Positions 1 through 64,000 are shown, numbered from the stretch's first letter. The stretch is DNA of 64,000 nt from Armatimonadota bacterium (GCA_016789105.1 JAEURN010000008.1:186001-250000); one strand, 5' to 3'. Numbers and translations: made by a program. The notes: generated from the sequence alone by a model not told the origin.

Positions 1-321
1 GAGTATGCGGTGTGGGCGGAGTCCAAACACGCCCACGCCTGGCCGACGCTCAAACAGGATGGTCACGACGCCGACCCGGATTGCGTCCCCTGCCACACAA
101 CCGGCATCCAGAGCACGGGCGGCTTTTTGATTGAAGAGAAAACCCCGCGCCTGGCCGAAGTCGGCTGTGAAAGTTGTCACGGATCCGGCGAGGCGCACAT
201 CACCATGCCGGAGGCAAACCCGTTCCCCAAAGCCGGCGAACAGTCATGCGCCGGTTGCCACAAGCTGCAAAACAGCCCTAATTTCCGATTCAAGGAGTAT
301 TGGGAAAAGATCAAGCATTGA
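1..321 (+). CDS. multihaem cytochrome c family protein, C-terminal part
   Basis: The reading frame is open from base 1, so the gene begins before the window and only its last 106 codons are seen. Three CxxCH haem-binding motifs are visible: CVPCH, CESCH and CAGCH. Isolated His residues, as in SKHAHAW, could be distal ligands. The spacing, including VGCESCHGSG followed by H, is typical of cytochrome c554-like or periplasmic multihaem electron carriers. It should act outside the inner membrane after haem attachment, and the ccm genes at 52.5-54.6 kb would serve such proteins. The electron donor and acceptor cannot be told from this fragment. Confidence 0.85.
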   Translation, partial: EYAVWAESKHAHAWPTLKQDGHDADPDCVPCHTTGIQSTGGFLIEEKTPRLAEVGCESCHGSGEAHITMPEANPFPKAGEQSCAGCHKLQNSPNFRFKEYWEKIKH

Positions 322-375
322 CGGGTGGAAAGCAGGTGGAAAAATCGTCGAGATTCCTGCTGGGCTAGGTTACAC

Positions 376-421
376 CTGATTTTGTCTTTTCTGTTTATTA
401 TTTTGACTGTTAGCTTATACT
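376..421 (+). promoter_or_regulatory. A+T-rich promoter-like stretch before the DnaA-like gene
   Basis: The 185-base gap between the cytochrome gene and the DnaA-like gene has a marked A+T-rich stretch, unlike the G+C-rich surroundings. It contains TATACT at 416-421, a good -10 candidate. No convincing -35 lies 16-18 bases upstream; the TTGACT that is present sits only 7 bases away. It probably starts the 507-5449 gene run, but this is a composition-based guess. Confidence 0.25.
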
Positions 422-506
422 AATCGCCAAAAAGGGGGACCTTGCCAACAAGCGCCCCGGGGCCATACACTCCGAACCCCATAGAAGAACTGCGAGGGGG
501 ATTGTG

Positions 507-1535
507 ATGGTGGCTGAACCGCGTTTCGATACTGAAACACTGGGATATCCCGTTGATGCCGGGAAAGGACTCGCCACGCCTTCACTGGGAGCCACGGCCG
601 TGCCGGTTTCCATCGCCGCGCTGCCCAGCAACCGCAACGCCCTTTCGGTGGGGTTCGACTTTGCCTGTGGCAAGCGGCGCTTTGTGGGCATCGGGGGACC
701 ATCCGGTTGGGGGAAATCGGAGCTACTGGCCCATGTGGCCCAGGCCGTGAGCCAAATCCGCGAACGACCCGTCAAGGTGCGGGATGCTTCTGAATGGGCG
801 TTGAGCCAATCGGCGGCGGCTTCGGATGGCGTGCTCATTTTGGACGACCTTCAAGACGCGGTGCGGTCGCCCCGGATGAGGCACCTCCTCCGCATCCGAC
901 TAGAACAGCGGCTGAGGCGGAATTTGCCGACCATGGTCGCCAAAACCGGCGACTTTGCCGAAGCCCAGCGTCTCCGGGTGATGGCCTCGAACCGCTGGCA
1001 CCTAGTCCAAATTCTGGCCCCGACTCCAAGCGAGCGGCAACGCATCGCCCACCAGATCGCCGGAGAAGAGGGGCTCAAGCTCCATCCGTCCATCGAATCG
1101 TTGATCGCCACGCACCTCAATGGCAACGGCCGCTCGATCCGCGGGGCCATGCTCCGGCTGAAAATCCTGCGATCTGATTGGCAGCAAGACGCCGACTTTG
1201 CCGAAGCGTGCGGGCGGCTGGGCCCCTTCCTGATCGGGGAAGACGGCTGGGATCCCCGGGACGTGGTCCAAGAAGCCGTCAACTACGTCTTTTTGGCCTG
1301 GCCGGAGACACCGCCGGTCGGGAGACGGGCCACGATTGCTTACGCCCTCCACAAAGTGCTCCGGCTGGCCGAAGAGGATGTGGCCGGGTTCTTGCGGATC
1401 AAGACCGGGCAGGTCTACCGCCATTGCCGAAACGTCAACGACCGGCTGGATCAAGGCGAAACCGCTGCCTTCCTCAGCATCGTCCGCGATCACGTCTATT
1501 GGTCTTTGGCAGATTCGGCCAAATGGCTCGAATAG
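507..1535 (+). CDS. DnaA-like AAA+ ATPase without a recognisable DnaA-box-binding signature
   Basis: A 342-residue protein resembling DnaA domain III. The Walker A motif is GGPSGWGKS (lysine about residue 70) and the Walker B motif is VLILDDLQ (about 109-116). A lid region follows, in which NGNGRSIRGAMLRL matches the DnaA 'N.R.LEGAL.R' element. A C-terminal helical part resembles domain IV, but the DHTTV-type signature that contacts DnaA boxes is absent. There are no domains I/II, so this is a paralogue or Hda-like regulator rather than the main initiator. ATG 507 is preferred over GTG 504 because GAGGGGG lies six bases before it. The next gene, encoding a GGDEF protein, follows after 50 bases. 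A role in replication control is inference. Confidence 0.7.
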   Translation: MVAEPRFDTETLGYPVDAGKGLATPSLGATAVPVSIAALPSNRNALSVGFDFACGKRRFVGIGGPSGWGKSELLAHVAQAVSQIRERPVKVRDASEWALSQSAAASDGVLILDDLQDAVRSPRMRHLLRIRLEQRLRRNLPTMVAKTGDFAEAQRLRVMASNRWHLVQILAPTPSERQRIAHQIAGEEGLKLHPSIESLIATHLNGNGRSIRGAMLRLKILRSDWQQDADFAEACGRLGPFLIGEDGWDPRDVVQEAVNYVFLAWPETPPVGRRATIAYALHKVLRLAEEDVAGFLRIKTGQVYRHCRNVNDRLDQGETAAFLSIVRDHVYWSLADSAKWLE

Positions 1536-1585
1536 GGGAAGACGGCATGGATCTTGCAGGGTTGGCCCGTTAGAGGACACGTTTT

Positions 1586-2677
1586 ATGCGCCGGCTCGCC
1601 GACCTGAATCTCAACCGCTTGACGATCCCCGATGGAAGCGATATGGGGTCGGCACTCCTTGCAATGCAAAAGGCTGGGGCCTCTGCCGCCGCCGTTTTGG
1701 ACGGCAAGCGGTTTTGTGGTTTCGTCACCATTGAATCGGCCATATTGAGCGACCCAGAAACACCGGTTCGTGATTTCCTCCGCAGTGCTTCGTTCCACTT
1801 GCAGGCCGAAGATCCGGTTCGCCAGGCCAGCAAACGGTTCGTCCAACAGCAAGCCGATTTCCTCGCCGTTTTTGATGGTGACCGCTTTTTGGGCATCCTT
1901 AGCGCGTTGATGCTCATCACCGAGCTCGGCCGGAGCTATGACCCGCTCACCGGGCTCAGCTGGAGCGACGCGCTGCGCGATTGGGGAGTCGACCGGTTGG
2001 AGGCAGGCCAGGAGATTTGCATCGCGTTTTTTGACCTTGACGACTTTGGGGTTTACAACAAGCGGTATGGGCATGTCTTGGGCGACAGCGTCCTCAAGGA
2101 GTTTGCCGCCTTGCTCAGCGGCATCGTCGACCGGGATAAGGACGTCCTCGTCCGTTATGGCGGAGACGAGTTTGCCCTGGCCACGATGCGCCCACGCGGC
2201 GAAGTCGAAGCCTTGCTCGGGACTTTGGGTGGGCTCACTTTCACGGTTCCAGGCATGCCGGCCCCGGTCGGGTTCAGCTACGGGCTCTCGGGCGGCAAAC
2301 GCACAACCGAACCGAGCCGGGATCACGTTGCGGCCACGCTCGACAACTTGATCTCTTTGGCCAGCAAAGACTGCCTAGCCCGCAAACCCCATCGGGGCAA
2401 GGTGGGAACCGAGCGGGACGCTGCCCAACCGGAAACCTCGGACTGGCACGAGATCGCCAACCAGGCCGCGCGCAAGGCCGGAGAAGCCGGCGACTGCCGG
2501 ATCGAGATCTTGGACACGCTGTTCGTTTTGGATGACGATAACGTCCAACAAGTCGTCATCACCGGCATCAGCACCGTCGGTGGGCGCGAGCACACCTTCC
2601 GCGCCGTCCGGATGATCGGTGCGAACTTGGAAAAGGCGATCCAAGAAGCGGTGTGGGAAGGGGCCCTGCTTTGTTGA
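1586..2677 (+). CDS. CBS-pair / GGDEF diguanylate cyclase
   Basis: A 363-residue cytoplasmic protein. The first 110 residues look like a CBS pair (two hhhDG(D/K)RF.G units near 38-46 and 96-104), a likely nucleotide-sensing module. A GGDEF domain follows at about 118-250. The active motif GGDEF is intact at 192-196. An RxxD inhibitory site (RDKD, 183-186) lies exactly five residues upstream, so the enzyme should make cyclic di-GMP and be product-inhibited. The last 110 residues are unrecognised. It shares orientation with the DnaA-like gene upstream and the AAA+ ATPase 44 bases downstream. What the CBS pair senses is unknown. Confidence 0.88.
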   Translation: MRRLADLNLNRLTIPDGSDMGSALLAMQKAGASAAAVLDGKRFCGFVTIESAILSDPETPVRDFLRSASFHLQAEDPVRQASKRFVQQQADFLAVFDGDRFLGILSALMLITELGRSYDPLTGLSWSDALRDWGVDRLEAGQEICIAFFDLDDFGVYNKRYGHVLGDSVLKEFAALLSGIVDRDKDVLVRYGGDEFALATMRPRGEVEALLGTLGGLTFTVPGMPAPVGFSYGLSGGKRTTEPSRDHVAATLDNLISLASKDCLARKPHRGKVGTERDAAQPETSDWHEIANQAARKAGEAGDCRIEILDTLFVLDDDNVQQVVITGISTVGGREHTFRAVRMIGANLEKAIQEAVWEGALLC

Positions 2678-2721
2678 GCCCCCGGTAGCAAATCCGGGCA
2701 AAGGGGCGTAGTATCGGGTGT

Positions 2722-4380
2722 ATGCCATCGCCCGGATTCCAAAGATTGGCCGAACTCGCCGAACGGATCGAGCAGTCGCTGCCCGACGCCGACGCCAAAA
2801 CGAGAAACTACTTGGCCGCCCTCAAATCGGAAATCCAAAAATCCGCACAAGAAGGCAACGCCCAATCGGAATTGCTGGCGCAATACGAAGAGGCGTACCA
2901 AAAACTTACCCAACCGGCCAACCGCATCGGCGTGCTAATCCGGTTGCTCGATGACGGCTTGGCCCAGGTTCTGCATGGCGAAACCGAGTACGTCGCTTTG
3001 GTCGACCCCAACGTGGAGCCCGAAATCCTCAAGCCGGGGGCCAGGCTCCGGCTCAACGAAGCTTACGCGGTGGTCGGCCCCGCCCCAAACGGCATCGGCG
3101 GACAGGTGATCCCCGTCAGCCAGGCTTTGGAAGACGGGCGACTTCGCGTTTCCAACGATGGGCAAGGCCAGCAAGGGAGGCTAATCGTGCGGTCCCACCA
3201 ATTGTCGGAGGCTGACATCAAGCCGGGTGATGAGGTCGTTTTGGATTCGACCGGACGGGTCGCCGTGGAGCACCTGCCACGGCAAGGGGCCCAAAACTAC
3301 TTTATCGAAGAGATCCCGGAAACGCCCTGGAGCGTCGTCGGCGGTCAAAAAGATGCCATTGACCTCATCAAGGAATCGATCGAGCAACCGCTACTCTATC
3401 CCGAGCTTTACGACGCTTTTGACAAAAAGCCCCCCAAGGGAATTTTGCTTTACGGCCCCCCAGGCTGCGGAAAAACGCTGATCGGCAAGGCCATCGCCTA
3501 CAACCTTGCCGCCGACTACCGCGCCCGGACCGGAAAGCAAGACGCCAAAGAGTGCTTTTTGCACATCAGTGGCCCCAAGATCTTGAACATGTGGCTGGGC
3601 GAGACCGAGCGCATGGTCCGCGAGATTTTTGCCACGGCGCGGGAGAAATCAGCGGAAGGCCAAATCGTTGTGGTGTTCATCGACGAAGCGGAATCGGTAT
3701 TGCGGACCCGGTCCAGCGGGCGTTGGCTCAACATCAGCAACACCGTTGTGCCGCAATTTTGTGCCGAAATGGACGGGCTGGTGGCAATAGAGAACGTCGT
3801 CATCGTTTTGACTTCCAACCGGCCGGACTACATCGACCCGGCGATTTTGCGGCCCGAACGGATCGACCGGAAGATTAGAATCAAGCGCCCGGGCCACGAC
3901 GAATCCCGGGACATTTTGGGCATCTACCTGCGCGACGGCTTGCCGATTGACCCCCAATTGGCCAAAGAGCAAGACGGGGAAGCGTGCGCGCGCAAAGCCT
4001 TGGTGGAATCCACGTTGGCCTTTTTGTGGCGGGCCAACAAAGAAACCGAGTTCCTCACCATTTCCAAACGGGACGGCACTTCTGAAACCCTCCACTGGCG
4101 GGACATGGTGAGCGGGGCGCTCCTGAAATCCATTGTCGACCGGGCTAAAGACTCGGCCATCAAGCGGGCGATCCTGGAGCCAGGAGCCAAGCACGGACTC
4201 AAGATCGAAGATCTCCACCAAGCGGTTGAAGCGGAGTACCGTGAGAACGAAATCTTTCCAAAATCGGACGCGGTCGAAGACTGGTTGAAACTTTTGGACA
4301 TCGAGCCGGAATCGGTTGTGGACGTACGGCCCGTGCACCAGGAACGGATTGGCGAGAAGTTCCGCAAGCCGGTGATTTAG
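2722..4380 (+). CDS. Mpa/ARC-like (proteasome-associated type) AAA+ ATPase
   Basis: A 552-residue ATPase with the Mpa/ARC layout. An N-terminal helical, probably coiled-coil segment (about 5-70) is followed by an interdomain with OB-like strands (75-190) and one AAA+ module. Walker A is GPPGCGKT (245-252) and Walker B is VVVFIDEAE (316-324). An aromatic/hydrophobic pore-loop segment (MWLGETER, about 290) and RPERIDR arginine fingers (377-383) are also present. Such rings unfold substrates for the 20S proteasome in actinobacteria. Here the C terminus is KFRKPVI, with no GQYL-type proteasome-docking tail. No proteasome or Pup/UBact-ligase gene is in the window. It may act as a proteasome-independent unfoldase. 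Neighbours are a diguanylate cyclase and an adenylate cyclase. Confidence 0.85.
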   Translation: MPSPGFQRLAELAERIEQSLPDADAKTRNYLAALKSEIQKSAQEGNAQSELLAQYEEAYQKLTQPANRIGVLIRLLDDGLAQVLHGETEYVALVDPNVEPEILKPGARLRLNEAYAVVGPAPNGIGGQVIPVSQALEDGRLRVSNDGQGQQGRLIVRSHQLSEADIKPGDEVVLDSTGRVAVEHLPRQGAQNYFIEEIPETPWSVVGGQKDAIDLIKESIEQPLLYPELYDAFDKKPPKGILLYGPPGCGKTLIGKAIAYNLAADYRARTGKQDAKECFLHISGPKILNMWLGETERMVREIFATAREKSAEGQIVVVFIDEAESVLRTRSSGRWLNISNTVVPQFCAEMDGLVAIENVVIVLTSNRPDYIDPAILRPERIDRKIRIKRPGHDESRDILGIYLRDGLPIDPQLAKEQDGEACARKALVESTLAFLWRANKETEFLTISKRDGTSETLHWRDMVSGALLKSIVDRAKDSAIKRAILEPGAKHGLKIEDLHQAVEAEYRENEIFPKSDAVEDWLKLLDIEPESVVDVRPVHQERIGEKFRKPVI

Positions 4381-4390
4381 GCGGCAGATA

Positions 4391-4413
4391 GGTGGGCGTT
4401 GATTCTGCCCACC
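4391..4413 (+). terminator. hairpin between the AAA+ ATPase and adenylate cyclase genes
   Basis: A perfect 7-bp stem, GGTGGGC / GCCCACC with a 9-base loop, sits between the ATPase stop codon and the cyclase start. No T-tract follows, so it may be a weak or Rho-assisted terminator, an RNA-stability element or incidental. Confidence 0.35.
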
Positions 4414-4420
4414 TAGTAAC

Positions 4421-5449
4421 ATGGGCCCCATGCCCAACCCCGGCGAGTACAAGCGCTACCTGTTGGTTGCCTACTGTATGTCGATTCCACCGACGCTGTA
4501 CTTCAGCCGTTTTGGGATTCTGGGGTGCCTTGTCATCTATTTGTTGTCGGGGTTTGTCGTCGGTTCGTCGTTCTACCTGATGAGCCAGATCACCAGGCGC
4601 ATCCGCTTGCGGTCTTTTGCCTTACAACTGATTTTGCAATCGCTTTCGATTTTGACAACGCTTGTGGTTTCCACTGCGACAGTGATGGTCGGATCGGGCG
4701 CAATTATTGCTGGGCGGAGCCCGTTCGACCCCGTTTTGCTGGCAGGAATGGGGCGGCTTCTGACACCCCAGCAAGCGGCGGCCGGGTTGGCGGCAGGCTT
4801 CACTATGTCGCTCGCCATCAACTTCTTTTTTGCCATCGGCCGCAAACTCGGCCCGGGGGTGATGTGGAGTTGGATGACGGGAAAATACTACGCCCCGCGC
4901 GAGGAAGAGATGGTGGTGATGTTTTTGGACATGAAGGATTCGACTACCCTTGCCGAGGGGTTGGGGACGATAGCCTTCAGCCAGTTGGTCAAGGATTTTT
5001 TCGCTGACCTGACCGGCCCACTCCTAAAGACAGGGGCACGGGTGAGTCATTACATCGGCGACGAAGCCGTCATCACCTGGTCTCCATCGCGGGGCCTTAA
5101 GAAGGGAGGCTGTCTAAATCTAGTGCCAGAGTTCCGGCGCGTCTTGGAGTCGCGCTCCGGCCACTACCAAGCGGCTTACGGCTTGGTTCCCGAGTTCAAA
5201 GCAGGTGCCCACATCGGCATGGTGGTGGCCACCGAGGTCGGCGAGATAAAGAGCGAGATTGTCCTCCATGGAGACACGCTCAACACGGCGGCCCGGATCC
5301 AGGGACTCTGCGGGCCGGAGGGCGAAATGTTCTTGGTTTCCGGGGAATTGGCGGGGCGGTTGCCGGATTCTCCGGTTTTGGTTGCGTTAGGTGAGCGCCA
5401 AGTTAAGGGTCGGGAGAAGGGTGTCGATTTGTATGCGGTGCGAACGTAA
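4421..5449 (+). CDS. membrane-bound class III adenylate/guanylate cyclase
   Basis: A 342-residue protein. The N-terminal half has about four hydrophobic segments (roughly 12-30, 33-55, 68-98, 120-140). A class III nucleotidyl cyclase domain occupies about 160-342. Both metal-binding aspartates are visible: D170 in MFLDMKDST and D214 in YIGDEAVITW. The transition-state motif GDTLNTAARIQ is intact, so it should be catalytically active, making cAMP (or less likely cGMP). The membrane part probably senses an envelope or lipid cue. It is the fourth gene of a co-directional regulatory run, 40 bases behind the AAA+ ATPase. The nucleotide preference was not determined. Confidence 0.85.
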   Translation: MGPMPNPGEYKRYLLVAYCMSIPPTLYFSRFGILGCLVIYLLSGFVVGSSFYLMSQITRRIRLRSFALQLILQSLSILTTLVVSTATVMVGSGAIIAGRSPFDPVLLAGMGRLLTPQQAAAGLAAGFTMSLAINFFFAIGRKLGPGVMWSWMTGKYYAPREEEMVVMFLDMKDSTTLAEGLGTIAFSQLVKDFFADLTGPLLKTGARVSHYIGDEAVITWSPSRGLKKGGCLNLVPEFRRVLESRSGHYQAAYGLVPEFKAGAHIGMVVATEVGEIKSEIVLHGDTLNTAARIQGLCGPEGEMFLVSGELAGRLPDSPVLVALGERQVKGREKGVDLYAVRT

Positions 5450-5620
5450 CAAGCACTCGCAATGCCCATGGCACCCCGGCCTGGTCTCTTCGTCATGCCA
5501 CCTCTGAGACTGGATCCAATTTAGGGGCACATCCGCGAGAGAAATCCTGAAATCTTCCAACCATGGTTTCCGCTTCATGGGCGAAATGCCGGTACGCCAT
5601 GATTGTCGATCCCTGCCTCG

Positions 5621-5642
5621 CCCTCCCCAAAACTGGGGAGGG
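5621..5642 (-). terminator. hairpin just downstream of leuC
   Basis: A perfect 9-bp inverted repeat (CCCTCCCCA / TGGGGAGGG, 4-base loop) begins six bases past the leuC stop codon. There is no T-run, so intrinsic termination is uncertain. The rest of the 198-base gap (5450-5647) shows no gene. Confidence 0.45.
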
Positions 5643-5647
5643 GATTG

Positions 5648-7030
5648 CTAGAGTTCGCGCGGGTCGGCGATGCGTCCCTTGATGGCCGTGGCGGCGGCGG
5701 TGGCCGGGCTGACCAAATGAGTGCGCGAACCGGGGCCTTGGCGTCCCTCGTAGGGGCGGTTGCTGGTACTTGCGCTGCGTTGTTGCGGGCGCAAGATGTC
5801 GCCGTTCATGCCCAGGCACATGCTGCACCCGGCGTGGTGCCATTCGAACCCGGCTTCTTTGAACACCTGGTCCAACCCTTCTTGTTCGGCCAAAGCGCGG
5901 ACAGAAGCCGAGCCCGGGACAACCATCGCCCGCACCCCTGGGGCGGCCCGGCGACCTTTGACCAAACCGGCGGCAACCCGCAGGTCTTCGATCCGGGCGT
6001 TGGTGCAACTGCCGATGAAAACGGTGTTGACCTCCAACTCGGCGACCGGGGTGCCCGGCTTGAGCCCCATATACATTTGGGCCCGTTCCTCGTTTTTGTC
6101 TTGCGGCTCGGGGATGGCTTGATCCACGTCCACCGTCATCGCCGGGGTTGTGCCCCAAGTGACCTGGGGCTTGAGGGCATCGACATCCAGATGCTCTTCC
6201 CGGTCGAAGACTGCCCCAGCATCCGTGGCCAAAGATCGCGAATGTTCCACCATTCGGTCGAAGTCCGCTCCTTTGGGGGCGAAGGGCCGGTTGCCTTCCG
6301 CGATGTATTCAAATGTGGTGTCGTCCGGTGCGACCATGCCAGCGCGGGCCCCCATTTCGATGCTCATGTTGCAAATGGTCATGCGCCCGCTCATGGGCAG
6401 GGATCGGATTGCCGAGCCGGCATATTCAGCCACAAAGCCGGTTGCGCCGCCCGCTCCGAGTTTGCGGATGATGGCCAAGATGACGTCTTTGGCCGTGACG
6501 CCGTGGGCCAACGTGCCATCGGCGTTGATGCGGAGGGTTTTGGGTTTTTTGGCGGCCCGCAGCGTTTGAGTGGCTAACACGTGTTCCACCTCGCTTGTCC
6601 CAATCCCAAAGGCAAGCGCGCCGAACGCGCCATGCGTGGAGGTGTGACTATCGCCGCAGACGATGGTCAATCCCGGCAACGTGATGCCCAACTCGGGGCC
6701 GATGATGTGGACGATCCCTTGGCGCGGGTCGTGGTACCCAAACAAGGGGACTCCGAACTCCCGGGCATTGCGATCCAAGGCGGCCAACTGCTGCCCGCTC
6801 AGGGTGCTGGCATCGATCTCGCGGCCGTCGGTGGGCACATTGTGGTCCACCGTGGCAAAAGTCAGGTCGGGGCGACGCACCGGCCGGCCGGCCACCCGGA
6901 GCGCGTCGAAGGCTTGGGGGGATGTCACCTCGTGCACCAAATGCCGGTCGATATAGAGCAACGTACCGCCCCCGGGCAGGTCGGCGACCTTGTGGTTGTC
7001 CCAAACTTTTTCGAACAGCGTCTTTGCCAT
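5648..7030 (-). CDS. leuC: 3-isopropylmalate dehydratase large subunit
   Basis: A 460-residue aconitase-family enzyme for the second step of leucine synthesis (2-isopropylmalate to 3-isopropylmalate). The three [4Fe-4S] ligands are visible: C342 in GSCTN, and C402 and C405 in CSMCLGMN. The [13 protein letters not shown] signature lies near residue 125. Length and motifs match bacterial LeuC with its N terminus complete ([10 protein letters not shown]). The small subunit gene leuD, usually adjacent, is not next to it on either side, so it must be encoded elsewhere. It is transcribed alone, away from the tRNA genes. Confidence 0.96.
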
Positions 7031-7161
7031 GCGTGCAACGCTATTCTACGCTGTGGGCAGAACTGGCGGGGAATGGGGGACAGAGGACCCGCCCGGGGCC
7101 CTCGGTTCGGGCACAAGGAGAGTTGGGGCTGGGCCATCTGGTATCATCCCCCTCTGCTTCT

Positions 7162-7247
7162 GGGCAGTTGCCCGAGTGGCCAATGGGAACAGACTGTAAA
7201 TCTGTCGGCGAGAGCCTACGCAGGTTCGAATCCTGCACTGCCCACCA
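7162..7247 (+). tRNA. tRNA-Tyr (GTA)
   Basis: The acceptor stem GGGCAGT / ACTGCCC closes a class II cloverleaf. The anticodon loop is CTGTAAA, giving anticodon GTA, within an ACAGA / TCTGT stem. There is a long variable arm and a GGTTCGAATCC T-arm. The 3' CCA is encoded. It is separated from the next tRNA by 12 bases, so the two are probably co-transcribed. Confidence 0.95.
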
Positions 7248-7259
7248 GAAGATAGAGAC

Positions 7260-7334
7260 GCCCTCGTAGCTCAGCGGCAGAGCGTTCCCTTGGTAAGGGA
7301 GAGGTCACGAGTTCAATTCTCGTCGAGGGCTCCA
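7260..7334 (+). tRNA. tRNA-Thr (GGT)
   Basis: The acceptor stem GCCCTCG / CGAGGGC, D-arm AGCTCAGCGGCAGAGC, anticodon loop TTGGTAA (anticodon GGT) and T-arm GAGTTCAATTCTC form a standard class I tRNA with an encoded CCA end. The 3' part overlaps the end of the convergent DUF1275 gene. Confidence 0.95.
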
Positions 7335-7987
7335 GATCCGGAATTCCCATCCGCAAAGCCCGGGCTCCCGGCAACCACGGCCAAAACAAGCGAAAAGCCC
7401 ACCGCAAAGGCCAGGCTGTTGGTTCCTAACACAGAATAGGCCCAAGCCCCCAACCCCGCACCCGTGACCAACCCGGCCCACAGCAGCAGGTAGCGGAGCC
7501 ATTCCCACCGTGGGTTGCCCAGAAAGAGCCCGGCCACCAACTGGCCAAGCTTGACAATGACCCCGGTCATATAGGTGAGCCCGATGGAGATTTCGCCTTC
7601 TTGGTGGAAGACCGCGTTGACCGCCCCCATCGCCATCACAACCGACGCCAAGCCCAAGCGAGGCACATGGAAAATCCACGCAAAAGTGGCCAGGGCCAGC
7701 AGCAACGAAACCAAAAGCAGCACCCGACGGCGCTTTCTCCGCGTGGAGCGGCCGGCAACTACCGTGCCGCCGGCAACCCCCAGAACAAAGCAGAGGATCA
7801 CCCCCGCCGCTATCAGGACGTGTGGGATTTGCCAGGTGCCCGCCGCAACCCCCAACCGGGTGGAGTTGCCAGTCATGAACGACACGAAGAACCCGCCCGT
7901 GTTGAGGAATCCGATGCTATCGACATAACCCGCCAAGGCAGAAAGCATCACAGCCAGTACCGTGCTCCTGCGGTCGAGCGTCGTCAT
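7313..7987 (-). CDS. DUF1275 (YoaK-type) membrane protein
   Basis: A 224-residue integral membrane protein with about six hydrophobic segments. The N-terminal signature LAGYVDSIGFLNTGGFFVSF and MTGNSTRLG belong to DUF1275, a family of unknown, possibly transport, function. ATG 7987 is chosen because AAGGGGG lies directly upstream; a longer frame to 8035 has no such support. Its stop codon is located inside the T-arm of the oppositely oriented tRNA-Thr gene, giving a 22-base overlap. It is divergent from rimO. Confidence 0.85.
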   Translation of the reverse strand: MTTLDRRSTVLAVMLSALAGYVDSIGFLNTGGFFVSFMTGNSTRLGVAAGTWQIPHVLIAAGVILCFVLGVAGGTVVAGRSTRRKRRRVLLLVSLLLALATFAWIFHVPRLGLASVVMAMGAVNAVFHQEGEISIGLTYMTGVIVKLGQLVAGLFLGNPRWEWLRYLLLWAGLVTGAGLGAWAYSVLGTNSLAFAVGFSLVLAVVAGSPGFADGNSGSGALDEN

Positions 7988-8070
7988 CCCCCTTATTATC
8001 GGCTTGGCTGGCAACGGGCCATGCGCCCTTCCCAACCATTTGGGGACCCGCCTGTCAAAATCAGGCTCAA

Positions 8071-9447
8071 GTGGCGGAAAGCAAAGGCAACGTGCGGCTC
8101 ATCACCTTGGGCTGCGCAAAAAACGAGGTGGACAGCGAGGAAATCGCGGGTGTTCTGCGCAACGCCGGACACACCGTGGATGGTTCGCAAGTGGCCGATG
8201 TGACCGTCATCAACACCTGCGGGTTTTTGGAATCTGCCAAACACGAATCGATTGCCGCCATCCGCAAAGCCGTGGCCGAAAAAGGCTCCGGGAAAGTCAT
8301 TGTCGCCGGATGCCTGGCCCAGCGCCTCGGTGCCGAACTTGCCCGATTGGCCCCAGGAGCCGACGCTTATGTCGGAGTGGGACAAATGGGGGCCTTTGCC
8401 GAAATCGTTGACAAGGTGTTTTCCCACCACGAGCCGTGGGTCGACACCGCACCCCCGCACCACCGCTGGGCAGACCTGGCCACCCGGGCCCGCACGGGCC
8501 GGCCGTGGAGCGCCTACCTCAAAGTCAGCGAAGGCTGCGACCATCGATGCACGTTTTGCACCATCCCATCCTTTCGAGGGGCCCACGCCAGCAAACCGAT
8601 CGACCGAGTGGTGGAAGAAGCGCGGATCTTGGCGAGATCCGGCTGTAAAGAAGTCAACCTCATTGCCCAAGATGTCACCCAATACGGCTATGACCTTTAT
8701 GGCGCGTTCACACTACCCAAACTCCTGGCCGAACTCAACCAAGTGGATGGGCTTGAGTGGATCAGGATCCTCTATTTCTATCCCAACCGGTTGACCGACG
8801 AGGTCATCCAGGCGATGGCGGAATTGAACAAAGTCTGCCACTACATCGACATCCCCCTACAACACGCCCACCCCGACACCCTGAGGCGCATGAAGCGACC
8901 ATGGGATGGGGAACGCTACTTGAAGTTGTTCGAAAAAGTCCGGTCGGCGATTCCGGATGTGGCGATCCGCACAACGTTCATCGTAGGTTTTCCCGGAGAA
9001 ACTTCAACGGAATTTAACTATTTGGTTGATTTTGTCCGTGAAGCCAAGCTCGACCGGGTCGGGGCGTTCCAGTTCTCGCGAGAGCCGGGCACGCCGAGCC
9101 ACGATATGCCCGGACAAGTGCCTTCGCGGGTCAAGAAGGAGCGGTACGACCGTCTGATGCGGGCCCAAGCACCGGTCTCCTTGGCCCGCAACAAGTCATT
9201 TGTCGGACAAGTGTTGACGGTGTTGGCGGATGAGGTAAAAGATGGATGGATTGCGGGTCGGAGCTATCGCGATGCCCCGGAGATCGACGGATGGGTTTAT
9301 GCCCAAGGCGCCGTGGAACCTGGTTCCCTCGCCCGCGTGCGGGTTACGGAAGCTAAAGAGCACGACCTGATCGGCGTGTTAGAGGGCTTCACCCCGAACG
9401 CCAAACGGTTGATCCCGATCAAAATGGCAACCCGCGAACCCCGGTGA
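8071..9447 (+). CDS. rimO: ribosomal protein S12 methylthiotransferase
   Basis: A 458-residue radical-SAM methylthiotransferase that modifies the conserved aspartate of ribosomal protein S12. The N-terminal UPF0004 domain carries the auxiliary-cluster cysteines C15, C50 and C81 (TLGCAKN, INTCGF, VAGCLAQR). The radical-SAM cluster motif is C156-x3-C160-x2-C163 (CDHRCTFC). A TRAM domain follows from about 385. The IPSFRG and RRMKRPW segments point to RimO rather than MiaB. The start is GTG 8071. The following membrane-protein gene begins five bases after the stop codon and is probably co-transcribed. Confidence 0.93.
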   Translation: MAESKGNVRLITLGCAKNEVDSEEIAGVLRNAGHTVDGSQVADVTVINTCGFLESAKHESIAAIRKAVAEKGSGKVIVAGCLAQRLGAELARLAPGADAYVGVGQMGAFAEIVDKVFSHHEPWVDTAPPHHRWADLATRARTGRPWSAYLKVSEGCDHRCTFCTIPSFRGAHASKPIDRVVEEARILARSGCKEVNLIAQDVTQYGYDLYGAFTLPKLLAELNQVDGLEWIRILYFYPNRLTDEVIQAMAELNKVCHYIDIPLQHAHPDTLRRMKRPWDGERYLKLFEKVRSAIPDVAIRTTFIVGFPGETSTEFNYLVDFVREAKLDRVGAFQFSREPGTPSHDMPGQVPSRVKKERYDRLMRAQAPVSLARNKSFVGQVLTVLADEVKDGWIAGRSYRDAPEIDGWVYAQGAVEPGSLARVRVTEAKEHDLIGVLEGFTPNAKRLIPIKMATREPR

Positions 9448-9451
9448 GACG

Positions 9452-10177
9452 ATGCCCCAAGTCTTCAACCATTTTGTTAGATTTTTGATGGAGCATGAAC
9501 CAAAGCGCCACTATGCGAGCCGATTGTGGGGAATTGTCGGCGCCAGCCTCGTCATCGCTTCGCTTATTGCGATGCCGTTTTCTGTGCCGTCCGGGTTCGC
9601 GGGGCTGCTTTTGGGAATTGTTTTGCTCTTCTCGCAACTCGTCACAAGGGTCAAACCTTCGGAACTTGCGGCGGACATTCCTGGAGAACTGACCGAGGTT
9701 TGGGGCTTGCTCCGATGGATGGCCAGCCGGCGCGAGCTCAGCATGAGAACGCATCCCGAACTCCGGGATTTGCTTGAAGAAATCGCCGAATCCCGGCGGA
9801 CCACCCTTATTGCACTCAGGTCCGGGGCATGGAAAGACCGCGCCCGCACGCCGGAAGGCGCCCAGACGATCCGTGATATCGAAGTTGTGCTTCAAACCGC
9901 CTTATACGACTCGGTCTTCATCGGCAGGCACCTCTTTCGGGGGAAAGGGCAACGCGATTCCACCTTTCGGTCGAGATGTGCTGACCCGGCTTTCGGGCGG
10001 GATGCCCTGGCGGCAGTGGGGGAAATCCGTGACGAGGTCAGGGCGCTCTGCGAATCAGCCTTGGCGGCCGGCGAACTGAGCGACCTCCGGGTCAACCTTA
10101 TTCAAAAACGCTTTCAGGCCCTGGTCGAAGCGGAGCGGGAGTTGGAGGCAGAGACAACCATAGACGCATTCGACTAA
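9452..10177 (+). CDS. hypothetical two-helix membrane protein
   Basis: A 241-residue protein that I do not recognise. A hydrophobic hairpin (about 27-65) is followed by a soluble, charged and mainly helical domain of about 175 residues ending in E/A-rich stretches. It is predicted to be anchored in the inner membrane with a cytoplasmic helical domain. It follows rimO with a 4-base gap, suggesting one operon, and is convergent with the next gene with only 3 bases between the stop codons. Confidence 0.65.
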   Translation: MPQVFNHFVRFLMEHEPKRHYASRLWGIVGASLVIASLIAMPFSVPSGFAGLLLGIVLLFSQLVTRVKPSELAADIPGELTEVWGLLRWMASRRELSMRTHPELRDLLEEIAESRRTTLIALRSGAWKDRARTPEGAQTIRDIEVVLQTALYDSVFIGRHLFRGKGQRDSTFRSRCADPAFGRDALAAVGEIRDEVRALCESALAAGELSDLRVNLIQKRFQALVEAERELEAETTIDAFD

Positions 10178-10180
10178 TCG

Positions 10181-11125
10181 CTATGGGATGACACCGGGAA
10201 GTTCAACTCCAACCAACTGTGTCTTTCCGTTTGAAAACTGCAACGTGCACGATATCACGACCTTGCGGCGGATACCAACCAGCCGTGCATCCCGGTCAAG
10301 TGTAGGAGATCCCGGCATGAGTTCAAGTCTCTGCAATTCTTTAGAGGGGCCACTCGACACCAGATCCGCAAGGTTTTTGCCGATCATTTCATCGAATGCC
10401 TTTGGGTCTGCCCCGCATTTACTTGTTAGCCATCTTTGAAATTCAACAAATTTGGCATTGTAATACTGTCTGAATTCTTCATACAGTTTCCAGTAGGATT
10501 CAGCACCGCGGGCCAGACAATCCTTCAGTTCACCCGCACTCCTTGGGCTGTTCAGCATTTTCTGGGTCAGTGTCATAGGAACAAGCGAGTCCAGGACTTT
10601 GGCTTCCCGTGCGCTCTCCTCGGAAAACCGATGGAACTGCGTCGTCTCCGGGTAGATGCGCGACGGGGCCCGGAGCTTGGCCCTTGCATGGCTGTCCTCC
10701 AATGTTAGCTCTGTGATAGGCTCAACAATCAGGTTGCCAAACCCGACAATTCTGTTGCCTATCCAGGGCCTTGTTACATATGAAGTCAACATCGACTGAT
10801 CTGCTGGCGACAGACGATAGGTACCTGTATCAATATCACAGTCCCCTTTGTCCTCACTCATAGTCCTTTCGTATAGGCTGAGGAGAGTTCGGAATGCTTC
10901 GATGCCTGTGGATGAGGTATCCACTAGGACTACAGATCCGGGCTCCCGAATAATGAGCAAGTGCTTTTCTTCTTGCTCGTGAATGCCTAGTTCGAAGCCT
11001 TGCCAAATCGTGAAGTCTGATTCAGAAAACTTAATGTTTACGGCGTCATTGCCAGCAATCCACACAATTGTATCCTTTTGTAGTGATTGTTGGATGCCAA
11101 TCAGAGCCAATGCCAAATATGTCAT
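10181..11125 (-). CDS. hypothetical protein in A+T-richer patch
   Basis: A 314-residue protein with no family I recognise. The first 16 residues are hydrophobic and might be a short signal or anchor; the rest is a mixed soluble sequence. Codon and base use is visibly less G/C-biased than in the surrounding genes, suggesting recent acquisition. The gene starts at ATG 11125 without a clear ribosome binding site. It lies downstream of another unrecognised gene (11161-11604) in the same orientation with a 35-base gap, so the two may form a unit. Confidence 0.55.
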   Translation of the reverse strand: MTYLALALIGIQQSLQKDTIVWIAGNDAVNIKFSESDFTIWQGFELGIHEQEEKHLLIIREPGSVVLVDTSSTGIEAFRTLLSLYERTMSEDKGDCDIDTGTYRLSPADQSMLTSYVTRPWIGNRIVGFGNLIVEPITELTLEDSHARAKLRAPSRIYPETTQFHRFSEESAREAKVLDSLVPMTLTQKMLNSPRSAGELKDCLARGAESYWKLYEEFRQYYNAKFVEFQRWLTSKCGADPKAFDEMIGKNLADLVSSGPSKELQRLELMPGSPTLDRDARLVGIRRKVVISCTLQFSNGKTQLVGVELPGVIP

Positions 11126-11160
11126 GATTCAATGCTTTTTTGAGGACTGTTTACGCTGAA

Positions 11161-11604
11161 TTACTCGCCAAAGCGGTATCGATAAACGAGCGGATAGCAA
11201 AAATGATCAACTTGAATTTTCGTGTCGCGTCGTACAGCCAGCTGATATTCGCTTTGTCCACCTTCGATTACAAAGAATGCCTTGTATGCCGGTTGGTTAC
11301 TCCCGATTGGCACTTGCCATGGCAACTTCAGGCCGTCCTCGGATGCTTCTTCCGCTCGACACTCTTTGTACCTAATTTGAACCTCTAGGGCATAGTCCGG
11401 AGGAATGAGAACCGGCTCAGGGTCGTAAGAGAAACTTCTATTGAATCGACCGAGTGCCGAACCGAACGGTTGACCCCAACTGACGCTCTCTGGAATCGGG
11501 GCTTCTCCCAAAGTCTCTATATTGCGATCCAACCAGTTCCAAACACCGGCCGGTGGATCTAAAACGATATCATGGTCTGAGATATTGAAGATTGCAAATT
11601 CCAC
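11161..11604 (-). CDS. hypothetical protein in A+T-richer patch
   Basis: A 147-residue soluble protein that I do not recognise, beginning at GTG 11604. It has no signal peptide and no known motif, and contains many Pro, Tyr and Trp residues (PPAGVWNWLDR, KLPWQVPIG). It shares the A+T-richer composition of the gene after it. The region 5' of it carries a run of 15 C on the plus strand, which could make its expression variable. Confidence 0.45.
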   Translation of the reverse strand: MEFAIFNISDHDIVLDPPAGVWNWLDRNIETLGEAPIPESVSWGQPFGSALGRFNRSFSYDPEPVLIPPDYALEVQIRYKECRAEEASEDGLKLPWQVPIGSNQPAYKAFFVIEGGQSEYQLAVRRDTKIQVDHFCYPLVYRYRFGE

Positions 11605-11688
11605 AGGCTGCAGATCTATCTATTGGAGGCTTAAGCGCACTTGAACAGCAGTGAGGACGGCGGCAATGAAGTCCATGCAGAAAAAATA

Positions 11689-11703
11689 CCCCCCCCCCCC
11701 CCC
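11689..11703. repeat. homopolymer run of 15 C (15 G on minus strand)
   Basis: Fifteen consecutive C are directly visible in the 173-base gap between the hypothetical gene at 11161-11604 and the DUF4143 ATPase. Such tracts slip during replication and are classic phase-variation sites. On the minus strand the tract lies just upstream of TATTTTTT, which resembles a -10 element, so it could be promoter spacer. A sequencing or assembly artefact is possible. Confidence 0.9.
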
Positions 11704-11777
11704 GCACATTATTTTTGCTTGAGATCATTTTTGGATCTTAAAACCTCTCATTGGGCTTCGTCGGGGACTTTTTTTGA

Positions 11778-12953
11778 TCAGGCCCACACGGTCGAGACCG
11801 GGCCGTGACCCAGCCATTCGTCCACAGTCCCAGAATTGACGCCCTGATGCAATACCAACCCGTGGGTCAGTGCCTGGCCGCTCACTTCCCGCAAGTATCT
11901 CAGCGCCTCAAAATCGGCCGGGGTGGGATCGCCATGCCCCAGGACGGTCAAACCCAGTATCCGACCATCCCCCAAAGCCACCACAATGGGCACCGAATGG
12001 TGCCGGGTGGACCGGAAGTGCATTACTTCATAGGGCATATCAGACCAACCTGATTCTTTGACCAATTCCATGGCCACGAACTGCGCCCAGGCATCTTGAT
12101 CCATGGCTCGGCCCGAGAGGTGATGCCAAATGCCCGTGTCCACAAAAGCCAGTCGGGCGGTTTTGGCCGCCTTGCCCCCGTGCAGGGCCGACCACGCAGG
12201 CACCGGGTGAACCAGGTAGACCGCTTGCAACAGGCCGAGATAGCGGGTCAAGCTGGTTGCCGGAATCCCGGTGTCCCGGCTGAGCTGGGTGATGTTTTGC
12301 ACCGAATAGGGGTTGCGGGCCAGAACCTGCAAGAGGTTGGGCAAGCTGTGCAACCCCTCGATCTGCGCCAAATCGCGCACGTCCCGATCCATCAGGGCGC
12401 GAATGTATGATGAAAACCAGGCGTTCCGCCGGGATGCGCTGGCGCGCGCAACGGGTTCCGGGAACCCGCCAGATTCCACCATCCGGTCGGCTCCGGGCGC
12501 CAATGAGCCCGACAGCCACCGATCCACAAATGCCTTGGGTTGGTTGGCAAGCTCCGATTGGGCAAACGGAAATAGAGTGAACACCTCCATCCTGCCGGCA
12601 AGCGAATCGCTGAGTTTAGGCAGCAGCATCACATTGGCCGAACCAGTCAAAACGAACCGGCCCGGGCGGCGATCTGCGTCGACCACCTTTTTGATGCTGC
12701 GCATGAGTTGGGGCGCGCGCTGCACCTCGTCGATCACGACACCATCGGGGAATGTGCGGAGCCAACCTTCCGGGTTGGAAACGGCCGCCGACAAGGCCAG
12801 GGAATCATCCAAGGTCACATAGGGTAACCGGCACACCTTTTGGACGAGTGTGCTTTTGCCCGCTTGGCGTGGCCCTTGGACGACGAGGACGGGGGTGTCG
12901 GCGAGCGCCTCTTGGAATTTTGCCGCAATCCCACGGCCGACGTATGCATCCAT
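11778..12953 (-). CDS. AAA_14 / DUF4143 ATPase
   Basis: A 391-residue member of the widespread AAA_14-DUF4143 family. Walker A is GPRQAGKST (about 27-35) and Walker B is GVVIDEVQRAP (about 71-81), followed by the sensor FVLTGSANV. The C-terminal DUF4143 part contains a winged-helix-like segment (SVQNITQLSRDTGIPATSL) and FVDTGIWHHL. In most members the last part is a PD-(D/E)xK-like nuclease fold, but I see no clear catalytic set here. The molecular role of the family is poorly known. It is a single gene, typical of laterally mobile families, next to the A+T-richer patch. Confidence 0.85.
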   Translation of the reverse strand: MDAYVGRGIAAKFQEALADTPVLVVQGPRQAGKSTLVQKVCRLPYVTLDDSLALSAAVSNPEGWLRTFPDGVVIDEVQRAPQLMRSIKKVVDADRRPGRFVLTGSANVMLLPKLSDSLAGRMEVFTLFPFAQSELANQPKAFVDRWLSGSLAPGADRMVESGGFPEPVARASASRRNAWFSSYIRALMDRDVRDLAQIEGLHSLPNLLQVLARNPYSVQNITQLSRDTGIPATSLTRYLGLLQAVYLVHPVPAWSALHGGKAAKTARLAFVDTGIWHHLSGRAMDQDAWAQFVAMELVKESGWSDMPYEVMHFRSTRHHSVPIVVALGDGRILGLTVLGHGDPTPADFEALRYLREVSGQALTHGLVLHQGVNSGTVDEWLGHGPVSTVWA

Positions 12954-12981
12954 GCTTTCATAAACTTACCTCAAAACAGAG

Positions 12982-13010
12982 AAAAATCCACCACCCAGCG
13001 GTGGATTTTT
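12982..13010 (-). terminator. intrinsic terminator of the NlpC/P60 gene
   Basis: A perfect 11-bp inverted repeat, AAAAATCCACC / GGTGGATTTTT with a 7-base loop, starts 18 bases past the stop codon of the minus-strand NlpC/P60 gene. It ends in a T-run on that strand. It is symmetrical and could also work from the other side. Confidence 0.85.
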
Positions 13011-13028
13011 CACCGCGACGTGTAACCC

Positions 13029-13841
13029 TCAGCGCCGGGCGGCGACCAACATGTCGAGCCAGTGTTTGCTCCGCAGGTCGTCGGTGTCCACACCGTGGTT
13101 GTTGGTGCTGCTGTGGATGAAGTAGGCCCCGCCATCTTGGAAGTAGCCCAAAAATATGCCCGTGTGGCCAATCTTCCCGCGTTTCTTATCCCAAAAATAG
13201 AGCCGGTCGCCGGGTTGCAGATCCTCTAACCGTTCCACCGGTTGCCCGACTTTGGCCTGTTCGGCCGCGGTCCGCGGCAGGTCGACGCCGATCTTCCCAA
13301 AAAGCTGTTGCACGAATCCACTGCAGTCGATCCCGTTGGTCAGGCTGTTCCCGCCCCAAACGTATTTTGTCCCAATGAACTTATAGCTGTACTGGAGCAT
13401 TTCCTGCTTGTCTTTGGGGTTGCTCACGGCGGTTCCAGATGTCCTTGCCCCGCCCCGGCTGCTCATCTGGGTGCCATTGCGGCTGAACTGGTAATCCTTG
13501 GGGATCTCGACATCATAGGGCAGTTCGGCAACCGTTTCACGCAGGACGTAACCGGTCCGACCGTTTTGCAGCAGCACTGCGAGCCATTTTTCGTACTTGG
13601 TGTCGTTGATGACCAGATATTGGTACGCCTTCAAGCTCCAAAGTTTGGTGGAGCCCGTGCTCATGTTCGAGTAGATTTTGGATTCTTTGATGGATTGGCC
13701 CAGCCGCCCCACCTTGACCATATCGGAACCGGCGGGCGCAGAGCCGTCGTTGGCTTTGGCTTGGGCACCGGCAAGAGGCGCAACGGCCAAAGCCGTCACG
13801 ATCCCGATCAGCCTAACATTTTTTCGGATCTGGTCGAGCAT
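13029..13841 (-). CDS. secreted NlpC/P60 peptidoglycan hydrolase
   Basis: A 270-residue exported protein. An N-terminal signal peptide ends near ALAVAPLAGAQA. An SH3-like wall-binding region (about 45-110) is followed by a C-terminal NlpC/P60 domain. The catalytic triad candidates are C173 (GIDCSGF), H226 (KIGHTGIFLG) and H243 (YFIHSS). The family cuts gamma-D-Glu-diaminopimelate or related peptide bonds in peptidoglycan. It starts at ATG 13841 and is transcribed alone, ending at a strong terminator. A dipeptide epimerase that could recycle such products lies 4 kb away. Confidence 0.92.
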   Translation of the reverse strand: MLDQIRKNVRLIGIVTALAVAPLAGAQAKANDGSAPAGSDMVKVGRLGQSIKESKIYSNMSTGSTKLWSLKAYQYLVINDTKYEKWLAVLLQNGRTGYVLRETVAELPYDVEIPKDYQFSRNGTQMSSRGGARTSGTAVSNPKDKQEMLQYSYKFIGTKYVWGGNSLTNGIDCSGFVQQLFGKIGVDLPRTAAEQAKVGQPVERLEDLQPGDRLYFWDKKRGKIGHTGIFLGYFQDGGAYFIHSSTNNHGVDTDDLRSKHWLDMLVAARR

Positions 13842-13880
13842 TGCTTTTGATTATGGTCCTTTTCTGGCTGGTGAAGAGCC

Positions 13881-14570
13881 CTACACCGTTGCCAAGACGC
13901 GCAAAAACCCCGCAATGATCGGTAGTCCCGGCTGAGAACCCAGAATTTTACGGGTGGCCCGCTCTGGGTGCGGCATCATGCCGAGCACATTCCCCGCCGG
14001 GTTGACGATCCCCGCGATGTTCCGCGCTGAACCGTTTGGATTCGCCAATTCTTCTACGGCCCCAGATTCGCTGCAATAGCGGAATGCCACCAAGCCCTCG
14101 CCTTCCAGCCGGTTCAAAACGGTGTCATCAGCCAAATATCGGCCCTCTCCGTGAGCGATCGGGATGGGCAGCACCCCCTCAACCCCGGCAGTCCAAGGGG
14201 AGGTGTGTTGGGCCGCCGCCAGGTGTACGGTTGCGCAAACAAATCGCTCGCCCAAGTTGGGCATCAGCGCCCCCGGCAAGATCCCGGCTTCGCAAAGGAT
14301 TTGGAACCCGTTGCAAACCCCCAACACCGGCCGCCCAGCGGAAGCAAATTCCTGGACGGCGGCCATCACCGGCGACCGGGCGGCGATGGCCCCACACCGC
14401 AGATAATCGCCATAGGTAAACCCTCCGGGGATGAACACGCCGTCGAATCCGGCTAGGCTCGATTCCCCATGCCAGACGTATTCGGACTGCACGCCCAAGT
14501 CTTCGCGAAGGCTCCACAGCGCATCCTGGTCGCAATTGGAACCAGGAAACTGCACCACCGCGATCTTCAC
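13881..14570 (-). CDS. purQ: phosphoribosylformylglycinamidine synthase subunit I (glutaminase)
   Basis: A 229-residue class I glutamine amidotransferase that supplies ammonia to PurL in purine synthesis. Motifs seen are FPGSNCD near the start, GGFTYGDYLRCGAIA, the nucleophile cysteine in LGVCNGFQIL, and the His/Glu pair in MMPHPER. GTG 14570 is chosen because the protein then starts KIAVVQFPGSN as in PurQ, and its start overlaps the purS stop by four bases (GTGA). purL is not in the window. Confidence 0.95.
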   Translation of the reverse strand: MKIAVVQFPGSNCDQDALWSLREDLGVQSEYVWHGESSLAGFDGVFIPGGFTYGDYLRCGAIAARSPVMAAVQEFASAGRPVLGVCNGFQILCEAGILPGALMPNLGERFVCATVHLAAAQHTSPWTAGVEGVLPIPIAHGEGRYLADDTVLNRLEGEGLVAFRYCSESGAVEELANPNGSARNIAGIVNPAGNVLGMMPHPERATRKILGSQPGLPIIAGFLRVLATV

Positions 14571-14800
14571 GGCACAACCTCGATCGAATAGTCTTCGATG
14601 ACCGGATTGGCCAGGAGCCGCTCGCACATGGCGCGGACGCGGGATTCATCATAGCGCTCAAGCTCCAATGTCACCGTTTTGCCAATCCGGGCCCCCCCCA
14701 CTTCGCCGAACTCCAGATCCCGGAGCGACTTGGCCACGGTGCGGCCCGCAGAATCGAGGAGCGAGGGCTTGAGAGTGATGTTCACACGGACCGTGACCAT
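14567..14800 (-). CDS. purS: phosphoribosylformylglycinamidine synthase subunit PurS
   Basis: A 77-residue protein matching PurS, the small structural subunit that bridges PurL and PurQ. Typical segments are VNITLKPSLLDSAGRTV and the C-terminal NPVIEDYSIEVV. ATG 14800 gives the normal PurS length; an upstream TTG at 14821 is less likely. It is followed directly by purQ with a 4-base overlap, the usual purSQ order. Confidence 0.94.
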   Translation of the reverse strand: MVTVRVNITLKPSLLDSAGRTVAKSLRDLEFGEVGGARIGKTVTLELERYDESRVRAMCERLLANPVIEDYSIEVVP

Positions 14801-14842
14801 GTCCGGATTGTGGCAGACCAAGGCCCAGCGGCCAGGGCCAGT

Positions 14843-16504
14843 TCAGGCAACGGCGCGGGGGTCGGCTTCAACCTCAATCGGCAATCGGGCATCCAAATCG
14901 AAGACGATGGCCGCCCACTCCCGGCCGTACCGTTCGCACCGCGCCGGGTGGGCTTGGTGGCCCCGGACCCGCATCGGCGCATCCGCGCCAACCAACAAGG
15001 TCAACCCGCGCACCGAGTCGCCGCACTTCAGGGTCAGTTGCCCGCGATCGACCCGGTAAGACAGGCGGCGGCGGGCCAGCTCGAATTTGGCGAGCTCCGA
15101 CGGGCTGAACGCCTTGTAGCCCAATTCGATCAGCCCCCGCAACATCTGGGGCAGGTTCAACTCGAACCGTGACTCCGCAGCGTGGGAGGTCAAGAAGTCG
15201 AAACGGAATGTCCCGTTGAACCGCTGGATCCTCTGAGCCAGATACATCGTGGTTTGGAACGGGGTCACCCAACCCGGCGCAAACGAAACCGCCGGGATTT
15301 CGACCACTTGGAACTTCGCATCGTGGGTCACCGGGACAAACGGCCGCCCTGTGCCGAACAGGAAACCGGCCGTGCCCGGCTGGCGACCCCCCTTGCTCAG
15401 CATGGCGACGGCACCCGTTTCTTCGGCCAAGGCGTACATGCGGGTCAGCCCAAACCAGGCGCCATCCCACCCTTTCATCACTTTGAGTTCGCTGCCGACC
15501 CCCCGGGTCAGCGCCGTGTTTTGAACCTTGACCTGGCGTGTGGACGCGTCGTGCTTTTCGGGTTTATAGAGGTGGCCAATGTCGTGGCCCCAAGATTTGA
15601 ACGTCCGGTAAACATCCAAAGGAAGGCCGGGAGGGGGAACCATCCATGCGGCCCGCAAACCAAACCGGGCAATCAAGGCCGCCGACGTTTTGATGTGGTC
15701 GATCAGGCTGCTGTCGCATTCCACATCGACCGTGCAAGCCACGTTGTGGTTTTCCGGCAGATGCCACACCAAGGCGGGGGCTAATCCTGTTCGCCCGATC
15801 CCGGCCAACACCAACCGCAGGAACTGTTCGCGGAGCATATCCAAGTGGGGGGTCAGGAAGGCTGGATCCAAACCCTCTCCCGGCTGCGCCCGATCCGACC
15901 AGAGGAATACGGTGCCATCTTCGGCCCGCAAGACCCCATCTTGGGTGTAACAACTCCCGTCGCACGGGCCGACCAGATCGGTGCTGACGCCCCGGCCCAT
16001 CGCCATCAAGGCCCCGGTCATGCCCGCATGCGGGGCAAACACGCTGACCTTGGAGCCCGCTGACACCAAAGGGTTGCCGTGGGAATCCAACGCCAAAACT
16101 TCGCCCGGGAGCTTTTTTGCTTGCTCCCCGCCAAAGAACAGGCCGCCAAAGCAATCCTCCGCCAAAACCGAAACGGCCTCCGGGGCGCAGAGGTGGCAGC
16201 GGCAATACTTGTGGCCGGTCGCCGCGATGTCGAAAAGGTATTCCCCGTGCCAAAAGCCGCCGGTGACCACCACGTGCCGCCCATCTTTGGCAAGCCATTC
16301 GGCCAGGCCCTTGCGCTGTTCCCCGGTGAGTTTGCCTTGCCCACACAGGATCAAAACATCATATTCCGACGGGTCGTCCAGGATGGATTCGCTGCCGATT
16401 TCGCAGACCAGGCCGGTTTGGCGCAAAAGTTCGCCATACCAGGCCGAATAGGGGTCCGCCGACGCCAAGACCGCGCCGACCCGCGCAAAAGAGACACGAT
16501 CCAT
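14843..16504 (-). CDS. hypothetical protein with amidotransferase-like and deacetylase-like parts
   Basis: A 553-residue protein without a signal peptide. The N-terminal part (DYDVLILCGQGKLT, then HVVVTGGFWHG) resembles the flavodoxin-like fold of class I amidotransferase-like proteins. A Cys/His-rich stretch (HKYCRCHLC) follows. The central part, with VACTVDVECDSSLIDH and GHDIGHLY, resembles the metal-binding region of polysaccharide deacetylase-like NodB folds, but the canonical TFDD motif is altered. ATG 16504 is chosen because GGCGGAG lies three bases upstream. It lies just before purS on the same strand. The function is not known; a carbohydrate deacetylase-like role is inference. Confidence 0.55.
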   Translation of the reverse strand: MDRVSFARVGAVLASADPYSAWYGELLRQTGLVCEIGSESILDDPSEYDVLILCGQGKLTGEQRKGLAEWLAKDGRHVVVTGGFWHGEYLFDIAATGHKYCRCHLCAPEAVSVLAEDCFGGLFFGGEQAKKLPGEVLALDSHGNPLVSAGSKVSVFAPHAGMTGALMAMGRGVSTDLVGPCDGSCYTQDGVLRAEDGTVFLWSDRAQPGEGLDPAFLTPHLDMLREQFLRLVLAGIGRTGLAPALVWHLPENHNVACTVDVECDSSLIDHIKTSAALIARFGLRAAWMVPPPGLPLDVYRTFKSWGHDIGHLYKPEKHDASTRQVKVQNTALTRGVGSELKVMKGWDGAWFGLTRMYALAEETGAVAMLSKGGRQPGTAGFLFGTGRPFVPVTHDAKFQVVEIPAVSFAPGWVTPFQTTMYLAQRIQRFNGTFRFDFLTSHAAESRFELNLPQMLRGLIELGYKAFSPSELAKFELARRRLSYRVDRGQLTLKCGDSVRGLTLLVGADAPMRVRGHQAHPARCERYGREWAAIVFDLDARLPIEVEADPRAVA

Positions 16505-16589
16505 AAGCTCCGCCAAAGGTCATTGTTGGCAGGTCGCTTTGCCCCGTGTAGACCGGGACGCCTAAACCCGGTGCGGTATCCATAGGGAG

Positions 16590-17459
16590 ATGAAACTGCG
16601 ACTCGGCCTTCCTAAGGGCAGCCTGCAAGACGCCACCTTCGCCCTGTTCCAAAGGGCGGGGTACGACGTGAAAGTGGCCAGCCGCAGCTACCATCCGGTG
16701 ATCGACGACCCAGAAATCGAACCCGTGCTCCTGCGCCCCCAAGAAATCCCCCGGTACTTAGAAGACGGGCTGATTGATGCCGGGCTCACGGGCCACGACT
16801 GGATTTCGGACTGCGGGGCCGACCTGCACGAAATCTCCGAGCTCTGCTACAGCAAACTTACGTCGAACCCCATCCGGGTCGTGTTAGCCGTTCACAAAGA
16901 CAGCCCCTATGAACAGGCTGAAGACCTCAAGGGAAAAACCGTCGCCACCGAATACATGCGCCTTACCCAAAGGTTTTTTGCGGAGCGGGGGGTGGATGTT
17001 CGGGTCGAGTTCAGCTGGGGGGCCTGCGAAGTCAAAGTCCCCGACTTGGTCGAAGCCATCGTCGTCAACACCGAGACCGGTTCCAGCTTGCGGGCCCACA
17101 ACTTGCGCATCGTCGAAACCCTCCTGACCTCCACAACCCGGTTCGTTGCCAACCGGGAAGCGTGGGCCGACGAAAGCAAACGCGAAAAGTTGGAAAACCT
17201 GGCGATTCTGTTGGATGGAGCCATGAATGCCAGCCGCCTGGTTGGACTCAAAATGAACGTCCCCGTCGACGCCCAAAGCCAGGTCCACGCGATTCTGCCG
17301 AGCTTGCAAAACCCAACGATCTCCCCGCTGGCCGACCCCGGCTGGGTGGCTATGGAAGTCATCCTGAGCGAGCATGATTCGCGCGACTTGATCCCCCGGC
17401 TCAAGCGGGCGGGAGCGACCGGCTTGGTCGAATACCCCCTCAACAAAGTGGTCTATTGA
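16590..17459 (+). CDS. hisG: ATP phosphoribosyltransferase, long form
   Basis: A 289-residue enzyme catalysing the first step of histidine synthesis (ATP + PRPP to phosphoribosyl-ATP). The start MKLRLGLPKGSLQ, the GLTGHDW segment and the PRPP-binding EAIVVNTETGSSLRAHN motif are typical. The C-terminal regulatory domain (about 210-289, ending EYPLNKVVY) shows it is the long, HisZ-independent form that is inhibited by histidine. No other his genes are adjacent. It overlaps the convergent epimerase gene by seven bases. Confidence 0.95.
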   Translation: MKLRLGLPKGSLQDATFALFQRAGYDVKVASRSYHPVIDDPEIEPVLLRPQEIPRYLEDGLIDAGLTGHDWISDCGADLHEISELCYSKLTSNPIRVVLAVHKDSPYEQAEDLKGKTVATEYMRLTQRFFAERGVDVRVEFSWGACEVKVPDLVEAIVVNTETGSSLRAHNLRIVETLLTSTTRFVANREAWADESKREKLENLAILLDGAMNASRLVGLKMNVPVDAQSQVHAILPSLQNPTISPLADPGWVAMEVILSEHDSRDLIPRLKRAGATGLVEYPLNKVVY

Positions 17460-18505
17460 GCAAAGCCGGGCAACAAATAGCCTCCGTGCCCCGGAACTTC
17501 CCGGGGCATCACAACCCCATCGGAAAAGCCAACCCCGGCCCCGGGTTCCGGGTCGTGGTTGAAGTGCGTGTCTAAATCCACGTAATCGCAAAGTCCGCTG
17601 ACCGCCGCCGATTGGGCAATGCCGACCGCGGTCTCGCACATGCAGCCGATCATCGTCCCAAGGTTGAGCGCCCGGGCTTTTTGCAGGATGGCGAGCCCGT
17701 CGCTGATTCCGCCGGACTTCATTAACTTGAGATTGACCCCGTGGCACCGGTCACCAAACCGGTCGACATCGGTTGAACTTCGGATGCTTTCATCCAAGTA
17801 GATCGGTAGAGCCGAAGAACGGAACACGTCGGGCAACTGGTCTTCGGCTCCTTTCACGAGGGGTTGTTCGATGTATTCGCAGCCCCGCCCGTTCAACCAC
17901 TCGGCCATGTCCAAAGACTCCTGGGCTGTCCACCCACCATTGGCGTCGGCCCTCATCGCGACGCCAAAGGGTTCTGCCGCTTCGCGGGCGGCATCCCAAA
18001 TCTCTTTATCGTGCGCGCGGCCGGCGGGGCTGCCGAGCTTGACTTTTAAGGCGCGGCCTTGGGTCATGGCCAGGATTTTGGGAACGCGCTCTAAAACAAC
18101 CGCCACCGGTTCGATCCCAATGGTCACGCTGGTCGGCGCGGTCGGCAGCGGTAACCCGAGGAAACGGTACAGCGGCATCTTCGCCCGTTTGGCGGCCAGG
18201 TCATAGAGAGCGCAATCCAGGGCCGCCAAGGCAGTCGGCTCGATCCCCCTCCGGTGGCCTTCTGCCCAGATCTCGGCCGGTTCTGCGGATTGGGCCATTT
18301 CGAACAGGGGGGACAGGGTCTGGCCAGCCGTGTCAGCGAAGTCGGCGGCAAGCCCCGTCGCCGGTGCCCCCTCCCCAATTCCTTCCACCCCGTCCTGTGC
18401 GGCCACCACGAACAAGTTGCGCGTTGTGCCGCTCGTCCCTCGGCTGATGGTGAGCGGGAAGAGCTTGGGGACATCGACGGCAAAAGTCCGGAACGTGATC
18501 GCCAT
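17453..18505 (-). CDS. dipeptide epimerase (enolase superfamily)
   Basis: A 350-residue enolase-superfamily protein of the muconate-lactonizing subgroup. Visible motifs are ALKVKLGS (catalytic KxK), MRADANGGW, EYIEQP and IYLDES (metal ligands), and NLKLMKSGG (second catalytic Lys). The pattern best matches L-Ala-D/L-Glu-type dipeptide epimerases, which work in murein-peptide recycling. The exact substrate cannot be set from sequence. It ends inside hisG (7-base tail overlap). Confidence 0.88.
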   Translation of the reverse strand: MAITFRTFAVDVPKLFPLTISRGTSGTTRNLFVVAAQDGVEGIGEGAPATGLAADFADTAGQTLSPLFEMAQSAEPAEIWAEGHRRGIEPTALAALDCALYDLAAKRAKMPLYRFLGLPLPTAPTSVTIGIEPVAVVLERVPKILAMTQGRALKVKLGSPAGRAHDKEIWDAAREAAEPFGVAMRADANGGWTAQESLDMAEWLNGRGCEYIEQPLVKGAEDQLPDVFRSSALPIYLDESIRSSTDVDRFGDRCHGVNLKLMKSGGISDGLAILQKARALNLGTMIGCMCETAVGIAQSAAVSGLCDYVDLDTHFNHDPEPGAGVGFSDGVVMPREVPGHGGYLLPGFAQ

Positions 18506-18539
18506 TTCTGGATTGTGGCCGAGCCACCCCAGTTACCCG

Positions 18540-19214
18540 CTACTTGAGGATGTATTGGACCGAATCGTTTTTGATGCTGACCAAGCGCAATCCGTCGTCT
18601 TCAATCCTCATCCGCTCGGCCGTCGCATCGCAACCCGTGGCTTCAAAAAGCGTGGGATCGCCTTCTGACCAAGAAACGCTGACGGTGCTTTCGGTGCATT
18701 CCACCGCCGCCGAAGTCAAGATCTCTAGAAGCTCGCCGGTCATGGCGATCCGGGCAGATTTGATAGCTTCTGCACCGGCATGGATCCGCCCGTCGGAATC
18801 CGACCAGGTTTCCACGCCAACCTGGTTCAGCTGATCGACTGGCTGAGATTCGAACAACACGAAGTCATCGCTGGCAAAGTTGCCGTCCACATAGAAAAAC
18901 CCCCCGGACGAATCCTTGAAGACCACCCTCGTCCCCATCCATCCAGACGTGTCCCCCACCGAGACCGCGTACGGCCCCGGAGCGGGGACGACGGTTTCAT
19001 AGGTGGCCCCGCCATCTGTGAACTTGTAGCGGCTTCCGTACGGCCCTTCGTAATAGGCCCCTTTGCGGATGAGCGGCGAGAGGGGGTTGACCCGGACTGC
19101 GGTTTCGCCTGGGACGCCGGGCGAAGCCTCCCGGGCTGGAATCAAGGGAGCCACGGTGCAACCGGCCAAGCCGACGAACACGCTTGCCATCAAAAAGGTA
19201 CGGATGATTATCAT
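18540..19214 (-). CDS. hypothetical lipoprotein
   Basis: A 224-residue protein with a lipoprotein signal: a hydrophobic stretch ending in the lipobox LAGC at residue 19. The mature part is rich in Gly, Ser, Thr and Tyr, probably beta-structured, with no recognised domain. It follows the two flotillin genes on the same strand after a 49-base gap containing a small 6-bp hairpin (19217-19235). Whether it belongs to that operon is uncertain. Confidence 0.7.
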   Translation of the reverse strand: MIIIRTFLMASVFVGLAGCTVAPLIPAREASPGVPGETAVRVNPLSPLIRKGAYYEGPYGSRYKFTDGGATYETVVPAPGPYAVSVGDTSGWMGTRVVFKDSSGGFFYVDGNFASDDFVLFESQPVDQLNQVGVETWSDSDGRIHAGAEAIKSARIAMTGELLEILTSAAVECTESTVSVSWSEGDPTLFEATGCDATAERMRIEDDGLRLVSIKNDSVQYILK

Positions 19215-19263
19215 CTTAAGGATTTGACGTCCTTAGCCCCCGGTGGTTCCGGCCCCCCTCCCA

Positions 19264-20580
19264 CTAGGGTGCCGGCGGGGGAGGAGCCACTGGGGCCGGA
19301 GCCGGCGATTGGACCGTGACCTCAACCGGGCGGGAGCCCGTTCCCAAAGATCCAAACTTTTCAACCAGGTCGATTCCAAAAAGCTCTTTGACCTGTTCGT
19401 TCAGGGCGATGAACCGCCGGGGGTCGAACCCGCCGGAAGCCCCCGCTGGCGAATCGATCACCGTGACCTTTTGGATGTGGGTGTCGCCGATCGTGTCCGT
19501 GAGTTGGCTGATGATCGGTTCGATCTTTTGCAAGACAAAGATGTCCCGGGCTTGATCCCCCGCTTCGGTCCAGCTTTTGCTCAACCGGCGGAGGGCTTCA
19601 GCGCGGGCTTTGCCGTCTTCGATGATCGGCGCAACCTGGGCCTTAGCGTTTTGCTCCATCGATTCGCACTCCGCTTTGGCCGGGGCAATCACGTCCGCTT
19701 CCAGCTGCCGCCTGACCTGCTCGATCCGGGCCCTTTGAACTTCAAGCTCGGCCTTGGCTTTGGCGACCTGTTGGGCAACCTGGGCTTGTTCTTCGGCAAC
19801 GACCGCGGCCCGGCGGGATTTGGCGTCGGCCAATTGCTTTTCCGCTTCGGCCTTTGCCACCGATATTTCAGCGGTGATTTTGGCTTCGGTCTCGCGTTGG
19901 AAGTTTTCTGCCGCATTGACATCAGCATCGGCGTGGGCGATGGCTTCCGCGACCCGGGCCGAACTGAGGAGCTCGGCGTTCCTGATCCGGCCGATGCTAT
20001 CCAGGTATTTCACGTCATCGGTGATGTTTTGGATCTTCAGGGTGTCCACCACCAAGCCGAGGGCGGTCATATCTTGCTCGACTTCGGCAACCAGACGCTC
20101 GGCAAAAAGATTGCGATCCTCGTTGAGCTGCTCGGGAGTCATGGTGCTGAGGACGCCTCGAAGTGAGCCTTCCAGTGTGGCTTTGGCAATGGCGATGATC
20201 TCATTGCGCGCTTTGCCAAGGAACCTCTCGATGGCGTTGTTGAGCATCGGCTCGTGCCCCGCCACCTTGACGTTGGCAATACCGGTCAACGAGATCGGGA
20301 TGCCGCCCTTGGTATAGGCGTTGCGGGCCTCCAAATCGATGATCATGTTCGTCAGGTCGATCTTGTCGACCCGTTCTACGAACGGTCGCCGGAAATCCCG
20401 ACCACCTTTCACAATCCGGTAGGGCAGCATCCGCCCGGCAGATGACCGGTTTTTGCCCGTGAAAACCAAAACTTCGTTGGGCTGGCAAATGTAAAGGAGC
20501 GATTTGAGGCTCAGGATGAATAGCGCCGTCATCGTGCCCAAAAACCCGACGACCGCACCGACCAACAGGAAGACCGTCAC
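19264..20580 (-). CDS. flotillin-like SPFH protein (second copy)
   Basis: A 438-residue protein. An N-terminal membrane segment (about 3-30) is followed by an SPFH/band-7 domain (about 35-210). A long Ala/Glu-rich coiled coil with flotillin-type AEAE repeats (about 220-345) follows. The C-terminal tail ends in a Pro/Ala-rich stretch (PAPAPVAPPPPAP). Flotillins scaffold membrane microdomains. The GTG start overlaps the stop of the first flotillin by four bases (GTGA), so translation is coupled. The two copies share layout but are clearly diverged, suggesting a hetero-oligomer. Confidence 0.9.
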   Translation of the reverse strand: MTVFLLVGAVVGFLGTMTALFILSLKSLLYICQPNEVLVFTGKNRSSAGRMLPYRIVKGGRDFRRPFVERVDKIDLTNMIIDLEARNAYTKGGIPISLTGIANVKVAGHEPMLNNAIERFLGKARNEIIAIAKATLEGSLRGVLSTMTPEQLNEDRNLFAERLVAEVEQDMTALGLVVDTLKIQNITDDVKYLDSIGRIRNAELLSSARVAEAIAHADADVNAAENFQRETEAKITAEISVAKAEAEKQLADAKSRRAAVVAEEQAQVAQQVAKAKAELEVQRARIEQVRRQLEADVIAPAKAECESMEQNAKAQVAPIIEDGKARAEALRRLSKSWTEAGDQARDIFVLQKIEPIISQLTDTIGDTHIQKVTVIDSPAGASGGFDPRRFIALNEQVKELFGIDLVEKFGSLGTGSRPVEVTVQSPAPAPVAPPPPAP

Positions 20581-21851
20581 GCCTTGCCCCCTTGAGCCGA
20601 GTCTCCCGCAATGGTTTTGGGGATGTTGATCCCCACCGTCTTATCGACCGCATCGAACACCGCATCCAACATTCCCGGATAGGCGGCGATGTAGTTTTTG
20701 AGCGTCGAACCGTCGCCGGAATCGATGACGCTGAGTCCGTCGATCTTGACTTTTTGCACGCCCCGGCAAGCGGTCGCCAGGATGGATTCGAGGTTTTCGA
20801 TCAAGCTGATTTGCATGGCATTTGGCCCGGCTTCTTTCCAGGCTTCATGCATGAGTTCCAGGGCTTGGCTGACGGCAGCCCCCCGCTCGCGGATGATAGC
20901 GGCCTCACCGCGGGCCCGGAATTCCTCGGCCACCTTGTTGGCTTCGGCGGGCAACACGCGGTCAGCCATCAGCCGGATCCCTTCCAACTCGGCGCGGATT
21001 GCTTGGAGCTCCTGTTCGGCTTTGGCGCGGGCTTCGCGGGCGGCGGCGGTGGTCCGTTCTTCTTCTGATTTCACGGTGGAATCCAGCTCGGCCCGGATTT
21101 TCCGGAGCTCGTTCTGGAGTTGAACCAGCGCGGTGTCGACATTGGCCTGCGTGACTTTGGCCCGGCCCATGTTCTCCGACTCGGATTGGGAGGCGCCCCG
21201 CCGGGCATCGGATTCGGCGATTTCGGCAGCCCGGACGATATTGGCAATGGCTTTGCGGCCCGTGGCATCCAAATAGCCGACTTCGTCGCTGACGTGTAGG
21301 ATTTTCAACGTGTCCAAGTGGAGCCCGAGCTTGACCAGGTCTTCTTCGGTCTCTTGGGTGAGCTTTTCGGCAAACGCCAACCGGTCTTCGTTCACCTGCT
21401 CTGGAGTCAAGCTGGCAACGACGCCCCGGAGGTGGCCTTCGAGCGTTTCCTTGCCAACACGGCGGATTTCGTTGATGTCGCGATCCAAAAACCTTTCGAT
21501 CGCGTTGTTGACGTACTTGGGGTCGCTCGTGATTTTGATGTTGGCAATCGCCTCGACATTCATGGCGATCCCCCCACTGGAATAGGCGTTGCGAACCGAA
21601 ATCGGAACCTCCATCGTGTTCAGGCTCATTTTCTGAACCTGTTGGAATGGCGGGAAAGCCCACCCTTTGCCACCAAAAATGACCTTGTAGCCCTGGCCCT
21701 GCATCCCCCGGCCACCGGTGATCACCAGGACTTCATTGGGGGGGGCGATCTTGAGGAACGACCTCACGGCGATCGCGAAGGCGATGAGCATGGCCAGGAA
21801 CGCCCCCGCCCCCAACGCGGCCCCGAATACGATTTGGCTGAACTCTTGCAT
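20577..21851 (-). CDS. flotillin-like SPFH protein (first copy)
   Basis: A 424-residue protein with an N-terminal membrane helix (about 7-30), an SPFH domain (PPNEVLVITGGRG onward, to about 205) and a charged coiled coil (about 215-320) with ERTTAAAREARAKAEQEL-type repeats. The C-terminal domain is helical. It lies between the NfeD-family gene (3-base gap) and the second flotillin (4-base overlap). NfeD-flotillin pairs are a recurrent operon, and NfeD is thought to act with the SPFH ring in membrane organisation. Confidence 0.92.
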   Translation of the reverse strand: MQEFSQIVFGAALGAGAFLAMLIAFAIAVRSFLKIAPPNEVLVITGGRGMQGQGYKVIFGGKGWAFPPFQQVQKMSLNTMEVPISVRNAYSSGGIAMNVEAIANIKITSDPKYVNNAIERFLDRDINEIRRVGKETLEGHLRGVVASLTPEQVNEDRLAFAEKLTQETEEDLVKLGLHLDTLKILHVSDEVGYLDATGRKAIANIVRAAEIAESDARRGASQSESENMGRAKVTQANVDTALVQLQNELRKIRAELDSTVKSEEERTTAAAREARAKAEQELQAIRAELEGIRLMADRVLPAEANKVAEEFRARGEAAIIRERGAAVSQALELMHEAWKEAGPNAMQISLIENLESILATACRGVQKVKIDGLSVIDSGDGSTLKNYIAAYPGMLDAVFDAVDKTVGINIPKTIAGDSAQGGKA

Positions 21852-21854
21852 TGT

Positions 21855-22469
21855 CTAACTGTCCATATACTGGTCGGCATTAGCCACGGTTACAACCGTG
21901 CCATCCACGGACACCACCACGACTTGATCCCCGGCGGCGATTGCCTGGCCCTCCAACGGGAGGGCGAGCATATCGATGGTCTCGTCTTTAACCACCAACC
22001 GGACTTTACCGGGAGATCCCGGTGACGGTGCCACCGTGACCCGAGCCGAAGCCCCCAGATAGTCCTTTTCTGAAATCGAACTATCCATGCGGTGGGTTTG
22101 GAAATATCGCATGGCGATGGCTGCACCAAGGCCAGAAACCAAGCCCACGCAAGACGAGGCAACCACACGCAACGGCTCTTGGTTCAGGCCGATCACCGTT
22201 AGCAAAATCCCAAAGCCGCCAAATCCACCCAGCAGGTAAGTCCAGAACCGGAGGCTGAAAAACGGAAGCCAAAAATCTGACCCGCCGTGGTCGAGGCCAT
22301 GGTCGTGGTCAATGCCGTGCGGAGCTTCGGGGCTAGCATCGAATTCGTGGTGTCCCCCGATTTCGAAGTGGGCATCGTGATCGACATCTGAACCGCCCAA
22401 GGCACCCAACGCGGAAAGGATGATCAGGCCGAGCCCGACCACCCCCGTCACAACATAAAGCGCCAGCAT
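21855..22469 (-). CDS. NfeD-like membrane protein with His/Asp-rich loop
   Basis: A 204-residue protein. A first membrane helix (about 2-25) is followed by a loop of about 45 residues very rich in His and Asp (DVDHDAH, GGHHEFD, HGIDHDHGLDHGG). More hydrophobic segments follow (about 70-125). The C-terminal domain of about 60 residues resembles the NfeD OB fold (LGASARVTVAPSPG to the end). The His/Asp loop could bind metal ions; that is inference. It is the first gene of the flotillin operon. Confidence 0.82.
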   Translation of the reverse strand: MLALYVVTGVVGLGLIILSALGALGGSDVDHDAHFEIGGHHEFDASPEAPHGIDHDHGLDHGGSDFWLPFFSLRFWTYLLGGFGGFGILLTVIGLNQEPLRVVASSCVGLVSGLGAAIAMRYFQTHRMDSSISEKDYLGASARVTVAPSPGSPGKVRLVVKDETIDMLALPLEGQAIAAGDQVVVVSVDGTVVTVANADQYMDS

Positions 22470-22562
22470 GTTTGCGAACCTTTCTCTCTCTTACGGATTA
22501 GCCGGCTGCGGGGCTGCAGTGCCCAACGGCTTGCCAGACCCCGAGTGTAACTTACTTCCGCC

Positions 22563-23318
22563 GTGACCGATACCCATTGCCATTTGAATGACCCCGAGGC
22601 GTTCCCGAACCCTGTCGCCGCAGCCGCCGAAGCCATGGAAGCAGGGGTCGGCCGATTGGTCGTTGTCGGAGTTGATTCCGAATCCAGCCGGTTGGCGGTC
22701 GAGATCGCCAGTGTGGCCGAAGGAGTCTTTGCCACCGTCGGTTGGCACCCCACGTCGGCAGACCGGTACAAGCCCGAAGACTTGCAAACGATCCGCGATT
22801 TGGCCAGCCACCCCAAATGCGTTGCTATCGGCGAAATCGGTTACGACTTTTATTGGGACAATGCGTCCCGAAAACAGCAGGACGACTGCCTGGCCGACCA
22901 CCTCGACCTGGCCGCCGAACTGGGCAAGCCGATCGTCTTCCACTGCCGCAACGCCTACCCGGCTCTCCTCGACGCCCTGGAGAGGCGCGGTGCGGGCCCT
23001 TACCTTTTGCATTGCTTTGCCGGGGACAAAAACGACGCTGACCGGGCCGTTGCGCTGGGATGCCTGTTCGGGGTCGATGGGCCGGTGACCTACAAAAAGG
23101 CTGACGACTTGCGGGCGATTTTGCGGCACATCGGCTTGGACAAGCTGGTATTGGAAACCGATGCACCCTGGCTTTCACCCGTGCCGTTCCGCGGCAAACC
23201 CAACCACCCGAAACATTTGGGGCACATCTGCCAAGGCGTCGCCGATGCGCTGGGATGCCCGGCCAGCGAAGTCGAAAAAGTCACCGATGCGAACGCCGCC
23301 CGGTTTTTTGGGATCTGA
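22563..23318 (+). CDS. tatD: TatD-family metal-dependent deoxyribonuclease
   Basis: A 251-residue TIM-barrel hydrolase. Metal-binding motifs of the family are all visible: THCHLN near the start, IGEIGYDFYW, VFHCRNAYP, LLHCFAG and ETDAPWLSP. TatD enzymes are 3'-5' exonucleases in DNA repair and RNA or protein quality control. The start is GTG 22563, which places the DTHCH motif at the N terminus as usual. It is divergent from the flotillin operon and ends four bases from the next, convergent gene. Confidence 0.92.
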   Translation: MTDTHCHLNDPEAFPNPVAAAAEAMEAGVGRLVVVGVDSESSRLAVEIASVAEGVFATVGWHPTSADRYKPEDLQTIRDLASHPKCVAIGEIGYDFYWDNASRKQQDDCLADHLDLAAELGKPIVFHCRNAYPALLDALERRGAGPYLLHCFAGDKNDADRAVALGCLFGVDGPVTYKKADDLRAILRHIGLDKLVLETDAPWLSPVPFRGKPNHPKHLGHICQGVADALGCPASEVEKVTDANAARFFGI

Positions 23319-23322
23319 CCCC

Positions 23323-23733
23323 CTAGTGCCAACCGTTGTCGCCGGTTCCCGCAGGGGGCGCGGCATCCGGGGTCACAGGCAGTTCGTCCCCGCCGGGCTT
23401 GGGAGCCTGTTCCGGGATCTCGTCATAACTTTTCCCTGCATCGGGCGAAAAATACTTCGGCTTCTTCTTCTCAGTCTTGGAATCCGGCTTGCTCCGGTCG
23501 TCCGGCGTGACGTTGACGTCGATCTTCACCTTAGAGAATTTGCCCTGCTCGGCATCATCGGGAGGGGAATCCGGCACGCTCTTGGGAAGGATCGCTTGCT
23601 TAGCCGTTGCGGCCTGGCTTTCCAAATAGGCATTTCCCCCGATCTTAGGGCCGATGACGTAATAGCCCACGGCCGCCATTGCCGCCGGCAACACCAACCA
23701 TTTCAAGGCTCCCACCAGTACGCCCGATGCCAT
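23323..23733 (-). CDS. hypothetical single-pass membrane protein
   Basis: A 136-residue protein with one hydrophobic N-terminal segment (about 5-27), then a hydrophilic Pro/Asp/Lys-rich, probably disordered tail (KKPKYFSPDAGKSYDEIPE, PDAAPPAGTGDNG). No family is recognised. ATG 23733 is preferred to an upstream TTG because GGAGCG precedes it. It is probably anchored with the tail outside. Confidence 0.55.
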   Translation of the reverse strand: MASGVLVGALKWLVLPAAMAAVGYYVIGPKIGGNAYLESQAATAKQAILPKSVPDSPPDDAEQGKFSKVKIDVNVTPDDRSKPDSKTEKKKPKYFSPDAGKSYDEIPEQAPKPGGDELPVTPDAAPPAGTGDNGWH

Positions 23734-23824
23734 AACTTTTAGACGCTCCAAGCCGGCCCGCCATGGGCCTGATCCCGGACGCTACCCCTATTGTGACGCA
23801 TCTGCGGCAATACTGGAGGAGTAA

Positions 23825-25507
23825 ATGGGTGTGACCGCCTCAGAATTCAAGATATCCATCCCGGGGCCGCCCGTGGAGGCCGTTCCTCTCGGAAAAACTC
23901 CTCCCGCTTGCTATCCGCAAGTCGAGTTGCGCGCAGGGTCGGGTACGGTCACGCATCCGATCGCCGGGGCCCTCTTGGAAAATGCGTTCGTCCGCGTTTG
24001 GGTGTGCGCTTCGCTCGGGGGACGCATCATCGGCCTGTTCGACAAGCGCACCGGCCTTTGGGCCATCCCGCTCCCAGACCGCTTGGATCTGGAACAAGGC
24101 GGGATCCGGGGGGTTGAGCTCAATCACGGGATCGAGTTCCTTTGCGGGCCCGAGCGGTTGAACCGGCTCGGCCAAACCGACCTCCGAATCGTTGAAAACA
24201 GTAGCGGCGGAGCGGCGGCGTTCGTTTTCGAGTGGTTCGGCGACACCAGCTGGCATGGGGCGGTTACCCTGCAAAGCGATGGCGCGACGGTCACCCTCGA
24301 GCAGACCCTCCTCAACCGTTCCCTGCTCTCAAAGCCGTTGCGGGGAGGGGTGGCCTGCCCTGGGATGGGTTCCGACGGCGTTTGCGACGACGGCGAGGGG
24401 AACGGGTTTTGCCTCATCGATCCTGACGGGGGGCTCGCCTTGCGGTCTCCCGGTGTGTGGGCAACCCTCCCGGCCGATGGGCGGCTCGGCGGGCGCCGCG
24501 CAGATTCATGGAAGGCCACCCTTGTCCCCTTCACCGGCCTTGGGAGGCACCTCTGCTCGGGGCAAGCGATCTCGATCGGCGCGGACGGCGACCAGCTCAC
24601 GACCCAATTTCACCAAACCATCCAGGGCGGGAAGATCTTCCTCTCCCTGGACGGCCAAACCCTGGAAGCCCCGATCGACAACCAGCCGGGGCCGACCACA
24701 TCCACCCCTGTCGGTCAACCGGCAAGCTCGCTGGATGGAGTCCTGGTCCGCGGGGCAGATTTTTCACCCCTGGCCAAGTGGCCACCGGACGCCCAGCCGC
24801 AGCCGGTTCCCCTCAAGTTCGATCACAAAGTTTTTGACCATATGGTTCATTGCCGCATTGACCCACATGCCTTGTGCCGCATCCCAGGTATGGAGGCTGC
24901 CGCCCATGGTTGGCTCGCCGAGGCAGCGGCCCGGGCCGGCGATCGCGAACGGGCGGACGCGGAAATGGAACGGTACCTGGCCTACAACGCCGAAGACCCC
25001 TTGGGTTGGTGGCTTAAGGCCGCGATCAAGCGGGAATCCGGGCTGGACCGCACCGAAATCGACCGAGAACTCCCCAATGCCCACTACCTGGCCCCGCTGG
25101 AACCGCTCCTCAAAGCCGAAGCCTTCCTCAACACGCCGCAGGCACAGGGCCGGGAGCCGAACCCGTTGCTGGCCAGCGTTGCCGCCGACCCCGGGCAAGC
25201 TTCAGGAATCGTGGGGGCTTACCTGCGCCACGGCCTTGTGCAGAGCGCAGCACGGCTCGCCGATGAACTCTTAAGGCATCGACCCAACCAAATGGTGCAT
25301 TTGCTCATCGCTGCCGCCCACATCGAACACCGGTCGATGGAGGCCACGGCTGCCGAACACGTCGCCGCCGCAGAAAAACTGCCGCTGGAACCCCCGTTCC
25401 CTTACCGACCAGAAGAAAAGGCGGCCGTCTCCCGGCTGGCCGAAAGATTCCCCGGTAGCCAGACGGTTTCGCAGTTGGCGCGGCTTACTGGGGCGGCGAA
25501 AGAGTGA
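23825..25507 (+). CDS. DUF5107 domain protein with helical C-terminal repeats
   Basis: A 560-residue cytosolic protein. Residues about 25-280 match the DUF5107 type: an LLENAFVRVWV...LGGRI start resembling galactose-mutarotase-like beta-sandwiches, with NHGIEF in the middle. The C-terminal half (about 345-555) is Ala/Leu-rich and helical like TPR repeats. Family members often occur with sugar-metabolism genes. A strong ribosome binding site (GGAGGAG) precedes ATG 23825. It overlaps the small convergent gene downstream by 23 bases. A carbohydrate-related role is inference. Confidence 0.75.
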   Translation: MGVTASEFKISIPGPPVEAVPLGKTPPACYPQVELRAGSGTVTHPIAGALLENAFVRVWVCASLGGRIIGLFDKRTGLWAIPLPDRLDLEQGGIRGVELNHGIEFLCGPERLNRLGQTDLRIVENSSGGAAAFVFEWFGDTSWHGAVTLQSDGATVTLEQTLLNRSLLSKPLRGGVACPGMGSDGVCDDGEGNGFCLIDPDGGLALRSPGVWATLPADGRLGGRRADSWKATLVPFTGLGRHLCSGQAISIGADGDQLTTQFHQTIQGGKIFLSLDGQTLEAPIDNQPGPTTSTPVGQPASSLDGVLVRGADFSPLAKWPPDAQPQPVPLKFDHKVFDHMVHCRIDPHALCRIPGMEAAAHGWLAEAAARAGDRERADAEMERYLAYNAEDPLGWWLKAAIKRESGLDRTEIDRELPNAHYLAPLEPLLKAEAFLNTPQAQGREPNPLLASVAADPGQASGIVGAYLRHGLVQSAARLADELLRHRPNQMVHLLIAAAHIEHRSMEATAAEHVAAAEKLPLEPPFPYRPEEKAAVSRLAERFPGSQTVSQLARLTGAAKE

Positions 25508-25682
25508 CCGAAAACTCGGCGGCGAATCCGAGGCCATTGATTCGGCTTAGCTGGACGCTGCGCAATCCGGGGTCTGCCAACAACCGGTGCAGGTAGGCGG
25601 AGAGTTCTTCCACCTCTTCACGGGACAAAATGACATCGATGTCGGAAAGGTCCCGGCCTGATTCATAGTCGCGGATCTGCAT
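25485..25682 (-). CDS. small hypothetical protein
   Basis: A 65-residue protein starting MQIRDYESGRDLSDID, with a compact helical segment (SREEVEELSAYLHRLL) and a beta-rich end (AAEFSVTLSPPQ). I do not recognise it. ATG 25682 is chosen, though no clear ribosome binding site is seen; TTG 25697 is an alternative. The 3' end overlaps the DUF5107 gene by 23 bases. Its frame has a protein-like composition, but proof of expression is lacking. Confidence 0.5.
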   Translation of the reverse strand: MQIRDYESGRDLSDIDVILSREEVEELSAYLHRLLADPGLRSVQLSRINGLGFAAEFSVTLSPPQ

Positions 25683-25734
25683 TGTGCGGCTCACCAACTG
25701 ACATTAGCCGTGACGCCTCATGCCTGGCCGGGGT

Positions 25735-26079
25735 TCAGTCCCCCTCCACGGCCTGCAGCCACCGGCCGTCCGGATCACGGAAGGTCAATCCGTAAGGGGC
25801 TCCATCGGGCTCGCTCATTTCAACTCCAGATTGGCCAAGGCGTTCCGAGACCTCGTTCAAATCCCGGACATAAACAACAAGGGCGGCAGGAGATTGGTCA
25901 TACCGGGCAAAACGGCTGATTTGGCGGCCCGGCCGGAGCAAAACCTCGATGCCATCCGACCGCAACCAGATGCAATCCCCACCGGGCACTTCGGCCTCTT
26001 CGAACTCCAACTGTTGCACATAAAAGTCACGGGTTCTTTGACAATCTTTACAAAAGAGTTCCACGTGCCCCAGTCGCAT
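25735..26079 (-). CDS. VOC (glyoxalase/bleomycin-resistance) family protein
   Basis: A 114-residue single-domain VOC protein. It starts MRLGHVELFCKD and ends with the family motif FRDPDGRWLQAVE. The metal ligands expected of glyoxalases are partly conserved: the His at residue 5 and the last Glu are seen. ATG 26079 is chosen because it begins the betaalphabetabetabeta fold exactly; the frame continues upstream without homology. The substrate is unknown. Confidence 0.8.
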   Translation of the reverse strand: MRLGHVELFCKDCQRTRDFYVQQLEFEEAEVPGGDCIWLRSDGIEVLLRPGRQISRFARYDQSPAALVVYVRDLNEVSERLGQSGVEMSEPDGAPYGLTFRDPDGRWLQAVEGD

Positions 26080-26126
26080 ACAACGGCCTTTACCAGGCTC
26101 AAAACCAAACAAAGTTCCACGAAATG

Positions 26127-26163
26127 GAATCTGGCCTAAGAATTGAGTCTTTAGGCCAGATTC
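26127..26163 (-). terminator. long hairpin downstream of malate dehydrogenase gene
   Basis: A perfect 13-bp inverted repeat (GAATCTGGCCTAA / TTAGGCCAGATTC, 11-base loop) lies 25 bases past the mdh stop codon and before the VOC gene. The T-richness after it on the minus strand is weak. Termination or RNA 3'-end protection is the likely role. Confidence 0.65.
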
Positions 26164-26188
26164 TGGTTGGTGGTCGAACTTTTGGCGA

Positions 26189-27115
26189 TTAACCCTGGAC
26201 TTGGGCGAATGTCGCTTTGAGGGCTTCGGCGCTTTTGGCCAGCAGCTCCCGTTCAGAATCGTTGACAGCCGGTTCAAAAACCTCGACAACGCCATGGCGG
26301 CCGACGACCGTTGGCAGGGAGAGCGAAATCCCGGAAATCCCAGCCTTGCCGGTCTGGGCCGACGAGACGGGAAGGAGCTTGCGGTTATCCAGGGCGATGG
26401 CCTCGACCACTTCTTTGATCGAAACCCCAACGGCGCGGCCGGCGCCACCCTTTTGGGCGATCACGGTCGCCCCCGATTTCTTGGTGGCCTCGAAGATTTC
26501 AACGCCCAATTCGGAGGTGAACCCAGGGATCGAATGCAGGCCGACCCCGTTGATGGTGGCGCTGCTCCAAATGGGGACCATCGAATCGCCATGCTCACCC
26601 AAGATCAGGGCCTTGACATCCGATGCGCCGACTTTGAAATGGTCGGCCAGCAGGCTCCGGAAGCGGGCGGTATCCAAAACCGTCCCGAGCCCAAGGACTT
26701 GGGAAGGCGGGACGATCCCCGATTCAACCGTCAGATGAGTGAGGATGTCCACCGGGTTGCTGACAACAAGGATGGTGGCCCCATCGGCGAGTTTGCACCC
26801 TTTCAGGCTGTCCAAGATGCCGTTGAACAACCCAACGTTGCGGTTGATGAGGTCCAAGCGGCTTTCGTCGGGCTTGCGCCGCAGGCCGGCCGTGATGACG
26901 ACACAGTCGCTCCCATCGATCACCCCGTAATCGCCGCTGGTGATGACCTGGTTATTCAAGAGGCTGGAACCGTGGCGGAGGTCCAGGGCCTCGCCGGCCG
27001 CCATATCCGCGTTGACGTCGTTGAGGGCGATCTCTCTCACGATCCCGCCGAGTTGCAAGGCAAACGCCGCGTCTGAACCGACGCGCCCGCCGCCACCGAT
27101 GATGCTGACCTTCAT
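26189..27115 (-). CDS. mdh: NAD-dependent malate dehydrogenase (LDH-like type)
   Basis: A 308-residue member of the lactate/malate dehydrogenase family. The glycine-rich NAD site is IIGGGGRVGSDAA and D33 is the NAD-selecting acidic residue. The catalytic pair D148 (VLDTARFR) / H175 (GEHGDSMVP) is intact. In the substrate loop GLRRKPDESR an Arg stands where lactate dehydrogenases have Gln, which favours malate/oxaloacetate. It should serve the TCA cycle. It is followed by a 13-bp hairpin and starts at ATG 27115, with no close operon partner. Confidence 0.9.
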   Translation of the reverse strand: MKVSIIGGGGRVGSDAAFALQLGGIVREIALNDVNADMAAGEALDLRHGSSLLNNQVITSGDYGVIDGSDCVVITAGLRRKPDESRLDLINRNVGLFNGILDSLKGCKLADGATILVVSNPVDILTHLTVESGIVPPSQVLGLGTVLDTARFRSLLADHFKVGASDVKALILGEHGDSMVPIWSSATINGVGLHSIPGFTSELGVEIFEATKKSGATVIAQKGGAGRAVGVSIKEVVEAIALDNRKLLPVSSAQTGKAGISGISLSLPTVVGRHGVVEVFEPAVNDSERELLAKSAEALKATFAQVQG

Positions 27116-27163
27116 AGCGCTACCCAGATTATGGGCAGAGGGGTCGTGGTGAATCCGGGACGG

Positions 27164-28030
27164 TCAGCGGAGATCCCACAGGTAGCGGCCGGTATCGTAA
27201 ATCAGGCCGCGCCACCCTGGTTGGACATCGCACCCGTTGGTCATCCGAGAATAGGGTAGCGGCTTCACGTGGCCATCTGCATGGGTCACGGTGACCATGC
27301 CGTGGAACCACGGGTAGATCGCCCCCGCGTCCGATTCCCAAACGGCCGCTTTGGCCTGCCACGCCAACCCATTGCCGAACACCTGCGTGTTGGGGGCCGA
27401 CTGCAACCCGAACGAATCCGTTAGCTGGCCACCTTCCCGTTGGAACCGGCAGGGAGGGATCACCAGATAACTCCCGCCGCCCGAAGGACGGCCGCCTCGG
27501 ACTTGCCAGGCCGAATCGCCGAACAGCATCGTCCGGCTGGGGTCGGCCACATCGCTCTGGCTACGCGGAGTCACCACCCACTGGCCCGCCTGTTTGAAAA
27601 TCGGGGAGAAGTAAGCGTAGTTGTAGCCGTAATTGGCGCGCATCGACTTCTCGTAGTAGCGCGCAAGAGGGTTGCCGGCCGTCAGGTCCGGATCAAAGAC
27701 GGAAACCGGCTTGGGGGCCGAATCATCAACCGGGCAAAAGAACAATTCGAAGTTGTTGGCGTATGGCAACAGCGACTGGACCCACGTGCGGTCGTTTGTG
27801 GCATCCGCCCTCGGTTCTGGATTATGCCGGGGCAAAAAGTACCGCTGGTCGTAGTCGTCCGTGTACAGCGCCGTGCCAAGCGAAATTTGGCGCGCGGATT
27901 CGATCCACGAAATTTGAAACGCCTGCATCTTGGCCTGGGAAAAAACGGGGAACAAGACCGCCGCCATCGCGGAAACGATGGCGATGACGACCAACAGTTC
28001 AACCAGGGAGAAGGCGCGGCGCGGCGACAT
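27164..28030 (-). CDS. prepilin-like protein with type II secretion/pilin N terminus
   Basis: A 288-residue protein beginning with a short basic leader and the N-methylation signal RRAFSLVELLVVIAIVSA, cut by a prepilin peptidase before Phe. The C-terminal globular domain, with THADGHVKPLPYSR near the end, resembles the 'H-x-x-G-H' pseudopilin-like (DUF1559-type) surface proteins. These are abundant in Planctomycetes and Armatimonadota. It should be assembled at the cell surface or in a pseudopilus. No pilus machinery genes are nearby, so it is a scattered paralogue. Confidence 0.85.
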   Translation of the reverse strand: MSPRRAFSLVELLVVIAIVSAMAAVLFPVFSQAKMQAFQISWIESARQISLGTALYTDDYDQRYFLPRHNPEPRADATNDRTWVQSLLPYANNFELFFCPVDDSAPKPVSVFDPDLTAGNPLARYYEKSMRANYGYNYAYFSPIFKQAGQWVVTPRSQSDVADPSRTMLFGDSAWQVRGGRPSGGGSYLVIPPCRFQREGGQLTDSFGLQSAPNTQVFGNGLAWQAKAAVWESDAGAIYPWFHGMVTVTHADGHVKPLPYSRMTNGCDVQPGWRGLIYDTGRYLWDLR

Positions 28031-28059
28031 GGCGGAAACCCGAACAGAGGGCTTTCTAC

Positions 28060-28842
28060 CTAGAGTATATCAGAGCGGCGTCCCGGCCCACAAAAAAACG
28101 CATTGAGGGTGCCGGTCTGCCGGAACCCCTGGCCCTCGTACCATTTCCGCAGGCTCGCATGGCATTGGAGCGTGAGCGGCAGGCCGTATTTGTCGGCGAG
28201 TGCCTGCGCCGATTCCACCAGGGCCGTGCCCAATCCTTGGCCCCGCATTTGGCCTTCCACGCACAAATTGTAAAGCCCAACCGATTTTTCCGACTTGCTC
28301 AGCATCATGGCGGCCTGAGGTGAACCGCCAACGCCCATATAGAACAGGTTGGCGAGCGATGTCGCCGTGCTCCGGGCAACTAACATCCGCGATTCTCCTG
28401 GCGTGAACGGGAAGAACTGCTCCGCCATGAATTGGCTGACCCGCAGGCGCGAATCCGCATCGTGAGCCTCGTACAGACCGTCGGAGAGCCGGCCCCGGCC
28501 ATACCGGCCAAATTGGCAAAGGCATTGCCGGAGCGAGAACCCGTTCTCCAGGAGGGCGGCCCGCAGCCCATCCGGTTGATCGCCCGGCAGCAAAAACACC
28601 CAAAGGCCATCTGGGCCACGGGCCTCCTGCCTCAGCTCGGCAGCCAACTCCCGCGGATCCCGGTCCGATTCAAAACACCCGGCAAAATGGCAGAACGACA
28701 AGGGTTGTGAACCCGTCACCCGGATGTAGCCGTCCCGGGGCAAGACATCGGTACCTGGCAGCCCCTGCGCCAACGAGATGTACGTGTGCACCACGTTTTC
28801 CCGCCCCGCCGGTGCCAGGTCGGCTAGAAGATGGTGCTCCAT
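28060..28842 (-). CDS. GNAT family N-acetyltransferase
   Basis: A 260-residue protein. The C-terminal half holds a GNAT fold with the acetyl-CoA motif GQMRGQGLGTALV (Q/R-x-x-G-x-G) and the final helix SLRKWYEGQGF typical of the family. The N-terminal half is probably a degenerate second GNAT domain. The acceptor substrate is unknown. It overlaps the 3' end of the alpha/beta hydrolase gene by 19 bases on the same strand, so the two are probably co-translated. Confidence 0.82.
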   Translation of the reverse strand: MEHHLLADLAPAGRENVVHTYISLAQGLPGTDVLPRDGYIRVTGSQPLSFCHFAGCFESDRDPRELAAELRQEARGPDGLWVFLLPGDQPDGLRAALLENGFSLRQCLCQFGRYGRGRLSDGLYEAHDADSRLRVSQFMAEQFFPFTPGESRMLVARSTATSLANLFYMGVGGSPQAAMMLSKSEKSVGLYNLCVEGQMRGQGLGTALVESAQALADKYGLPLTLQCHASLRKWYEGQGFRQTGTLNAFFCGPGRRSDIL

Positions 28843-30053
28843 ACCAAACCAGGAGACGTTCCACGGCGGGAAAACATTGCTCCGAGTGACACGCCTTTTC
28901 CAAGCTGGAACCCAAAATAGGCCTGGGGGCCGGTCGGAGTCAGGAAGCCGGTCGCAAAAATGTCGGAGCGGTCATTGGAGCGCCAGATATCCAAGCCCGC
29001 GCCGATTTGGAGCCCGTTCTGCGTGTCGGCCATTAAGCTGAAGCGGATCGTCGGCGAATAGAACTTCGATGGTGCCGAAAACGGCCGCCCCCTCAGCGTG
29101 GCGTCAAAAAACGCCGCGATGCTCCGGATCAAACGGTCTTTGACCAAAAAACCCCCGTAATGCCCGGTTTCCAAAGTCAGAACCGTGTGGTTGGCCAGGG
29201 CAGAGGCCAGTTTGTCCGCGTCTTCCGGCGGCACAACCGTGTCGTTGCGGGCCTCGATGACATAGGCTGGGCGCAAATCGCCGGGCGAGAGGTACGTCAA
29301 CGGTTCGATGGGGCGCAGATTTTCCCTCAGTTTGTCCTCAGTCCATCCTTGGGATTCCAATATGCGCCGCTGGGTGACCGTCCGCGATGAATGCATGAGA
29401 ATATGCGCCAAATCGGCCCCTCCAAGCAGGAAACTCGCCGATTTGATGCGCGGCTCCACCGCGAAAACAAGGCTGGAAACGATCGCCCCCAGGCTCACCC
29501 CCGTCACCCCGATGCTGGAACCGGCGAACTCGCGCCGGCTCTGGATCCAGTCCACCGTCCGTTGGACATCGGAGACCGATTGGCGCATCGTCTGCTTGAG
29601 TTCCTCTGGATCCGGTTGGATCGCCAACTCACCGCTCCGGTAACCCGCCGGCGTCCTCGTCAAATGGTAAGGCAAAGGCATCACCACAGAGGCGATCCCC
29701 CGCGATGCCAGCTCGACCGCCAAATCCCGCTCGAGCGCATTGTCTGTCGCCCCCCAAAAGTGAAGGAGGATGGCGACTGGGGGAGAGCCCACCGCATCTG
29801 TCGGCAAGAACACTTGCAATTCGATAGTGTCGTTTGCCGGGAACCGGCTCGCCACCGCCGAAGGGAACACTTGCCGGAATTCCGAATACGAATCGGTCCT
29901 GGCCACCTGGCGCCATTCAGAAAACGCGATACTGGGAGGCAGTGGGAATCCGTCTGATAATTGCGCTGGGTTTGGGCCCTGCGCCAATGCGGCGGATGCC
30001 GCCAAAACCGCCGCTAACGCCATGATCGCCCTTGCCACTGCCCTTTTCCTCAC
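28824..30053 (-). CDS. secreted alpha/beta hydrolase
   Basis: A 409-residue exported protein. The GTG start at 30053 is chosen because AAGGGGG lies six bases upstream and it gives a signal peptide with a basic RKR n-region, a hydrophobic core and an ALA-Q cleavage site. The hydrolase core shows an LLHFWGATDN oxyanion segment, the nucleophile elbow GVSLGA, an acid in EARNDTVVPPED and a catalytic His in TGHYGGF. The last 80 residues, after the hydrolase core, look like an added beta-rich tail. Substrate unknown. Its 5' end overlaps the divergent repeat-protein gene. Confidence 0.82.
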   Translation of the reverse strand: MRKRAVARAIMALAAVLAASAALAQGPNPAQLSDGFPLPPSIAFSEWRQVARTDSYSEFRQVFPSAVASRFPANDTIELQVFLPTDAVGSPPVAILLHFWGATDNALERDLAVELASRGIASVVMPLPYHLTRTPAGYRSGELAIQPDPEELKQTMRQSVSDVQRTVDWIQSRREFAGSSIGVTGVSLGAIVSSLVFAVEPRIKSASFLLGGADLAHILMHSSRTVTQRRILESQGWTEDKLRENLRPIEPLTYLSPGDLRPAYVIEARNDTVVPPEDADKLASALANHTVLTLETGHYGGFLVKDRLIRSIAAFFDATLRGRPFSAPSKFYSPTIRFSLMADTQNGLQIGAGLDIWRSNDRSDIFATGFLTPTGPQAYFGFQLGKGVSLGAMFSRRGTSPGLVWSTIF

Positions 30054-31989
30054 CGCATTCCCCCTTGCCAGCCCCGATAGTTTAGATAAGGCTTTGGATG
30101 TCGCGCTAGGGGCAGGGGGACTCAACCGCCAGACGGCTACGTTCGACCCCGTCGCCTTGGCCTATTACCGGACAGGTTTGTATCTAAATCCGGTGGAATC
30201 AGCCCTGGCGTCGAGCCCCTGGCAAACACCGGGGTTTTTCAGCGTTGTGGAACGCGACGCCCTCATCGCCAACGGCCAGCCCCACAAATTGCTTGCTGCC
30301 GCCTCCCGGCTCACCCCGTTTGGCTCCCGGCGGGATCTCCTCGGCGACCCGTCGGCCCCCTTCCTCCAGTCCAACCCCGACGGATCGTCGTTGAACCGAA
30401 TCATTGAAAAGTATCGGGCGGCCGGACTGGTTGCCGGCCAACCGGAATCTCAAGGGATCGTCCCGGACGAGGCAAAGCGGGCGGTTGCCATTTTGATGGA
30501 CTGCGCTTTGGCACAGCGGAAGCTCTACGACGCCACGTTTTCCGACCCGACCCGGGCAGACCGACTCCGGGCCCTGACCCAGGCCGAAGCTTTTAATGGG
30601 GGAGATCCCGCCCGGTTTTCTGAGTGGCTGGCCCTGGCCAAGTCGACCGAAATGGGCTACCTGGTGGCCGCCTCCCAAGACTTCGCGGCCACCGTCAATG
30701 CCGTGCGGCCTATCGTTGACTCGGCGGGCTTGATTGGGAACTCCACTTGGCGATTGGCAACCAAATGGGGGGATGTCGTCATCCAAGATGGCGGCAAGCA
30801 GTCCACCGATCTGGCAAACACATTCTTGGTCATCGACCTTGGGGGCGACGACACCTACACCGGCGGATCCAAAAACTGGTGTTCGGCCGTCATCGATCGA
30901 TCCGGCAACGACAGCTACCTCAGCGACCCCGGCTACAAAGGCAAGATGGTTCGGGATGGGGCGACCCGGTCGCAGCAACGGCTGGCTTCCGGGCCGGCAA
31001 GGGGGTTCTTCGGCATGGCGTTCGTTGTGGATGAAAAGGGAGACGACCTTTACCGCTCCGCGGCCCAGGGGTTCGGTTCCGGCACGTTCGGGGTCGGTTA
31101 CTTGCTCGATGCGGAAGGCAAAGATGTTTACGACGCCTACACCAACAGTTTGGGTTATGGGTTCTTTGGGATCGGGATCTGCGAAGACCTGGCAGGTTCG
31201 GACGAATACCGGATCTTCACCCAGGGCCAAGGGTGCGGCATGACCGCCGGAGTTGGGTGGCTGTTGGACCGCCGGGGCGACGACAAATACGTGGCCGAAG
31301 ACGCCGTCCTCGACTTCAAATCCCCGCAATCGGCCGAACACAACGCCTCGATGTCGCAAGGGGCCGGATACGGCATCCGGCTCGACTATGTCTTTGGGCA
31401 AAGCCTGGCCGGAGGAATGGGGTTCCTGTTCGATCTGGAAGGGGACGACACCTACCAAGCGGGGGTCTTTGCGCAAGGGTGCGGTTATTGGATGGGGATT
31501 GGCGGGCTTTGGGATCGCGATGGTGCCGACACTTACCAATCTGTCTGGTATGGCCAAGGTTCGGCGGCCCACTTCGCAATCGGCTATTTGCAAGACGACG
31601 CCGGCGACGACGCCTATTCCGGCCAAATCAACATGACGCAGGGAGCGGGGCACGACTTCTCCATCGGCTTTCTGTTGGAGGGAGGCGGCAATGACAAGTA
31701 TTCGGGCGCCAGCCTGGCTTTGGGGGCAGGGAACGCCAATGGGTTCGGCATTTTCATCGACCGGGCCGGGGACGACATCTATGCCGCCACGGGCAAGACC
31801 GTGCTCGGCAATGCCAATGAAACGCCAGAAGGCTCGTTGCGGCAGCTCAGTCTTTGCCTAGGGCTTTTCCTCGACGAACAGGGAACCGATACCTTTGCCG
31901 CCCCGGATGCCCCTTACGCGGCCAACTTGGGCAAAAACCACACTGACCATGACGCATCTGGGGCGAAAGGGATCTTTTGGGATCAATGA
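30022..31989 (+). CDS. secreted GDDxY-repeat protein, probable beta-solenoid
   Basis: A 655-residue protein of unknown family. ATG 30022 gives a signal peptide (MIALATALFLTAFPLASP). Residues about 30-260 form a helical region. From about 269 to 625 there are twelve units of roughly 27-28 residues, built as hhxD..GDDxY......QGxGxxxGhG. Examples are FLFDLEGDDTYQAGVFAQG and YLQDDAGDDAYSGQ. The regular Gly/Asp pattern suggests a beta-solenoid, perhaps Ca2+-binding like RTX repeats, but the repeat length and Tyr differ from RTX nonapeptides. No ribosome binding site is evident. It is divergent from, and overlaps, the hydrolase gene. Confidence 0.75.
   Translation: MIALATALFLTAFPLASPDSLDKALDVALGAGGLNRQTATFDPVALAYYRTGLYLNPVESALASSPWQTPGFFSVVERDALIANGQPHKLLAAASRLTPFGSRRDLLGDPSAPFLQSNPDGSSLNRIIEKYRAAGLVAGQPESQGIVPDEAKRAVAILMDCALAQRKLYDATFSDPTRADRLRALTQAEAFNGGDPARFSEWLALAKSTEMGYLVAASQDFAATVNAVRPIVDSAGLIGNSTWRLATKWGDVVIQDGGKQSTDLANTFLVIDLGGDDTYTGGSKNWCSAVIDRSGNDSYLSDPGYKGKMVRDGATRSQQRLASGPARGFFGMAFVVDEKGDDLYRSAAQGFGSGTFGVGYLLDAEGKDVYDAYTNSLGYGFFGIGICEDLAGSDEYRIFTQGQGCGMTAGVGWLLDRRGDDKYVAEDAVLDFKSPQSAEHNASMSQGAGYGIRLDYVFGQSLAGGMGFLFDLEGDDTYQAGVFAQGCGYWMGIGGLWDRDGADTYQSVWYGQGSAAHFAIGYLQDDAGDDAYSGQINMTQGAGHDFSIGFLLEGGGNDKYSGASLALGAGNANGFGIFIDRAGDDIYAATGKTVLGNANETPEGSLRQLSLCLGLFLDEQGTDTFAAPDAPYAANLGKNHTDHDASGAKGIFWDQ
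30826..31905 (+). repeat. twelve degenerate in-frame ~80-base repeats (GDDxY units)
   Basis: This is the repeat array inside the secreted protein gene. Each unit encodes a D-x-x-G-D-D-x-Y core followed by a Gly-rich turn and a hydrophobic strand. Units diverge in DNA sequence, so they are old duplications held by selection on the protein rather than recent tandem expansion. Confidence 0.75.
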
Positions 31990-32032
31990 GCCACCCAAGG
32001 GGTTGAAGTTCCAAGAGTAAGATGGCAAACCT

Positions 32033-32725
32033 ATGATCCCGATCCGCGACAACCTGGTGCGGAAGAACCCAGCGGTCATCGTTTGGACGCTGATCGGGCT
32101 CAACGTCTTGATCTTTTTGTGGGATCGCAATGGCGGCTTTTCTGGCCCGAACATCGGGTTTGCCGACCTCGCGATGCGCCCAATCCAGGTGGTCAAAGCC
32201 TTTTCAAACCGGGGCGACCCCATTGAGTTGGCCAAGATCTTCACCAGCCTGTTCCTGCATGGGAGCCTGATGCACCTGGTTGGAAACATGCTGTTTCTCT
32301 TCGCCTTTGGCCCTGCCGTGGAAGAAGCGATCCGCCCGCCCCGTTTTGCTCTCTATTACATCTTTTGGGGTTTGTTTGCCGCCGCGGCCCACATTTTCGT
32401 CAACCCTGCCTCCGATGTCCCCACAGTGGGGGCGAGCGGAGCAATCGGTGGCGTGTTAGGTGCTTATTTTCTTCTGTTCCCTGGGTCGCAGATCCGGGTT
32501 GTCATCCCGCCTTTCTTCTTTTGGCCCTTCACCGTGACCAGTTGGATGCTCTTGGTTGTTTGGTTCCTATGGCAAGTCTTGTTCCCCCAAGAAGGGGTTG
32601 CGAACTGGGCGCATGTCGGCGGATTCCTGGCTGGTATGGTCACGGTGCTGGTGATGGGCGGACGGAACGCCGTCTTGGCCGACAGCCCGATTGAGGAGGA
32701 TGCCCATTTCGACGAAGACGACTAA
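32033..32725 (+). CDS. rhomboid-family intramembrane serine protease
   Basis: A 230-residue membrane protein with about six transmembrane segments. The catalytic serine is S135 in VGASGAIGG and the catalytic His is H194 in NWAHVGGFLAG. The HGSLMHLVGNM segment in the second helix is typical. It cuts single-pass membrane proteins within the bilayer. It is the first gene of the envelope run, and its 3' end overlaps the DUF5693 gene by 26 bases, so translation is probably coupled. Confidence 0.92.
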   Translation: MIPIRDNLVRKNPAVIVWTLIGLNVLIFLWDRNGGFSGPNIGFADLAMRPIQVVKAFSNRGDPIELAKIFTSLFLHGSLMHLVGNMLFLFAFGPAVEEAIRPPRFALYYIFWGLFAAAAHIFVNPASDVPTVGASGAIGGVLGAYFLLFPGSQIRVVIPPFFFWPFTVTSWMLLVVWFLWQVLFPQEGVANWAHVGGFLAGMVTVLVMGGRNAVLADSPIEEDAHFDEDD

Positions 32726-34547
32726 CCAGCCCTGGTGGGTGGCCGCCTCACTGGCCGCCACTGCGGTTTTGGCTCTGGCCAACATCGCCCCCAGGCACCA
32801 GGCCGAACAATCCAACCGCGCGGTCGGCATCGTGGTTGAGACGGACACGGTTGCCGAACTCGCCGCCACTCAGGGGCTCAGCCTTGGAGAAGGCTTGACG
32901 AAACTCAATTCTGCGCTTGGTGGGGGCAACCAGCCCTTGTTGATCCTGAGCAGCAATGAAGCCACCGTAGGGGATTTGATCGCGGGTGGTTCCATCGAAA
33001 CCCGTCGCCTTGGGCCCGGAACTGTCGAATGTATTGGGGATCCTGTCCAAACCGAGCGGGTGATTAAGGCGTGGCGGGCAAGGTACGGGACCGATTGGCA
33101 AGAAGACAATTGGTTTGCCAGGCCAGACCTTTTGCGGAGCCTACCCGTCGGTTTGCCGCAACGAGATATCGATTCCGCCCAGTCAGGCGGTTACCGCCTG
33201 TTGGCCCGCATGGGCACCCCGCCAGGGGCGAGTTTGGACTACATCGATTCGGTTTTTGACAACCTCGAAAAAACGGGCGTCGTCGACTACTACCTCCCCC
33301 TGGGCGATGTCGCCTTGGGCGCACCGGACAAAGTCAAAGAGGTCAGCGAGATCCTTGAGCGGCACCACATCCGGTACGTCGCCGCAGAATTCGTCAAGAC
33401 CGTCGGCGACGGTCCCCTCACCGCCAAAGCCCCGGGCAACGCCATCCGCTTGCACGCTGCCCAAACGGCCGAACTCGTCCGTATGCCCAAGTCGGCCATT
33501 GTTGAGCGGTACGTCAAAGCGGCCCGGGAACGAAATATCCGGCTCTTGCTCGTTCGGGCACCCGAAACGACATCCGAACGAGGCCTAGATGACTTTGCCA
33601 CCCTTTTGAAGGACATCCGGAGGGGGTTGGAACACGAGGGGCTGGAGGTCAAACCCCCGCGGCCGTTCCAGGAACCAACCACATCCCCGATCCTCCAGGC
33701 GCTTTTGGGACTGGCGATGATCCCGGCCCTGGCCTACGCCCTCATCCGGGTGTTGGCGACGGCTTTCAAGGTGCCCGATGCCGTGCCTTGGACAATGGCC
33801 GCCGCGATTGGCCTCGCCGTCAATTTGGGTGCCACCAAGGAGTACGCTACGTTGGCCGGTGCCATCCTCTTCCCGATTCTCGCTTACTTTTGGTTTTTCG
33901 ACGGTCGTCGCCCAGCCTGGTTGAGCTATCTCGGGATGTCCGCCATATCCCTGGCCGGCGGGCTCCCGATCGCCGGATTGCTTGTGGGGGTGCCGTACAT
34001 GCTCCACCTGGATGTCTTCACCGGGGTGAAAGTTGCCGTCTTCCTCCCGATTTTCGTGGTGGCATGGGTCACCTTGCAAAAGCTCACCGATTGGCGAGAA
34101 GCCATGCGCCAACCCATCGTCTGGGGGACGCTTTTCACATCGATTTTCATCTTGGGCGTCCTGGGGTTCATGTACCTCCGGACTGGCAATGACAACCCCG
34201 CGGCGGTCAGTGGTCTCGAACTCAAGCTCCGCGACTTGCTTGATCGGTGGCTGGTGGTCCGGCCCCGAACCAAAGAATTCCTGATCGGACACCCCGCCCT
34301 GCTAATTGGGATCCAGCTTTGGAACCGGAATCCAGAAGCTAAATGGAGGGCGGTTGCTGGGTTCCTGCTCGTTGTCGGGGCCATCGGTCAAACCAGCATT
34401 GTTAACACGATGTGCCACCTGCACACCCCTATCATGTTAAGCCTCATCCGGGTGGGGGTTGGGCTCGGGCTCGGGTGTATAATCGGGGCCTTGGGATGGC
34501 TGGTGGTGGCGCGGATCGTGCCGCGCCCGGCCGGGGAAGATCAGTAG
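32700..34547 (+). CDS. DUF5693 family membrane protein
   Basis: A 615-residue protein. An N-terminal membrane helix (about 10-28) is followed by a soluble extracytoplasmic domain (about 30-320) and eight or so transmembrane segments in the C-terminal half. It matches DUF5693 proteins, which in Firmicutes and Deinococcus-like bacteria sit next to csaB and are presumed to act in surface-polymer pyruvylation or export. Here too the next gene, after three bases, is csaB. ATG 32700 has GAGGAGG immediately in front, closer than usual; GTG 32736 is an alternative. Confidence 0.8.
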   Translation: MPISTKTTNQPWWVAASLAATAVLALANIAPRHQAEQSNRAVGIVVETDTVAELAATQGLSLGEGLTKLNSALGGGNQPLLILSSNEATVGDLIAGGSIETRRLGPGTVECIGDPVQTERVIKAWRARYGTDWQEDNWFARPDLLRSLPVGLPQRDIDSAQSGGYRLLARMGTPPGASLDYIDSVFDNLEKTGVVDYYLPLGDVALGAPDKVKEVSEILERHHIRYVAAEFVKTVGDGPLTAKAPGNAIRLHAAQTAELVRMPKSAIVERYVKAARERNIRLLLVRAPETTSERGLDDFATLLKDIRRGLEHEGLEVKPPRPFQEPTTSPILQALLGLAMIPALAYALIRVLATAFKVPDAVPWTMAAAIGLAVNLGATKEYATLAGAILFPILAYFWFFDGRRPAWLSYLGMSAISLAGGLPIAGLLVGVPYMLHLDVFTGVKVAVFLPIFVVAWVTLQKLTDWREAMRQPIVWGTLFTSIFILGVLGFMYLRTGNDNPAAVSGLELKLRDLLDRWLVVRPRTKEFLIGHPALLIGIQLWNRNPEAKWRAVAGFLLVVGAIGQTSIVNTMCHLHTPIMLSLIRVGVGLGLGCIIGALGWLVVARIVPRPAGEDQ

Positions 34548-34550
34548 CGG

Positions 34551-35624
34551 ATGGCCAAACTGTTGCTCGCCGGGTATTTCGGGGCAGGCAACCTGGGCGA
34601 CGACGCAATCCTCAAAGGGTTTGCCGAAGGCCTGGGCGACACACCGTATCAATACCGGGCCCTTGCCGGTTCAGCTGAGCGATTGATGCGCAACCTCGGC
34701 ATTCCGGGTGTCCCCCGCATGGATCTCGGGTCGGTCAAAAACGCGATCTCAGAATGTGACGCCCTGGTTTTCCCTGGCGGGAGCATCTTCCAAGATGTCA
34801 CCAGCACCAAAAGCGTCGCCTACTATTCCGGCCTGGTTAAAGAAGCCAAAAAGGCTAATAAGAAAGTCATCCTTTTGGGGCAGGGGGTCGGCCCCCTCAA
34901 CGGATTCCTGGGCAAACGGATGGCGGCCGCCGCGTTCAATGCCGCCGACATGATCGCCGTCCGCGACCCGGGCAGTGTCAGTGTCCTCCGGTCGCTCGGA
35001 GTCAAAGGGACTCCGCGTGTGACCGCCGATTGCGCCTTCTTGCTCCCGGTCCCGCCCAAAGACGAAGCTTCGACCAGTTTCGGCGTAGCGGGGATGAAAA
35101 CCATCGGCATCTCGGTGAGGCCTTGGGGCAAAAAGAACAGCAAAGAGGTCGTCCGCGCCTTTGCCGACCTGGTGATGCTCCTCAGCAAAAACGGGTATGT
35201 CCCCGTTCTCATGCCGATGGACGCCGAAGAGGACGCCAAAGTCATCGACGAGATCGCCAAACTCCATGGCGGCAAAGTCCCCGACCTCAAAGGCTTGGCC
35301 ACCCCGGCCCAATTCCAACAGCGGGTCGGGAGGATGGAGGCCGTGATCGCCATGCGGCTCCACGCCGGCATCTTGGCCGCAACGGTGGGCATCCCCCCCA
35401 TGATGGTCAGCTACGACCCCAAAGTCACGGCGTTTTCGAACTTGATTGGCCTCCCCGCCCCTCCTAATGTGCAAGGAGTGACCGGAGACCGCCTGTTTGC
35501 CCAATTCCAAAGCTTTGTCAAAGACCGCGAACCCCACGCCAGAACTGTCGAACGCCGCCTCGGCGAACTCAAAGCAGCCGCCGGAGGCAACATCCAAGCC
35601 TTGCGGGACTGCCTTGGCGCATAA
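34551..35624 (+). CDS. csaB: CsaB-type polysaccharide pyruvyl transferase
   Basis: A 357-residue cytoplasmic enzyme. The N terminus LLLAGYFGAGNLGDDAILKG, the middle FPGGSIFQD and the C-terminal AMRLHAGILAA are hallmarks of CsaB. CsaB adds ketal-pyruvate to a secondary cell-wall polymer, and SLH domains of S-layer proteins bind the pyruvylated polymer. It lies three bases after the DUF5693 gene, and its end overlaps the start of a beta-barrel gene by 11 bases. Its presence in a two-membrane cell suggests an SLH-based link between wall and outer layer. Confidence 0.92.
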   Translation: MAKLLLAGYFGAGNLGDDAILKGFAEGLGDTPYQYRALAGSAERLMRNLGIPGVPRMDLGSVKNAISECDALVFPGGSIFQDVTSTKSVAYYSGLVKEAKKANKKVILLGQGVGPLNGFLGKRMAAAAFNAADMIAVRDPGSVSVLRSLGVKGTPRVTADCAFLLPVPPKDEASTSFGVAGMKTIGISVRPWGKKNSKEVVRAFADLVMLLSKNGYVPVLMPMDAEEDAKVIDEIAKLHGGKVPDLKGLATPAQFQQRVGRMEAVIAMRLHAGILAATVGIPPMMVSYDPKVTAFSNLIGLPAPPNVQGVTGDRLFAQFQSFVKDREPHARTVERRLGELKAAAGGNIQALRDCLGA

Positions 35625-38133
35625 GGCTGCCGCGTTTGCGTTGGCCGCTTTGGCCAGCCAAGCCGCATGGGCGCAATCCTCGGCCGTCCAGTTCGCCAAA
35701 GAAAAGATCTACAAGAAAATCAGGGTCTTTGGCGAACGCCGCATCGCCTACCACCTCCGCGACGTCAGCGGCGACCGGTCGGCCTACAACATCTCCAACG
35801 ACGGAGGGTTCGGCGACCGCAAAATCACTGACCTCGGATATCTCCGCATCGAAGGCCGCGGCGTTTTGGGCTGGCTCAACTTCGACGCCAACATCCAAGA
35901 CTCCCGGTTCATTGACCCGCAAGCCGACCGGTACCGCCTTTGGTACGAAGACAAAGTGTGGACCGCCGAATACGGCGACATCCGCGCTACTTTGCCGACC
36001 CGCAACCGGTTCATCGCGATCAACAACTCCACCTCGGGGGTCTCCGCCGGATACAAGGGAGGGCCGCTGAAAGTCGGGCTCATTCGCACCGAATCACGGA
36101 GCGAACCCCGCTCAGTCTCCATCCAGGGCACCAACTCCGCCGGACCCTATTATCTGCAAAGCTCCCAGATCGTCCGAGGGAGCGAACGGGTCGAAGTCGA
36201 CGGTGTTGCCCAAGTGCTCGGACGGGACTACACCATCGACTATGACCTGGGCGCCATCCTCTTCCTTAACCGCCAAACCCTGGAAAGCCGGATCATCCCC
36301 CCCACAAGCACAATCGTGGCCACCTATGAGTCCTTTAACTTTGCCGGGGCCGCCGGCCGGATCGAAGGCGTCGGGGCCGTCTACGATTTTGGGCGGTTTG
36401 GCCAACTCGGCCTGACCGGGGCCAGGCAGGTGACCGGCTCCAACGGCGGGCTCAGCACCCGACTCGAAAAATTCCAAGGATTCGGCGCACCCAGCACGCC
36501 CTATTTCCTCCAATTCCAACCGCTGGCTTCCCAACCCGTCGTCATCCGCGTGGATGGGATTTTGCAAACCCAGAACGTGGACTGGTACTTTGACCCCGAC
36601 AACCCGAGCATTTTTTACTTCACGCGGTTCATGCCCTCCACGTCCAACATCGACGTCCTCTATACGCCGACGCCGACCGGCCAGGTGCAAGGGGATCGGG
36701 AAGTGGTGGGGTTCGACTACACACTCCCGTTCCGGGGCGGGCAACTGACTTACAACCAGGCCACGGGCAAATCCGTCAACACCCCCACGGCAACCAGCGG
36801 GACAGCCCGCAGCGCCACCGGTAAATACGCGGTTGGCCCTTGGACGCTCTCTGCCGGATTCCGGGACATCCCGTCCGGATACGTCACTATCCAATCGGCA
36901 AGCCTCAACCGGAACGAAAAGGCGAACGACTGGCGGGTCGGGGTCAAAGCCGGGAACCGCGGGCAGTTCGATTTTGGCAACGTGAACTCCAGCATCCTCA
37001 GCCTGGGGGGCACGAACAATTCGTTTGTGACCACCCGCTCAACGCGGACCTACGGGGAATACACCCTGGCCAACGACCCCAAGCTGGCGCTCCCGGTCAC
37101 CCTCAATTTTTCCCGGAACCAAACCCGGAACCCATCGATCAATAACACAATCGACACCTACGGTCTATCGACCAACCGGGTCTGGGGCGCCTTCACGGCC
37201 GGGCTGACCGTGGATCAACAGCATGTTTCGGGCACGCAGACGGCCGACGTCAACAACATCCGTTTGCAAACCAGCTACACCGCCGGCAAGGTTTGGGATT
37301 TTTCATTAGGCGCGGGCCTGAGCAAAATCCGATCTGGGGGGCAATCCGGAAACGGCCACGACTATCTCGGGGCCGTCGGATACCGGCCGTCTGACAATTT
37401 TTCCGCGCGCCTCTCCTTTTCAGATCATGATTCCGGGGCAGTTTCCGCAATAGGCGGGATCGACACCGGCTATGGCACCGGTTACGGCGGAAACGGGTTC
37501 ACGTCCGGCACCGGAACCTCTTTTGGCAACGGGGGGAGCGCCGGCAAGAACACAAGCCTGACCCTGAGGTGGCAGCCAGACAGCCGGCTGGGGCTCCGGG
37601 CAAGCGGACTCCTTTACCGCTCTTCGGGCAGCGCCACCAGCAACAGCAAAACCGAAAGTGCAAGTCTCGGGGTGGATTACGACCTCGGTGGGGGCCATTA
37701 CCTGGGCGGCGACCTCGACTTCAGCACGACGACTTTTGCCGGCGGATTGCAAAAAAGCGCGACCACCAACGCCTCGGGATTCATCAATGGGCGATTTGGC
37801 AACCTGGCCTACCGGGCAAGCGGCAGCGTTTTGCTCAGCGGGGGCACAAGCCAATTCGGCCAAGACTCCGTTGCGTTCGACCTCTTCCTCGACTACCGGC
37901 TGGCCCCGAGGCACGCCCTCGGTTTTTCGGCCAACTATGGGAATGTCACCGGATACCTCCCCCAATCGCAGCTGGATTACAGTCTGGTTTACCAGTATCA
38001 AATTTGGGAAGCGCTGGCGTTGAACGTTCGCTACCGCTTCAGCGACAACAAAAACAGCGATCCCTTCCTCAGTAGCGGGGCTTATCGGGCCAGAACCCTG
38101 GATTTTGAGTTCTCGTTCAACTTCGGCCGGTAA
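35614..38133 (+). CDS. outer-membrane beta-barrel surface protein
   Basis: An 839-residue exported protein. TTG 35614 is chosen because it gives a clean signal peptide (AHKAAAFALAALASQAAWA, cleaved before Gln) and overlaps csaB by 11 bases. Residues about 60-360 hold modules with the pattern SERVEVDGVAQVLGRDYTID, typical of large Gram-negative surface proteins. From about 400 on there are alternating-hydrophobicity strands rich in Gly, Asn, Ser and Tyr. The protein ends FEFSFNFGR, as in barrel-closing strands. It is probably a porin-like or export barrel linked to the polymer made by this locus. Confidence 0.78.
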   Translation: MAHKAAAFALAALASQAAWAQSSAVQFAKEKIYKKIRVFGERRIAYHLRDVSGDRSAYNISNDGGFGDRKITDLGYLRIEGRGVLGWLNFDANIQDSRFIDPQADRYRLWYEDKVWTAEYGDIRATLPTRNRFIAINNSTSGVSAGYKGGPLKVGLIRTESRSEPRSVSIQGTNSAGPYYLQSSQIVRGSERVEVDGVAQVLGRDYTIDYDLGAILFLNRQTLESRIIPPTSTIVATYESFNFAGAAGRIEGVGAVYDFGRFGQLGLTGARQVTGSNGGLSTRLEKFQGFGAPSTPYFLQFQPLASQPVVIRVDGILQTQNVDWYFDPDNPSIFYFTRFMPSTSNIDVLYTPTPTGQVQGDREVVGFDYTLPFRGGQLTYNQATGKSVNTPTATSGTARSATGKYAVGPWTLSAGFRDIPSGYVTIQSASLNRNEKANDWRVGVKAGNRGQFDFGNVNSSILSLGGTNNSFVTTRSTRTYGEYTLANDPKLALPVTLNFSRNQTRNPSINNTIDTYGLSTNRVWGAFTAGLTVDQQHVSGTQTADVNNIRLQTSYTAGKVWDFSLGAGLSKIRSGGQSGNGHDYLGAVGYRPSDNFSARLSFSDHDSGAVSAIGGIDTGYGTGYGGNGFTSGTGTSFGNGGSAGKNTSLTLRWQPDSRLGLRASGLLYRSSGSATSNSKTESASLGVDYDLGGGHYLGGDLDFSTTTFAGGLQKSATTNASGFINGRFGNLAYRASGSVLLSGGTSQFGQDSVAFDLFLDYRLAPRHALGFSANYGNVTGYLPQSQLDYSLVYQYQIWEALALNVRYRFSDNKNSDPFLSSGAYRARTLDFEFSFNFGR

Positions 38134-38173
38134 CGGCCGCCCCGTCCCGCACGTTTCAAATCATGAGTTTGCG

Positions 38174-39469
38174 ATGAAAAATCGGTTCATTTCTATTCCG
38201 TTGGGACTACTCGGTGCCCTGGCCCTCTCTGTTTTGACCGGGTGCGGCGGGTTCAACGGGCCCCGCACCTCCACCGTCACCGGAACCGTGATCGGAGTCG
38301 ATTTCCAACCGTTCCGGGATGCCAACGTTTATGCCGACGGCCAATCCACGAAAACGACCACGACCGGGGCATTCCAACTCGAAAACCTCCGGTCTGGCGA
38401 CGTCGAAGTGCAGGCGACCGGATTTGTTAATGGGACCAAATTCGTCGGCCGCACCGTGATCTTTAACCTAGAAGACGCCCAGCAAAACAACGTCAACGTG
38501 CTCATGGGGCGGGAAAGCGAGGTCTCGATCATCCGGGGACAAGTCCGCGACCAACAAGGATTCCTATTGAGCGGGGCCAGCGTCTTCGCCTACTTGGGCA
38601 CCGGCACAAGCATCCGCGCCGTCACCGACGAAAACGGCAACTACGTGATGCGCGACGTTCCGCCCGGCAACTACCAGCTCAGCGCGACCGGGCGGAACTA
38701 CCGGAGCGGCCAAACCACGCTCAACTTGGGCATCCACCAAGACCGCACCGTGAGCTTCACCTTGACCAACCCAGGCTTGCCCAGCCTCAGCCCGCCGACG
38801 ATCACATCAGCCGTCACTTGGGTCAGCCACCCCGATGCGACACGCGGGCCAGGGGGCGGCTCGCTCGCCTGGGCCAGGTCGCACTTTGGGCTCAAAGAAC
38901 ACCAGCCGCCGGCCACAACCCGGGGCTTGCGGTCCGACATGGTCGTCGAGGCTGACTTTGAGTGGAACCCCATCCAGTTCCCCGACCTTTTGGGATTCAA
39001 TGTCTACCGGGGGAATGGGGCCAGCGGTTCGGTGTTTGCCCTCGATTTGGCGTTCGACCCGCTAGCCAACTATTTCGTGGACATCGGGTTGCAACCAGAT
39101 TCCACCTACAGTTACGCGTTTTCGACCGTGGCCACCCTCTATCCGGACTACAACAACTCCGAAAGCGGGTTGAGCAACCGGATCGTCGTCGAAACCTTAA
39201 ACTTGCTCGAACTCAACAACCCCACTGCAGGCCCAACCCTCAGCTGGCGGTCGGGATCGGGGGCCACCGATTACGAGGTCTTCATTTTTGACGGGTTCCC
39301 CACTGCGGGCGCCAACTTCCTTTACCAATCTGGGACTCTGACCGGGCTCAGCTATACCTATAATGGGCCGCCTTTGCAGTCGGGCCGGACATACTATTAC
39401 ATCGTCCTGGGAACGGCGTTTGGCGGAACCAGTCGAACGATTAGCCAGATCGGAACGTTCGTTCCATAG
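38174..39469 (+). CDS. lipoprotein with carboxypeptidase-regulatory-like and Fn3-like domains
   Basis: A 431-residue lipoprotein. The signal ends in the lipobox LTGC (Cys about residue 23). Two carboxypeptidase-regulatory-like beta-sandwiches follow (about 30-105, then 115-200, each with an NG.Y/G.F.L...G.Y pattern such as DENGNYVMRDVPPGNYQL). The second half resembles fibronectin type III domains (GLQPDSTYSYAFSTV). Such modules bind or space surface structures. It lies 40 bases after the barrel gene and 7 bases before the next secreted protein. Confidence 0.75.
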   Translation: MKNRFISIPLGLLGALALSVLTGCGGFNGPRTSTVTGTVIGVDFQPFRDANVYADGQSTKTTTTGAFQLENLRSGDVEVQATGFVNGTKFVGRTVIFNLEDAQQNNVNVLMGRESEVSIIRGQVRDQQGFLLSGASVFAYLGTGTSIRAVTDENGNYVMRDVPPGNYQLSATGRNYRSGQTTLNLGIHQDRTVSFTLTNPGLPSLSPPTITSAVTWVSHPDATRGPGGGSLAWARSHFGLKEHQPPATTRGLRSDMVVEADFEWNPIQFPDLLGFNVYRGNGASGSVFALDLAFDPLANYFVDIGLQPDSTYSYAFSTVATLYPDYNNSESGLSNRIVVETLNLLELNNPTAGPTLSWRSGSGATDYEVFIFDGFPTAGANFLYQSGTLTGLSYTYNGPPLQSGRTYYYIVLGTAFGGTSRTISQIGTFVP

Positions 39470-39476
39470 AAGCCCA

Positions 39477-42158
39477 ATGATCACCCGAAATTGTGGGAGG
39501 GCGGCCTTGGCCGCCCTCGTTTTTGCCCTGGGCAGCCTGTCCCAAGCCGCCGACCTTTTCGTCGAATGGTCGCCCAGCCGTGGGCCTGGAACGTACATAG
39601 ACGCGGCCGAGCAAGCAGTGCGCAATGCCAACCAGCGCCTCGCCGAACTCAGCGAATCCCGCTTGGCCCTGATGCCCAACCGGCCGACGTTCAGCCAACC
39701 CATCCGCGTGATCCTCACCCAAAACGGGCAGGCGCTGCCGGTCAACCGCATCGCTTCTGGACGGTCCGGGAGCGGGGATATCACCTTACAGTTCGACAGT
39801 TCCGGGAGCCGGGCCTTTCCCACGGATTACCAAAACCAACTGAGCGGTACATACTCGGCTTCCAAATCGGCCATGGATGCCGTCTTTGGCCCCGCTGCCG
39901 TTGGCGGCATCGTCAAAGTCCTCAACTACGATGCCGACATCCCCGCCCGACAGGCCGTTGCCGGAGGCATCTACATTCCCAATGCCCCCAATGGCCCAGA
40001 AATCCACTTCCCCGTTTATTTGAGCGCGACCAGCGCCGGCGTGAACTTCATCCACACTCTCCTGCTCGCCTACACAGGAACCAACAGCTACCCCTTTGAC
40101 GCCTTCAACGAAGGGTTTGTGCGTGCCGCCACCATGAAGGTCGCCCGCGTGCCAGGTGCCATCCCCAACAGCACCTCGGGCGAGGTCGAACAAACTTTGG
40201 ACAGCCTTTACGACGCCAGTGCCGTGTACCACTGGAGCAACTACCCCGGGCTCGGGGCCCCCACATTCATTGCGGCCAACCTTCTCAACGACCCCCTGCC
40301 CATCGGGGGCAGCACCGGGGGTATCTACCTGTTGCGCTACAAAATGGCGGGTACCGCCTGGGCCAAACTTTTGGTGCAATACCCCGGGTTCATTGCGGCC
40401 TTCAACGACTATTACCAACGCAACCCAGGCGCATACACCTCGGAATCCGATTTCGCTGGATTGGGCCAGGGACTGCTCAACCTCCTGAACGGCAACCCGG
40501 GGGCAACCGTCGAAGGCCTGAGCTTTGCGGAATGGATGCAACGCCAGGCGATCCTCGACCTGAACCTGAACCCTGGGCTCAAGCTCGTCCCCGAGGCGTT
40601 CCCCATCGCCGGTGCCGCCGCCACCAACGACTTCGGGGTTTTTGGGATTGTGCTCAACGTTTTCAAAACCTCGCCGACCGGGAGCGAAACCTTGTTGAGT
40701 GGGTTGAGCTATCCGATCTACTGGCGGAACGACTTCACTCGGTTCTTCACCACCGCCCAAGATGACCAAATTCCGATCGCCGGCGGGTACGGATCGGTCG
40801 TGCCCAACTTCTTGGCCGACGAATCCGCCAACACCATCTACCGTGTCGCCGTGGATCTGCCATATCAAGGCAAAAACGTCCGGCTCTACCTTCCGGCAGG
40901 GGCTTACTCCACCGGTTCAAACCCGACGCCGAAAAACGTCTACGGTACCGTCGTCGGCTATGACGGCAGTTCGGCCAGCCTCCAAGTCCGGCTGACGTGG
41001 CCCGGCGGGGTGGCGGCCTTCCCCGTCGTCAAGGGTGCCTTTAGCGGCACAATCTCCGACCCGAATTTCGCCCTCGAGCAATCGGTCCAAGTTGACCTGC
41101 AAAACATCGGGACTTCGGCAATCGTCGCAAGCACCGTCGTGAACAAGGGGCGGGGCGATTTTTCCGTCGACTTCCGGTCGCCTGGGTCGTTCCGGATTTT
41201 CTCGACCAATGTGAGCGGTGCGCTCCAAAGCTTTTCAATCCCGTACGAACCGTTGCGGCCCAACCCAGCCCGAATATTCGGCCTGGCCGACAACCAGATG
41301 CTGATTGGCAGGTGGAATGCCTTCATCGGCGGCTATCAGTTCTATCCCGACGACGGCGAAGTCGGCCAAGGGCTCGGCTATTTTGTCCGGCCCCCGGCGG
41401 CAACCCCCTTGTCCGTCCCTGGCCGCACAAGTGAAGACACCCCCCTCGCGGTCAGCCTCACCCCGGGGTGGAACCTGGTTTCGGCCCCGGTGGATTCAAC
41501 GGTGACAACGGCGAATATCCTGGTCACGACCACATCACAGGCCGTTTCCACTTGGGCCGAAGCGGCGGGTTCGTTGGTCGGCGCCACGTTTTTCAAATTC
41601 ACCCCAGATCCGGTCAACCCAGATCGCGGAACGCTTGTCCCCGCGACGTCGTTCGAACCTGGCCAAGCCTATTTCGTCCGGTCGCTTTCCAACGACGGGG
41701 CCGTTTTGGTTTTTGGCGCCGGATCGCGGGGGCGGGTCGCCAGCCCGGCGGCACCGACCGGTTACCCGGTTCCGGGGGCATGGCGATCCCGATTCGAAGT
41801 CACGAGTGCCTTGGGGCACTATTCGGTGGTTGAACTAGCCCAATCTCCCGGCACATCCCGGGGTTACGACCGCGAAGATCAACCGCTCCCCCTCGGTCCT
41901 GGAGGGTTCCAGGCCCAACTCTTGAACGGCGAATCCCTTTACCGGGATGTCCGCCCACCAAAAAACATGGAGGTTTACACCTTGTCCCTGACCGGCCTGA
42001 CACCCGGAGTGCGCTACTGGATCAAAAACGTCCCGGCCCTCGGCCAAAAGTCATTCTCGCTTTACATCAGAGGTGGTTCGACGATGGTGTCGCCGGGTGG
42101 CCAGACCTCTTTTGTCGCCTCCAGCACTGCTGAAACAATCCAGGTGGTGAACCGGTGA
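39477..42158 (+). CDS. large secreted protein, possibly a degenerate peptidase
   Basis: An 893-residue protein with a signal peptide (hydrophobic core then LSQAA). Residues about 30-400 resemble extracellular metallopeptidase-like proteins: FIHTLLLAY followed 20 residues later by FNEGFVRAA recalls the HExxH...EGxA layout, but the HExxH itself is missing. The second half is beta-rich, with a GWNLVSAPVD segment common in repeat-bearing surface proteins. ATG 39477 is selected because it gives the signal peptide. It overlaps the next lipoprotein gene by four bases (GTGA). It is probably a non-catalytic surface protein. Confidence 0.65.
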   Translation: MITRNCGRAALAALVFALGSLSQAADLFVEWSPSRGPGTYIDAAEQAVRNANQRLAELSESRLALMPNRPTFSQPIRVILTQNGQALPVNRIASGRSGSGDITLQFDSSGSRAFPTDYQNQLSGTYSASKSAMDAVFGPAAVGGIVKVLNYDADIPARQAVAGGIYIPNAPNGPEIHFPVYLSATSAGVNFIHTLLLAYTGTNSYPFDAFNEGFVRAATMKVARVPGAIPNSTSGEVEQTLDSLYDASAVYHWSNYPGLGAPTFIAANLLNDPLPIGGSTGGIYLLRYKMAGTAWAKLLVQYPGFIAAFNDYYQRNPGAYTSESDFAGLGQGLLNLLNGNPGATVEGLSFAEWMQRQAILDLNLNPGLKLVPEAFPIAGAAATNDFGVFGIVLNVFKTSPTGSETLLSGLSYPIYWRNDFTRFFTTAQDDQIPIAGGYGSVVPNFLADESANTIYRVAVDLPYQGKNVRLYLPAGAYSTGSNPTPKNVYGTVVGYDGSSASLQVRLTWPGGVAAFPVVKGAFSGTISDPNFALEQSVQVDLQNIGTSAIVASTVVNKGRGDFSVDFRSPGSFRIFSTNVSGALQSFSIPYEPLRPNPARIFGLADNQMLIGRWNAFIGGYQFYPDDGEVGQGLGYFVRPPAATPLSVPGRTSEDTPLAVSLTPGWNLVSAPVDSTVTTANILVTTTSQAVSTWAEAAGSLVGATFFKFTPDPVNPDRGTLVPATSFEPGQAYFVRSLSNDGAVLVFGAGSRGRVASPAAPTGYPVPGAWRSRFEVTSALGHYSVVELAQSPGTSRGYDREDQPLPLGPGGFQAQLLNGESLYRDVRPPKNMEVYTLSLTGLTPGVRYWIKNVPALGQKSFSLYIRGGSTMVSPGGQTSFVASSTAETIQVVNR

Positions 42159-43021
42159 GCCGTTGGGCAATCGCTTTGTTGGCCTTGATGCTCGCCGTCA
42201 TATTGGGCTGCGGGGGAGGTGGCGGGGGCACCCAGGCCGGCACCGTTACTGTTCAGGGCAACGTCCTGTGGATCGAAACCGGTTCAGCGCCGTCCCCACA
42301 GGCGACTGTCCGAATCGGCGACAAGTCGGCCCTCAGCGATGCAACAGACGGCTATTTCAGCCTCGATCCGACTGCCGGTACCTTGAGCCTGACGGTGACT
42401 TACACCCCCAGCTCGGGCCCTGCCGTAGTGCGCACATTCGACCTAGGCGCGATTTCATCGGACACCGACCTTGGGGATATCTACATAGGGCCGGAATCGG
42501 TCACCGTCGCGGGCCAGGTCTTGGATTCGACCAGTGCCGCCCCGGTTGCCGGGGCCAAGGTTTCACTGGCCGGGCGCTCTGCCCTCTCGGGGTCCGATGG
42601 GCGGTTTGCCATTGCAGATGTCGCCTACTCAAGCAACACCCTCACGGTCTTTTTGGGTCTGCAGGGCAAAGTCGAGCGGACCAGCTACTTCTCGACGTTT
42701 TTTAGCCCTCCGGGCGCCCCGACGGGAGGTGTGGTGGATGTCGGCCAGATATCTTTGGTGCCGACCGGTAGCACCGCCCCCCCACCGTTGCCCTACAACG
42801 TCAACGGGTCGGTCGTATCCGGTGCGGGATCCGACATCCAGGTGTTAAGTGGTTCCACCGTCATCCGCCACGTCACGGCCGATAGCCTCGGGCAATTCAC
42901 CCTTTGGCTGCCGGCAGGGACTTACACCGTCAATGCGACGTTGGGATCGCTTTCGGGGACGAGCAATCTGACGGTTTCAAGCGTCAATTCCATTACCAAT
43001 GTCCAAATCACCCTCCACTAG
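42155..43021 (+). CDS. lipoprotein with carboxypeptidase-regulatory-like repeats
   Basis: A 288-residue lipoprotein: the signal MSRWAIALLALMLAVILGC gives a lipobox Cys at 19, followed by a Gly-rich linker. Three beta-sandwich units of the carboxypeptidase-regulatory type are seen (about 30-110, 115-200 and 215-288; for example GQVLDSTSAAPVAGAKVSL and AGTYTVNATLG). It has no catalytic motif. Coupled by GTGA to the large secreted protein and overlapping the LptC-like gene by 23 bases. Confidence 0.72.
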   Translation: MSRWAIALLALMLAVILGCGGGGGGTQAGTVTVQGNVLWIETGSAPSPQATVRIGDKSALSDATDGYFSLDPTAGTLSLTVTYTPSSGPAVVRTFDLGAISSDTDLGDIYIGPESVTVAGQVLDSTSAAPVAGAKVSLAGRSALSGSDGRFAIADVAYSSNTLTVFLGLQGKVERTSYFSTFFSPPGAPTGGVVDVGQISLVPTGSTAPPPLPYNVNGSVVSGAGSDIQVLSGSTVIRHVTADSLGQFTLWLPAGTYTVNATLGSLSGTSNLTVSSVNSITNVQITLH

Positions 43022-44393
43022 GCTGGCCTTAGGCCTTTTCGGCTGGGCTTTCGTCGCCGCCTGCGGCTGGTTCGGCTACCGATATGCCGAATCGGTTGTG
43101 AACACGGACGCCTTGGCGGCATACCGGGGTCAGGACAACGGCCCGTTCGGGAATGCGGGCGTTTTGGTTAAAGGATTCCAAATCAAGTCATACCAAGGGG
43201 GAAAACTGGTCTCAGAAGCGTTGGTCGACGAGGCCACCATCCGGTCCGACCGTAGCTCCATCACCCTTCACGGTATCCGGCAGGGCCAGTTTTATGGCAA
43301 GGGAGACAAACAGTACCGGTTTGAAGCGGCGGGGGCCGAATACGGAACCTATTCAAAGTCGATCCTCGCCGAAGGAGGGGTCCGGATCTGGAACAAGTCG
43401 CTCGACCTCAAGTCTGCCGGTTTCCTTTACGACAACTCCGCGCGTCAAGTCACGGTGAACGGGGATGTCACCGGAACGATGGAGGGCGGAATGCTGGCCA
43501 GCAAAGACGTTGTTTTGTTGCTGGAACCGGACGCCATCAACACCGGGGAAATCAAATGGGCCGGGCCGATCGCCATCCAAGAAGGCAAAAAGACCCCGTG
43601 GCAAGTCGAAGCCAAGCGATCCACCATCCGCAACGGCATCTACACCTATGAATCTGCCAAAGGCCAAGACAAGGAAACCATCGTCAAGGCCGACAAAATG
43701 TCTTACGACCGCGACAAGGACATCGTCGTTGCCGAAGGCCATGTCGAATATTTCGGCGTCGATGCCAACCTGAGCTGCGACAAGGCCGTCATCGAACGCA
43801 AAATCGGCAAAGCCACTTTGACGGGCAAGGTTGTCAACATGCTGGTCAAAGCAGAAGGCTCCGCGCCAAAAGAAGCCGCTATCCCGCCGGTCAGCCCCAT
43901 CGTGCCCGATTCCATTGCCGGCAACCGCCCCAAAGCGCCGCCCGACGACCAGCAGGATCCCGTGCGGAACTCCGACAACATCCGCGATTACCCGATTGCC
44001 ATGCGGGCCGGACAGATCGAATATTGGTACCGGAAAGGCGAGCGGCGAGCCATCTTGACCATCGACCCATTTGCCCGGCAAGAATTGGGGGCCCTCAAAT
44101 GGCGGGAGGTCTCCGCCTCCCGGGCCGAGTACGACGCAGAAAAGGAATTCTTGGTTCTGCGATCCTCGGGTGGACAGCCGGTGAGGCTCAAAAACTCCGT
44201 GGGCGACGACATGACGGCGACCTTCATGCAAGTCTCTACCAAAAAGGGCGATGATTCCATGGATGCCGAGAACCTGAAGGGCACCGTGATGATCGACGAC
44301 AACCAACTCCCAGAAAAGCCCGCTGGTTCTGGCGGAGGCGGGGGCGGGAACCCTGGCGGCAAAGGGCTCAATGGCAAGATCGGGGGACGCTAG
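42999..44393 (+). CDS. LptC/LptA-like envelope protein
   Basis: A 464-residue protein with one N-terminal membrane helix (about 8-28) followed by repeated beta-strands. The motif pattern (V.G......G.....A..A.Y) matches the OstA/LptC jelly-roll family; examples are KSILAEGGVRIWNKS and KDIVVAEGHVEYFG. LptC and LptA move lipopolysaccharide from the inner membrane towards the outer one. At this length it could hold several jelly-roll segments, acting as a longer bridge. The tail is Gly-rich and probably disordered. The start overlaps the preceding lipoprotein gene. Confidence 0.68.
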   Translation: MSKSPSTRLALGLFGWAFVAACGWFGYRYAESVVNTDALAAYRGQDNGPFGNAGVLVKGFQIKSYQGGKLVSEALVDEATIRSDRSSITLHGIRQGQFYGKGDKQYRFEAAGAEYGTYSKSILAEGGVRIWNKSLDLKSAGFLYDNSARQVTVNGDVTGTMEGGMLASKDVVLLLEPDAINTGEIKWAGPIAIQEGKKTPWQVEAKRSTIRNGIYTYESAKGQDKETIVKADKMSYDRDKDIVVAEGHVEYFGVDANLSCDKAVIERKIGKATLTGKVVNMLVKAEGSAPKEAAIPPVSPIVPDSIAGNRPKAPPDDQQDPVRNSDNIRDYPIAMRAGQIEYWYRKGERRAILTIDPFARQELGALKWREVSASRAEYDAEKEFLVLRSSGGQPVRLKNSVGDDMTATFMQVSTKKGDDSMDAENLKGTVMIDDNQLPEKPAGSGGGGGGNPGGKGLNGKIGGR

Positions 44394-44460
44394 ACCCACC
44401 CGGGCCAACCCCGGCCAACCGGCCGGCGTGATACGCTAAGGGCACGCACGACCCCCAGCC

Positions 44461-45366
44461 ATGGCCTCAACCAAGATCAAGCGCGACTTCCCGTCGCTCG
44501 CCGCATACCTCGACCACCCCCACCCGAACCCGTTGTTCCGCCGGATTGGGGCGGGGCCGGCATTGGGGTGCCTGATGGCCTTAGTTTCCAGCCTGGTTGT
44601 GGGGGTCGGGGTTTATGCCTTGGCCAGCCCCGCGATCGGCCCGTTGATGGCGGTTGTCGCCAGCCTTGCCGGATCCGGTGCCGCCGCCTTTGCTGCCGCC
44701 GCGGCCGGGTGGCGGATCGGGCGCAAAAACGCCGCGGCACCGACCGCCGAAGACCAATTGTTAGCCCAAGGGTTTGGGGCCGTCGAGTCGTTCCGACGCC
44801 TGGACAACGAGAAAAAGATCCCCAAGTGGGTCGACCCCATTGCCTTGCAACTCCTGGAAGCCGGTGCCTACCATTGGGGCCGAGTTCGCCAGACCTTTGC
44901 CGGGAGTCAATGGCACTCAGCCGATTTGCCGGAGCACCGGGCCAACCTCCGCGACAAAGCGATCCGAGCCGCCGACCTGGCGATGGCGGAACTCGCCATC
45001 CTGTCGGCCCAGTGCGTCGGGGAACCCAAAAAGAACCGGAAAGACGATTTTCAGGCCGCGTTTGAAGATTTCGCCGATCTGGCAATTGAGGATGCAATCC
45101 GCGGCCTGGCGAGGGTCGCCGCAACCCACCCCAAGGCCTACCGGTTTGAAAGCCCCCGGGCCAAAGAGATTTTTGAACCCGCCAAAGGGCTGGCTGAACA
45201 GCTCAAGGGGCTCGCCGACGAGGTGGCAAGTGCTTCGTTTGATGCGCCAGCCGAAGACTCCAGCCTGCGAACCAGCCTTGGCCGGGAATCCATCGACTCC
45301 CTGCTGACCGAACTCCGTTACACCCGATTGGCCGAAGAGGAGTTGCATGGGCACCAGTCCGAATAG
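44461..45366 (+). CDS. hypothetical two-helix membrane protein
   Basis: A 301-residue protein that I do not recognise. Two Ala/Gly-rich transmembrane helices (about 32-56 and 58-86) are followed by a soluble helical domain of about 210 residues. It starts 67 bases after the LptC-like gene and its 3' end overlaps the following fusion gene by 20 bases. Position suggests a role in envelope assembly, but no motif shows it. Confidence 0.6.
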
Positions 45367-47938
45367 CCCATCCCCTGGCGCAAACCAGCCGGCGCCGGCG
45401 TCCATTCCGCTAACTATGGGGATGCAGGGGGGTGTCAAGGCCGTTGTCATGGCGGGTGGCGAAGGGAGCCGGCTCCGCCCGATCACGCTCAACATCCCAA
45501 AACCGCTGGTGCCGGTCGCCAACCGGCCGATCATGTGGCACATCGTCCAGCTGCTCAAAAGCCACGGCATCACGGAAATTGTCACCACCCTCCACTACCT
45601 GGCCGATGAGATCATGGGCGTTTTTGGTGATGGATCCGAACTCGGCGTCAGCATCACCCATTCGCTCGAAGACATCCCCCTTGGAACCGCGGGCAGCGTC
45701 AAACAAGCGGAAATCCTGCTGAGGGGAGGGACATTCGCCATCATCAGCGGCGATGCCCTCACCGACTGCGATCTGACTGAAGCCATAAAGTTCCATCGGG
45801 AAAAGGGGAGCCTGGCCACCCTCATCCTAAGCCGCGTACCCAACCCACGCGAATTCGGCATCGTCATGACCGCCCCGGACGGCCGTGTCGAACGGTTTTT
45901 GGAAAAGCCAGAGTGGGGCGAAGTTTTCACCGACACCGTTAACACCGGTATGTATATCCTGGAGCCCGAAATCTTCGACTCGATCGAAAACCGGGTCAAC
46001 ACGGACTGGAGCAAGGATGTCTTTCCAAAATTGCTGGAGCAAGGCAAACCGATGTTTGGCTACGTGATGGACGGGTACTGGTGCGACATCGGGACCCTGG
46101 AGCAGTACCGCGAGGCCCATGACGACTTTTTGGAAGGCAAGACCAAATTGCAGGTTCCGGGGCACGCCGTTTCCGAAGGCATCTGGATTGGTGACAACTC
46201 GGTGGTGGACGACCGGGCGCTGCTGACGGCTCCCGTCTTGATCGGGGACAACGTGCGCGTTAAGCGAGGGGCCCGGCTGGGCCCGGGGGTCGTGCTTGGC
46301 GACAGCTGCCTGGTCGAGGAGGGTGCGGAAGTCCGGCACAGCGTGGTTTGGGATCGGTGCTACCTGGGGATCGACACCGAAGCCCACGGGGCCATCGTCG
46401 GGTCGCGCGTGACCGTCAAACGCGACAGCCGGCTGCAAGATGGCTGCGTGGTCGGCGACCGGACCCTGATCGATGTGGGCAGCACCATCCGGCCCCGGGT
46501 CAAAATTTGGCCCGACAAAACAATCGAAAGGGGGACAACCGTCACGATGTCGCTCGTGATCGGCAACCGGTGGCGGGGTTCGCTGTTCCGCGACCTCGGC
46601 GTGGCCGGGCTCAGCAACATCGAACTCACACCGGAGTTCGCCACCCGCCTCGGACTCGCCATCGGATCGCAATTTCCCGTGGGGACCGAGATCTTGGCCA
46701 GCCGGGACAGCGCAAAAAGCAGCCGCATGCTCAAAAGGAGCCTGATGGCCGCCCTGTTGAGCGCCGGGTGCCGTGTCACGGACATGCACGGAATCCCAAC
46801 CCCCGTGTTGCGGCACTATCTGGGCCATTCCCAAGCGGCCGGCGGGGTCAACGTCCGCAAGTTCCCTGGCAACAACCGTTTGAGCCTCATCGAGTGCCTG
46901 AACCCTTCCGGCGGATATATGGATCGAGCTAGGGAGCGCAAAGTTGAGGCTGCCTTCTTCCGGGAAGATTTCCACCGAGCGGACCCCGATTCCCTCGGAA
47001 TGATCTCCGAAGCTGACCAACCGGTCGAATCCTACAGCCGGCGGTTTTTGTCCCAACTCCCCGAATCCCAGCCGGGCCGCAGGCCCAAAATCGTGGTCGA
47101 TTACGGGTTCAGCTCCGTGAGCCCCATCATGCCCAAACTCCTGGGACTCGCTGGCATCGATGCCATCAGCCTCAACAGCTTCAACGATGCCCGATCCGCA
47201 CCCCGTCGGCCCAGCGAGATTACCGACCATACCACCAGCCTCCAGCAGATCGTCGCCAACCTGGGTTGCGACTTTGGCGCGCTCGTTTTGAACGAAGGCG
47301 AAAACATCGTGGTTGTTGATGAGCAGGGAATCTGCCTAGGCGGCAACACGCTCTTTGCCGCGATGTGCCGGCTCATGGCGGACTTTCAACCAAATGGCAC
47401 AATTCTCATGGGCATGACCGCACCCGAACGGCTGGAAGACCTGTTGACCGGCCGGGGGGTTCCGGTTGTGCGTAGCAAATCGGGCACGCGGGAAATCATC
47501 GACGCGGCCCAGGCCCCGGGCGTCGTCTTTGCCGGCAACGAACAAGGCGGATTCATCTTCCCCGAATTCCATGTAGGGTTCGACGGCATGCTGGCCTTGG
47601 CCATGCTCGTGAAGCTCCTCCAAAGGGTTGGCACCACCCTCAGCGGATTGGTTTCCCAGCTCCCGGACTTTCACCTGGCCTACCATGCCGAGCCGTGCCC
47701 TTGGGACGCCAAGGGAACCGTGATGCGGCTTTTGGGAGAACATCGGTTGCCCCACCAAAAGGTGGAATTGTTGGATGGCATCAAGTTTTACGACGGCGAC
47801 GCCTGGATCCTGGTTCTGCCAGATTCCTATGAACCGGTGTTCCATATTTATGCCGAAAGTCCGAGCCTGCTTGAAAGTCAAGCCCTGGTCCGCGAATACT
47901 CAGAGAAAGTCCACCGGTTCCAGGGTTTGCAAACGTGA
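45347..47938 (+). CDS. nucleotidyltransferase / phosphomannomutase-like fusion (mannose-1-phosphate guanylyltransferase type)
   Basis: An 863-residue, three-part protein. The sugar-nucleotidyltransferase domain (about 29-260) has the [17 protein letters not shown] signature and a D-containing [11 protein letters not shown] metal site. A left-handed beta-helix (about 275-405) and a phosphoglucomutase/phosphomannomutase-like part (about 410-863) follow. The mutase part lacks the TASHNP phosphoserine loop; the matching place reads [13 protein letters not shown]. Related fusions are called mannose-1-phosphate guanylyltransferases, so GDP-mannose or a similar donor is the likely product. ATG 45347 is preferred because GAGGAG lies four bases upstream. 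Confidence 0.85.
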
Positions 47939-48816
47939 CCATCCTCGCTTTATGCCTATCTTTGTTGGGGTCTGGTCCGGAAACGCTGGGCCCAACCCGC
48001 CCTGCCCCAAGGCAAGCCGAAGTCTCGACACGGGTCACCAACCGGCCTGGGAACCGGTTCGGGACCGTGCTTGTGCTGATGTACCACCGGACCGGACCGG
48101 ACGAAAAGTACATGGTGAGGTCACAGCGGCACTTCCGGGCCGATTTGGAACGCCTCTACCGGTTGGGCTACCGGCCCGTCACGTTGGCCGAATATTGCAG
48201 CAACAGCATGCAGCTCCCCAGGGGGGCGAGCCCCGTCGTCTTGACTTTCGACGATGCCGACCCAAGCCAATTCGCCATTCGCCCAGATGGAACGGTCGAC
48301 CCCGGGTGCATGGTCGGGATTTGGCGGGCGTTTGCCCAGAAACACCCCGATTTCCCCGTCAAAGGGACATTCTTCGTTTTGCCGAATGGGCCCTGGGGAC
48401 AAAAGAAGCTGGCCGCAAAGAAGCTCGCCATGCTCCGGGAGTGGGGTTCCGAAGTCGGATCCCACACTGTCAACCACCCCAACTTGTCGAAGCTCACCGA
48501 TGAACAAGTTACATCCGAGTTCGGTCGGAGTTACGAATACGTGGCAAAGCAAGGGTTCGAGCCCACTTCCATGGCCTTGCCCTATGGGATCCTGCCCAAA
48601 AACCGAGACCTTGTGGAATCGTTCCGATACAACGGGAAGAGCCACCGGTATTGGAACGTCGTTTTGGCCGGAGCCGCACCCGCCCGTTCTCCCATGGATC
48701 CTAAGTTCGACCGGTACCGCATCCAACGAGTGCAAGCCTATGACGGCATCCTGGGCATCACGTACTGGCTAAACTACAACAAAGCCCACCCGGGTAGCCC
48801 ATACGTCCAACCATGA
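47935..48816 (+). CDS. polysaccharide deacetylase (NodB fold)
   Basis: A 293-residue protein with a hydrophobic N terminus (about 2-14) that is probably a signal or anchor. The NodB metal site is visible: D106-D107 in LTFDDAD and H177/H181 in [14 protein letters not shown] is the motif-3 equivalent. It should remove acetyl groups from cell-wall or surface polysaccharide. The GTG start overlaps the fusion gene by four bases (GTGA) and its stop overlaps the HD gene (ATGA), showing tight translational coupling. Confidence 0.88.
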
Positions 48817-49502
48817 TCGAACCCAACCTACCGGCCGGAAAGCGCATCACCCTCCGCGACATCAAAGCCAACCCAAAAATCATGGCCGCCATCGATGGCG
48901 CCAACGAGCTCCTGAACAGCATGGGTTACACCGAGCACGGGCACCGGCACGTCGGCATCGTCAGCGGCATCACCAAACACATCATGGAAACCCTAGGCAT
49001 GCCCGAACGCGAGGTCGAACTCGGGCAGATCGCCGCTTACATGCACGACATCGGCAATGTCATCAACCGAGTCGACCATCCCATCAGCGGAGCCAACCTC
49101 GCATTCGTCTTTTTGAACGAAATGGGCATGGATGTCCGAGAGACCGCACCCATCCTGGGGGCGATTGGCAACCACGAAGAGCTAGCTGGCACCCCCATCA
49201 GTGTGATGTCGGCCGCCCTCATCGTCGCCGATAAAAGCGATGTCCACCGGTCGCGGGTGCAGAACCCTTTGATGGAGACTTTCGACATCCATGACCGGGT
49301 GAATTACGCCGTCACTAAATCCCGGGTTGAAATGGAAAAGGAAACGAAAACAATCCGACTTGTGTTAGAGATCGACACCCAGTTTGCCAGCGTGATGGAG
49401 TACTTCGAGATCTTTTTGAGCCGTATGGTCATGTGTCGCAAGGCGTCAAAGCTGTTCGGCTACAACTTCTCGCTGGTCGCCAACGGCACGAGTTTGGAGT
49501 AA
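48813..49502 (+). CDS. HD-domain phosphohydrolase
   Basis: A 229-residue protein with an HD metal site. HGHRHV (about 42-47) supplies the first His, H78-D79 (AAYMHDIGNV) is the HD pair, GNHEE (about 133) the next His and ADKSDVHRSRV the last Asp. It is thought to cleave phosphate esters, perhaps nucleotides or a lipid-linked sugar phosphate. It is the last gene of the coupled run, and a strong terminator follows at once. The substrate is unknown. Confidence 0.8.
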   Translation: MIEPNLPAGKRITLRDIKANPKIMAAIDGANELLNSMGYTEHGHRHVGIVSGITKHIMETLGMPEREVELGQIAAYMHDIGNVINRVDHPISGANLAFVFLNEMGMDVRETAPILGAIGNHEELAGTPISVMSAALIVADKSDVHRSRVQNPLMETFDIHDRVNYAVTKSRVEMEKETKTIRLVLEIDTQFASVMEYFEIFLSRMVMCRKASKLFGYNFSLVANGTSLE

Positions 49503-49506
49503 GCAA

Positions 49507-49539
49507 AATGCCCTCCGGCGTGGCAACGGAGGGCATTTA
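49507..49539. terminator. strong bidirectional intrinsic terminator
   Basis: A 12-bp perfect stem (AAATGCCCTCCG / CGGAGGGCATTT, 9-base loop) lies between the ends of two convergent genes, the HD gene on the plus strand and the charged-repeat gene on the minus strand. It closes the envelope gene run. Confidence 0.9.
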
Positions 49540-49556
49540 TCCATCGGGCTGGGCCT

Positions 49557-50492
49557 TCAGCCGCGGATCACGAGCTTCTTGCCGTTCCGCTCGATGGTCA
49601 TATTGAACTCGTCGTCCCCTTGGGGGTTCCCCAGCATCTCGCGCTGCTCCTTGGTCAGGTCGCTAAGTTTGAGGTAGCCCTGGGATTTCATGAGTTCCCA
49701 TTGCCGGTCGCTGACTGAGGCAAACAGCTTGTCCATGTTTTCGACATGGATCTTCATGGCTTTCTTGGCTTCTTCTCGGGCTTTGCCGGCTTCTTGCTTG
49801 GCTTTGTCGATCTCGATTTTGACCCGGCCCATTTCTTTGTCGAACTCGTCTTTGTCAAATCCTTTGAATTCGAACTTCATGTTCTTGAGTTCTTCTTTCA
49901 TCTTGGCCATTTCCTTATCGAACTCGGCCTTTTCCTCCGGAGTCATCTTGTCGAAATCTTTGCCATTGAACTTGAAGTCCATATCAGGCATGTGGAAATC
50001 CATGTCGGGCATATGGAAATCGAACCGAAAGTTCTTCATCGACTCGCCGAACTCTTGCATCGACTTCCGGAATTCGGCCATTCCTTTTTCGAACTCGGCT
50101 TTTTCTTCCGGGGTCATCTGATCCCATTCTTTGCCTCCGTTTGGCAACATGGGGAATGCGCCGAAATCGGGCCCATCCTTGAGGACCCATACGTCGCCTT
50201 CTTTGGATGCGGACAGGCCGAGGGCTTTGGCGACGGCCCTCGCGATTTCATCGCGGTCGGCGGAAGCAAGGTTCACCTCGAACTTCTTGTCTTTCGGGAT
50301 TTCCGTCGTTTCGACAATGTATTTGGTGCCCTGCTCCTTCATGTAATTGAGCATTTGGGTGGCCGTCATCTCCTGCTTCCCAAAGATCGGCTCGGGGGCA
50401 TTCGATTCGGCAACGGCCTTGTTCTGGGCGATGGCGACGCCAAGCGCGCCGGCGACGACGATGGTTCCTGCGATTGCGGTGACGGCTCTCAT
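49557..50492 (-). CDS. exported highly charged repeat protein
   Basis: A 311-residue protein. A signal peptide (MRAVTAIAGTIVVAGALGVA, then IAQ) is followed by a small folded part (about 40-115). Then comes an extremely Glu/Lys/Met/Phe-rich region with the unit MTPEEKAEF occurring twice and HMPDMDF duplicated back to back. The end is helical, with QWELMKSQGYLKLSDL. No known family. ATG 50492 has GAGGGA upstream and gives the signal peptide; the longer open frame to 50714 lacks both. Confidence 0.75.
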   Translation of the reverse strand: MRAVTAIAGTIVVAGALGVAIAQNKAVAESNAPEPIFGKQEMTATQMLNYMKEQGTKYIVETTEIPKDKKFEVNLASADRDEIARAVAKALGLSASKEGDVWVLKDGPDFGAFPMLPNGGKEWDQMTPEEKAEFEKGMAEFRKSMQEFGESMKNFRFDFHMPDMDFHMPDMDFKFNGKDFDKMTPEEKAEFDKEMAKMKEELKNMKFEFKGFDKDEFDKEMGRVKIEIDKAKQEAGKAREEAKKAMKIHVENMDKLFASVSDRQWELMKSQGYLKLSDLTKEQREMLGNPQGDDEFNMTIERNGKKLVIRG

Positions 50493-50663
50493 AGTGTGTT
50501 CCCTCTTAAACCTACAAAACGCATTACACGGATCGGGCCCCTGGGGGTTCCGCGATGCCCCACAATTTTTTTGGGAATGGGCCCCTCCGTCCCTCACCAG
50601 TCCCGGGGGATACGGCTCAACCGCGCCGGGTCCGGGTACCATCCCGCCCTGCTTTGACTCCTT

Positions 50664-50681
50664 GCCCCGGTTTGCCGGGGC
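50664..50681 (+). promoter_or_regulatory. hairpin in the rpsF leader
   Basis: A 7-bp stem (GCCCCGG / CCGGGGC, loop TTTG) lies 37 bases before the rpsF start, and AAGGAG follows it. Leaders of rpsF often bind S6:S18 for autoregulation, and this CCGG-rich hairpin is a candidate. The rest of the 225-base divergent gap (50493-50717) shows no gene and should hold promoters for both directions. Confidence 0.4.
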
Positions 50682-50717
50682 CAAAGCCAACCCAGTCCAC
50701 AAGGAGCTGAACATTCA

Positions 50718-51008
50718 ATGGATCAACGGAATTACGAAGCCTTCTACATCATCCCCGGCAACCTGACCGACGCCGAAGTGCAAGAGGTCGCCGACCACTT
50801 CAAGGAAGTCGTCGAAAAGAACGGCGGCACCGTCGAATCGGCCGGAAAATGGGAAAAGCGGAAGCTTGCCTATGAGCTCAACGGGCACCGCGACGGCAAC
50901 TATGTGCTGATGAAATTCGCCGCCACCGCCCAAGTGCCAAACGAGCTTAACCGCCTCATGCGGATCAACGACACCGTTATCCGGCACCGCATTGACCGGT
51001 TGGCCTAA
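50718..51008 (+). CDS. rpsF: 30S ribosomal protein S6
   Basis: A 96-residue protein with the S6 fold. YEAFYIIPGNL starts the first strand, KWEKRKLAYELNGHRDGNYVLMKF is the central motif, and NDTVIRHRIDRL is near the end. It is part of the small subunit, paired with S18. It is followed 18 bases later by ssb, the common rpsF-ssb order. rpsR and rplI, which usually follow, are not here. Confidence 0.97.
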   Translation: MDQRNYEAFYIIPGNLTDAEVQEVADHFKEVVEKNGGTVESAGKWEKRKLAYELNGHRDGNYVLMKFAATAQVPNELNRLMRINDTVIRHRIDRLA

Positions 51009-51026
51009 ACCGGCTAAACTAACAGC

Positions 51027-51440
51027 ATGAGCGTCAACAGCGTCGTCCTGATCGGCCGGCTGACCCGCGACCCCGAGGTCCGGACCACCCAAACCGGCAA
51101 ACAGGTCGCCAACTTCAGCATCGCCGTCCAGCGTCGCTTCAAAGGCAACGACGGCGTGGATGTCGATTTCTTCAACGTTTCCACTTGGGGCAACTCGGCC
51201 GACTTTGTTGCTAACTACTTGGGCAAGGGCCGGCTAGTCGCCGTTGAAGGGCGATTGCAGTCCCGGAAATACACGACCCAAGATGGAGCTCAAAGGGAAG
51301 TCGTTGAAATCGTGGCCGAAAACGTCCAGGGTCTGGATCGGCCCCGTGACGACCAAGGCTATGAAGGTGGGGGCGGAGGCGGCCAACGGCAGCAATCCGC
51401 TGCCCCCGCCGATGATGAGTTCGACCCCTTTGCCGACTGA
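51027..51440 (+). CDS. ssb: single-stranded DNA-binding protein
   Basis: A 137-residue SSB. The OB-fold (1-105) starts SVNSVVLIGRLTRDPEVRTT and contains NFSIAVQR and FFNVSTWGNSADF. A Gly/Gln-rich linker and an acidic tail ADDEFDPFAD follow. The usual partner-binding tip ends in PF; here two residues (AD) follow it. It is translated from the rpsF transcript. The isomerase gene follows six bases later. Confidence 0.96.
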   Translation: MSVNSVVLIGRLTRDPEVRTTQTGKQVANFSIAVQRRFKGNDGVDVDFFNVSTWGNSADFVANYLGKGRLVAVEGRLQSRKYTTQDGAQREVVEIVAENVQGLDRPRDDQGYEGGGGGGQRQQSAAPADDEFDPFAD

Positions 51441-51446
51441 CCACCC

Positions 51447-52508
51447 ATGCCCGACCTCGACGACTTGGGCTTTTTGACCCGCCATGACCCGATGGACATG
51501 GCGGGTCTCACTTTGGGGTTTGCCGACCAATGCGCAAGGGCGGTGCAAATCGCCCAAGATGCCCCACTCCCAAAAGCGTTTGCCACCCCCGACCATGCCT
51601 TGGTCACGGGACTGGGCGGGAGTGCCGCAGGGGGCGACCTTTTGGCCGCCCTTTTTGTTGAGCAGGGCAAAATCCCGCTCTTTGTCAACCGGGATTACAC
51701 GGTGCCCCACTTTGTCGGCACCGGCTCGCTGGTGTTTGTGTGCAGCTATTCGGGAAACACCGAAGAGACCATTTCAGCCTATTTGGATGCGCGCAAAAAG
51801 GGGGCTTCCATCATTGCCGTCACAAGTGGCGGCAAAATCGGGGAGATGGCCCAAGCCGACGGGTTCCCCACCGTGACGGTTCCGGGAGGGCAACCCCCGC
51901 GCACTGCCATGGGGTTCATGCTGATGCCTCTCATCGTGGCCAGCGGGCAACTGGGGCTCATCCCCAACCAGGATTTTGATGGGGCAGTCGCCGCTGCCCG
52001 GCAAACCGCCGAAGAGTGCGGGTTCAGCACGCCAACCGCTGACAACCCCGCCAAACAGCTTGCGTTGAGCCTGCATGGGAAGATCGCCGCGCTTTATGGG
52101 GCTGGAAACTGGCAGTTCGCCATTGCTCAACGCTGGCGAGGGCAGATCAATGAAAACGCCAAGGAAATGGCGTTGACCCACCAATTCCCCGAACTGTGCC
52201 ACAACGAGATCCTGGGCTGGGAGGGAGCCTCGTCACAAGGGGTGGCGGCGTGGGAATCGGTCGTCTTGATGGGGGGGGACGAAGGTGAGCGCCTGAAAAA
52301 GAGGATCGAATCGACATGCAGGCTCATCGGCAATGCGGCGCATTTCCATTTCATCGCCGCCCACGGGTCTTCGCGGCTGGCCCAAATGCTCAGCCTTGCC
52401 CACTTCGGCGACTGGCTTTCGCTCTACCTGGCCGCATTGGGTGACCGCGACCCCGGCCAAATGAAAGCCATCGACGCGCTCAAAGACGAGCTCAGCCGCC
52501 TCGGTTGA
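51447..52508 (+). CDS. bifunctional phosphoglucose/phosphomannose isomerase
   Basis: A 353-residue SIS-fold sugar-phosphate isomerase. TGLGGSAAGGDLLAAL begins the first SIS domain, and FVCSYSGNTEETISAYLDA is the phosphate-binding part. FPELCHNEILGWEG is the catalytic segment of the archaeal-type PGI/PMI family. It interconverts glucose- or mannose-6-phosphate and fructose-6-phosphate, and could feed the guanylyltransferase of the envelope run. Its end overlaps the tiny ccmD-like gene by 17 bases, tail to tail. Confidence 0.9.
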   Translation: MPDLDDLGFLTRHDPMDMAGLTLGFADQCARAVQIAQDAPLPKAFATPDHALVTGLGGSAAGGDLLAALFVEQGKIPLFVNRDYTVPHFVGTGSLVFVCSYSGNTEETISAYLDARKKGASIIAVTSGGKIGEMAQADGFPTVTVPGGQPPRTAMGFMLMPLIVASGQLGLIPNQDFDGAVAAARQTAEECGFSTPTADNPAKQLALSLHGKIAALYGAGNWQFAIAQRWRGQINENAKEMALTHQFPELCHNEILGWEGASSQGVAAWESVVLMGGDEGERLKKRIESTCRLIGNAAHFHFIAAHGSSRLAQMLSLAHFGDWLSLYLAALGDRDPGQMKAIDALKDELSRLG

Positions 52509-52626
52509 GATCATCCAAACGGGCCGCGATTTCGGCCTGCTTAGTCGCGATCGATCGGAGATAGAGCCACAGGGCGAACCACACCAGCACGGGCGGGATC
52601 GCGGCCACCAATTTGATTGTTTCCAT
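52492..52626 (-). CDS. ccmD: CcmD-like small haem-exporter subunit
   Basis: A 44-residue reading frame. It has one transmembrane helix (KLVAAIPPVLVWFALWLYL, about 5-23) followed by a basic-amphipathic tail with two Arg and one Lys (RSIATKQAEIAARLDDLNRG). The layout is that of CcmD, which is very short and poorly conserved in sequence. It starts 86 bases before the ccmC stop codon in another frame and ends within the isomerase gene on the opposite strand. No strong ribosome binding site is seen, so coupling to ccmC is likely. Position right after ccmC supports the call. Confidence 0.6.
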   Translation of the reverse strand: METIKLVAAIPPVLVWFALWLYLRSIATKQAEIAARLDDLNRGG

Positions 52627-53281
52627 AGTCTTCGATGAATCGAGCCTGGAGCTCGGTTTGGGTGCGGAGACGGAAGAACTCCGCCGTCAGCCAGGCCAGG
52701 ACGGCCAAAGAGCCGTACAGCCCGATCTTGTAGTAAATGTCCAGCTGGTTCTGAACGATGGTGTTTGTTGGGTGGAGGGACTGCTGCTCCACAAACTTCA
52801 ACCGGGGATAGATGAAAGTGAAGAACAATGCCGGGAGAATGGCCCCGACCGCATACCACGCCGTGTTGCGGTCGCGGCGGATCTGGTCGGCATAAGCCCC
52901 TCGCAAGGCGATCATGCCGCCATAAATGAATAGCACAACCAAAAAACTGACCTGGCGAGGGTCGTTGTGCCAAAACGCACCCCATTGCACCTGACTGAAC
53001 ATCATCCCCGTGACCATCGTCAGCGCGGCAAAAATCGAGGCCAGTTCCGCTGCGGCGTGCATCTTGGCGGCACTGGAATCGTTATACGACCTGAGCAATG
53101 CAACCCCATGCCAAGCCGAGATCAAAAACAATACCGAGCAGATCATCGCACACGGCACATGCGTGAACATAATCCGCGCCAGATAGGGATCCTGGAATCC
53201 GGCCCCGTTGGGCACCAACATCGAAAACACCAGCATCCCGGCCATTGCGAGGCCGAGTGCGCCATGGCGGAAGGGTTTCAT
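52541..53281 (-). CDS. ccmC: cytochrome c assembly protein, CcmC-type
   Basis: A 246-residue membrane protein with about six transmembrane helices. The Trp-rich haem-handling motif WGAFWHNDPRQ and the flanking conserved His residues (MFTHVP and SAWHGVALL) place it in the CcmC/CcsA family. CcmC presents haem to the chaperone CcmE outside the inner membrane. The start overlaps the ccmB stop by four bases. The last ~29 codons share DNA with the ccmD-like gene in a different frame. Confidence 0.87.
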   Translation of the reverse strand: MKPFRHGALGLAMAGMLVFSMLVPNGAGFQDPYLARIMFTHVPCAMICSVLFLISAWHGVALLRSYNDSSAAKMHAAAELASIFAALTMVTGMMFSQVQWGAFWHNDPRQVSFLVVLFIYGGMIALRGAYADQIRRDRNTAWYAVGAILPALFFTFIYPRLKFVEQQSLHPTNTIVQNQLDIYYKIGLYGSLAVLAWLTAEFFRLRTQTELQARFIEDYGNNQIGGRDPARAGVVRPVALSPIDRD

Positions 53282-54015
53282 GAACCACCCCCATTCTGCG
53301 GCGGGCCGCCACCTGGACTGGGGCCTTTGCGCGCCGTCTGGCGCTCATCCCACAGGCTTTCCGCCAACATGGGGCCAATCCCGAAAGGCACAGCCGCATA
53401 CAAGACGAGGGCCGCCAAACTTTGGTAGGCCGATTCCAACGAACCCTGGCCAAAGGCCACCCGGTGCATGCCGATGCCCAAGAACAAAAGAGGGAACAGG
53501 AGGGGGAACGCCACCACAACCGCCAAAACCCAGCGGTTCGCCGCGGTCACCACCAACGCAGAAGTCAGGCTGAGGACGTTGGCCGAGGCCACCCCGATCA
53601 AACCCGCTCCAAGGACCCACAACAGCCAATTTTCCACATTAAGGTTGATTACTCCTGAAAAGAGCAACGAAAGCAAAAGTGCCGTCAAGCCCTGGTGGAT
53701 GGCGGCAAACACGGCCTTCCCCAACCACAAGGAACCGCAGTTGCCCCATTGGCGCACAAGGTCGAATGTCCCCTGTTCATCCTCGGCCAGATACAGGCGG
53801 GGAACCGCCGTCATCGCACTGAACAACACAACCAAGGAAAAAAGGCCGGACGCCACCATTGGGGACGGGCTTTGGTTGGCCATCGAAAACGAAACCGCGG
53901 CCATGGCCATCAGCCCGAACATCCCGCTGAGAAAAAATCCATGCCTTCCCCGGAGTTCACCCTGTAACTCCTTGCGGAACGCAGAAGCGAATGCCCGGTT
54001 AGAGCCCGATGGCAT
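53278..54015 (-). CDS. ccmB: haem exporter membrane subunit CcmB
   Basis: A 245-residue protein with six hydrophobic segments. It starts PSGSNRAFASAFRKELQGELR and carries FSAMTAVPRLYLAEDEQGTFD, the CcmB signature ('D...G..D.L'). It is the permease of the CcmAB ABC complex needed for cytochrome c maturation. ATG 54015 is chosen; it overlaps the ccmA 3' end by 17 bases. The tail is Pro/Gly-rich. Confidence 0.87.
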   Translation of the reverse strand: MPSGSNRAFASAFRKELQGELRGRHGFFLSGMFGLMAMAAVSFSMANQSPSPMVASGLFSLVVLFSAMTAVPRLYLAEDEQGTFDLVRQWGNCGSLWLGKAVFAAIHQGLTALLLSLLFSGVINLNVENWLLWVLGAGLIGVASANVLSLTSALVVTAANRWVLAVVVAFPLLFPLLFLGIGMHRVAFGQGSLESAYQSLAALVLYAAVPFGIGPMLAESLWDERQTARKGPSPGGGPPQNGGGS

Positions 54016-54556
54016 GGGTCGCCAACCTCCCGTCGGCCGGGTCGTTGGAGGTGAAAACAACTGCCCCCGGGAATCCAGAAATTACACCGGCCACCAACTC
54101 GCGGCCCTCGCCATCCAGCGCCGCAGTTGGTTCATCCAAAAGCAAGAGGGCCGGCGAATGTTGCAAGGCCAAAGCCAATTTCAAGCGGGATCGCATCCCC
54201 GTGCTGAACGTCCGGCAGGGCTTTCTGCCAGCGGCAGATAATCCGACTCGCTCCAACCATTTGGTTGAATCTCCGGCGCACCCGCGGAACTCGGCGGCGG
54301 CCTCAAGGTGCTCTTTGGCCGAGAGGTTTGGGTAGAGTCCAAGGTCGATGGCCGAATACCCGACTGGGCCAGAGACCCCAATTTCACCTTCGCGCGGGAT
54401 CAAAAGACCGGCAAGGCATTTGAGGAGAGTCGATTTCCCGGCCCCGTTCCTGCCCTGGACCAGAATCCGGTCGCCAGCTGAGGCCCCGATCTCCACGTTC
54501 CGGAATAGCCAGCCCTGCTCGAACCGGTGGCCGAGCCCAGACGCGTAGAGGATCAT
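53999..54556 (-). CDS. ccmA: haem exporter ATPase CcmA
   Basis: A 185-residue ABC ATPase. Walker A is GRNGAGKSTLLKCL and the signature FSTGMRSRLKLALAL replaces the standard LSGGQ, as is usual in CcmA. Walker B is LLLLDEPTAALD. The protein is short, as CcmA is. ATG 54556 overlaps the metallophosphoesterase stop by four bases (ATGA). It powers the CcmABCD complex. Confidence 0.88.
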   Translation of the reverse strand: MILYASGLGHRFEQGWLFRNVEIGASAGDRILVQGRNGAGKSTLLKCLAGLLIPREGEIGVSGPVGYSAIDLGLYPNLSAKEHLEAAAEFRGCAGDSTKWLERVGLSAAGRKPCRTFSTGMRSRLKLALALQHSPALLLLDEPTAALDGEGRELVAGVISGFPGAVVFTSNDPADGRLATHAIGL

Positions 54557-55251
54557 GCCCCACCCCACGGGATCAATTCGGCGGAAACGAGCCCGCCATC
54601 CCAAACATACCGGCCGATGAACCGCCCATGGGAACCCGTCTGGCGGATATTGCCAGGGCCTTCCAGCACTGTATGGCTGTGTCCACCCAACACCAGATCG
54701 ATTTGGGGGGCCGCCGCAAGCAGCTTTTGGTCCTGACCATAGCCGATATGCGTCAAGGCGACCAGCAAATCACAATCGGGCCGCAGTTGCTTGGCGGCCT
54801 CAACGGCAGCCGGGATCGGCGAACCCCAGACAAACTGGCTTGCCCGCCGCGTCGCCATGGATTCGGTCACCATCGGAACCATCACGCCGAAAACGCCGAT
54901 CCGGAAACCCCCGGCATCAAGCAGGGTCGGCCCCTGAAAAACCGGCGAACCATCATTCCGGAACCAGTTCGAGCAGAGGATAGGGTGCACCGCCCCCCCG
55001 GTTTTGACCCGCACCACAGATTCCAAAACGTGGGATTCGCGGTTGCCCGGCACCGAGGCAGTGATCCCGGCATCAGCCAACATCGGCCACACCGGGTCGG
55101 GACCCAATGGGATGGCGAGGTTGCCGGATTTGATGCAATCCCCGCAATCGAAGAATAAGTCTGCCGCTGGGCGGAGCTGCTTCAAAAAATCAAGACGGCC
55201 AGCGGTGAGCTTGCCGTGGAGGTCGTTGGTGTGGAGGATGGTGAGGCCCAC
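54553..55251 (-). CDS. calcineurin-like metallophosphoesterase (UshA-type N-terminal domain)
   Basis: A 232-residue protein with the two-metal phosphoesterase motifs TILHTNDLHGK, FDCGDCIK, SVPGNRESH (in place of GNHE), ALTHIGYG and LGGHSHTVLE. It is only the catalytic domain of the 5'-nucleotidase/UshA family, with no C-terminal substrate domain and no signal peptide. It is therefore probably a cytoplasmic nucleotide or cyclic nucleotide hydrolase. GTG 55251 is the start; secG ends 10 bases upstream. Confidence 0.85.
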   Translation of the reverse strand: MGLTILHTNDLHGKLTAGRLDFLKQLRPAADLFFDCGDCIKSGNLAIPLGPDPVWPMLADAGITASVPGNRESHVLESVVRVKTGGAVHPILCSNWFRNDGSPVFQGPTLLDAGGFRIGVFGVMVPMVTESMATRRASQFVWGSPIPAAVEAAKQLRPDCDLLVALTHIGYGQDQKLLAAAPQIDLVLGGHSHTVLEGPGNIRQTGSHGRFIGRYVWDGGLVSAELIPWGGA

Positions 55252-55261
55252 GGCCCAAGGT

Positions 55262-55495
55262 TCAGATCTTGCTGGAAATGATGTCCAGGACGACCATCAG
55301 GCCGAAAAACGCCCCACCGAGGCCGAGCGTGAACTTGTACATCTGGTCGTCGAAACTCGCCTTGCCTTTGAACGTGGTGCGCACGCCGCCACCGCCGCCC
55401 ATCGCATCCCCCTTGCCGGTGACAAAAATCAGCAAGGACATGGCCACCGCAACCAAAGCGGCGACTGTGAGCAAGATGTTGTAGACGGTTTGCAC
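55262..55495 (-). CDS. secG: protein translocase subunit SecG
   Basis: A 77-residue two-helix membrane protein of SecG size. The helices are at about 2-26 and 53-73, separated by a Gly-rich cytosolic loop (GKGDAMGGGGGVRTTFKG), typical of SecG. It assists SecYE-mediated export. GTG 55495 start. It lies between the CBS-DUF1385 gene and the metallophosphoesterase gene on the same strand. Confidence 0.88.
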   Translation of the reverse strand: MQTVYNILLTVAALVAVAMSLLIFVTGKGDAMGGGGGVRTTFKGKASFDDQMYKFTLGLGGAFFGLMVVLDIISSKI

Positions 55496-55519
55496 GGTTC
55501 CAATAACCTCAAGGACGAT

Positions 55520-56635
55520 TTATAAGATTACCTTCCAGTAATCTGGGATCGGGAGGACTCGGAGAACCGCATAGGCCGCCGATGCGGTCAACGAACTGCC
55601 CGCCATGGCGTGCAGGATCCCGCTTTGCCAGATCCGCAGGTGGATGGGGGGCGAAGCGTTTTTGGCGGTTTGGTAGTTTTCGAGGAGCTCGCGGCCAGCC
55701 CGGATGCCCGCCCGGAGTTGGACTTCGTTCGGTGGTTTGGTCGTGAATGCCGATTGGATAAACGAACCAATCGGGCGCCAGCCGAACAAGGTGACGACAA
55801 AGGCCAGCAAAAGCCGAACCTCCTCCCAAGGGATCACAGGCAAGTTGAGGAGGCCAAAAAACAATCCCGCCGCCACCGCGATGTTGGTGCCGCACCGGGG
55901 GTGGACACGGGGCATGCGGGCAACAGTCTCCAATTCCAACGGCTCGTTCTGCTCAATGGCGTGAACAACCATGTGTTCGGCCGCATGGTAGCCGGCTAGG
56001 GGTTGGAGCCGCAACAACACCAAAAAGAAGGCGATCGAAAGGAAGTTGTGGAACGAGTAATACCAATCGGTGATGCGGATGTCGACGGGCACGAACCAAC
56101 TCACCGCCAGGGCCAAATAGTTGCCGGCTAGGAACGTCAAGAGCATCAGCGCTCCGGTCATGACGAGTTCCCAATTCTTGGCGCCCCCGGTTGCGCCGCC
56201 GCCCAAAAGCCGCACATTCCCAGGAGTCGCCATGCCACCGACGAGTTTCGGCTTGGCGTACCGATCGTTGGTCGCCAAGAGCCGGGAAGCGGTCACGACC
56301 CCCAGCACCCGGCCCAAATCGTCGGTGACGGCGAGGGCGGCAACGCCGCAGGAATGCATCAACCGCAGTGCTTCAGCCGTCGAGCCCCGGCCAGAAACCG
56401 GAGGCACCGGCTTGCAGATCGCCAGGGCCGAAGTCTCGGGGCCCTGGCCCGAGGCCAACGCGCTGACGATGTCGTCTTCAAACACCATCCCGGCATAGCG
56501 ACCATCTTCGGTGACCGGGATGCCTGGCACGCCGTAATCGATCAACATGGTGCTGACCGCAACCAGGCTGTTGCCGGAATCGGCGCTCTCGACGCCGACC
56601 ATCACGTGCCCGACCGGGGGGTCGCCGACTCTCAA
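55520..56635 (-). CDS. CBS-pair / DUF1385 membrane fusion protein
   Basis: A 371-residue protein. The first ~125 residues hold two CBS motifs (GIPVTEDGRYAGMVFEDDIV and ALAVTDDLGRVLGVVTASRL), often AMP/ATP- or Mg2+-sensing. The rest is a DUF1385 membrane domain with GYHAAEHMVVHAIE and RVHPRCGTNIAVA. DUF1385 has no known function, but its His/Glu pattern looks metal-binding. The start overlaps the SRPBCC gene by four bases (ATGA). Confidence 0.8.
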   Translation of the reverse strand: MRVGDPPVGHVMVGVESADSGNSLVAVSTMLIDYGVPGIPVTEDGRYAGMVFEDDIVSALASGQGPETSALAICKPVPPVSGRGSTAEALRLMHSCGVAALAVTDDLGRVLGVVTASRLLATNDRYAKPKLVGGMATPGNVRLLGGGATGGAKNWELVMTGALMLLTFLAGNYLALAVSWFVPVDIRITDWYYSFHNFLSIAFFLVLLRLQPLAGYHAAEHMVVHAIEQNEPLELETVARMPRVHPRCGTNIAVAAGLFFGLLNLPVIPWEEVRLLLAFVVTLFGWRPIGSFIQSAFTTKPPNEVQLRAGIRAGRELLENYQTAKNASPPIHLRIWQSGILHAMAGSSLTASAAYAVLRVLPIPDYWKVIL

Positions 56636-57087
56636 CTTGATGCGGCCCCGGATTCGGCCCGGTTCTTGATCGCGTTCAAGACCCCATCCATGTTCTTTTC
56701 GACGAGGCCCTTGATGACTTTGCCGACCAGGGGGCCGAGCCCGGGAACCGAATACTCATAGTCAACCACCGATTCAAACAACGTGCCGCCATCCTTTTCG
56801 GAAAACTCCCAGGTGCCAGACATGGAATCGTAATCGCCAGAAACTTGGCTGAATCGGCACATCACCGGCTCTCGGGACCATTCGTCGCGCTGGGACCACC
56901 GCACTTTGAGCCCAAAGGCCGGGACGCGAGCCGCCCATTGCGAAACCACCACATCCCCATCCTCTTCCAGCACCGTCACCGAATCCACATCATCCATGAA
57001 CTCGGGAAAAGACTTGTTGTCGCGGGCAATCGCATAAACCCGGTCGAGCGGGGCTTTTATCCAAACCGAATTGGCAACTTTGGGCAT
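56632..57087 (-). CDS. SRPBCC (START/COQ10-like) lipid-binding protein
   Basis: A 151-residue protein of the polyketide-cyclase/COQ10-START type. It starts with the VANSVWIKAPLDRVYAIARD pattern and contains FPEFMDDVDSVTVLE and YSVPGLGPLVGKVIKGLVEKNM in the final helix. Such proteins hold hydrophobic ligands, for example quinones or lipids. It is the first gene of the minus-strand SRPBCC-to-ccm run. Confidence 0.85.
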   Translation of the reverse strand: MPKVANSVWIKAPLDRVYAIARDNKSFPEFMDDVDSVTVLEEDGDVVVSQWAARVPAFGLKVRWSQRDEWSREPVMCRFSQVSGDYDSMSGTWEFSEKDGGTLFESVVDYEYSVPGLGPLVGKVIKGLVEKNMDGVLNAIKNRAESGAASS

Positions 57088-57111
57088 GGAGGTCTCGTTG
57101 GAGTATCGTTA

Positions 57112-57144
57112 GGGCGGATCCCGCTCGGCGGGAGTGTACCGCCC
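57112..57144. promoter_or_regulatory. nested stem-loop between divergent operons
   Basis: An outer 6-bp stem (GGGCGG / CCGCCC) encloses a second 6-bp stem (TCCCGC / GCGGGA) with a 3-base loop. It lies in the 97-base gap between the SRPBCC gene and the first dehydrogenase gene. It could be an operator or leader structure for either direction. Confidence 0.35.
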
Positions 57145-57184
57145 AAGGTGTGAGGCATTGAGCAACCAAAACGGACACCGCGAC

Positions 57185-58174
57185 ATGATGAAAGCCTTGG
57201 TCCTCAAGGCTCCCGGGGAACTCGACTTTTGCTCCGTGCCGATCCCCGAACCAGGCCCAGGCGACATCCTGATCCGGGTTCAGGCTGCCCCGACCTGCGG
57301 AACCGACCTCAAAGCCTTTTTGCGGGGACACCCGCAAATCCCGATGCCCGGCGTGTTTGGGCACGAATACAGCGGGTCGGTGGTCGGCGTTGGCGCGGGT
57401 GCCCCCTTTGCCATCGGCGACGAGATCATGGGAGTCCACTCCGCCCCTTGCCAGCAGTGCCGATGGTGCCTCAACGACCAAGAAAATCTGTGCGATTCCA
57501 TCATGGCAACCAAGGTGCTGGGCACCTACGCCGAATACCTGCTGATCCCGGAACGGATCGCCCGCACCAACGTCTTCCCAAAACCCAATCGCCTGAGCTT
57601 TGAAACGGCGGCTTTGCTGGAGCCGCTCGCCTGTGTGGCGCAAGGTCTTGAACGGGCAAACCCCAAAACCCACGGAGACGTCTTGGTCATCGGGCCGGGG
57701 GCGATTGGGCTGATGTTTGTGGCAGCCCTCCGCCACATCGGGATCAAAGATGTGACCCTTGCCGGGCGGAACCCGGCCCGCTTGCAAGTCGGGGAAGCTC
57801 TGGGGGCCCGACCGACCAAGCTGGACGAGGCCACCGGGGAATACGATCTCGTGATCGAATGCACGGGGAAATTGGAGATTTGGGAAAAATCGGCTGATTT
57901 CGTCCGCCGGGGCGGCACGCTCGTCCTGTTTGGCGGCTGCAAAGCAGGGTCGCAAGTCAAGTTCAGCACCCAGCGCCTCCACTACGACGACCTCACCGTA
58001 CTCTCGCCGTTCCACTTTGGGACCAGGGCCGTTCGGACAGCGCGGAACTGGCTGATGCACCCCGATTTCGACCTTGGGCCTCTCTTCAGTGGCGACCGGG
58101 CCCTGGACGAGGGCGAAGCGGTCTTCCGCGATTTGGAAGCAGGGCGGGGGATCAAATATGTCTTCCACCCCTAA
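57185..58174 (+). CDS. zinc-dependent alcohol/polyol dehydrogenase (MDR family)
   Basis: A 329-residue medium-chain dehydrogenase. The catalytic-zinc region shows TCGTDLKAF and GHEYSGSV. The structural-zinc cysteines are CQQCRWCLNDQENLC. The NAD(P) fold has VLVIGPGAIGLMFVAAL. It resembles threonine/sorbitol-type dehydrogenases. ATG 57185 is chosen as it starts the conserved MMKALVL. Its 3' end overlaps the next dehydrogenase gene by 17 bases. Substrate unknown. Confidence 0.87.
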   Translation: MMKALVLKAPGELDFCSVPIPEPGPGDILIRVQAAPTCGTDLKAFLRGHPQIPMPGVFGHEYSGSVVGVGAGAPFAIGDEIMGVHSAPCQQCRWCLNDQENLCDSIMATKVLGTYAEYLLIPERIARTNVFPKPNRLSFETAALLEPLACVAQGLERANPKTHGDVLVIGPGAIGLMFVAALRHIGIKDVTLAGRNPARLQVGEALGARPTKLDEATGEYDLVIECTGKLEIWEKSADFVRRGGTLVLFGGCKAGSQVKFSTQRLHYDDLTVLSPFHFGTRAVRTARNWLMHPDFDLGPLFSGDRALDEGEAVFRDLEAGRGIKYVFHP

Positions 58175-59147
58175 CGGGCCGGCCACGATGGCGGCGGTCC
58201 GTTTCCATTCTGGCGGACAAGTGGCGGTAGACACCCTCCCGGTGCCGCCATGCCCCCCAGGCGGACTTTTGGTCAAAACCCTCGCCTGCGGCCTTTGCAG
58301 CGGGGAACTCATGGGGTGGTACATGGAGCGCAAAGCCCTTAAAGGGCCCCATGTTTTGGGACACGAAGCCGTGGGGATCGTCGTGGAATCCGACGACAGT
58401 CGCTTCCCCATCGGAACCCAGGTTTCGCCACACCACCACGCCCCTTGCCTTCATTGCGAATATTGCCGCCGGGGGGCGTTTGTCCACTGTGACACCTGGA
58501 AGCGGTCGCGCCTAGATCCGGGCGGAATGGCCGAATACTTCGCCGTTCCGGCAGAAAACCTGGCCGACTGCCTGGCCACAACCGGCTTGGACACCCTGAC
58601 GGCCACATTGGTCGAACCCCTCGCCTGCGTGGCAAAACAACTCCGCCGGGTGCGATACCAGCAGGGTGAGCCGGCCTGCGTCGTCGGCCTCGGAGCCATG
58701 GGGCTCCTCCACGCCCTCCTCATGCCTGGTTGCACCGCGGTTGAACCGAATCCATTCCGGGCCGAATGGGCAAAAAAGCAAGGGGTCGACGTGAAGCAAC
58801 CAAATGAGTGCGGGGGGTCGCTGTGCACAATCCTGTGCCCGGGGAGTTCCGAGGCCCTGGTGTTTGCTTTGCAAGCCACCGAACCGGGCGGGCGGATCGG
58901 GCTCTTTGCCCCCCTCCCGCCTGGGCCGCAGCCATTTGATTTCGAAACGGCGTACATGAAGGATATCGAGCTCATCAACAGCTACTCATGCGGGCCGGAC
59001 GACACCAAGCAGTCCTTGGAATGGCTCACGCAGGGAAAAGTCAGGGGAAACCAGATCTACACCACTGAGGTCGCCATTGCCGACCTGCCCGCCGCCTACC
59101 ACGCGATGCGAAATGGGGAGATTTTGAAAGCGGTGGTGCGGTTCTGA
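58158..59147 (+). CDS. second zinc-dependent dehydrogenase (MDR family)
   Basis: A 329-residue MDR protein. It has CGLCSGELMGWYM (catalytic region), GHEAVG, the structural-zinc cysteines CLHCEYCRRGAFVHC and a shorter nucleotide-binding segment VVGLGAMGLLHALL. It is only distantly related to the preceding dehydrogenase, so it is not a recent duplicate. ATG 58158 has GGGGG seven bases upstream and lies inside the previous gene. It is followed by a cupin gene sharing one base (TGATG). Confidence 0.85.
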   Translation: MSSTPNGPATMAAVRFHSGGQVAVDTLPVPPCPPGGLLVKTLACGLCSGELMGWYMERKALKGPHVLGHEAVGIVVESDDSRFPIGTQVSPHHHAPCLHCEYCRRGAFVHCDTWKRSRLDPGGMAEYFAVPAENLADCLATTGLDTLTATLVEPLACVAKQLRRVRYQQGEPACVVGLGAMGLLHALLMPGCTAVEPNPFRAEWAKKQGVDVKQPNECGGSLCTILCPGSSEALVFALQATEPGGRIGLFAPLPPGPQPFDFETAYMKDIELINSYSCGPDDTKQSLEWLTQGKVRGNQIYTTEVAIADLPAAYHAMRNGEILKAVVRF

Positions 59148-59545
59148 TGATCCTCCGTTCCAAAGGGTTCGAGTGGCCAGGCGTCGAACGGCAAGACTAC
59201 AAAAATGAACCCGGTACCTGGCAAGATGTCAGCCGGCGGGTGTTGTTTGCCACCCCGGACAGCCAGTTCGAGACCCGGTACTTTGAGATCGCCCCCGGTG
59301 GATACACCTCGCACGAAAAGCACGGCCACGAGCACTGCGTCATCGTGGCCAGGGGGAGCGGCGAAGTCTTTTTGGAGGGAGCATGGGGTACGGTATCCCC
59401 CGGCGATGTGGTGCACGTTCCCCCACACGCCCCCCATCAGTTCCGGAACCGGGGCACCGAGCCCTTCGGCATCCTCTGCGTCGTCGACAAGGAAAGAGAC
59501 CGTCCTATCCTGCTTGGGAACGAAACCATGGCCGAATCGTCATAG
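59147..59545 (+). CDS. cupin-domain protein
   Basis: A 132-residue single-domain cupin. The metal-binding motif-1 pattern is GGYTSHEKHGHEHCVIVARG (His/His/Glu) and motif 2 is PGDVVHVPPHAPHQF. A role as a small dioxygenase, isomerase or binding protein is possible. It is coupled to the second dehydrogenase (TGATG). The trio may oxidise and rearrange one small metabolite, such as a sugar acid, but that is inference. Confidence 0.85.
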   Translation: MILRSKGFEWPGVERQDYKNEPGTWQDVSRRVLFATPDSQFETRYFEIAPGGYTSHEKHGHEHCVIVARGSGEVFLEGAWGTVSPGDVVHVPPHAPHQFRNRGTEPFGILCVVDKERDRPILLGNETMAESS

Positions 59546-59556
59546 CTGAGAGCCCG

Positions 59557-60798
59557 ATGTCCCCCTTGATCGCCGCTTTTGTGCTCGCCGCCCCGGCAAT
59601 CCACACGGATTGCGCTTGCAGCTACGGCTTTTACATGCCGGAAATCGCGGTGACGGCCCTGGCCCACGCCCAAGAGCAGGACCAAAGCCAAAAGCAACCC
59701 GATCCCAACACGCCGCAAACCAAAGACGAAAAGCGCCACCAAGACGACCTGGCCAACGACGTCAAAATTGGTAAAGAAGCCGCGGCAGAAATTGACAAAG
59801 AACTCAAGCCCAGCGAAAACCAAGATCAGGTCGCCCGGGTTAAGGCGATCGGGGCCGAAATGGCGGAAATCGCCAATGCCTCCACGGTCAACGTAATGTG
59901 GGGCGACCCCCGCCACAACACGTTTCAATACGAATTCAAACTGGTCAAAGGGGAAGATGTCAACGCCTTTTCCCTACCTGGCGGCATCATCTATGTCTAT
60001 GAGGGGTTGGTCGATTTCACCGAATCCGACGACGAGCTCGCCGGGGTGCTGGCCCATGAAATCTCCCACGCTTCGTTCCGCCACCTCGACGCCTTGCGCC
60101 GCGAACAAGCCAAAGTCGACATTGCGCAAATCCCGTTGTTGATCGCTGCAGCCTTGGCCGGCAATTCCAACCCGGACGCGATGAAGGCCTTGATCGCCGT
60201 CCAACTCGTTGGGGCCGGGCTGAGCAGCGGTTGGAGCGTCAAGGCCGAAACCGCGGCCGACTACGGCGGTCTCCAGTACATGATGAAGTCGCGCTACAGC
60301 CCCGTCGGGTGTCTGACATTCATGGAGCGGCTCGGCTACGAAGAAAGGGTCGCTCCGCAAATCGATTGGGGCATTTACCGGACCCACCCGCCAACCCCAG
60401 AACGGGCCCGGTTCATGATCCGATCCATGAACGAGTTCGGCATTGCCGTCAAACGTAGCCTCACCACCACTTCCTTCTCCGCGAGATCCATCCCCAAAGA
60501 CGACGGCAGTTTTGAGCTTTGGTTTGGCAACTACCTAATCGCCACGTACCGGGGTTCCGACGCCAAAGACCGCGGGGCGGCTTCGGTACTACGCCTTAAT
60601 GCCTTTTTGGATACCGTCCCCCAAATGTATCAGTTGGGATCTAACGGAGACGAGATCCAAGGCAACGGCCGCACCCTCGTCACCCTCAAACCGGCAGACC
60701 TCAAAGAGGGGGAATCCATCTCCGCCAACCGGGATGCCGCGATGGCCACTTTGAAAAAAGTCATCGCCGACTTGCAGTACCGGCTTTGGCGCGGTTAG
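59557..60798 (+). CDS. M48-family metallopeptidase (secreted)
   Basis: A 413-residue protein. The hydrophobic start (SPLIAAFVLAAPA) suggests a signal peptide. The zinc site is H167-E168-x2-H171 in LAHEISHA, with a candidate third ligand in KAETAADYGGLQYM. The N-terminal SLPGGIIYVYEGLV is typical of M48 peptidases of the BepA/YfgC type, which help outer-membrane protein assembly. A C-terminal domain (about 300-413) may bind substrate. The 3' end overlaps the convergent ceramidase-like gene by 38 bases. Confidence 0.88.
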   Translation: MSPLIAAFVLAAPAIHTDCACSYGFYMPEIAVTALAHAQEQDQSQKQPDPNTPQTKDEKRHQDDLANDVKIGKEAAAEIDKELKPSENQDQVARVKAIGAEMAEIANASTVNVMWGDPRHNTFQYEFKLVKGEDVNAFSLPGGIIYVYEGLVDFTESDDELAGVLAHEISHASFRHLDALRREQAKVDIAQIPLLIAAALAGNSNPDAMKALIAVQLVGAGLSSGWSVKAETAADYGGLQYMMKSRYSPVGCLTFMERLGYEERVAPQIDWGIYRTHPPTPERARFMIRSMNEFGIAVKRSLTTTSFSARSIPKDDGSFELWFGNYLIATYRGSDAKDRGAASVLRLNAFLDTVPQMYQLGSNGDEIQGNGRTLVTLKPADLKEGESISANRDAAMATLKKVIADLQYRLWRG

Positions 60799-61960
60799 GC
60801 AACCGCGCGAACAACCGCTCTGAGGCTTCGAACAACCGTTGGCCCGTTTCCCGGCCATGGAACGACAAGGTGGCCTCGTACCCCCCACGGTCGTAATCGC
60901 CGGGGGTGAGGATGTACCCGATCCAGCCGTTGCAATGGCTGACCACCGCGCAGGCATAACCCCGGGACTTGGCCGCCGCTTGGATCTGCAGTTCCAAGTC
61001 GCCGCTCGGCTCACCCGGAACACCGAGCAAGATCAACTCCCCCAGCACGACGGCACTCAAGTTGGCCTGCTGAGGGGCGAACTTGGAGACGGCGATCTGG
61101 GCGAGGGCGTCGTTGATTTTGTAGTCCTTGGCAAAATCCGGGTGCGGTTTCACGGGGTCGAGCCGGATCGGCTCCTCCCAATAACCCAAGCCGTCCAACC
61201 GGGTGCGGTCCGGCGTCGGGATTTGGGAAAGCAACCGGGCGAAATCGCCGGCTTTGGCATCGCCATCGGGGCCATCGATATTTGGCGATGCGTTGCCGAT
61301 CGCCCCCGGAAAAACCAATCCGCCGGTCATATTCATCAACCGACCGGGCCAATCCCCATCGGCCACCACTGTGTCTGGCCCATGGCATGTGGCGTGGGCG
61401 CCAAAGACGATCAGCTTTGCGGATCCCTGGTCGTCTTGGATGACGGTGAGCAGGTTGGTGACCGTCGTGCCCTGCCGCCTTGGGCGGGCCAACCCCGCTT
61501 TCGCCTGTCCGAATCGCAATTCTGATTCCAACTTGGCCTGTTGACCGGCGATGGCGATCCCTCCTGCGATCTTGAGGGAATACCAATCCAGCCACTCTCG
61601 CTTGAACGGGGCGATCCCCGGGATACGCAGGGTCATCCGCTCATTCAGCATTTGGGTGTCGGGAGCGCAGTGGGTGTGCGTGGCCACCAAAAACACCGGC
61701 ATCTCCGCCCGGCGGCGGACTTCACGGTAAAGGCTTTCGGGAACCGTCAAGCCCTCAAGCGCCACCAGGGCGACTTGCTTGCCCCCCTGGCTCAGGATGA
61801 GCGTGTGGCTGGCCAACGGCTGGCCGCCCGGCTCACAGAGCCGATCCCCGCGCTCCGTGTAGCCGCCGAGTGGCAAGGCGGCCGGAGGGATCAACGGTTG
61901 GTTGTATGCCTGCAACCCGTAGGCCGGCAACGCCAAAGCCATCGCCAAAGAGATGGTCAT
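60761..61960 (-). CDS. neutral ceramidase-like secreted protein
   Basis: A 399-residue protein with a signal peptide (about 1-18). The motif VATHTHCAPDTQ matches the zinc-binding HTHxxP core of neutral/alkaline ceramidase N-terminal domains. The fragment VFGAHATCHG is also typical. The usual C-terminal immunoglobulin-like domain is absent. Members hydrolyse ceramide or act on other amides; the bacterial short forms are often of unknown substrate. The 3' end overlaps the M48 gene (38 bases, convergent). Confidence 0.75.
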   Translation of the reverse strand: MTISLAMALALPAYGLQAYNQPLIPPAALPLGGYTERGDRLCEPGGQPLASHTLILSQGGKQVALVALEGLTVPESLYREVRRRAEMPVFLVATHTHCAPDTQMLNERMTLRIPGIAPFKREWLDWYSLKIAGGIAIAGQQAKLESELRFGQAKAGLARPRRQGTTVTNLLTVIQDDQGSAKLIVFGAHATCHGPDTVVADGDWPGRLMNMTGGLVFPGAIGNASPNIDGPDGDAKAGDFARLLSQIPTPDRTRLDGLGYWEEPIRLDPVKPHPDFAKDYKINDALAQIAVSKFAPQQANLSAVVLGELILLGVPGEPSGDLELQIQAAAKSRGYACAVVSHCNGWIGYILTPGDYDRGGYEATLSFHGRETGQRLFEASERLFARLPNRAKAGTASRR

Positions 61961-62016
61961 GCCCTGCCATTCTACGCCTTGCTGGGCAGGGGCAAATGCC
62001 GGTGTACAATCCGGTT

Positions 62017-63645
62017 ATGGGTTTTTCCGTCCGGCTGGCAAATGACGAGTCCACTGTCGAGCCCGGATCCAGCGCCCCGGTTGCCTTCGAAATCACTAAC
62101 GACGGAGACCAAGAAGAGGAGTTTGAGGTTTCCGTCGAAGGGCTTGACCCCGAATGGACGGCCATCCCGGTGCCAACGTTGTGGGTTCCCGCCGGCGAGA
62201 CCCGGGTTGACCGGATTTTCATCAAGCCACCCCGGGAAGCCGAAAGCCGAGCCGGGGTTTACCCCTTTGTCATCAAAGTGCGGTCCATGGATTCCGGGGA
62301 GGCCCGCTCGGCCCAGAGCTCCCTGGCCGTCAACCCTTTCAGCCACGTCAGCATTGAGGCCACGCCCAAACGCGCCGAGCTCACAGCCCTCAACCGCTCA
62401 GCCCAGTTCGAAGTGACGGTCATGAACCTCGGCAACACCGAGGAAAACCTCCAACTGTACGCCAGCGATGTCGACGACCTGATCGCTTTCGAATTCGCCC
62501 AAAACACCGTTACGTTGGCCCCCGGCCAGTCCAAAGTCGTTTCCATGACGGCCACCGGGACAAAGGTCAAAGCCCTCCAGGGGCTCCAGGTGGCCCCCGT
62601 CACCGTCAGCACCCGCAGCACCGACCGGCCCGCCGTGGCGGCCAACTGCCAGCTGCATGTGGAAATCCGCCCGGTCGTCAGTCCAGGGCCGATGATTGCG
62701 GCATTCGTCGTTCTCGCCCTCCTCGTCGGGTGGATCCTCAGCATCCCCAAACCGCCCTCGATCGCCAACTACTCCGTCCAACCCCGACAAGCAACCGTCG
62801 GCGACCAAATCGAAATCGGCTGGGAGGCCAAAAATGCCTCCAGCGTCACCGTCGAGTTCGGCGAAACCCTTTACGAGATGCAACCGGTCAAGGGGACATT
62901 GCCAATTGCCGCCGACAAGGCCGGGAAGATCGATATCAAGATCATCGCCGTCTCCGGGGATGTCCGGAGCAACCCCATCTCGATCTCCGTGGAAGTCAAG
63001 GAACCCCCCACTGTCCCCGAACCGGAAATCTTGGCATTTTCGGCCGGCCGGTCAGAAGTGCCGCTGGGTTCTTCGATTGTCATCGACTACCGTCTGAACG
63101 ATGCGGCTACCTACGCTTACCTGGAACCGATCGGGGCCATTGACCCCAAGGCGCAATCCATCCAAGTGCCCTCCCCACCCGACGACCTGCCAGGGAAGGG
63201 CGTCAAATCCATCACCTACACCCTGATCGCCCGGAACGCACAGGGGCACGAAGTCAGCAAAAAAATCTCCGTCAAATTCATCAAAGATTCCAAAGCCGTC
63301 ATCTCGCAATTCGAGGCGAACCCTCCCGAAATCGACCCGGAAGCCCCCCAAGTCACTATCCGATGGCGGGTTGCGGGAGCCGCCCGACTCGAACTCATCC
63401 AAGGCGATCAGCGGGAATCCTTGACCGAGTTGGAAGGACAAAGAGAATTCAGCCTGGGCGAGGAGACCACTTTCACACTGGTGGCCACCGACGACCAGGG
63501 ACTGGAAAACCGGAAGACGATCACGGTCAAGCTGAAGAAACCGGCAGAGCCCACCGTCGATCCTGGCACCACCGGAACCGGTGGGGACAACCCGGGCGAC
63601 ACCGGGGGAGTCAAGCGGCCTGTAACGGGCGGCAACAGGGTGTAG
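62017..63645 (+). CDS. single-pass membrane protein with beta-sandwich domains on both sides
   Basis: A 542-residue protein with no signal peptide. Residues about 1-220 are two beta-sandwich domains of the CARDB/Fn3 kind ([19 protein letters not shown] and [19 protein letters not shown]). One transmembrane helix (about 226-243) follows, then three more beta-sandwich units to about 515 ([20 protein letters not shown] and [18 protein letters not shown]). A Gly/Thr/Pro tail ends the protein. Function unknown. The purH gene starts 10 bases after it. Confidence 0.7.
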
Positions 63646-63655
63646 TCTCTCCGGA

Positions 63656-64000
63656 ATGCCCCGCGCCCTCATCAGCGTCACCGACAAAACCGGCGTCGTT
63701 GAATTTGCCCAAAGACTCCTCGATTCAGGTTTTGAGATCCTAAGCACTGGCGGCACCGCCAAAGCCTTGCGGGAGGCCGGCCTCCCCGTTACCGATGTCA
63801 AGGATGTGACTGGGTTTCCGGAAATGCTTGATGGCCGGGTGAAAACCCTACACCCCCACATCCACGGCGGAATCTTGGCCGACCGGAACAACCCGGGCCA
63901 CGTGCGGCAACTCGAAGAATCCGGCATCGCGGCTATCGACTTGGTCTGCGTTAACCTTTATGCGTTCGAAAAAACGGTTTCGGGCCCCCATGAACTCGCA
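63656..64000 (+). CDS. purH: bifunctional AICAR transformylase / IMP cyclohydrolase, N-terminal part
   Basis: The frame runs off the right edge after 115 codons. It begins [20 protein letters not shown] and contains [16 protein letters not shown] and [18 protein letters not shown], the IMP cyclohydrolase (MGS-like) N-terminal domain of PurH. PurH catalyses the last two steps of IMP synthesis. purS and purQ at 13.9-14.8 kb belong to the same pathway. The transformylase domain lies beyond the window. Confidence 0.95.

Follow-up and report, generated by a model that had tools for sequence, protein, structure and literature searches.

A conserved Armatimonadota locus that probably groups outer-membrane tethering and assembly genes

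The DNA analysed here, a window of 64,000 nucleotides from an Armatimonadota bacterium, carries at positions 32033-49502 twelve genes, all on the + strand, the first eight of which keep their order in very distant lineages of the phylum. We propose, with a probability of about 0.6, that this locus is an Armatimonadota operon for outer-membrane tethering and assembly. According to this proposal, the polysaccharide pyruvyl transferase CsaB would, from what is known of its family, add a pyruvate ketal to a lipid-linked precursor of a wall polymer in the cytoplasm, and DUF5693 may act on this polymer at a later stage, to flip it, polymerise it, trim it or join it to peptidoglycan. The pyruvylated polymer would stay on the peptidoglycan in the periplasm, where the SLH domain of an OmpM-type porin would grip it and hold the outer membrane to the wall, as suggested by family knowledge and conserved ligand residues. 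A giant beta-barrel, two lipoproteins, a secreted pseudo-peptidase and an LptC/LptA-like bridge would build or furnish the outer membrane, a role to which synteny points. Since synteny does not by itself prove a shared pathway and none of the neighbouring genes has been proven to work with the barrel, we only infer that the barrel block co-functions with the tether.

The host genome (11 contigs, 2.75 Mb, 99.96% complete) has its close relatives among the Fimbriimonadaceae. Its locus starts with a core block encoding a rhomboid-family intramembrane protease (32033-32725; PF01694, E 4.6e-30), DUF5693 (~32700-34547; PF18949, E 2.6e-114), CsaB (34551-35624; PF04230 and TIGR03609) and the giant barrel (~35614-38133), which was recognised from its AlphaFold2 model, Foldseek and a partial SprA-profile match in homologues. 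The second block encodes a lipoprotein with carboxypeptidase-regulatory-like domains and the lipobox LTGC (~38174-39469; PF13620, E 1.8e-21), a large secreted protein with a pseudo-peptidase motif (~39477-42158), a second lipoprotein with one such regulatory-like domain and the lipobox ILGC (42155-43021; PF13620, E 2.5e-14) and the LptC/LptA-like protein (42999-44393). Most junctions between 32033 and 49502 are overlaps or gaps of at most 7 nt. The initial annotation, in which the genes were coupled by overlaps, is thus right for most junctions and wrong for two wider gaps, one of ~40 nt upstream of the first lipoprotein gene and one of 67 nt downstream of the LptC-like gene. The barrel gene probably starts at a TTG at 35614, which overlaps the csaB stop and opens a signal peptide. 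This placement, together with the two lipoboxes and the signal peptide of the protein encoded from 39477, indicates that the overlaps are real at most junctions; in relatives too, the downstream ORF usually begins upstream of the preceding stop codon. Promoter and terminator scans gave hits no more numerous than in shuffled DNA.

Comparison of gene order in relatives, which had been proposed as a check of the initial annotation, reveals that both blocks keep their order in deep Armatimonadota lineages. The order rhomboid-DUF5693-CsaB-barrel occurs in nearly all family members and several order-level relatives (20 loci fetched), the rhomboid gene keeping its first position in all these groups and in L127. 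This deep lineage has the full order rhomboid-DUF5693-CsaB-barrel-lipoprotein-secreted protein-lipoprotein-LptC/A, and three others (L125, L136 and L143) have it minus the rhomboid or other single members. Profile searches found the second block, whole or partial, downstream of the barrel gene in L125, L127, L135, L136 and L143, where barrel identity is ~25%. A scan with the barrel alignment, limited to one genome per species, gave 78 loci, and every informatively named one belongs to Armatimonadota. Since these loci had been fetched via the barrel, the distance between DUF5693 and barrel genes was counted separately from whole-genome searches: it is 1.1-2.3 kb, which corresponds to roughly one csaB gene, in 52 of the 94 genomes with both genes listed, including 34 outside the family. 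In the other 42, the best barrel match and DUF5693 are not adjacent, and many of these assemblies are fragmented.

CsaB passes the TIGR03609 equivalog cut-off, with a margin of only 11 bits (224.4 vs 213.1), and was detected in 59 of 61 relatives; a sequence search for solved-structure relatives returned none for CsaB or for the barrel. In diderm Terrabacteria, SLH domains bind, within the periplasm, a pyruvylated polymer that is carried by peptidoglycan (PMC10628300, PMC9388160), and Armatimonadetes have been reported to possess genes for SlpA/OmpM and LPS (PMC9388160, PMC5007114). SLH domains are present in 143 of 151 genomes of the phylum, and in the host genome the Pfam SLH model matched nothing at E < 0.001. 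A relaxed search nevertheless gave a match at G000:C8:394107 (E 0.17, below the Pfam cut-off), within an OmpM-type SLH protein encoded at ~394029-395936 of the same contig. This protein has a signal peptide, a single divergent SLH repeat, coiled-coil Pfam matches at residues 71-184 and a terminal Phe, and its C-terminal part would, by homology, be a porin barrel, giving a layout like that of OmpM/SlpA. It is 34-56% identical to SLH porins of relatives (56%, 50%, 45%, 42% and lower), most of which score above the Pfam SLH cut-off. Furthermore, it keeps the motifs HWAY, GYPDG and SRYE ((S/T)RYE across the family), which contain the Trp, Gly and Arg (that of TRYE) to which binding of the pyruvylated sugar by SLH domains has been attributed (PMC10628300). 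Since relaxed search and orthology recover this divergent OmpM, the absence of SLH proteins from the genome, which would have spoken against the initial annotation, can be dismissed. The idea that the locus serves to attach SLH proteins is retained for an outer-membrane tether and dropped for an S-layer.

With the anchoring of SLH proteins to pyruvylated secondary cell wall polymers in Bacillus anthracis and Paenibacillus alvei, and with the SlpA/OmpM tethers of diderm Terrabacteria, the host thus has in common a CsaB equivalog and DUF5693, as well as an OmpM-type porin whose SLH domain has the ligand-binding residues. The difference lies in the neighbourhood: here, csaB shares a predicted operon with the giant barrel, lipoprotein and LptC/LptA-like genes, whereas the csaB locus tag of P. 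alvei adjoins that of TagA (PMC6030368).

DUF5693 was found in 147 of 151 genomes of the phylum and also in control genomes of Thermus, Deinobacterium and Thermotoga. Its AlphaFold2 model (pLDDT 91.8) comprises one TM helix, an extracytoplasmic alpha/beta-barrel domain and a large multi-helix membrane part; a Foldseek search with this model gave no match under 0.001. The best structural matches of residues 39-322 are BH1492 (DUF610) and a lactam-utilisation protein (Z 13.3), both of which we take to be deacetylase-superfamily folds. Generic TIM barrels reach a Z of 11.6 or less and, since the margin for a deacetylase-type fold over other alpha/beta barrels is slight and function does not follow from fold, we claim no enzyme class for DUF5693. 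Several of its charged residues are invariant, among them RPRTKE and HLH in the membrane part, and resemble an active site. The literature that we searched contains no mention of DUF5693. The polymerisation of SLH-ligand polymers and their ligation to peptidoglycan have been described as an open question (PMC6030368); lying beside csaB in many lineages of the phylum, DUF5693 is a concrete candidate for a missing step.

The host appears to be a diderm with LPS: its genome encodes, outside the locus, LpxC, BamA and two LptF/G proteins. A 771-aa protein bearing an OstA domain adjoins LptF/G and is a likely LptD candidate; the Pfam LptD model found no match in this genome, and its cut-off was passed by no genome tested. 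In the locus, the LptC/LptA-like protein has one N-terminal TM helix and scores 25.9 bits against PF06835 (cut-off 21) and 20.4 against PF03968, exactly at the cut-off of 20.4. Since separate LptC and LptA genes occupy the same position in the deep relatives L127 and L140, the window's gene appears to be an LptC-LptA fusion. It shares with the Lpt bridge the N-terminal TM helix and OstA-type domains, but differs from it by this fusion in one gene and by a location away from LptB, LptF/G or LptD.

The giant barrel is open to other readings. It comprises 840 residues with a signal peptide, and its model (AlphaFold2 pLDDT 85, pTM 0.68) has 36 long strands according to DSSP and two small inserted domains. 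Its best Foldseek matches are outer-membrane barrels, i.e. SlpA, Mtr, LptD, SprA and FimD. The presence of LptD in this list, the synteny of LptC/LptA-like genes with the barrel across deep lineages and the failure of the Pfam LptD model in all genomes tested could mean that barrel and bridge take the place of LptD in supplying the outer membrane with LPS or some other lipid. However, the barrel matches neither LptD_N nor LptD of Pfam and has no recognised OstA domain, and the OstA protein beside LptF/G is a better candidate. Since the genome has LPS genes and another, LptD-like barrel outside the locus, the locus barrel is probably not LptD, and we rejected this assignment; delivery of lipid by the barrel seems improbable. 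A type 9-like secretion system is a little less so, albeit still unlikely: the barrel would be a minimal SprA-like translocon, the secreted protein, with a FlgD-Ig/CTD-like tail, its cargo and CsaB an unrelated, co-transcribed wall function. The SprA profile matches a stretch of ~94 residues in 46 of 54 barrel homologues (best E 2.7e-17), and the strand number predicted for the window's barrel, about 36, is close to that of SprA, which has 36 (PMC10994853). Moreover, in deep lineages the secreted protein, encoded by the next gene but one after the barrel, ends in a FlgD-Ig domain (PF13860) and gives weak matches to T9SS-sortase and sorting-domain or tail models. Against this, the window's barrel reaches just 28.9 bits with the SprA/Sov model TIGR04189 (cut-off 200), over residues 175-268 only, and five barrel homologues have a match to a phage tail family as well, so that the SprA-like motif alone is no proof of descent from SprA. 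SprA/Sov, which the barrel resembles through this short stretch, matched by most homologues, and roughly in its predicted number of strands, is also much longer (~2300 residues), and here T9SS partner genes are absent from the locus and the neighbour is CsaB. The window's own secreted protein has a different C-terminus without a sorting-domain match, and the genome search revealed just one protein with a sorting domain. Homologues of this secreted protein keep a motif like that of zinc-peptidase helices, H-x-x-x-H, and a following EEG, without the catalytic Glu; the second His is also lost in the window's family. A broader idea, in which pyruvylation, LptC/LptA lipid bridging and a minimal SprA-type translocon would form one ancestral machine, the barrel exporting a surface protein with a CTD and DUF5693 acting as the polymerase, flippase or ligase still missing from SLH-ligand biosynthesis, lies between these two readings in likelihood and is doubtful.

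The blocks could also be housekeeping operons that have nothing to do with each other and have stayed adjacent because rearrangement is slow. In H1_ARM1 (L058 and L077), the second block lies downstream of the barrel gene in inverted orientation, hence core and second block can separate, and in some other genomes the second block is absent near the barrel. The same order in very distant lineages and the overlap of ORFs at most junctions make this explanation quite improbable. The conservation of the locus breaks at the 67-nt gap after the LptC-like gene. The four genes beyond it are found beside the locus in some members of the window's genus only (two members, G001 and G002, lack them there), and they are best seen, on synteny, as a block for sugar metabolism that was added within a single genus. 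They encode a membrane protein without Pfam match (44461-45366), a fusion of sugar-nucleotidyltransferase, left-handed beta-helix and phosphohexomutase (45347-47938; PF00483, E 4.7e-53, and PGM_PMM domains), a polysaccharide deacetylase (47935-48816; PF01522, E 2.2e-12) and an HD-domain hydrolase (48813-49502; PF01966, 22.9 bits vs a cut-off of 22). Hence, the initial annotation of a single 17-kb unit applies to the first eight genes, and we rejected it for the whole: all the DUF5693, CsaB, barrel, lipoprotein, LptC-like, deacetylase and HD genes that it named are there, in one direction, but the data do not support counting the nucleotidyltransferase-phosphomutase, deacetylase and HD genes as part of the conserved unit. 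Its "GDP-sugar enzyme" was named too precisely, since the best model gives 279 bits, below the cut-off of 440, and sugar specificity is unproven. These results also bear on the proposal that the locus makes a pyruvylated polymer and exports it across both membranes to the cell surface. CsaB, deacetylase and sugar-nucleotide genes are indeed grouped with an outer-membrane barrel; however, the sugar genes are a genus-level addition and no polymer exporter, whether OPX/Wza-type or ABC, was recognised in the locus. Furthermore, the known SLH ligand lies on periplasmic peptidoglycan (PMC10628300, PMC9388160), so that passage of the polymer through the outer membrane is not required. Surface export is therefore not supported, and we regard it as the least probable of all these readings.

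The tethering and assembly operon that we favour recalls the outer-membrane cluster of Negativicutes and Halanaerobiales (OmpM, LPS and assembly genes, PMC5007114), which is likewise a conserved locus grouping tethering and outer-membrane assembly. It differs from this cluster by the presence of CsaB, DUF5693 and the giant barrel and by an OmpM encoded elsewhere. Found in a phylum of deep-branching diderms, such a grouping is relevant to the original fastening of outer membranes to the wall and to their subsequent loss. Our literature search found nothing that describes this locus, or that links SprA or the locus to Armatimonadetes. The giant barrel family itself is present in most of the sampled Armatimonadota (123 of 151 genomes).

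The secreted pseudo-peptidase encoded at 39477-42158 and its homologues, when compared, keep the His motif phylum-wide and lack the catalytic Glu. In the relative Uphvl-Ar1 (loci L078 and L050), the gene of the giant beta-barrel (in the window at 35614-38133, + strand) is broken into three frames, being either a pseudogene or the product of sequencing errors.

Besides the barrel, a 1165-aa open frame of the window's own genome harbors a weak match to the SprA profile (contig C10, 149342-149455). The only sorting-domain match found in this genome lies at the C-terminal end of a lysyl-oxidase-like protein (contig C1, about 40-41 kb; L172:1-1236, - strand), with a score barely above the cut-off. 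Furthermore, an outer-membrane cluster including BamA and LpxC is located apart from the locus (L173; contig C8, 310-320 kb) and, judging by sequence inspection, likely also carries OmpH and LpxD genes.

Directly upstream of the locus, a position kept in most of the genus, 29770-31989 encodes a 739-aa protein with GDD-Y-G type repeats that gave no match in a Pfam search. Past the other end of the locus, the rpsF-ssb genes are separated from it by the gene of a repeat-rich protein (MTPEEKAEFDKxM repeats; 49557-50714, - strand).
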